Shown here: positions 1-64,000 of the stretch, one piece after another
Position numbering within the stretch: position 1 is the stretch's first letter
Layout of the letters: each line of letters starts with the position of its first letter
Source: Apostichopus japonicus
Taxonomy: Eukaryota; Echinodermata; Holothuroidea; Aspidochirotida; Stichopodidae
Reading direction: 5' to 3'
Assembly (NCBI RefSeq): GCF_037975245.1
Contig: NC_092562.1
Coordinates: 13,322,501 to 13,386,500, forward strand
DNA: 64,000 nucleotides
Program-made: the position numbers and the translations under genes
Notes under the pieces: model-generated
What the model was told of the DNA's origin: nothing
What the model saw: the letters and a program-made list of their open reading frames with translations, nothing else
Databases searched by the model: none

Positions 1-499
1 TTCTGTCGATATAATCTTTGATATAAACCGTTAAAAGATTACGTTTGTATCAATATTTGTTAAATTAACCATTATTCCTAAATTCGTCTCCTTCTGAAAT
101 CCCTATAGCCTAGCAGCACTGATGTAGAAGTTCACAACTGACCTTGGTTATACCTAACATTGCTGATGGCTGATAGCCTAGAATATCATGCTATATATCT
201 TCATGAATGTTAGGATTGTGAGATGGAAGGTGTGATATTTTAGTATAGTACTTCTTCTTATCTCATATGTCAAATCTTCTTGCCAAATTGTCACATTTTC
301 AATTTTGACTAACGAATTTCTGCAATGGCTTTATATCACGTTTAACAGTTCTTAAGCTTTACACCATCATTAATTTATTTCATGTTCTTCAACATCATCC
401 AATCTTAAAAACGAATGAAGGAAACTATACAAACCTGCAAGAACGTTACATTTTGTGGTATGATAGCGTACATGATTTAATCGAAATCATGAACATGAA

Positions 500-960
500 C
501 ATAATAAAACGCGAGTTCTCTTGATACATATATGGTCCCATTGGAAACAAATTGGATTTTGTTAAATTAATTAAAAGGCTTGACGCCTGCTTTAGCAGAT
601 TAAGAACCCTTATAATTGAAGTGAGAGACTCCTTACTACCATCTAGAAGAAAGGCGGTGTCGTCTGCGTACTGTAAAACCTTAACTTCCTGGTCATAGTT
701 ATGCCTTTAATATTCATATTGTTTTTAACTTTTAAAGCTTATACTTCGGCAGCCAGAATGAAAAGATAGGGACTCAATGGACAGCCTTGCCTCAACCCCC
801 CCCCCCCCCCGCTGTAGCGGAAAGAACTCAGTGAAGTAACCGTTGTGACCAACACAGGCGCTGCTATCGCTGTAAAAAAACTGACCCATTGTCTATAAGA
901 CTGTTCCCGAACTTAAGATAAGATAATGTTCTATGTATAAACTTCCACTCGAGCTTATCA
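500..960 (-). pseudogene. Non-LTR retrotransposon reverse transcriptase fragment
   Basis: Read on the minus strand, this stretch gives recognisable reverse-transcriptase blocks in broken frames: LRQGCPLSPYLFILAAE (about 700-810) followed by QYADDTAFLLDGSKES (about 620-675), then a region resembling the end of the palm/thumb. The YADD box and the RQGCPLSP block are hallmarks of LINE reverse transcriptases. A C-homopolymer run near 797-811 and several frame changes break the reading frame, and no long ORF remains. It is a dead 5'-truncated or internal fragment. The clade (L1/Tx1-like or another) cannot be fixed from this piece. Confidence 0.7.
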
Positions 961-2597
961 GAGTCTTTAGTGAGCTTGAACAAGTGCAATATCTTCCCCA
1001 ACATTATGTGATATTACATCGTAAGTATTGATATGTTGGCTCATCAAGTTATCTCAATGATGTCTGTGCAAGAATGATTTTCTGATTGAATATTCATGAA
1101 GACGGGATTTCAATGAAATTTTTGGATGCACAACCTGCAACTGCAGGAAATATAACAAATCGTTGTGAGTAGACAGTGTGACACACTGTCTGGACTAAGT
1201 TTGCAGAGTAGACAGTAATAATGAGAGGTGAATACCAAGTATAGCTAGTCCCCTCCACCCCCCCCCCCCCCACAAGAGATCGGCAATTGGCATAGGAGCC
1301 ACAGTGCATTTTGAATTTCTGTTTGAAGCATGTATCCGGCTACAATCATTGCAGGTAGCTGTCAGTAGTAAACTGTTCTTGGTAAAGTAGTGATAGTCAT
1401 TGCAGTGGCATTAGCTTTAACTGAAATCTTTTTAAATAGTTCTAGTTGCTACTAATTTTTGCAGGTCCACACATGTAAACTGGAAGAAAGTTTATATTGG
1501 CAGATAGCCTATATGGTTAATGTTAATAACCATATTAAACCTTTCGACAGTGCAATGGCCATGCCTTTTGCAATGTCTTTCATCTTAAACATTGAGTGTA
1601 GCCAGTTGAAGGTACAACTTTAGTATTTTATCCAGCGATGAGTAGGCTGAAAGTACCCTAGTAAAAGCTAACCACTGATTTTTTGTGTGGACATTCACAA
1701 GACGTGGAATGTCAGAATGTATGCATTATTATTAGCCACCTTCAAAGTCACCTTCAGCCAATCATAGACGTACCATTAAAAAAAAAATCAACAAAGCGCA
1801 GTTAACTCTACTGCTTAGCAGATCATTAAAATAAATCTTACGTATGGTCTCATAAATAGTTCTTATAATAATATTTTTTGTGGTCCAAGAAAAACAAGAG
1901 CTTTGATAGCCAATCAAATGTTGTTTGAACAAGTTTTGAAGTTGTTTGATAACAGTTTCAGAAAACAATAATTTTTTTTTCTTTTATAATCTCACTGATG
2001 ATTAATAAATTCCGTGAATTTATGCCGTTGGATGAAAAGTTGTTGTTTGAAAAACTATCGATCGTTGTAGAGATCTTCTACGTCGATGTATATATATCTT
2101 TATTACGTTATGTGAAATAGCGCTATAATCTGTTGTCAGATCGTAATAAGTGCAGTTTACATAGGCTTCACATGTGTTTATGTTGTTATCATATACGGTT
2201 TGTACCCTTAAATTTATTGAAATAACTAACGATGACATTACAGGAAAATATGACGTTGTCATACTGAAATATGATGTTAATGTATATTTTTGCGTCGTTG
2301 TTATACTATTTCACGTAACTGTTGTAGACATTTATGTTGTTATTACACATAAGTATAACATCATCACATCAAATAATGTCGTTGTCATTTGAATTTATAT
2401 AGTCATCAATGAATGTAATCAACGTTGTTGTTGTTTGATTTTGCCCTTTTTGCGTTCCATACAATTGGGCTGTACTATTTTTGAACAGTGAAGAAGTTCG
2501 GGGAACCAGATATGCCTAGTATAAACTATAACATTACCGATCGGTTACGGAACATCAACTGGAAAGATAGAAGCCAAAGTTCATGTTAACAAAACAG
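961..2597. other. Intergenic DNA upstream of sulfotransferase A, no gene seen
   Basis: Short ORFs here look like chance. A poly-C run lies at about 1257-1271. Parts of 2110-2200 and 2400-2465 resemble 22110-22230, so homology with the region upstream of the second sulfotransferase extends, with gaps, beyond the close promoter-proximal block. Confidence 0.5.
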
Positions 2598-2774
2598 GGA
2601 GCAAAGTGTGAAACCTGCATATTGTGAATCAAAATATGGACGAGTGCTGTTGTACAGTGTCTGTACTCTGTGTCAATATAATTCGGAAAATGTAATCGAC
2701 GCGGTTCTGCATTCTGTCTGTGTTAGATTGATTTGCGAGTCAACTGAAATAAAGTGTTTGCCTAGTCTACTAAA
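2598..2774 (+). promoter_or_regulatory. Conserved 5' flank / probable 5' UTR of sulfotransferase A
   Basis: About 175 bp directly upstream of the start codon match 22804-22969, upstream of paralogue B, with a few small gaps. The match includes the last 20 bp before the ATG. This is either the remains of a duplicated promoter/5' UTR or simply duplication flank. No TATA box can be assigned with confidence. Confidence 0.5.
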
Positions 2775-5700
2775 ATGGTGGTCAGATATTCATTAGAGGA
2801 GCAAAATGAAATGCTGAGGGAACTTACCAAACCGTTTGGTCTTCCCGAACCACTGCAGAAGCTCAATGAGATGCACGAGTATGAAGGAGTGCCGTTTAGC
2901 GGCTTTGTACCTGCGAAGAGTCTTGAGATCATTAGAGACTGGGAGACGAGAGACGATGACATATTCATCACCACGTATCCTAAAAGTGGTAGGCTATTTT
3001 TACACTACAACCAGTGTACTGTATTTTGTAGTATATAATAAGATATAGTGTAAAGAGTAGCAATATTTGTGCATAGTCCTGGATCACACGTTTCTTAATT
3101 TGATTGACGAATAACAGCCTACATCATTCTAACAATTGAAGTCGGCCATACATTAACATACCGTAACAGTTATCTATATCCGCCATTATATGGATTCTGC
3201 TGTGCAAGTTCTTTCATACCCCTAAATTGACACATTCGTCGATTTATAAGCTATAACTGTACAGTGTAGGCCTATACAGTAAGTATGCATCCATTGCCAT
3301 TTGATACTGTTTGCTACAGTATGCTCTGAGCCTATACGTTATGATTGGTCAGGTCCCAGAGAGTAGTGGTATCAGTGGCGTAGGAAGGTACTTTTGAGTG
3401 GGGGGCTGAAGACTGATGGCCGGCCTGGGGGAGGGGTCTAAGGGGAGGGGGTGTCCCCCTCCCCTTTGGAATTTTTTTGCATTTCCAGGTGGCCTCAGAT
3501 GCAATTTGGTGCAATATAGCACACTTCAACACCCACTCCATTTTGTAAAGAATTTTGCATTTTCACCTGGCCTTTGATGCAATTTGGTGCTTCAAATGAG
3601 ATTTTTTTCTCATTTGGAAATGAAAAAGGGGTTTTCTGACTTGCGGAGCGGGGGGCGGAACGATACTTCCACCCCCCCCCCCATATTTTTCACTGGGGGG
3701 CTGGCGCCCCCCCCCCCCCCCAGCCCCCCCCCCCCCCTCCCGGTTCCTACGCCCTTGAGTGGTATTATATTGTGGTTAATTTGGTTATTTTTTAGGGAGT
3801 AATATTTCCAATTGCTACTGCTATATATATACTTTGCATGCTAGAATCTAGGCTTAGATGTAATTGCCACATACCCTGCTTATCGAGTACTCTCAGAGGT
3901 AAATTATGATCAATTTGAAGGAGAAGAGAAATGCAACTTGGGTCAAGCTTTTGAACAAAAAGTTTGCGGTCACAGATACTGCCACATGTACCACTGGTCA
4001 GTCATTGAACTGACTGAATTACACCAGTGAAAAATATATATCTCAACTTTGTTGACATTTTTTTTTTGGTACATGATCTCCTTGTTCCATATAAAGGTTA
4101 TTTTCAAGGAAAAACATTATTAGACACCTTTTACTATACCCTCTAAAGGAAGGGAGCACACGTTCTTTCTTTATATTTCCTATCAGGTACACACTGGATG
4201 TGGGAAATAGCTCTTCTAATATTAGCAAAGGGACGTCCAGATGATATCGATCGGACGAAGATGCTTGGGACTGGAGTAGAATTCCTCTATCCGCCTGAAA
4301 TGACGACACCATCTCATCAACTATTTGCGGAACTGGAGTCCCCGAGGGTTATGTGTACCCATCTACCCTGGAAATTCTTGCCCAAACAACTCACAGAGGG
4401 TAACAAAGGGAGGGTAAGTTCAATGGATAATGGTCATCATTATCACCACCACCATCCTCATCACAATCTACCGTATATTATTGAAGATAAACATTGTTAT
4501 TTTTTCCAGATCATCTACGTCATGAGAAACCCTAAGGATACGTTAGCGTCCACAAGCCGATTTCTCCGCGCACCAGCGGGTCAAGTTCAAGATCAGAGCA
4601 CGTGGAAGTTTTTCTTTAATTCGTTCTTGTCCGGCGCAAGTAAGTTTCAGAATAAGTTACCATATTACCTGTTGATAAGGATAATTTTAATCTATCAACT
4701 TCAAATGTGTCAATTGGTATCCTTGAGATCCATAATGATGTTGTACTTATAATAATAATAACAATAATAATAATAATAAATATAATAATCAGCAGTGGGA
4801 GAAACCCGCAAGGGCTTATGGATTACAACTTGCACGTCGCGTGGCTTCCAATTCAACATTTTAATTCAAAGTTGAGATATTTTCAATTTAGGAAGTCACT
4901 CCAGATGGGAAAATCATACATTGCTCTTAGATAAAAAAAATAATAAAAAATTTAAAAACCCACCTAACTATGACCTGGCCGGGTATCGAACCCAGAACCT
5001 CCCGATTGCTAAGCTTCATTGCTTCAAATGCCACCGCCTTTATCCACTCAGCCACAGCACCGGTTAAAATTTACTTTGGATGCCAAGCCACCCTAAACTT
5101 TCATTTTTGGATTTCTTCACTCTTTCATAACAAATCATTAGGTCTGAGAGATCGTTATCTCCAACAATAGTCATACTGTATAATAAATATGTAATTGTTA
5201 TACAATGGGGACTTCTTCTGGTTCGGAGACAACACATGAATTTGAAACAGCCCTTTTCAAGATAAAATATGTAAGTTTCACTTCAAATGTTTTATTCTGT
5301 TATAAATCAGATGGTTAATGTTTTAGTAGGACATAGTATCCCATAGCTACCACTCAAACTGTCATTTCTCTTCGGTAAATGTTTAACTACTGTATCTGTT
5401 ATTGACAATTTTGGTGTATATAGAGTAGTGATGTTGTTTTGTTTTGTTTTTTGCCTTTTTTTTCAAGTGAGTCACGGAAGCTGGTTCGACCACGTACATA
5501 CCTACTGGACACATAGAGAACAAGAGAATGTTTTCTTCACCTCATACGAAAAGCTAAAGCTGGTGAGTGGATTTTAACGAATTTCAAAATTCATTAATGA
5601 ACTCTATATAGTTCTAACGGAGAAGCAAAAAGCCAATCATCATTTTGCCTCATAAGGTATGGTATAGAAGCTTAAACGGTAAACAAAATATACAGCTGCA

Positions 5701-8700
5701 CACGATTGTACAATGAACCTAAACGGGTCTTATTTGTGATAGAGGCTTACTGACTTACTGTATGCGCTCTGGGTCTGTCAGACCTGTTTAATGAGGCTTT
5801 CTGCACCAAAATCAATTTCACTCAGAAAAGTTCTTCCCGCTCCTAAAAGCCGATCAAAAACGGCGACTCGTCACTTTCCAAAGGTCTATTCCGGTGGAAG
5901 ACGACGTAACCTTTATCACAGAGAACAACATTCGACATTGTTGTTCGATAACCCCCATCCCAATACCTTGTCCCTTACTGGAGATACGGTTGATTGAATA
6001 CCATCATTATTCTGACTGGCTATATACCCTCACTAACTCCAGCAAAAGGGTCACAGTAGGTTGTCTGCCGCGTGATGTCCACAAGGGTTATAATATTCTG
6101 TCAATTTATCCTTGAAACATGATACATTTGAAATGTTTGCTTAGCTGTCTATAACATCTTATTGTAGAAATATAATTTTAGATGGGTAAACTATGAAGTA
6201 TTATGAAGAAAACCAAAGGCAATGTCGGCTGAATTGACATGATGACATCTTTCACTCTGGTTTCACCAGATGCGCTCACAAAATATCGACAAATTTGAAA
6301 AATATGCCTTACAGAGATTACAGTAACTACTGTAAATCTAAAGTTTTGTACCACAGTAAATACTGAATCGTGCTGACAAATCTGATAAATCGGTAGCATG
6401 TGCTATTAAGCTTACAGTAACAACTCAAGATATTCGTAATTCCAACAAATCCCAACATCTGGATTTGTTGGAATTACACTTATCCTCAGTTCTTACTGTA
6501 ATCATAATAGCACATGCTACCGATTTATGGCAAGATCCAGTTTTTACCGTGGTACAAATCTGTAAGATTTACAGTAGTAACCGTGTTCTCTGTGTGTATC
6601 GGGTGCATAAGGATGTTGATTGTTTTCGTTAATACAGTTATCTTCAGCCACCAGAAAATGCCCTTTTTTTAATACCGGTGTCACAGTGTAGAATCTCCTC
6701 TCCCTGAGTATTTTATCCGGGTATACCATAATTTAGGGTAAAACATCTGTTCCGTTAATGGCTCGGTTCGTCAGATGATGGTATGGATATGTAAATCAGG
6801 AATGTAGTGCGATGCAGTCTCAGACCATAAGGGTGCTTGAAAATATAGATATGACTAGAAACACACAATTCATTCTCCCACCATTAAAAAAAAAACTGAC
6901 CATGATCAAATACATAATTTCAGTCTTTGCCTCCCCAGCTTGTTTCTGAATATATGAGAGATTTGCATATATTCTTTAATCTTTAATTTGTACTCATTGT
7001 CGTTTCCGGGAGATTTCCAAGTATAGGCTATTCGGAAAGCTATACTCACAGTCTCTGAATGTCACACGTGACATGTTTTATCTCCGGAACGCGAGTCGTC
7101 TCTCTATGGTCACTAATTGTTGCCTCTGTGATAAACGCCAACGTGCGTACGTCTTGCAAACGACAACCGGGAACGAATGTTGAACCAGGGAGTTGTTATG
7201 GAACCACTCCATGGTTGAACCTCTGTTTTGCTCGTAACACATCTTGCGCCAGGAAAAGAAGGGCGAGACTATAGAGTTATAAAATAGTCAATAACTTTAG
7301 GTATGAAAGTAATCCCTTCATTTGTTTGGTAGTGTTATTCCGAATGGGGGAAAAAATGTGTGAAGACATGTCACTGGTGCTCTCTGAAACCTTTCTAAAT
7401 TTATAAACATTTCAAAGAAACATATATATTATGTGTTATGGCGTGTATGATGCAAAGAGTGTGTTTATAAAATGATGTTTTTTGTCTTGATTCTTGTTCT
7501 TGGCATCCGTCGTTATTTTTTCGACTAACAATAATCTCAGTGCTTTGCTATACATGTATAACTACACATAAACAGAGACTGTCTTCGCTAGTGATATTGT
7601 GTGGCTTCCGTTTCCCGTCTTAATCAGTCAGAAATATAAAAATATGCGTCCGTGGTTACACAATAAGTGCCATGGAGATCTATTTCACACATAATTTGGT
7701 CTCTATCGGAATTTGCCGGGCCTCTTTGGTGTCCCCGAGACGGCGGAGCCCATTTAGATTTAGGAGAGGTGGAATGGGGGAAAGGGAGACGTGACGTAAA
7801 TTTCTCGAAATTTGCACCCTGCGAATTCAATCACAAACTATAGAGCACCGAAGGCAGTGAGGTATTCGATGCTATCAAACAGTGGTGGGAGAAAAACATG
7901 GGGTTGTTACTTCCCTATACCGCGTACAATGTAATCCTTCAAAATCAATGGTGCTCTTTACGTGACATTTGTTTTTTGATCCGTTCACTTCCGTATTTGC
8001 TTTTCAAATGAACACAGGATTTTCAGTCCGTCGCTAGACCATTGTCAAAGTTTCTTCTTGGTGAAGAACTAGACGAGGATTCTCTCAGGCGATTAGAGGA
8101 GAATGCAAGTATGAAAGGGATGAAGAAAAGTTATGACGAAATAGAGAAAAAGAGACCCAATGGTCACATGATTACAAAGGCTATGGGGCGGAGTTCTTTT
8201 ATACAGAAAGGTATGAAATGTGAATATAAATTACATTATTTTGTTGAACATTTCTGTATTTGTAATATACATTTGTCGATTCAATAATATAATGTTCATG
8301 CAGCTCTCACCATGCAACAGAGAACTTTGTAACAGTAATTCTCTATCGTGTTTGCATGAAATTGTAAGAATGTTACATGTTCGCCGAATTATTACAAACT
8401 GGCAATACTATGTCGACTTCATATATAGTGAATACGTATACCATTTCAACTTCATACTAAGTGGTAGGCTACTGTATCTCCATATATAGCCTAGCCGCAT
8501 TACTAAGTAGATCCATGGTATTTCGCCAGATATAAAACCACCCGATACGGAAGTCTCGCCGCGACTATACAAGGACAATGTACTAACCATGGAGGTCTTG
8601 TGACTTGCTGACAGGTGCCAGTAACATATTAGATAACCCTTTGTCAGTTGGAAGTGAAACCAGAATGCTACTATAAAGGGAACAATTACTGTACATTCGA

Positions 8701-10219
8701 GAACAATTGCTCAATATTGGATGATAAATGATGTTAAGATTTACTTTCTCTGTCTCAGAAATGGTTTAATCTGCATGTACTCCAGATACAATTCGAACAT
8801 CTCCATCCAGAGCCTTATAGACTGCGTATGGCGCCGGTCACTCCCATAGGCTTAGGAGCCCAACTTGATTTGGGGGGGGGGGGGGCTGTAACGACTTGCC
8901 TGAAAATATAACCAACATTTTTCACGCGCGTGTTCGACATGTCAATGTGCATATCATATAGGCATGCATCGGTTATTACATTGCATGTCAATAACATACA
9001 ATCATTTGCCGTGTTATTACCCTTCCATATTGGTTAGAATTATTGGGGAAGCTGTTACAATAATAATGATAATAATAATATCAGTTTATTCTTTGAAAAA
9101 CACATTGCAAATTATTTTTCTTTCAGTAGGTGCCCGAAAAATTCTTAGCATATTGCCCGAATTTTCACAAAAATGTTTGGTTGGGGGGCTGCAGACCCCC
9201 AGCCCCCCCCCCCCCGCCTCCTACGCCTATGGTCATTCCTATCATGTTACGCATTTTCTACGCACAGATACGACAAGGATACTTGTGTACGTTGCTTAGG
9301 AACAGGGAGTCCTGTCGTCTGCTGATTATGGCGATATATAAACATCGCGTTTAAGTCATGATATGCTACATACATTCCGTCTACAGTTAGATCGATTGTT
9401 TCAAAGAAAATTGACATCTTGAAATTAAAAACTGCGGTAAACAATACAAAATAATTTTAAAAAGCTAGATTGCTACGTATGTGTAGCATCACCTGGAAAT
9501 TGCCGGGTAGCTATGAGATCAAGTCATTAATTGTTGTAGAATACACATTCAAGGAGTACTGTAAGAATTACTGTACGTGCTACAAACGAGCACGTCACAA
9601 CATGACCCTCGGTTGGAACGGGGGGGGGGGGGTTTCTAATATTTTTGCTTGGGGTGGGTGGGAGTTCTTAATTGATGAATCGGTCCTGATTAATGTATAT
9701 ATTTATGACTGTATTAAGACCGGTTGATTCGGTAAGTGGCAGCCCTTCCTCGAGCATGTGAATGTTCAATGAATGTTTGTCTACTGATCTCGATCGCAAA
9801 CGTCATGGCAACCGAAGAGTGTCAACGTTAAAAACAAAGCAAACAAAAATAATGTAGCGGAATGCGTGAATTTTTATGTATGATTGCTTGTGTAAACTTC
9901 AATCCCTATATATGAGTGTGTAAGATGCATATGTACAGTATGTGTATGAATATGCTATGACTGCTTATGTATGGTCAGTATGCGCGGGGGTGTATTGCCT
10001 ACACATGCATCCGTGGGTAAGTTGGTGATAACTTTTATGTTCAAACATAAAATCTAAATCTTGTTGACTTTAGTTTTGTTCTATCTTTAATTCCTATTAA
10101 TTCAAGGTGTCATTGGATCCTGGAAGAATTTCTTCTCGGTTGCAGAGAATGAGTTGTTTGATGAGGTTTGCCAGGAAAAGATGGCGGACTGGGAGTTTAA
10201 GCCTGTTTACGAGGGATAA
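2775..10219 (+). CDS. Cytosolic sulfotransferase A (SULT family), 6 exons
   Basis: Predicted to transfer the sulfuryl group of PAPS to a hydroxyl or amine of a small acceptor in the cytosol. Exons: 2775-2988, 4187-4413, 4510-4639, 5468-5562, 8018-8210, 10107-10219. All junctions are GT-AG with phases 1,0,1,0,1, giving 323 residues (the family usually has 285-300). The 5'-phosphosulfate loop TYPKSGTHW is at residues 67-75 (Lys70). The catalytic His is H130 in THLPWKF. The 3'-phosphate motif YVMRNPKDTLAS is at 150-161 (R153, S161). GSWFDH lies near 194, GVIGSWKN at 287-294, and the dimer motif KNFFSVAENE at 293-302 (consensus KxxxTVxxxE, T to S). The usual RKG of the PAP site reads QKG (285-287). 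Exon 4 starts by completing a split codon (a|tg). The start codon is shared with the downstream paralogue. The acceptor substrate cannot be predicted. The frame is intact throughout. Confidence 0.93.
3373..3757. mobile_element. hAT-like non-autonomous element (385 bp) in sulfotransferase A intron 1
   Basis: The ends are CAGTGGCGTAGGAAGG and, inverted, CAAGGGCGTAGGAACCG. A perfect 8-bp direct repeat AGTGGTAT flanks it (3365-3372 and 3758-3765). An 8-bp duplication with CA..TG ends is typical of hAT transposons. No coding capacity; inside are long poly-C runs near the right end and two copies of a GCAATTTGGTGC motif. Confidence 0.85.
4433..4466 (+). repeat. Short ATC/ACC-rich tract in the 96-bp intron 2 of sulfotransferase A
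   Basis: A short degenerate CAT/CAC triplet run inside the very small intron between exons 2 and 3. The matching intron of paralogue B carries large ATC/GAT microsatellites, so this may be the seed state. Confidence 0.5.
4742..5068 (-). mobile_element. tRNA-derived SINE, minus strand
   Basis: On the minus strand the head (about 5068-4970) reads like a class II tRNA. It has an A-box-like GTGGCTGAGTGGATAAAGGC, an extended variable region, then the B box GGTTCGATACC. A unique body follows, then a TTA-type simple repeat tail (4750-4790 on plus). A tRNA head, body and simple tail together define a SINE. The Ser/Leu assignment is only by resemblance. It lies in the intron between exons 3 and 4. 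Confidence 0.65.
6318..6585. repeat. Large nested palindrome (hairpin MITE-like)
   Basis: Perfect 24-bp arms at 6385-6408 and 6505-6528 enclose a second perfect 17-bp pair at 6436-6452 and 6461-6477. Weaker complementarity, including ACAGTAAC/TACTGT tracts, extends to about 6318 and 6585. It lies in the intron between exons 4 and 5 of sulfotransferase A. No target duplication was found. Confidence 0.7.
7186..7213. mobile_element. 28-bp imperfect palindromic insertion with 7-bp target duplication
   Basis: It begins CAGGGAGTTGTTA and ends ACTCCATG. The flanks are GTTGAAC at 7179-7185 and GTTGAAC at 7214-7220. It is related to the insertions at 20841 and 22363. Confidence 0.55.
8845..9231. mobile_element. 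hAT-like non-autonomous element (387 bp)
   Basis: Inverted ends CATAGGCTTAGGAGCC and CATAGGCGTAGGAGGC (right end read on minus) are flanked by GTCACTCC (8837-8844) and GTCATTCC (9232-9239), an 8-bp duplication with one mismatch. G and C homopolymers sit just inside each end. It belongs to the same family as 40553-40971. It lies in the last intron of sulfotransferase A. Confidence 0.8.
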
Positions 10220-10607
10220 TGATGTTGATGGCAGTTGTATCCTGTCGTGTTTATACACAACTTGGTAATATGGTATAGCTGGTTTGTTACAACAAATGAT
10301 TACTTCACATTACAAAATCCCTTCTCTCAGTTGGTGCAATGTAATGATATGAAATGAAAATGAGTAAGTACGTGCATTTCAAATATGGGGAGTTATGTGT
10401 TTTGCGGTACGGAGCCTTCTATGAGTTTAATGATCCGAGCAGTCAATTTTTTTTTCGTGCAGCACTTGAGATGATGAATTCAGTTTTTGGGAGAGAATAT
10501 AGTTTTCACATGGATATGAAGAAGTAGTTTTTGAAGACTGAAATAGATAAATAAATGTGATGTGAACAGTAAAAGTCCCTGTTGGTATTTCATTGTTATT
10601 TTTGTCA

Positions 10608-11297
10608 TGGCTGTTGTGCCCTCTGCTGCTGTAGTCAGCCTTGTCACTATTACCGATCGATTCCATGAGTAACTTGTCACACCTACGTCACACCCAAGTG
10701 TGTCCAATTCAAACAGTCGCTGCTACTGGGACACAACAGTGCGTATAACAACGTGTCTCCTGCAGCGACTTCCAATAGGGACAAACAGCCACAAACCAGT
10801 GCATGCAACTATCTTAAAGGCATTGAAGACTCGCCCCAAACCGTGCCATGGCTCTGAAAAAGTTAACTTTCCGTTCCTTGACGTTTTCTTCTTGTCACTA
10901 CAAAATGCAGACAGTATATGAAACGTGATATCTTTTATCTGGACCTGAGATGTCCACGCTGCTATGTACACTGTGTTGTGGGTATTGACCGTAGCTGTAT
11001 ATATTGACTGTACAATAGTGTCTAATTACCGACGGTAGCAAGCTGTGTGTGTATTTTCTGGGATCGATGGTGGTGTCTAACACTTCTGATACACCTCATA
11101 CGAAACTGGGTCAGATTACCGGCATGAGACGTTTCTTTGTGCGCGAGTCTTTACACCCTTCAATATACGCAATTTCGTATGTCCCCGATTTATACATCAC
11201 CTGAGTAAAGAGAGGCAATGGAAATAAACTACCATGCCCAAGGACACAACTCGACATGACAGGACTCGAACCAACAATTCTAAAATCACAAGTCCAG
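10608..11297 (+). repeat. Direct repeat copy 1 (upstream of the fibrinogen-related gene)
   Basis: About 690 bp matching 20808-22056 once the two insertions in that copy are removed. It starts 390 bp after the stop of sulfotransferase A. It keeps the empty target sites for both insertions (TTGTCAC at 10641-10647; AATAG near 10774). Its right part is a tRNA-derived SINE on the minus strand with B box GGTTCGAGTCC, cut off before the tRNA head is complete. Confidence 0.8.
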
Positions 11298-12728
11298 AGA
11301 AAAACAAAATCTTCAAGAAAATATGCGCAGACATTGCAAAAATATGAGTACATAATTAAAATGCCTGCAATTATTGATGCTACTGTTAATATAAAAAAGA
11401 GAGATACCATGCACAAAACAAGAACACGTACAGTCCATAGCAGTATGCGCTATGCATGCAACTATAATAGCATTAATTACTACACTTCTAATGACAACAG
11501 AGTTCTTGGGCAAATGGCCACACAGGATCAGAACAGTCAAATCTTGTTCACGTAATGTGCAAATCATGTGCAAATCGATACAGAACGATCTTTTCCCAGG
11601 CTGCAGCTTCCACACTGATCTGTGCCTTCCTGTTGAGTAAGGATATGAAATCAATTTAAATGAATATAATTATTATAGACTTTGCAAAGGAGTGAACTTA
11701 ATCCATAGATGCATTTTTAAGTTGTTGAGGACCCCTGACATGGCTAACTCAACCATATCATGCATGGACTCCTTAACTTGAAACCAAGAAACAAGGGGTG
11801 CTGTATTTGTATTTCCCTAGTTAAGAATAAAGAAAAAGACATAGGACTGGTAAGAGAGGCAGGGCTAGTTCACAAGAAATCCTGTCCTCAACAGGAACAG
11901 AGAGAGCACGTGAGTATATAGTGTTTAGTTGTTATGAATAATGACACGATGTTCTTGATTCATGAAGATTAATTGCTGCCTGTTTATTTCTTACTCGTAT
12001 GTGCGTAGCACTGCCATCTTGGAGAGGGCGTACTTCAAGAATACATATCATAAATACATATCATCTCACATAAAGAATGTCATTACTATAACTGGACGCA
12101 ACAGAGTACCAGATCTGGGCATCTAGATCGGATACCAAATATAAATAAAGTCTCGACAGGCCCATGTTATAACTGCAACGCTTGTAACATTCATTAAGGA
12201 TCAACATTTTCACGCACACTTGCAGAAGGGACACAAATATCAAGTATGGGTTACCTCTATCTTCATTCGTTCTGCACACATCAAGAATAAAGTACAATAA
12301 CCTATAATATAAAGGAAGATGAAAATAAGAAGCCGAATCGAGGGCTTATACAGTAATGTGACATAACTCGGTATGCAATGCGCTATACGGAACGGCTAAA
12401 TGGGTGGGGGGGGGAGTGGGGGAAAAGTCCGGCCAATATTTTTTTCCACTTTATATTACATTTAACTTGTACCTGCAGGAAGTAGATCGATTCTTAGTGA
12501 AGAAATCATAGTGAAACAAAATAATAATTATAATATGATCTTTCAATAGGCTAGTGATATTTGTCATATACATGGTTTTTGAATCGATTGTCATAACCTT
12601 GAGATTATATTAATTTTGGAAAGTATATCGCACAGATCGAGATACTCCAAAAGACAATTGTGAAAGAAACCCTTTCTTCTAACCTCCTTTTGTCAGGATT
12701 TTCAGACTGAAAAACAACTCATCAGAAT
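11298..12728. other. Intergenic DNA, no gene seen
   Basis: Only short chance ORFs. Nothing with recognisable domains. A G-rich run lies at about 12402-12423. Confidence 0.5.
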
Positions 12729-13826
12729 CAGGCGCGGCGGAACGGAAAAATTATTGGGGGGGCTAATGTGTGGAGACTATCTAAGCGGAGCGCCACCATC
12801 GGTTGGCGCGGAGCGTACAAGAAAATTTTGGTTTTTTTCAAACCCCCAGATGGCCGGAAACGGCACTTCCCGAGTGTTTAATGCTGCGAATACCTAGCCC
12901 TAAAATATGGGTCTCAAGCCTGCAATTTCTCAGATTGCACCTAAAAGTCTGTAAAAACATTGTAATTTGTATGTTCGATGGTGTTTTAAGAGAGTAGCTA
13001 TTCCTCGTAGTGTACTCGCAAAGACGTTTTTGAGTGTAGTAAGGGCAGTGGCGGAGCTAGGGGTATTGGTCGGGGGGGGGGGCAAGAATGGTCTGTAGGG
13101 GCGCTTTCGACACTATCTAAGCGGAGCGCCACCACAGGTTGGCGCGGAGCGTACAGAAAATTTTTGAGAAAAGATACTCCCTAGATTGCAGGAAATGACC
13201 CTTTCCGGGCCTTGCTAATTTGCAGATTAACGGAGAATAAAAAGGTGTCGTCGCCATTTTGTCGAAAAATTACACCAACAGAATATGACAAATGTCAATA
13301 GGTATATGAGAGCGCAATAAAATAGTCAATAATCGCGAATAAGTAAAAAGTAGTGAAAAGCTGAAAAGGGCGCCAGCAGTCCATTTGAGTCCGTCAGAGG
13401 GGGGGGGGGGGGGCATCCGCCCCTGACTGTATATATGGACGCTCCGCCACTAAGTAAGGGGATGTTGGAGAACTGGCTGAAATGAGGCAAGTCATTGGCC
13501 TAAGACGAAGTTGTGTTACGCTTACCGGTACTCACACTCACTGCTTCCACTTTTCACGGGGCGTGAAGACGCGGTTGGGTGACAATGTGGTCTATAGCCA
13601 GGGGACGGGCCGAGGGTCCCCCAGCAATTACTAAAATTATTACACCTATATATATAGTATACGTGTGCATCGGACAGATCGACAAGTATGCATTGAAAAA
13701 TGGGCAGATGCACGTTTCGGAGCCTTGGTAAATATTGGGGGGGCTTATCATGCATTTGCCCCCTCAACTTTTTCATTGGGGGGCTGAGCCCCCCCCCCCC
13801 AAGCCCCCCCGGTTCCGCCGCCACTG
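12729..13826. mobile_element. hAT-like element interrupted by a second one
   Basis: The ends CAGGCGCGGCGGAACGG and, inverted, CAGTGGCGGCGGAACCGG are flanked by a perfect 8-bp repeat ATCAGAAT (12721-12728 and 13827-13834). The 407-bp element at 13046-13452 sits inside, so the original length was about 680 bp. It contains the shared hairpin module at 12777-12821. No transposase remains. Confidence 0.85.
13046..13452. mobile_element. Nested hAT-like non-autonomous element (407 bp)
   Basis: The ends CAGTGGCGGAGC and, inverted, TAGTGGCGGAGC are flanked by a perfect 8-bp repeat AGTAAGGG (13038-13045 and 13453-13460). It carries the hairpin module at 13112-13156. A fragment of the same family lies at about 27296-27442. 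Confidence 0.85.
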
Positions 13827-14670
13827 ATCAGAATTCATGAACAGCAAAATATATATTTTGAGGATTAATAAAACTCCAAAAAGAAACAGAGCATAGAGAA
13901 ATCATTTTAGAAAGGTCTCAGTGTAGCCTACTTCTCAATATGACTTGTATTCATTTGTTTATTTGTGTCTAAAAATGAGCGTCAACATTTACGCGATTGA
14001 TCAGAGTCCTACTCACTGACCAATCAGAAGTGAAGAATCTGTACAACAGCTGCAGTACCAGTTCGTGCTTAACTTAGCCTTTATCATGGGTACTGTAGTA
14101 GAACGCCCTATATATGATCAAATACAGTTACGCAATCCTCGAAGGGTGTTTGTACTATATATATATATTCGAATGCCTGAGTATGAGTACAATTCCACGA
14201 GGGGGCTGCCGGGACTGCGAATAGCAATAATAATGTCACAATACGAGTAAGTGCACGGACTCACTACGAATCTGCTACCATATAATTATGTATCCACAAG
14301 TTATATCATTATAATATTAATCTCATCATTCCCAATTTGATCTATAATATAAATACGAATGAACAACTAACAAATAAGCAGATATTTGATGTATATAACA
14401 AACTTAACATAAAACTATACCATCACGACATCTCGCCTGTTCTTACTGTGTCACACTTAAGAATTGACAAACAGAGAAAGTAACCCCCCCCCCCGCCCTC
14501 CCCACCCCACACCCGCACTATATATCCACACGGAATCAGGCTACGAGAAAAATAAGGCAGGAGATTATACAACAAACGATATGAATGCTACTTAGGTAAC
14601 AAATCACTTTTCTGACAAGTTTTAATGTTAGCAATGGTAAATACAGACTTGGGAAGGGTCCAGTCAAAGA

Positions 14671-14763
14671 GTTCCAGATCTTAGAGGTTCGAGATCTTAG
14701 AGGTTCCAGATCTTAGAGGTTCCAGATCTTAGAGTTCCTGATCTAAGAGTTCCAGATCGTAGA
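14671..14763 (+). repeat. Tandem repeat, 15-16 bp unit, about 6 copies
   Basis: Units of GTTCCAGATCTTAGAG with small changes (GTTCGAGATC, GTTCCTGATCTAAG). Each contains an AGATCT-type palindrome. It lies 0.7 kb upstream of the fibrinogen-related gene. Confidence 0.8.
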
Positions 14764-15426
14764 ACAGATCTTGAAACAGATTTAACTCTGAATAGAATTC
14801 AAACGATTTACAGGAATGCTGAAAGAATCGTTGAATGTAATGTTGTAGTTGTGCACAGACTACCGATTGAACAGGAAAGAGGTTAAAAAACGACGTTACA
14901 AAAATGGAACTGTGTTATAACATTATGTGTGCATGGGTACGGGCTTGTTACGCATACGATTGCCTGCGCTATTCACTGATCTAAATTTGCCACCGAGTTC
15001 ACGTGATTAATCGGGGTCCCAGTAAACCCCACTGAAACTTCGGTAATGCCAGCGCCCTCAAAATAAAGTCTATGAGCGATATCGCCTTTAAAGGTTACAA
15101 TTTGATGACTGTTGATGTGATAAATATCATTGAGGTTGTTAAGTTAAACGAAAAGAGGACTTCTAAAAGACAAAGTATATATGTATAGTGATCTAACAAA
15201 CTGAACTTAACCTATGCCGCCATAGTGTGTCCTGTCAAGTTTAGTTTTAATGTCATATTTTCAACAAACTTCTTTCTTTCGTTACGGTACTTAATTAATA
15301 AAGTTGACGCATGCGCTTGAAACAGTTGACATTGCAATCAATAAATATCACCATCGTTATTGCTTCTGCACTTTTTACTGTCATTCAATCATATGCTGCT
15401 GTGTGTGCTGATTGATATATCCAAGT

Positions 15427-18308
15427 ATGGATGCAGTCAAACTGGTCATGTTTTTCATCTTCGTGGTGATTATTTCCGTCGACATCTCATCAGCGGGTAG
15501 TATGTCACTTTAAAATATATTATTTTAATTTTTTAATAAAATGTGCAGAAAAAAAGTGGCCATATTCGTTATTCAATGTGTGCATTCTTAAGCAAATAAT
15601 ATCGTATATGTAAACGTGCTGATTAGAACGCGGGATCATGAATGAAGCTCGCTAACGTTTTCTAACAATTGTCTACCCAAACATTATTAAGGGAAAAGTG
15701 TTTCTATGTATTCTATACGATAAGCTGATTCGAGGAGTAAAATAACACACGGAAATTAATTCAGTTGTTGATTCATTTCATGAACCTAAGACACTTTAAA
15801 GACAAAGAAAGAACAAGATCAATACACAGGATGATTCTCCCGTATTATTTGTCTCTTATATTAAACTTGATTAAATAAAAAAGGAGCTTTGTCTTGACAC
15901 TGACTATTTCAGTTATAATATCATCCTCTTTATTGCATTATATTTCCTCTCTTTCTATGTGTTATATCTCTTTATACAACACCTAATTGTATTCTGGTCA
16001 TTTGATTGGTCAATTGCTCGTTGATTGCATGCAAAATCCGCTCTATTCCACTCTATGAAATAGAACCATGTGTAATACTTTTTTGATAGCACTTTTTTCA
16101 ATGGTAAGAGAGCAGAGAAACATCGATTCGTGCCCACCTAATCAAGTACTAAGTGCTTGTAAATGTGAGGGCTCTTGTGCTAATTCGTCCTGCAGAATGG
16201 CATGTACTGATAATACAACATGTGTGTGTCCTACTGGTTACTTGATGCTAAATGATGATTGTGTCCCACTTCAAGAGTGTGGATGTTACATGGGCCATGG
16301 ACAAACAGGGAACGAAACAGTCTTACCGGTGAGAAATTGCACAAATTTATTTTATTGATCATTTGTATCGCATGAAAGAAATTGTTCCTGCATGTTAACC
16401 TCAACTTTAAGTTAATGGCAATCAAGGGCATAGTAGATAGTGTTTGCCAAATTGACTACAGGAATCAGAACCATGGTTATACTTTTATAGATATTTTGTG
16501 AGAGCTGAACTGCACAAAAAACTGCACAAATCATACAGAGTTCTGATTGGTCTAGTTATCTCGTAGTTTTAGTCTTTTATGCATTCATTGTTTGTATTTT
16601 GTAAGCGGGCGAGAACGATTGTATGATTTTTTTTTTAATTTTTTTTTTTTTTTGGGGGGGGGGGGGTAACCTTTTATTTTTACTTCAAACGTGGATGCAT
16701 AATAAAAACGATAGTCCTCGCGGTCATTATTACACTCTACTGTTACTACTTTACCCTTATTTTAACATAAAGTAACTGTTAGCGCCTATATGTGTCACCA
16801 AAAAGTACAATATTTTTCTTAATTTTTCAGGAAGGAGAAATTTACACCTCTCCAAGTTGTGATAAAATATGTCTTTGCAAAAACGATTACCTCACATGTT
16901 ACGTCTCCGAAGGTTGTGATCCTAACGAAGATTGTGAATATTGGAACGGTATACCTCAATGTTATGGTCGTCAGGGAAACCAATATTCTGATTGTTTGCA
17001 AGTCTTTACTGACGGTAAAGAAGACAGCGGTGTGTATGAAGTCAACCCTAATAATTGGACTGGCCCCCCATTTGAGGTTTACTGCGATATGTCCAATGGA
17101 GGAGGCTGGACGGTAAGTCGGGCACACATATTTAGATTGTGACATAGGTAAATTGTCAGCTCTAGGTAATTTATTATTATTATTATTACTATTCTTATTT
17201 TTATTTTTAAAATGACATTCTTTTAGTGGGAAAAGGGGAGTAAATGATGTTTATATAAAGTGACATGATGAAAATGAAGTGTTTTTTTTTTTTTTACGTT
17301 ATAGTCTGCTCGTTAAACGTGTTGATCTTTCTCTGTATATGATCTGCACATTTCCAGGTAATCCAACGACGAATGGATGACACGCAAAATTTTAATCTGT
17401 ATTGGAGTGACTACAAAGCGGGCTTTGGTAACCTAAGGGAGAACTTCTGGCTTGGAAACGAGAAGATCTACAGCTTGACAAATCAAAGACGATACGAGCT
17501 GCGCATCGACTTGAGTAATGTTGTCAGCGAGACATTCTATGCCGTATACGATTCCTTTAATATTTCCGACGAATCACAAGAATATACTCTACGGCTTGGA
17601 GCATACTCTGGAGATGCAGGAATGTGTCAAAACAAGTTCTCCATTAGCGAACATGCTCCATGACAGATTTGGTAGTGAGCCTAACGGTTTGGTACTAACT
17701 TGACCATTTTTTTTTCTAAAGACATATACTGGAAGGCTAATTACAAATAATCATACGTGTCTATTATTATTGCACACTATTGCTCTCCATGATTCCTTTG
17801 AACAGTTCTTTCACGATCATATATGTTAATGTAGTTTTATAGATCTGAATGACCTATGTGCAGTTTACTCCTTACTTTAACAACTTGCTTCATGATCGGG
17901 GTTTTCTTTTACATTTTATCAACAGCCTCCTTCTACCCTTCCATAGTAATCAAATAGAACACCCCCCAACCCCCCCCCCCCCTCTTATCATGCAGTAATC
18001 TTGTACTGTATTAACACAATTTAAAAGAAGAAAGACGGTACGTTACTGTTCTTACTTGCCTAACCAACATACCAGTATAAGAAAAAATGTTACCATGGTA
18101 ATTGGCTAGGTTAATTTACTTTCCACGACTTAATTATCTCGACCATTAAATTTTCTCTTCTCTTTTTCATATCAAGTTTGATTGTGCCTCTAATATCTTT
18201 GCCTATATTTACAACTGGTTTGAAATTTATCCTGGATTAACTGAACTGAACTGAAAGTCACGATCCTTTGGAGACCTCTTATATAACCAGCGCAACTTGC
18301 TACCATTG

Positions 18309-18406
<98 letters not shown>

Positions 18407-18736
18407 GTCATTTATGTCATTCTAGCCGTAAAAACCTTTGTCATTTTCTCTCCTCTTGTTGCTGTCATAGGTGATGCATTATCCTACCATAAAAACTACC
18501 CGTTCAGCACAAGAGACAATGACAATGATGAAACAGACGACGATTACATGAGCTCGTTTTATAATAATGTAGCTGCTCTAACTCAAGGTGGATGGTGGCA
18601 CAGAACTAACTTTCAAGAGACCGGTTACAGCTCTCTTAATAGCCCCGGTTGGGCTGACGGGCATTTGTGGGCTACTGGTCCAGGACTCAGTCACCCAATC
18701 AATTTTTCCGACATGAAAATCCGGGCAATCGTTTAA
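15427..18736 (+). CDS. Secreted TIL / TILa-like / fibrinogen C-domain protein, 5 exons
   Basis: Proposed exons: 15427-15496, 16090-16328, 16831-17112, 17358-17625, 18471-18736, about 374 residues. Exon 1 is a hydrophobic signal peptide ([20 protein letters not shown]). Exon 2 is a Cys-rich TIL domain beginning [16 protein letters not shown] and ending VPLQECGC. Exon 3 opens with a TILa/VWC-like module ([21 protein letters not shown]), then starts the fibrinogen domain ([22 protein letters not shown]). Exon 4 continues [25 protein letters not shown]-type sequence, and exon 5 has [18 protein letters not shown] and a C-terminal KIRAIV. The two Cys normally around GGWW are absent. Two boundaries are uncertain: the exon 2 acceptor (16089/16090, chosen for phase) and the exon 4 donor (weak GTCAAA). 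Likely a lectin-like or adhesion/immune protein; ligand unknown. Confidence 0.82.
18310..18402. repeat. (TA)n microsatellite, about 90 bp
   Basis: Uninterrupted alternating TA from about 18315, located about 70 bp upstream of the last exon of the fibrinogen-related gene. Confidence 0.95.
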
Positions 18737-19351
18737 TTAATCGAAACACAAAAGATCATGAATTGCATGAGTATATATATATATACATCAGACCCTTTTT
18801 GGTATTGTATGTCCGCTAAATCCTTAAATTAATTAAAACTGTGGGGCTGGCTTTGTTAGTTTTGACCTTCATATATCATAATTGTGGTAGTGTTAACTTT
18901 CTTTACAGAAATATAAAGGGATCGTTTATAGCAATTTATGGTAATAATCTTTGATTTATTTATGCAGTTGAGAACACACTGGGATCGGTCAATTTCGCTG
19001 ACATCTCTACTATATTCCAGTATTTCATGGAGGGCGTTTCTTTTACCTTATACTTCTTTATATAGAATCTGTACACAAAGTTTTACTTAATAATAACAAC
19101 AAAGCACTAATTCGAAATGATGAAAATATAAACATTATTTCATTATTTTCTCTCTTTTTTCTTATGTTCACACTGTTGAATTAATAGTGTGTTGGTTGAA
19201 TGCGTGTGGGGGGGGGGGGGGCGTGTTGTGTGCGTGTTTGGTTTGTTGATATTGCTATTTGTCTTGCTTTTGATTGTCTTTTGTTTGTTCTTGTGTGTGT
19301 GTTTTTTGGTGTGGGTTCTAAACATGTATAATGATTTGATTGGTTTCTATA
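18737..19351. other. 3' flank of the fibrinogen-related gene
   Basis: No further exon is visible. There is a G12 run near 19208 within a GT-rich stretch. No convincing polyadenylation signal could be singled out. Confidence 0.45.
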
Positions 19352-19629
19352 CAGGCGCGTATAGCCAAGGAGTGGTGGGGCGAAGGGGGAGACTGCCCCC
19401 TCTTTGAGCATATTTCTTCTATTATTTTTATAATATCGCTGGTAATTTCAAAATAGAAAATGCTAAGATGCAACTTACAAGGCCTGGGAAGTGCCATTTC
19501 CAGCCATCTGGGAGGTATTTTTGGCCTAAATTGTCTTGTACGCTTCGCGCCAACACATAGTGGCGCTACGCTTATATAGTTTGCATACAGGCTTCGTCCC
19601 TCCCTTGGGCAAAGTCCTCGTAGCGAATG
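19352..19629. mobile_element. hAT-like element (278 bp), hairpin module on minus strand
   Basis: The left end CAGGCGCGTATAGCCAAGG is clear; the right end is decayed (CTCGTAGCGAATG). A perfect 8-bp repeat TTTCTATA flanks it (19344-19351, 19630-19637). It contains the hairpin module at 19535-19580 in reverse. Same family as 58222-58516. Confidence 0.78.
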
Positions 19630-19637
19630 TTTCTATA

Positions 19638-20807
19638 TGCGTCAATTATAAATAAGTATAATGTATAATTGTATTTATTACCTATATAAATTATTCATAG
19701 TAAAGCTACTTAAGAACCAACGTATTATGATACATGTTTTGAACACACACACACGCGCTCGCACACAATTAGCGAGCTTTTAACCGTTTTGTCAAGTGAA
19801 GATACTTTTCTTAAATCCTGTAATTGTTATTAAATGTTAGGTTTGTTTACCAAAGTTTTCTTTAATTACTTAAAGTCATGACAGCGTTTGCCTAATCTCA
19901 TCGTTATTGCTACAATTTTTTTGGGACTAAAGTAAACGATAAGAGGGTAGTATTGATTATTTCTATAGCTTTTCTGGTTTGAGATATTCATCTTAAAAAT
20001 ATGCTAATAACTCTAGAATGCTCCTATAAGTTTAAATTGATAGCGACGTCGTACTTCTAAGTGCAGACCTATATGTTACTGCTAATCCATATTTTTTTTT
20101 ATCTTTTATTTATTGCTTTGTCATTTACGAATGATTTGTAATGTACTTGTTTAATATACAGAATCCACATTTTTTTAAATGTCATTATAAGCTTAAATAT
20201 AAACATTATTACAACAACAAAAAAACATATTTATTGGTTTTCATACAATTAAAATATGAATTCATAACAAAGAAAAACGAAGTTGGAAAAGGAAAAAGAA
20301 ATATGCAGCGTTGGTAATACTTATGCAGGGAGTAGTAAGTTTGCGAAATACTCGACTCTGCCACTTCGCGTTTAAAGTTTCCTGTTTTCGGTCCTTAATT
20401 GAGCTGATGGTTGACAAAAAAAGGTACCTCAGGTTCCAGTATGAATAGGCTATACTCGATGAAAAGGTTCGTTTACAGTACTCAATATTCAATTTTCCCC
20501 CTTTTCTGAGTGAAGTGGAATTATGAAATTGCGGGGAAAAAATCTGCTTGTTACGATGGCTAAAGTGTCACTGAAATGTATGTCATTTTATTTTACAAAC
20601 TCAAACTGTATATGATTCTTTTTTATCGATGTTGATCCACATGGGTGTATAACCAGAGCACAGAAGTCAACCGTCGGCACTAGAGCCTTGAAACAAGAGG
20701 CCATTTTGGAGCAACGGACAAAACGCCTTTATCGACATGGGGAGGAAATCGGCACCTGCGGAACCTTAAACCTGTCCCACATTCTACGCCTCGCAATCGT
20801 GTATGGC
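19638..20807. other. Intergenic DNA, no gene seen
   Basis: AT-rich sequence with short chance ORFs only; a CA-repeat scrap lies near 19744. Nothing recognisable. Confidence 0.45.
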
Positions 20808-20840
20808 TGTTGTGCCCGCTGCTGTCGTAGTCAGTGTCAC

Positions 20841-20866
20841 CAGGGAGCTGCTACTCTAGCTCCCTG
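20841..20866. mobile_element. 26-bp palindromic insertion with 7-bp target duplication
   Basis: Begins CAGGGAGCT and ends AGCTCCCTG around an 8-base loop. Flanked by GTGTCAC at 20834-20840 and 20867-20873. The homologous position in the other repeat copy (TTGTCAC, 10641-10647) lacks both the insert and the duplication, so this copy is a filled site. Confidence 0.7.
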
Positions 20867-21007
20867 GTGTCACCATCACTGATCGATTCCATGAGTAACT
20901 TGACACACCTACGTCACACCCAAGAGTGTACAATTCAAACAGTCGCTGCTACTGTGACACAACAGTGCGTATAACAACAACGTGTCCCCAGCAGCGATTT
21001 CCGATAG

Positions 21008-21549
21008 TGTAATGGAATATGTAGTTATATCCCCATCATATTACTTTAAACATTTGCTTCCATGCCTCTTTGTCTTAAGAGTAATACTTACTTCCTGTTC
21101 ATGACTTATTCACCCTACACCCACATCACATTCGTAGAAGCCCCCTTTGTCTTTATTCCAAGAACTACTCATGGTTACCACAGATGACAACCTGTTGCAT
21201 CTCATGTGTATTACAAATATGGTTAGTCATAGCACTCGCCTATGTGCCTTAGTAATAAGTAAGACCAAGAGTTTATGTCACACACAGAGCCTTATATCTG
21301 TATATAAGGCTCTGGCCACACAGAGGTTATCGCCCCCTCACAGGAAGTTGTAATGACTTAAATACTGTAGTTTTTTAATATGTTAAAAGACTAAGATTCC
21401 AGACTTCAGAGAGTGTAGTTCAGATTCACTCCAGCAATAAAGCTTATGCTCTACAAGTATGTCTGGAGTTTCTCTTTATCTGTTGTTCATTGTACCTATT
21501 TAATAACGGAGCCCAAACTAATTGAGCCGGAGCACACCCCAACGTAACA
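21008..21549 (+). mobile_element. Solo LTR of an LTR retrotransposon (542 bp)
   Basis: Starts TGTAATGG and ends CGTAACA (TG..CA termini), flanked by a perfect 4-bp repeat ATAG (21004-21007, 21550-21553). The homologous segment near 10774 has the uninterrupted target. Inside are an AGAGCCTTATAT/ATATAAGGCTCT hairpin (about 21276-21313) containing a TATA-like stretch, and the polyadenylation signal AATAAA near 21437. That order suits a U3-R-U5 reading on plus. No internal coding region or second LTR is in the window. A 4-bp duplication favours Ty3/Gypsy-type over Copia-type integration, but this is weak evidence. Confidence 0.85.
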
Positions 21550-21904
21550 ATAGGAACAAACAGCCACAAACCAGTGCATGCAACTATCTTAAAGGCATTG
21601 AAGACTCGCCCCAAACCGCGTGCCGCGCTCTGAAAAAGTTAACTTTCCATTGCTTGCAAATGAAGTTTTCTTCTTGTCACTACAAAATGCAGACAGTATC
21701 TAGACCTGAGATGTCCACGCTGCTATGTACTCTGTGTTGTGGGTATTGACCGTAGCTGTATATATTGACTGTACACAAGTGTTTAATTACCGACGGCAGC
21801 AAGCTGTGTGTGTATTTTCTGGGATCGATGGTGGTGTCTAACACTTCTGTTACACCTCACACGAAACTAGGTCAGATTACCGGCATGAGACGTTTCTTTG
21901 TGCG

Positions 21905-22085
21905 CTAGTCTTCACACCCTTTAATATATGCAATCTCGTATGTCACCGATTTATACATCACCTGAATAAAGCGAGACGATGGAGATAAACTACCATGCCT
22001 GAGGACACAACTCGACATGACAGGACTCGAACCAACAATCCTAAAATCACAAGTCCATTGCCTTAGCCGATTTAACTTGCCGCAT
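21905..22085 (-). mobile_element. tRNA-derived SINE, minus strand
   Basis: Read on minus from 22085: a tRNA-like head starting GCGGCAAG, an A-box-like segment near 22065, the B box GGTTCGAGTCC near 22025, then a body with GTTGTGTCCT. A headless relative occupies the right part of copy 1 (to 11297). The 3' end was not defined. Confidence 0.55.
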
Positions 22086-22362
22086 TACTCATTGATGTTG
22101 CGCCATCATTATCTGCTGTCAGATTGTTATCAGTGCAATTTACATAGGCTTCGTGTCTGTTTATGTACTTCATCAATTTCATAAACGTTGGTTGTTTGAT
22201 TTATCCCTTTTTTTGCGTTCCATAAGTTTACCACGCCGCTGTGAGTGACTGTGCATGTCGTAAATGTGTCCTCTGAACCTATCAGCTCTATATGGATACA
22301 TGGGGCGACTGCATAATACTAGTTAGATGATTGGTGGATACAAAGATTTTGACTGCTACTAC

Positions 22363-22388
22363 CAGGGAGTTGTTATAACAACTCCCTG
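22363..22388. mobile_element. 26-bp perfect palindrome, probable insertion
   Basis: Arms CAGGGAGTTGTTA / TAACAACTCCCTG without a spacer. Flanks CTACTAC (22356-22362) and CTACTAT (22389-22395), a 7-bp repeat with one mismatch. Confidence 0.6.
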
Positions 22389-22803
22389 CTACTATGCAGG
22401 GTATTAATCTGTATGACAGAAATCTTTAAATTGTTTCTCACAGATATAATGAAATATTTTATTGTTGCGTTGTCAAATGTTTGGTGCTTTATGCTTATTT
22501 GTAACATTCGCTGGCCAACGTTGTTGAACTGAAGTATTTTAGTTAGCTTCTTCCCCCCCCCCCCCCCCCCCAAAGCAGGATTTGGCTTTAACTGTCGAAA
22601 TTGGTATGAGAAGATGGTGGACAATTCAACGCAAAATGCATGTGGATAAAATCCAAAATTCACCTAACGTAACAATAAGTTAGAAATCGATCCAGATAAG
22701 TAGTGTAAACTGAACCTTTAAACGTTACCGAACGATAACGTCATATTTGTGAACAAGTAAACCTTGAACTTTATGAAATCTAAAGTTCCTGTAAACAAAC
22801 CAA

Positions 22804-22969
22804 GGAGCAAAGTTGAAAACGTGATTTACTGACAATCAAAATACGGGCTAGTGCTGTTGTGCTCGATCTGTACTCTGTGTCAATGTAATTCGGAAAATCT
22901 AATCGACGCGGTTCTGTGTAGATTAATTTGCGAGTCAACTGAAATAACGTGTTTGCCTAGTCTACTAAA
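22804..22969 (+). promoter_or_regulatory. Conserved 5' flank / probable 5' UTR of sulfotransferase B
   Basis: Matches 2598-2774 upstream of paralogue A, including identical bases next to the start codon. Promoter function is inferred only from position and conservation. Confidence 0.5.
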
Positions 22970-45025
<22,056 letters not shown>

Positions 45026-48000
45026 CGATGTCGATGGTAGTTGTTTCCGATCGTGTATATGTAACCAGAGCATAACCTGGTTAATGTTTTGCATAGTTAT
45101 CATTTTCTTTTATTTTCCACCTTTGTTTCTATCCATTTAATCATTTTCTTATCTTTGTTTTTATTCATTTGATCATTTTCTTTTGTTTGTTTGTTTTTAT
45201 TCATTTGACAATGAATAACCTTTACTTGGTAGATTTATGAGTTCCCTTAATTTTCACTTTTATTGCTAACTACTACATGGCAACAGTTAGTGGTCGGGTG
45301 GCCCTGTGTGACCTGTCTTTTTCTTAAGCTAAGTAATTGTTTTGCGTGGTCCTATTTTCTAGGAATATATGAGTGGCTCCAAGAGTCTATCCCTTTTCAG
45401 AACTGTGGATTAAATAGACAATTTTATAACTTTTGTTTGGTTAGATGATTTGTTTGGTGATAGATGATTATTTTAAATGTACCAAAGGACACCATAAATT
45501 AAGTAATGTGTCTGGTAAATTATATATTAAGTGTTAATTGACAGCTGGTTGGTCACTGGACCACAGATACCAGGAAGTGGAGGGCAAGCTGGTCTAGAGT
45601 TTAAGTTGGTCATGTGTAGGTTGCCTTGTACTATTATTATGGGATGAATTCTTATTATTATGGGATGTATTCTTATTATTATGGGATGAATTCTTATTAT
45701 TATGGGATGTATTCTTATTATTATGGGATGGAGTGAATAAGGTAGCATGGTAGGGGGAAATTAAGATAAGACACTGATGCTGAGTTAAGTTTACAGTAGT
45801 TAGAGGAGAAGAGGGGAAGGATTGAGTTTGTAATAGTTAGAGGAGAAGGATTAAGTTTGAAATGGTTGGGCAAGAGATCATAAGTATTTTCTTAGACTAA
45901 CTTCACCAGTAATAGAGTAGAGGACCAGTATTAAATTAATTAGAAGTTAAATGGACACTTAATTGAAGCTATTTACCCATGGAGTTTTTATAGAAGTTTA
46001 GTGAATACCTGGAGCTTGTTCTACAAATGGATATTCTATTTTAGTAAACACCTGGAACTGTTTTACAAGGAGATTTCATATTTAATAAAAGTTTATCACC
46101 CGGAGCTGTACCAATGGAGGCAGAACTTTATTTAATCCTGTACTAATATCTGGCAACGATATAATTTTCTGTTGTGATGGAACTGAACTATAAATTCCCA
46201 TTTTAATTCAATGTTTGGATCCGGAAGTGAACCCCTGTGATTACCCAACCCGAGTGATGAACAGTTTCTCCTAGAGACGCCCCAAGCTGAGACGCCCCAA
46301 GAGGTTATTTCCCCGAATCGCGAGCTGTCCAGAGAACCACCCAATCCAGAGACGTCCCCTAACTAAGTGAACCGCCCTAGAAGTTTCCCAAGGAGACAAT
46401 TTCGTTCTCAAATTGTATTCGGTCGACCCGCGCAGCGATTTTGTTATTATTTTCGTTGGGACTGATAAGTATTATTTTTCCATTAAGTTCAGTGGAGTCG
46501 TTATAAGAAGTAAGAGTTCCGAGATATGTAAGTTACACCCATTTATATAATTTCACATATAACCTTAAGTAACCCCATTGATATTAATACAACGTTCATG
46601 TGCATCGTAAACACACCACTTTACCTTTATTTGTTTGTTTTTGTGTGAGCATTCCGCCTTTTTAAGTTGTCCCCACGATCTCAGAGTAAATCGGCCCTAC
46701 CCTGATTTGGAGGTGTCACTTGTAATCTTCCCAAACCTAAAAATATATTTAAGCCTCGTCACTGCGTTTTTGAATGGCTACATATATACAACTTGACAAC
46801 ATTTCGAGCAACCAGTCTCATGTGCGCAGTTCACTAGGAAGGCTACTTATTGGTATAATAAGATGTCGTCTTGTTTTATTGACAAACGATATATATGTAG
46901 CACGTCATCGAAAAACATAGGTGGTGGGCAGATATCTCTATTAGTGTTGATCGTTTGATCATTTTGACATATAAACATGATCAGTATGATGTATCACTAC
47001 TTTGTAAAGCATATATAGTGTTTCAATGTCAGCCAAGTGTGATCTGTAGTTTTATATGAATTTGAATGAACATATTTTAATTGTTGTGAGTTGCTAACAT
47101 TTGTGAAACAATGGATTAACACAACACATACGACCGCACTGAGGAGCCAAAGGCATCAACAGTTTAGCTTTAACTAAGGCAGAATTCCAGACATTTAACA
47201 AGCTACGATATTCCTGAGCATTAGGCCTATATATGTATATACTCCAAACTATGTTAGAGACATAAATGAGAGAATAAACACACATGGAGGAAAGAGGGAG
47301 TGGAAGAGAGTGTGTACCTGCCATCAACCACCTTCAACACGAATTTCTTCAGACAGTTTCTGCTGAAACTCCTTTCAACTTTCAAATTCAATTCAAACTC
47401 CAGAAGAATCCGATACCAAGGTGCACACCATCTCTTAGAAGAGAGTATTTATTCTAGCGACTTGATCGTATCAGGAGGGAAATGGTATAATGGCTAGGCT
47501 ATGCTTCTTTCAATTATTCCTTAATTGTAGTAGAGTGAAGTCTTGCTCACACTTGTTCAACCCTGATGACAATGGGGTCAGACCCAAGGTCAATTCTGGG
47601 GCCCAGTGAAGTAATGGATAAAGAGTAAAGTATATACTCATATGGCAGACTTCAGAAAGGGCCCCCCCCCCAGCCCAGTGACATCATTATTCCCATGGCC
47701 TGACCTGCTTCCTAAAGCCACTGATCACACTGTCTGAATCCCTATAAATTAATTCTTACATTGCAATATTCTTTTACTTCAATCTATGAACAAGACTCAC
47801 AAGAGTAAAGTAACAAACTTGAAAGTTTAAGGAAAAAAAGAAACAGTTCACACTTAAAAACAATAACACAAACACAGCAACATTGATACCTATTTATAGT
47901 AGCACTTTTATTAAATCTTATATTATTCACAACAATAGAAAAAAATCTTTCTCTATTCACCACAGTCATTCAGATATTTTTTGCACACAAAACTCATACA

Positions 48001-48171
48001 GTTGTGCTTTCAGTTTTGCACAGACAAATTTCATGACTTCTAGGTAGGCTCTTTTAGTTTTTCCCTATAGAGAAAATGAGGGAAGCTGTTTTGAAGGAGA
48101 TACCGTTTCATGAGCCATTGGGTTTATTAGGATAATGATGTTCCTTCGAACAGCATCCAGTTGGGTTTTTC
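45026..48171. other. Intergenic DNA between sulfotransferase B and NDUFA7
   Basis: Convergent 3' ends face each other here. A 21-bp tandem repeat (TATTATTATGGGATGAATTC, alternating with GTATTC) lies at 45631-45731, about 5 copies. GAGACGCCCCAAGC words repeat near 46273-46300. No exon is recognised. Confidence 0.5.
48123..48128 (-). terminator. Candidate polyadenylation signal of NDUFA7
   Basis: AATAAA on the minus strand, about 45 bases past the stop codon. It is close for a 3' UTR, and further AATAAA matches lie downstream (about 47890). Confidence 0.35.
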
Positions 48172-51100
48172 TCACAAGTAAGGTTCATCTGTGGATAATT
48201 TCCACTGCCTCATACTGCCGGGAGTTACAGGTTTTCTTCCTTCACTTGCTACGGCATCCGATTCACTGGAGGAATGAAATAATACATAAAACGATGTCAT
48301 TATTCAATAAATAAGTGGTGATCCTTCAATAAATAAGAATGGGAAAAAATGCTTTATTTCAGGTATTTTCAGGTAAATGTATACTGAAAACAATCTACAT
48401 AATAGATATACAAATCAACAGAAAATGAAAAAATAAAAAGGAACATCTTTTGGGCATGGAGAAAGTTAAATGGACTGGAAAAGTCAGCTACAAGTGACAT
48501 AGTTTTTCTTACAGGACAGAGATGCTTCTGATGAAAATGTCTCTCCTTAAAAAGTGAAACCACATCCAGATAGCATGCTATCAGTTAGAAATTCAAAAAG
48601 TCCTTTTGCAGCCATTAACTTCTTCAAGCTTTTTTTAACTTTGCACAATATTCATACCTTCCTTCTTTGGAGGGTTCCTTTAACAATTTTGTCTGTGAGT
48701 AGACTACAGTAGGTGGTCCGACTTCTCTTCGGCCATCCCGAGCAAAGTAATAGTTTGCAGCCAGCTTGTGAGACACTCCATCAGGTAAGTTTGGTTCTGG
48801 TATTGTCCTAGAAATTGCACAACATAAATAGCAAATTGATCTGTTAATTACAACTTGAACCGATAGACAACTTGATCCGTCGGTGATAAACAGACAAGAA
48901 TTTAGTTTACACCTTAGACCTCTGTATGCAATCTCAATTTCCTTATCTTTTGAAACTCAGATCAAGAGCTCTGGTTTGATTTCTGGTGTTCCACGTGGCA
49001 TGTATTCACAAAATACTTAAATGAGAACATTACTTTCCAGTCCCTCCCCCCCCCCCTCCCCCAACCTCCACAGAGATCTACAACGACAGTGTATTTTACA
49101 CATCATAAGAGGCAATGACTCAAATACTTGACCTTCATGGTGCTTCATTATTTCATTTTAATAGGTCTTACAGCAAAAAGTTTTTTCTAAATGACATGAA
49201 CAAAAACAAAGATTATTGAGGCACTACGACAGGTTCCATTGCCATATGTATGTGCCTGAGGTGTGTTTATGTGATACTCAATTATACGGTAAAGAAATAC
49301 CAAGTACTGTCCCTATGGGCGTAACAAAATACTAACTAAAATTTGCAGTCATGTTGAACAGCTTGCAGTTTAATATGACTGTGTGAAATCACCTTTGTGG
49401 AATTTATGTTTCTCTTACAGTTATTGGTAAATATGTGGGTTTATATTATTTTTTTATAGTAACTTTATACTGAACCGTTTCCCCCTGGTCACATGACCCT
49501 GCCTCCCACCCCCCCCCCCCCCACAAGCTCAATCTGGCCTTGCACATGATGTCAGTTCTGAGGGGTTTAAAGGCCTTTCAGGGACAATTTATCCAGAATA
49601 ACATTCCAATATCTTATGCAAAATGGTCAAATTCAAACATGCATATATATATATAGCAGTTTTTGTGCACAGGGACCATAGTATTTTATGAGAGAACAAT
49701 ATCTGAGCCCTCAAAATTGCTACACAAAACTAAAGTTGAACATTAAATCATTCCCTGCATTTAGATAAGGGATCAAAGTCAATGACATTTTAGCTGTAGC
49801 TGTTCTGTCAAACAGTAAAATCCAAACCTTGAAAGAAAGAAGAATTCTTCAGCTGATCAACCTGCCATATATATACTGTATCTTCACACAACTTGGGTAT
49901 ATATTCCCACAATTTAGCAACACTTGGGAACTGGTTTATATGTTAGAAAATTTAACAGTCGTCTACAAACCTTGAAGAAATGTCTGGCACAGTTCTGTTA
50001 TTAAGTTTTGCTTGAAGATTTCTCTGTGAAATATGAAAATGATAAAATTAATAAAATCAGTTTGTAAAATAACACGTCTTTTAATTTTATAGTTGTTAAG
50101 TAATTTAGTTCAATGATGGTTGATGAATAAGAATATATATGCTTGCAGCAGTTTTCTTCACATTATCTTAGTTTGATCAATTACTATGACGTTGAAATGA
50201 CAAGAAAACTTGGGAAAACCCTCAGGGCCTATTTTCAGATTAAGGAATATTGTTTTATCAAAGTTAAACTTGTATCACAGAAAATGGCAGCACAAGAAAA
50301 TAGCAGACAGTTTCGATTAAATAAAAAAGAAATGAAAGATGAAATTCACCAAATATGTTAACTTTAAAGCCAACCACAAAAATACCTGTGTCCAGATGGC
50401 AATGTGGCTCTCACAACTACCAACTCCAATGGTTTTACAGTGAGACACACAGTTTTATGCAGCGTCTAAGAGAAGGATCTCCAAATTTCATGTGCGAAAG
50501 TCTTAAGCCATTACAACAACCAAATCATGTTAACATTGGGTTGTGGATTATTTTCATGTGATGAAATAAATGATGGGAGACTTGTGAATTCTCTTTTATG
50601 CAGTGCAGAGTGCACTTCTACCTGCAGGCAGTGGCCGAATGTCAAAAGCAATTGGTGGGGCTTATTCGCAGGGCAGCCCTGCGAATAGCCGGACACAAGT
50701 TTCTTATTCACAGGGCAGCCCTGCGAACAGCCGGATACAGACACCTTATTTGCAGGGCTGCCCTGCCAACAGCCGGACACATACACCTTATTTGCAGGGC
50801 TGCCCTGCGAATAGCCAGACACAAGAATCTTATTTGCAGGGCTGGCCTGCGAATAGCCAGACACATACACCTTATTCACAGGGCAGCCTTAGACTGGGTT
50901 AACGGGCTCAGTAACTTTTGGGGCTATTCAAATTTGCTTTTGGGCACCAGCTATCTTTTTGAGAGTCTTAATTGAGAGCCCCTATATTTTGAGGAATTAA
51001 TTGGCCTTTGGGATTCCTATCTTAATGCTGTTAGGATTGGTTTTGGGAGCCTAGGGCCTTAAGATTGAACCAGTCTAGCATTAGTACTGCCAACATAAAA

Positions 51101-51954
51101 AATGTCATCCCTCATTTTCACATTTGTTTTTGCAGAGTGACTGCTCATTTGCATGTAAAGGTGTGGGAGGGGGGGGGGAGTGTCACACCCTTGACCATAT
51201 TGGCTTTCAGGCAATGTCGGCTTTTGGGGAATCCCAAGATAAGCTCCCTTAAAATAAGCTTTTAAAATTGAACTGCTGGGGTTCCAAAAATTAGCTTATG
51301 AAATGGCTAAGACTATTTGGGCCCAAAAGGTTGGCTTTTCAAGGCCCCTAAACTGACTGGTATCAATAGCAAAACCTAATAATAAACCTATTTTCAAAAT
51401 CGTCACAGCCCTGCAAATAAGGTGTCTGTGTACGTTATTCGCCGGGCTGCCCTGCGAATGATCACTTCGAAAGCAATGAGTATTGACTTCAAGCCTAACA
51501 GTCAATGGTTTCACAATTTGATAATCTCCACTTTGTAAATTACAGGCAACAATCATCTGTTGTTGGATTTCATATTTTATTAGGATGTTTTCTTTCCATG
51601 AGAAGGGAAAGTGGTGGCAGGTCTGAGACGATCTTTGCTTTGATCCTTTGACAATAAATCATAATTTTGCAATAGTCTAGTTTACAGTTCGGCATACAAA
51701 CTAAGTTAACAACATACTGCACTGTACACCTATGATCTAGCCTAGGCTTAGGCCTACAACTTGGCGAAGCCTAGGCCTATGGTACGTGCTAATACAATAG
51801 GCAACACATTGAGCTGACAAAATAAGTGTAGCCTGTAAATGTACGTAAGACATACCTCTGAAGAAAGTAGACATGTAATCAAGTAAGCAACGATTAAACT
51901 TACCCCAACGAGGAAGTTCCGAAGATTTTGTATGAATTTCGTCGCGGTCGCCAT
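48172..51954 (-). CDS. NDUFA7: NADH dehydrogenase 1 alpha subcomplex subunit 7 (complex I), 4 exons
   Basis: An accessory subunit of mitochondrial respiratory complex I, on the matrix side. Exons on minus: 51904-51954, 49971-50023, 48658-48807, 48172-48265, all GT-AG with phases 0,2,2. This gives 115 residues; the vertebrate protein is about 113. It opens [17 protein letters not shown], continues [18 protein letters not shown], has the signature block [20 protein letters not shown] (about 41-60) and ends [18 protein letters not shown]. SHKLxxNYYxxRDGRR and the W-x-LSxDxPYL tail are the family landmarks. There is no cleavable mitochondrial presequence, as in the family. The start is the first Met. 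Intron 1 (1.9 kb) holds a hairpin minisatellite. No defects are visible. Confidence 0.95.
50663..50890 (+). repeat. 42-bp minisatellite with GC hairpins in NDUFA7 intron 1
   Basis: Five to six units, each with a GCAGGGCTGCCCTGC palindrome followed by GAATAGCCGGACACA. All frames stay open because 42 is a multiple of three. A related inverted piece lies at about 51402-51460. Confidence 0.88.
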
Positions 51955-54900
51955 CGTCTATTCCGAAAGCTACACTTTGCAGGGTGACCAGAATTTGAAC
52001 AAAATATGCTAACGATTTTCGTGTTGTAGAACTTGCCAAGGAAAATGTCTAAAAGTAATGAACGCCAAATGGGACATGATGGCAATTTGGACTGCCAACA
52101 ATGAGCCATAAAAAAATTAAAAAATACGCAGTATATGTGGAATACCTTCACGTCGTGTTTCTTCTCTTTGTGTCTAAATCGTAGAATTTAACTATTATCA
52201 AGAATAGTTCATTCTTTTATGTGTGGTTGATGTATCTGCTTTCTTTTATAAAGATCATGTGAATAAGAGCCAGATATGCAGGGTTCATTTAAGATTAGCC
52301 TATCCCAAGGCCGGATTAAGATTATGGTATGTTTGTTGGGTCAGTAAAGGTGGACAAAATTTTGCTCACGACCCGACCAAGACCCAACAGTCGGTCCTCC
52401 TCCTGACCAAATCAGGCATATCAAACATGTTTGATATTCGTTGTGGCATGGAAGAGTCGTGAAATAAGGTGACGACTACAGAAAGTCAAAATGGCTGCCC
52501 CCATATGGAACTGATGAGCAAGAGATTAAACTGTTGGGTTACGTCGAGTCGGGCTAGTGTGCAGCTAACCAACAAGTGCGACGCCGACGTGACTAAGTGG
52601 CCAGGACTATCTCCAACTCATTCCCAACAAGTAGTCCAGAAGAGTCGCTTGGGTCGGTGCAAATTGCGCCAGCCTTTAGGCATATTGATGAACACGATTG
52701 GTCTATTTTGTCTAATACACAAACCAGATATTAGGTCAATTCATCAGACTCACAAGGAAAACATGAGCATTTTATGGGCTCAAATAACAGAGTTAAGTAA
52801 GTAAGTTTTCAATCCAATACAAATTTGTCAAGGACAAGTTGTGTTGAATGTAATGCAAGCATGCTCTGTTGTTAAAGAGCAGTGAAAACAAACATGTTTT
52901 GATTGAGTTATTAGTATTTTTATGAAAAAATGAATTAAACAATAACATTTAGAACCCGACATCGCATTGCAGAGATTGAGCATACCTTCTAAAATAGTTG
53001 CAGAAACATTTATCAATTTATCAATTTACAATTTATCAATTTATCAATTTACAATTTATCAATATGGAGCTATAATTTATCAATATGGATATTCTGCCTT
53101 AATTCACCCTTTAATCTGTTGAACTTCATAATAAAAATTGGCTGTCATAACTGAAATTAAGTGCACAAGGGGTCAAATATTCAACAACAAAAGTCAAATT
53201 GAAAAACAGATTGAAAAAAATATATTAAAAAAATAAACAAATAAATTTAAACAAATAAAAAAAATTAAAACAAAAATCAATTTTTGTATGAACAAAGACA
53301 GACAAAAACAAATTGAAACAAAACAGTAAACAAGACAAATAAAAAGAAACAAGAAAGATGTAGACAATAGACCATTATCAGTCTGTAACATAATTTATTA
53401 TTCCTTTTGATAACAGAAAAGACATTGCATGCAATAAATCGTGCATTAAATTAAATTTTCAATTTGGCAAGATGAATACACCAATTATACTCCAAACTGT
53501 GCAGACCATGTGTGAAATAATAATGCACTGCCTCACGATCTTGGTTAAAAACTGCTCACCTAACTCCCCCCCCCCCCCATCCTGTCCGTACCTTTCCCTC
53601 TATCCTTCAGCATTGGAAAGATTGAGAACCACAGTATGACTTTAGACAGATTTTCCACAAATGGATTTTGAATTCCCAAGCCCCAAAAGATGAAAATTGT
53701 TGGAAAAAAACAACAACCTCAAATTTACCTTTATACAACTCTTTCAATCAGTTAATTTATCAGATATACAATGATTATAGTATCATACAGTTTATGGTAT
53801 CATAAAATATTTGAGCTGACAAAGTGGTTAGTTACAGAATACTCTCTAGATTAGACTGTGGCTTACATTCATTATTACAATCTCTTCAGATACCAGCTAG
53901 AACATAACCATCAGAAGAACCAGTAGCTTGAAAACTTTTACAGCTTTTTTAGTAACTCAAGATAATGAGTAATGTTACAAAGTGTTATCATACCATCATA
54001 TCTGTTCTTTCGGTGGAGCGTAATTGCACATATCACGTTCGGGGCAGGAGCCAGCACATGATTCTATTGATAATCGCGATTGCACTCAAACGTTGTATAC
54101 GTAAGGAAATTCCATGAGAAAAGTGACGAGCGAGAATGTTGTAATAAACAAATCCTGTCTCGTAAAAGCATCTGAAAGACCAATCGAGCTATGTTAATCC
54201 TTCAGAATAGTAGAGAAACGGCTTTTGATTATAACAAAATACAATTTTAAATTTAAGTTCTTTGCATTTAATAGGGTTGTAAATTTGTGTCACTCATAAC
54301 AAAAAGATTTCATGTTGGTAAAGTGGTAAATTGTTAAAATAAAAAGATAAAAAATAAAAAAAGACAAGATGGTGATTAATATAGACATAAACCAATTGTT
54401 CAAAATTTAGGATGAAAACATCAGGGCTCTCTGATATGTATTTAATGGAGATTCCAGATTAATTCCTCTTTCTGATAGATATTTTTGAGCTTGAAAAATT
54501 GTAATGCAAACAAAAAACGAGTCAAACTGTTGCACCTGCTGTGGATTTATGGGCTCAGTTCCTGGACCCCAGCATAAGCCCTTGAATTCTGCCCCTCCCC
54601 CACCTCCCAATTAGTAATGGTCACCTAAACCTTACAGTTGTAATTATGTAAGAACTTGTCTCAGAAATGTGAATGTGATATTGATCTACATTAGTTTGTA
54701 GCACAAAAGACCATAAACAGATGCTTGGAATCCATGAGAATCCAGACCGTTTCTTATCAAACCAGATATCGATAACCAGTCCAGACAACAAGGAGTTCTC
54801 AATGGGCAGCCCCAGTGCCAACCCGAGGTTGTAAAAAGGATTGCAATCCCAACGTCTGAACAAAATCGGCCCAGAATTTCCACGGATGGGTACGACGGTC

Positions 54901-56983
54901 CTTATGGATTAGCAACCGACCAGCCTACCTGGCATATTTGACGATCGGTAATCGATCGATCAATCAGAAACGTTTACATAGCGATCTAGGTACAGTGAGA
55001 TTTTGATTCTCTCCGGCACCTAACTTTGCTCCAACCAATGTTTCTCTTTGGCCCGTATAGAAAAAAAGGAATTGAGGCGTCCTTGTCTAGACTTCACAGC
55101 AGCCTGCATCATCTAGTCCCATGGAAGTTTCAAACTAACAATGCCCACATGATATCTATATTATTATCGAGTGTGCTTAAAGTATTCAGTTTAATTTAAA
55201 GGTGTAGCAGTCATTTGTTTTGGTAATAATGCCATTTTGCCACAAGTAGAACTAACTTGATAGAGTTTTGCACAGAAAATTGCAAAACTATCCTTCATCT
55301 GCGGATTATAGGGAAATACAGTCAACAAACCCGACCTTATAACACTTGTTTTATCTAGCAATTTGGAGTCACTTAAATAATATTGAAACAGACCACCAGT
55401 CTATAATTAAGTATTGAATACAGCAAAATACTGGGATGTGGTCGAAGAGAGGCCAGGGGAGGGGAAGAGGGAACGGACAGGGTAGCCTTTCCCTCATCCC
55501 AGCCCAGCTCTCTCATACTGAGAAAATGAAAACACAAAGATGACTACACTTAAAATGCAAAATAACAGAGAGTGAAAAATGGAGAGGTGCGCAATATCAT
55601 TAAAGGTCCTCCCTCTGTGGTAGGATGTAGCTATTATGGAATACAAGACCCCTCATAACCCCCACCCCAATTTTGACCTCCCCCCATAACCCTCTTTCTC
55701 TGGTCTGGATCAACTCTCCTAGTATTTGAAATTTAATCATATCAGTGTTGATCTGTATAAATCTCTGTGTAAAATTACAATAATATTACAAAATAAAGTA
55801 TTTACTGTACTTTATATTTTGCTTCCCCATGCCATCACCTACCAATCACCTTTGAAACATTTCACAATCCTACAAAAGGCCCATTTTCAAAGAGAGGCAT
55901 TAAAAAAAAACAAGAACACAATTTGAGAGGAGTCATTCCTCTCGGTATTCACCTGATGACGTATTAAACGACTTCAATCGAGTGAAAGAGAATCAAGACA
56001 GAGATGTGATATTTCCAAATTGTTTCCAGAGAAGAAACACAAAGATTGATCCCAGTTGGCAACAATTTAATCAAACCATTAACCATAATAATCCTAGCTG
56101 GATTTTTCAAATGTCAAAACTACTTATGGCAAGACCAAACTTCTTTAGTTACAATTACTACAAAATCGTGTCAAATTCTTAAAGATTGGTTGCAAGTTGT
56201 CATTTACAATGGCCAACAAACATGGGGGGGAGAGTGGAGGGAATTATAAAAATATTGACTGTGTCAAGCTCTTTAAATTTTGGTTAAAGTTGTCATTTAC
56301 ACTGGTCAACAAACATGGGGTGTGGTAAAGGGTGGGTAGGGGGAGGGGGGAGGGGGAATTAAAGGAAATATCAACCTTGGGGAGAAAAGTAAAATGGAAG
56401 TACCAAGATGGCTGTGAATGTTTGCAGCATGAGTAGGTTTAATCCTGCATCATTTAAATTATCACTTTTTAGTAACAATTTTGTTGTCGTTTTCTGGGGG
56501 TTTTTTCAACTGCTTTTTAATAGCTTTTTGACATGCAGTAAATGCCTATCTACATTAAGATCCATTTATAAAAAATATTTGTCACCAATTTAGGCAAGTT
56601 TGGCAACCGAAACAATTTATCTCTCACTCATTATGAAGTGCTCTTGAGAATTAAACATTCGTACAATTTCCTCCTTGGCTGTCAGTGTTTAGGATGGAAA
56701 CCAACCATGTTTTCAACCATTGTTTGGTGTAAAAAAAAATCAATGGCACGGTGTAATAAACAAAGTTCATGATTACCACTTTTTTTCGCTACAAATGGGC
56801 AGTTTAATCGCTTTTGTGAATGGACTTTTCCAAATGCTTCATCGGTTCTCTTCTCTTTTTGCTTCATTTCAGCAAATCAATGATATTTTCAATCGTTTCT
56901 AATACTCGGTGTGATAATCTTTCCTTCTCTTCATACTCCATTTTCCCCGCAAATCTTTACATCTAGTGGATTCGGTAAAAATC
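51955..56983. other. Intergenic DNA between NDUFA7 and the fukutin 3' end
   Basis: NDUFA7 and fukutin are both on minus, fukutin upstream. Contents: TTTATCAA short repeats (53020-53085), an A-rich tract (53200-53360), a poly-C run (53567-53578). An 80-codon minus-strand ORF (54621-54863) has no recognisable domain. No gene is supported. Confidence 0.45.
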
Positions 56984-59900
56984 TTAACTTTCTTCTACCT
57001 CGATAATTTCAAAGACTTGCATGACTTCCGGCCATTCTTCTTTCGGCCACTGACCGTTGGGTATGACATTGGGGGGTTACTCTTCCAGTTCCAGCTGGTC
57101 ACCTTGGTGTTCCAAGACTTTCCGTAGTTGGCTTCCACGTACGACAGAGTTTGGCAAGGCACTCTTACTTTGATTCCGATAAACTCAGTCCAGCAGAGAT
57201 CGAACCACGGAAAAATGTATCTGAAAAATAAATCCGTAGAAAGTATTTCAGATAGCTATATGCAGGGATTTGCCCAGGATTTCCTGGAAGTGATTTTTGA
57301 AAGTGCTCAGATGCCAAATGCTGGCACTTGTGTAGCTTTTTAAGCACAAGTACTAGTTTTGCTAACAATTTGCATTTTTAATTTTTTTTTTAGTGAAATT
57401 TATTACATACCTGGTAAAAGATTTTACAAGGGACCGATTGAGAGCCGTAAGTCATGTTTCTCTCATGCGTAACTGATGCATTATTAGTCTGTATGACTTT
57501 GGCATTGGCTAGGCCCAATTTATGTTGAATATGTTGTTAGGAATGTCGGGATTTTAGATGAAAATAGTGCTGGGCGGGATTCACGATTTTTAAGGATTGA
57601 GCATATTATGCTCAAACAATTTAATACTTTTATGGGTGGGATATGTTAAACATACCCCACCCATAAAAGTATTAAATTGTTTATCAACTAGTCCAAAAAC
57701 AAAGGGATTCCATTTATTCCAAACACAACAACTAAACTCAACTCAATCCAACTTGAATGAAGCCCCGAGGCATTTGTGATATCAAGGCCAAACGATTTGG
57801 CCGTGGGAGGGGAAAGAGGGAGGCTAAACATATTTTGAAATAATACAGCTCTATTAGAAAATTAATGACTTTTAAGCAGAATTTTGCACTCAGCTTGAAA
57901 GGTTCTTTCAATGTAATATTTAGCATCTCTCTCTAAACAGTTCATATGTCCTTTCTAGTAATCCAGAAATTTCCATGTATTTGCAGCATATTATTTTTGT
58001 TGGACTCATATTGGATTATCATTATTATTTTAGGTAAATTTTTTTCTCACTTTGCTATGTTTAAAGAATAGAGAGATTAGAACAATGTCTTAGACCAATT
58101 CAACAATACTGTGTAATATATGCAAATGCATTCGATTTTGGGTGTCGACCAAATTAGCCATACAGATGACGATCATCCGTAGGTTTGATAAACTTGCTGA
58201 CCGAAAACATAAAACTTCTTTCAGGCGCGTAGCCAGGAATTTGCCAAGGGAGGGACAAAACTGTAGATTCGGCATTGCAAACTATCTAAGCGTAGCGCCA
58301 CCATGGTTGGCGCGAAGCGTACAAGAAAATTTTGGCTGAAAATGCCTCCCAGATCGCTGGAAATGGCACTTCCCAGGCCTTGTATTAAATTGCATCTTAG
58401 CATTTTCTCTTTTGAAAATACTAACCATATCATAAAAACATTAAAAAAAAATTTAAAATATGCTCAAGGGGGGCGGCTGCCCCTTCGCCCTCCCCCCCCC
58501 CTTGGCTACGCGCCTGAAGTCTTCTTTGCTTTAGAAGTTGTTCAGTAACATGGAGCCATATCTATCCTCCATTAACAGCCTCCCTTCCCTCAAACAAAGC
58601 AGCCCCCTCCCTCCTCCCCCTTTCCCCAGCAGTTATGATGCGCCTCCACCTTGTCAACCCTCTTACTTGTATTTCTCGCCGGTACTTGTGTCCGATCCCC
58701 CGTTCCATAGAGTATTACCTTCTTCATAGAAAAAGAATATATCCAATTTGAGTTGATCTTTCACAAACGAAAGTTCGTAGCTATCACTCCTCTGAGGAAC
58801 ACAAAAGGCAGAGAGAAAATTGTATCAATTTTATAGTTTCATAAAATTTATGACTACACTTTATAAAGATTTACATTATGTTAGGTTCATAGGAAGTTTA
58901 TCTTAAAAACGAAATCATGCAGATATGCTTAAAGGATTGGTTCAGTTGTCATACATGTTTATGTTATATGAAAGAGGACAATAAAAGAAACACAAGGTTG
59001 AAAAAACTGTTCAAATACCTTTTTTGGTTAAAGAGATGTTCAATGTAAAGTTTTATCAGATTGTGTAGAAACTGCTGTAATCTGACTAGCTGTGATGTCA
59101 CATCCTCACATTCCTGAAAAGTCTTTGTTTTTTTCTCTAAATATTTTGTGAGATTTCATGACTTTTCAACCAAAAAATATGTCAGGAGATCTCATATTTG
59201 TCAAAGGAAGTATTTGAGATTAAACATCTGAAGACTTTTTGATTATATTATTTTCAAATGTGTTAAAAAATGTAAATAATTTTTAAGAAATATATTCACA
59301 AATGTTAAGGAAGTGAGGATGTGACTTCACACCCTCCAAGTCTTTCTACACCATTCGTTTTCAACAGAAATTTTGATATCTTCAAAGTGTCATATCTCCT
59401 TAACAGAGCATGCTATCATGGTAGTTCCTTCACTGTTCCTTTTGTCTTTTTGTGCTCTTTCATACAAAAAAGACAAGTCAAACACCTGAACCAATCCTTT
59501 AAGTCTCACTATTAAACATATCAATAGTTCACACTGGGCTTTTTTATTAATTCTGACTTCCTTGTCAATAACAAATTCCTCTGTTTATGTCTCATCCAGT
59601 TTGAATATTTTCTTTAATTGCAATTAACAATTTTCTCTCTTTTATAGTTCAAATATACCGTTAGTTCATCTTCCATCTACTGATTTCATAATCAGGTACA
59701 ATTAATTAATAAACTGTACACTGAAACCCAGGTCTTGTCACATTAGAGCATAAATGATTGCATGCTAACACTGTGATACAGTTTCAGAAACTCTTGAAAC
59801 ACAAAATATTTAAAGTTGATCGTAGTTTTCATAGTTTCAAAAGGTGATACTCTGAATCTGTATCCATTTTACCAAAAGTCTTGCTTCTCTGAAACACAAT

Positions 59901-62900
59901 TATTTTTGTTCCGAAGGGGTGTACCTGTACAGGTTTTTAATGGCAGCAACACGACATGTAACCCCGCCTAACTTTGCAGATAAAACGTCTCGTAAGAGCT
60001 GTTATTGTTAACATGTAAAATTAGGCTCATTACCAGACAATTGTATCATTCTGGAAAAGTAGAAATTCATACTTTGTGTCCCTCATATTCATATTCTGGT
60101 ATAATTGCCCGAGTACTTATTTCCCGAGTACTTATTTCCCGAGTACATATTGCCCGAGTACTTATTGCCCGAGTACTTATTGCCCGAGTACTTATTGCCC
60201 GAGTACTTATTGCCCGAGTACTTATTGCCCGAGTACTTATTGCCCGAGTACTTATTGCCTGAGTACTCTTAATCATACATTCGTACTCATACTCCTACTC
60301 GGTGCATTTTGGAAATATTGTAGCGATACATAGAGCAAGAGGACCAACTTGTACTCACATTTTAATAAAGCCTTGTACTCATACAGTATTTGTCCTCATA
60401 ACAAGGGAATTCTACTCTACTATATTAACTGACACTGTTGTACACATACTCACGTCACACTTGTTGGACATACTAACACTTTTGTACATTCACACATCAC
60501 ACTGCTGTCCACATACTCACTCTGTTGCACACATATTACACTGTTGTTCACATACTCACACTGATGTACACATACTGTACTCACATCACACGGCTGTACA
60601 CATACTCACACTTTTGTACACATACTCACACTGTTGTGTACATACTCACATCACACAGCTGTACACATACTCACTCTGTTGTACACATACTCACACTGTT
60701 GTTCACATACTCACACCACTGTACACATACTCACATCACACTGTTGTACACATACTCACACTACTTGTACATACTCACATGACACTGCTTTACACATGTA
60801 CTCTCACTGTCTGCCTTCAATGCACTTTATTACAATGAGTTACAACAGAAAGAACGAATTGTGACAGAACCTACTAGGCTCGTATAATTTCTAGTACTTA
60901 TTGAGATGTACCACGACCAACTGCTTTGAATTGGCTCGACATTATTAGACGTGCTACTGTATATCCTGACTCATAAATGTAAACCATCCTCCACTTTAGT
61001 GTTTAGCCAAATTTACTAAAAGCGTTTTGACAATTATTGGCTAAATCAGCTTCATGAAATCGGAGACACAATCAAGGGGGGCGAAAAAAGGGCTCTAGCA
61101 CCGTAAAGCGAAGGCCTGCAAGTCCTCACAAGTTGTCACGATTGCTACGAGGTCATGTTCAACTCTCCAAAAAACAACAAAATTTATGTACATGAAATGA
61201 GCACCTTGAAATCACAATCTTTAATATGAAGTATCACGTAACTGTGTGAACTGCAGCATATGTCTCGGAACAATTTTTTCTTGGTGAAAAACACGTTGTG
61301 AGAGAAGCCTGTTCGTCTTACCAAAAAAGAAAACAATTCATTCCAGTTAGGTAAGTAGAAGATGCAAATAAACTGCTTTGTATCTGTTTTAGGGTTAAAT
61401 GACAGCAAATGATGTAATGATGACAAAACTGAATTAACATATATATACCACTAATTATCTTCTTTTTTTATTTTTTTTATTATTTAATATTGCATTTTAT
61501 TAGTACTAGTTACTGACAACCACAGTGTAGTTTTCAAAAGAGCCAATCCAAAATATCGGATGAAAAACAAAGAAAAGAAACGTTTGACAACTAAAGAGAG
61601 AGGAGGAAAAAATTGAAAAATTAAGGATAGAAAATGAATGGGAAAAGTAGTAAAATTTCTTACCTTACCAAACTGATGTACCAGCATCAGTCCAGCCATC
61701 TCCATTGCCGGTATCAGACGGACGCTATAGTCTTCTATTTTCATCCCAAAATCTACATCTAAACTATGGCCAATGATACGACATTCTCTGAACCAGCCTG
61801 AGGAAGAAGTCAAATAAAACAAATCCTTAAATGACCGCAAAATTGCACTAAAGTGATCTAGAACCAGCTGTTGTCATGGAGATGATTATAGGGAGCATTC
61901 AATCATTCCAGAACCCTTCGGGGGTGGGGGTGGGGTGGGGGGAAGTAAAAGTTTATTCAGGTTAATTGACATACATGTGTAGATTTAAAATGGTTACACT
62001 GGTGAGGCAGGTTGGTGAAATTGGTATCAATGAATATATTTGATAAAAAGTCAATATATTTAGATATACTGTTTGGAACAACCTAGATAGGTGCAAACCC
62101 AGTCTATGACGTTAAAAATGTACAAGAAATCCGATATAACAACATTATCCCACTGACTTCTCTGCTGACAACAATATTTGTAAGCGTTAACTACGGTAGA
62201 TCATAGATGTGAACTACGATTCACTTCCGCCCATTCTGCCGATAAATTCCAAGTATTAAATTGATACAGTCAAACAAATATGTTTCACACACTCAGAAAC
62301 AATGCTACAATTTCAATGGCATATGCTGAAGACAAACTCAACTCTTCTTTATGAAAATAAAAATAAAATAATACAATAACTGTTAGCAAACTGCTCATCC
62401 ACTAAAGAGCCTGTGTAAGAGATATGTGTAAAAGTAAGAGGGCCTGAACTTTCGATCCTAGCAGGATCTTCTTCAGAGGGGGGCTTCAATCTTCTCTATG
62501 AAAGAGACATAACTGATAACAGACCGCATATCAACTGTAAAAGCCTGTGCAGGTAAATAAGAGGGCCTGATGTTTCAAACTGCGGTGCTCTGAAGAAGCT
62601 CCTGCTACGACCGGGAATCCTCGGGAAACTCCTTTTCATTAAATAGGAAGAACTCTACACTTATCATCTCAACGTAAACACAAGAGTAATAAGAAGATTT
62701 AAAAAAGGACACATTTACTTGCATTTTATCTCCTCCTTTCATACTTACTGAGACAAGTGCCACTGCTAAGCCAAAATGGAATCCCTAACTCGTCTAAGAC
62801 TGCCGCCCCTGCTATCAGGATGTCTTTCGCGTTAGATCGAAATCTCTCGCCGACCACGTCGCCGTCGTCATAGTGACGCGAGACAAATTTCGCAGCTCTC

Positions 62901-63011
62901 TCGTAATTGCACTCCAGGAATGTAGAATGTTGGATCTGATTTAGAAACTTCTTGGGATACTTAGGGACCATAAAGTAGACGTTATCGACCTTTACCTCGG
63001 CAAATTCCATT
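56984..63011 (-). CDS. FKTN: Fukutin (LicD-family ribitol-phosphate transferase), last four exons; 5' end outside window
   Basis: A Golgi type II membrane enzyme that adds ribitol-5-phosphate in the O-mannosyl glycan of alpha-dystroglycan. Exons on minus: 62749-63011, 61664-61797, 58667-58791, 56984-57220, GT-AG, phases 1,0,2. The first carries [17 protein letters not shown] and [13 protein letters not shown]. The second has [20 protein letters not shown], with the Asp-x-Asp of the LicD fold. The third has [18 protein letters not shown]. The last has [26 protein letters not shown] and, after a shift, [13 protein letters not shown]. Frame damage: in the last exon a run of six C (57072-57077) shifts the frame after NWKSNPP. 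Homology resumes in the next frame, as one extra C would give. A sequence or assembly error in the homopolymer is more likely than a null allele. The N-terminal half and membrane anchor lie beyond 64000. The Met at 63008-63010 is not the start; the acceptor lies just before it. Confidence 0.92.
57614..57682. repeat. 69-bp near-perfect palindrome in a fukutin intron
   Basis: 34-bp arms (AAACAATTTAATACTTTTAT at the outer end, GGGTGGG inside) with one mismatch and a one-base loop. Confidence 0.88.
58222..58516. mobile_element. hAT-like element (295 bp)
   Basis: The ends CAGGCGCGTAGCCAGG and, inverted, CAGGCGCGTAGCCAAGG are close matches. Hairpin module at 58281-58325. Flanks AAAACTTCTTT and AAGTCTTCTTT match 9 of 11, so the duplication length is unclear. 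Located in the last fukutin intron. Confidence 0.75.
58933..59498. mobile_element. TTAA-target MITE (566 bp)
   Basis: Perfect inverted ends AGGATTGGTTCAG between TTAA (58929-58932) and TTAA (59499-59502). Looser complementarity continues inward, with a second inverted pair GATGTCACATCCTCA / TGAGGATGTGACTTC (about 59092 and 59312). TTAA targets are typical of piggyBac and Kolobok superfamilies. Confidence 0.82.
60105..60268 (+). repeat. 15-bp minisatellite, about 11 copies
   Basis: Unit GCCCGAGTACTTATT, very uniform, with an AGTACT palindrome per unit. In a fukutin intron. Confidence 0.92.
60431..60800 (+). repeat. Degenerate 20-bp tandem repeat
   Basis: About 17 units of CACACTGTTGTACACATACT form, some extended with TCACATCACAC. 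Long His/Thr-rich frames are artefacts of the period. Confidence 0.88.
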
Positions 63012-64000
63012 CTGCATATAAAAAATGAGATGAAAAAGACAAATTGTGAATATATCCCCAGGGTATCCTGTTACTTTATGAATTCTACTTATACAATATA
63101 CGTCAGTGGAATTTGTTGTCATGAATTGTAGTGATAACGATGGGGACTGTCCCTTTGCCTTACGTTCGTATACATACTTATATAGACGTACTTGACATTT
63201 TTCTCTCTTTGTTTTCCACTTATAGAGTTAACTGTGTCCTTGAGAAAATTCATCTTCCAGTCATTTCCTTTCCTCCCCCCACCCCCCTCCCCATCCCCAC
63301 CCAAATTTTTGAATATTTATGCATATCAACTTTTACCTAAAGAATATGGTTCTTCCATATTAGTGAAATCAGCCAATGCCTTTAACCTAATTTTGTACAT
63401 GATCGGTCAGGACTAAACATTGCAATTATTTGCCGTGAGGCAAATAAGTCTTTTTTCTTGTATAGTAAAGCCGACTTCTGTGAAAATTAGGTTAAAAATG
63501 TATAAAAACAAAAGGCAGCTGCACGGGAGACAAGCAGTTTTATTTATCTACAGGAGAGACTGCTCCTCATAAACATTGAACACTCTTCATTGAATTAATA
63601 GTTCTATTTTGTCCTTTGAAAAGCTCATCATCTGCTTTGTCTTCTGCCTTCTTCCTTGTTTAATTTTTTTTTAAATCCGTAATTTTTTATTCTTTGATAT
63701 CTGTTAGAAGTTGTTTTTCCAACCTTTCCTGTTACCTTTGTTAAATTTTGTAATTATTTTCTTTATTTTTTTATCAGTGTTTGTTTTCCTTATATTCTTT
63801 GTTCTATCCGCCCTTTTTTCTTCTACCTTTTCTTTTATATTCTATTTCATTATTTTTTGTTTTTAAGTTAAAATCAGATGGTTTGTATTTTTCCTCACTT
63901 GACCCACTTTAAGGATGTTCCTTCCTCTCTGTGAAATCTGCCGATACTTAACCTAATTTCTGAATATAGTCAGTCAGATCTGACATTAATAAGGTTTCCT
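63012..64000. other. Part of an upstream fukutin intron
   Basis: Precedes the acceptor at 63012-63013 (minus). No earlier exon is seen. It contains pyrimidine-rich and AT-rich sequence, with two related stretches ending in CCTAATTTTGTACAT (about 63380-63400) and CCTAATTTCTGAATATAG (about 63952-63970). Confidence 0.5.

Follow-up and report, generated by a model that had tools for sequence, protein, structure and literature searches.

Short flanked palindromes as candidate excision footprints of a P-superfamily DNA transposon

Three palindromic inserts of 28, 26 and 26 bp, each of the general form CAGGGAG...CTCCNTG and each bracketed by a 7-bp repeat, look like real, transposon-derived traces, as does a fourth relative of 33 bp. 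We consider it probable, though far from certain, that these palindromes are excision footprints of a P-superfamily DNA transposon. Their structure appears to fit published P-element excision junctions best, the ceiling of 17 nt on each arm included. Most likely, then, they are a known kind of product, the P-type excision scar, met here as relics. We could not match the end sequence of the palindromes to any named element. All four lie in a single stretch of 64,000 nucleotides (the window), which looks like animal nuclear DNA.

Palindromes, flanking repeats and chance expectation

An earlier note on this DNA had described three palindromes with the flanks GTTGAAC, GTGTCAC and CTACTAC/T, and both the coordinates and the flanks were confirmed (Table 1). 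The repeats are perfect at 7186 and 20841 and match at 6/7 at 22363. The shared form CAGGGAG..CTCCCTG that the note ascribed to them holds at 20841 and 22363, whereas at 7186 the palindrome is imperfect and its right end reads CTCCATG. The fourth, longer palindrome, said to lie at 31851-31887 without a duplication, is likewise present. Its core is 33 bp, growing to 37 bp once the outer TC/GA is added, and the 7-base flanks of the core (TACTCTC / GACGCAC) are alike at 4/7 by eye, with no clear 7-bp duplication. An alternative parse of this site places a 21-bp palindrome inside the 8-bp flanks TCCATGGA / TCCCTGGA, alike at 7/8, but it says little because TCCATGGA is its own reverse complement and so is part of the inverted repeat anyway. 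All four CAGGGAG-type inserts are 34 bp or shorter.

Table 1. Palindromic inserts, their flanking repeats and related sites in the window
Feature	Position	Strand	Sequence and remarks
Left target duplication	7179..7185	.	GTTGAAC (or 5-bp TTGAA)
Insert, 28 bp, TT-type	7186..7213	.	arms CAGGGAGTTGTTAT (14) + GG + AACCACTCCATG (12)
Right 7-bp target duplication	7214..7220	.	GTTGAAC
Left target duplication	20834..20840	.	GTGTCAC
Insert, 26 bp, CT-type	20841..20866	.	left CAGGGAGCTGCTACTCT (17) + right AGCTCCCTG (9)
Right target duplication	20867..20873	.	GTGTCAC
Left target duplication	22356..22362	.	CTACTAC
Insert, 26 bp, TT-type, perfect palindrome	22363..22388	.	arms meet on AT
Right target duplication	22389..22395	.	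CTACTAT (6/7)
Relative, 33 bp, CT-type	31853..31885	.	left arm CATGGAACTGCTACTCT (17) + right arm of 16 bases
Paralogous site without insert	10641..10647	.	TTGTCAC; CCT at 10639-10641 extra relative to filled copy
Possible second family, 30-bp palindrome	21285..21314	.	CAGAGCC...GGCTCTG; 8-bp flanks GTCACACA / GCCACACA (7/8)

Palindromes with matching flanks are unlikely to have arisen by chance. When CAGGGAG and CTCCCTG were paired over the whole window, with at most one mismatch per end and a length of 20-60 bp, seven pairs were obtained and the flanks of three were alike at 6/7 or better; across 200 third-order Markov windows, such flanks occurred at 3 of the 419 pairs obtained. The palindrome at 31853 lies outside these seven because its left end has two mismatches. 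As a background, 0.66% of 191,871 arbitrary 7-mer pairs in the window (spacings 26, 28 and 33) reach 6/7. A 13-base end combined with flanks at 6/7 or better, at distances up to 4 kb, recovered exactly the three sites and nothing in 10 second-order shuffles. The end motif alone (up to two mismatches) is weakly enriched, with 22 occurrences vs 12.9 and one of 100 shuffles as high.

A scan blind to sequence turned up 16 short inverted repeats flanked by 7-8-bp repeats in the window, vs a shuffled mean of 3.1 (maximum 8, 163 shuffles) at a complexity (entropy) threshold of 3.0, which was chosen after stricter filters (3.6, 3.7) had lost known sites; the 16 take in tandem-repeat regions (50679, 50805), and we do not put them forward as 16 insertions. 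Four of the matches in the window start with CA, vs 40 summed over the 163 shuffled windows. With the filter at 3.6 there were six clusters vs 0-2 in 30 shuffles, 21285 and 22363 being kept and 7186 and 20841 lost; at 3.7 there were four vs a mean of 0.59 in 212 shuffles, with all four known sites lost. Without a complexity filter the scan was swamped by AT repeats.

The target duplications are odd palindromes about a free centre, with 6/6 inner pairs complementary (chance 4e-4, from window 7-mers) and 8/9 pairs in the three duplications once the outer pairs are counted too (1.6e-4). Galileo, a member of the P superfamily, makes 7-bp duplications (8 bp in three D. willistoni copies) with the consensus GTAGTAC, GTATTAC or GTANTAC, according to PMC4168063 and PMC2775673. 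Compared with GTANTAC, our three duplications (GTTGAAC, GTGTCAC, CTACTAC) match at 13/18 informative positions in a post hoc comparison of three sites, for which 200,000 draws of three window 7-mers gave a chance of 6.5e-5. Galileo is thus like the inserts in the length of its duplications and in its palindromic GTANTAC-like targets; it differs in its long terminal inverted repeats, and the comparison concerns duplication and target alone. A duplication of 5 bp also fits (TTGAA, TGTCA, TACTA, perfect in 3/3), and then the ends become CC...GG, or CC...GC with the last base changed in the third copy (22363). We prefer the 7-bp parse because it yields CA...TG ends and needs one base change; 5 bp is possible, and three copies are too few to settle the length.

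Arms, joints and the proposed excision

The inserts have two types of end, namely CAGGGAGTTGTTAT at 7186 and 22363 (TT-type) and CA[G/T]GGA[G/A]CTGCTACTCT at 20841 and 31853 (CT-type), and as far as can be read both arms of a locus are of one type, the right arm at 20841 being 9 bases. The two CT-type left arms are alike over 17 bases, with two substitutions, and then diverge: 20841 continues into AGCTCCCTG, its 9 right-arm bases, and 31853 into 16 right-arm bases. Because the palindrome at 31853 is 16+1+16, with the shared 17th base at its centre, a single base decides between an agreement over 17 and one over 16. Among the TT-type bodies, that of 22363 consists of CAGGGAGTTGTTAT + AACAACTCCCTG and is a perfect palindrome in which the AT at the joint could derive from the left or the right arm, and that of 7186 consists of CAGGGAGTTGTTAT + GG + AACCACTCCATG, with two substitutions in its right arm. 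Lengths and joints vary across the four loci, yet the two TT-type bodies hardly differ. A possible reading of the joints is 14+12 with GG as filler (7186), 17+9 (20841), an AT overlap (22363) and 17+16 (31853), and the GG may be the 2-bp filler of an excision footprint. We infer these arm lengths and joints, the parent end being readable up to base 17.

We suspect that the parent was a P-superfamily DNA transposon with ends beginning CAGGGAGYTGYTA, and that each insert would be the scar of one excision. On insertion, 7 bp would have been duplicated at a palindromic target, and both duplications and palindromic targets are seen at three sites. The transposase would then make a widely staggered cut at each end, with one strand broken 17 nt into the terminal repeat, and some 17 nt of transposon sequence would stay at both donor ends as a 3' tail, as is established for Drosophila P. 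End joining could seal the break with or without trimming, by short microhomology or with filler bases. The product would be the duplication, up to 17 nt of the left end, up to 17 nt of the right end, and the duplication again, and it would be palindromic because the two ends of the transposon are inverted repeats. In such a scheme 22363 would have the same design as the AT product of Drosophila (26 bp, AT central), 7186 would be an AT-type joint plus GG filler, 20841 would have its left tail complete and its right tail trimmed, and 31853 would keep nearly both tails.

The junctions made by Drosophila P provide the closest comparison in structure. P transposase cuts with a 17-nt stagger and leaves 17-nt single-strand 3' tails at the donor site, as described in PMC10983969 and PMC2895639. 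Table 1 of PMC2895639, the part of that paper on which our tallies draw, lists repaired donor sites from Rad51-deficient spn-A flies (66 isolates by our own sum). By hand tally, both 8-bp duplications survive in 35/66 isolates together with 9 nt or more of each arm, and 14/66 have one and the same joint, a shared AT within a perfect 30-bp palindrome. In the other 31/66 junctions one arm or both are down to less than 9 nt, and filler (1-15 nt) can take a product beyond 34 bp; for both reasons a ceiling of 34 bp is a soft test. The Drosophila junctions resemble the palindromes in that intact duplications bracket 9-17 nt of each terminal repeat (in the 35/66), joined by microhomology, bluntly or with filler, and in that some are perfect palindromes. 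They differ in their 8-bp duplications and CATGATGAAATAACATA ends, and they were made by experiment, whereas the palindromes here would be genomic relics.

The CA...TG ends of the inserts agree with those of P (CATGATG) and of Pdre2 (CATACC). The zebrafish element Pdre2 / THAP9 shares with the inserts these CA...TG ends and a short (13-bp) terminal repeat, and differs in its CATACCTGTCAAC ends and 8-bp duplication. Passages of a paper on human THAP9 (PMC8230255) say nothing on the stagger. The earlier note knew of no named family that fits. To this the P superfamily is a candidate answer, through the 7-bp GTANTAC duplications of Galileo and the 17-nt stagger of P. We infer that the parent belonged to this superfamily; neither a parent transposon nor its transposase turned up in the window, in the scans described below.

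The paralogous site and alternative readings

The stretches 10623-11296 and 20848-22057 are paralogous, with pieces 86-89% identical. When the two are aligned, GTAGTCAG is followed by CCT TGTCAC in the copy without the insert and by TGTCAC [26 bp] GTGTCAC in the filled one. The site at 10641 had been proposed as an empty site without insert or duplication. It does lack an insert and has a single copy of the target, TTGTCAC (6/7), whose first T is also the T of CCT, but it is not a clean pre-insertion site because the three extra bases CCT are present. The site could have arisen by deletion, or it could be unoccupied and differ by a 3-bp indel. Judged from this alignment, the single target copy agrees with insertion after duplication of the segment, and a deletion leaving a short scar could produce it as well. 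The palindrome at 21285-21314 sits in a 546-bp stretch (21002-21547) that is absent from the paralog at 10773, and it is possibly a second family of footprints, with an 8-bp duplication.

That the inserts are either tiny mobile elements or relics of deletion is, for the two accounts together, a minority possibility. In the first of them, which we find rather unlikely, the palindromes would themselves be mobile, as minimal two-end MITEs moved in trans by a transposase. Target duplications and common ends are indeed present, TT-type copies at two different targets have nearly the whole body in common, and short palindromes are abundant in the window (17 vs 1-4 in 5 shuffles). However, the four copies differ in length (26-33 bp) and in joint, 26 bp is too small for internal repeats like the subterminal repeats of Pdre2, and a precedent was not found in the literature among the matches listed. 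MADE1-like MITEs also consist of two inverted ends with little between them and a flanking duplication; unlike the palindromes here, MADE1 is about 80 bp, with a uniform body and a TA target. If palindromes of 26-33 bp did move in trans, they would be the smallest DNA transposons, two abutting ends of 13-16 bp without a body, and we know of none smaller. The suggestion that these are among the smallest mobile units survives in part: the traces are real and look transposon-derived, but the footprint alternative that the earlier note itself offered fits best, and mobility of 26-bp units appears in no result.

The second account derives the palindromes from larger hairpin elements, whether hAT, P or other, that lost their centres by palindrome-mediated deletion after insertion. 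It is quite unlikely, although 20841 equals the 33-bp form at 31853 less seven central bases, substitutions aside. No longer version of the family with matching flanks came up in the window at distances up to 4 kb, and all four copies would need to have lost everything past about 17 bp per arm.

We regard as improbable an origin as footprints or fragments of a superfamily other than P, one that cuts with a long stagger or makes duplications of a different length, such as 5 bp with CC...GG ends. The duplication parses equally well as 5 bp, and CAGGG-type ends occur in hAT elements too. However, hAT elements leave hardly any of their terminal repeat behind on excision, if any, and make 8-bp duplications, whereas the three flanked CAGGGAG copies have 7 or 5 bp; flanks of 8 bp (7/8) are seen only at the separate CAGAGCC palindrome. 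Chance palindromes or an assembly artefact, which short sequences, few copies and the modest excess of the end motif alone might suggest, are scarcely credible; the shuffle controls on end pairs with matching flanks speak against chance.

Search for a parent, implications and other repeats

Neither a P-type transposase nor a P-type transposon was found in a Pfam scan of 30 of the 253 listed open frames of the window. The Pfam matches in the window are fibrinogen-C exons, a sulfotransferase fragment, fukutin and a complex I subunit, and for the sulfotransferase fragment a protein-based scan of viral_contigs gave no relative. The 13-base end-pair scan found no longer CAGGGAG element with matching flanks up to 4 kb in the window. 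A looser end-pair scan to 20 kb, run without a null and with a 3-mismatch limit at which it missed 20841, brought up two additional pairs (19770-24262 and 47084-62902), both with poor ends.

Exact matches to the pattern in public collections (3 viral and 21 bacterial or archaeal loci) are unrelated, with a 7-bp direct repeat in 0/24 by eye. In the literature, these end sequences were not found in print, in a search that covered few subscription papers, and neither tiny nuclear palindromic elements nor fossil P footprints were among the matches listed; both results are weak evidence of absence.

If the reading of the palindromes as P-type excision footprints is true, plain genome sequence keeps a record of how a P-type transposase, extinct or undescribed, placed its cuts, and a histogram of arm lengths over one assembly would give the stagger in an animal whose transposase is unassayed. 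The joints would in that case record break repair in the germ line concerned. Annotators would also have reason for caution, as such scars should not be named miniature elements.

The window holds other repeats. Twin palindromes of 32 and 30 bp (24583-24614 and 24625-24654) have identical TGGTGGGGAC ends and ten bases between them, without a clear flanking duplication. A long hairpin at 6392-6521, in which an 80-bp palindrome (6417-6496) extends outward to about 130 bp by eye, is perhaps an ordinary hairpin element, and further hairpins of 64-79 bp lie at 39050-39113, 57614-57682 and 33977-34055. The region 29110-35350 carries ATG/GAT triplet arrays of great length and repeats of the PPGQIPPG type, together with a 273-bp direct pair at 100% identity and a 270-bp inverted pair at 98%. 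A dispersed repeat with a core of about 100 bp, about 69-91% identical between copies, occurs in both orientations at 12767-13229, 19482-19620, 24162-24977, 26381-26479, 34266-34422, 40237-40464, 41513-41609 and 58210-58516.
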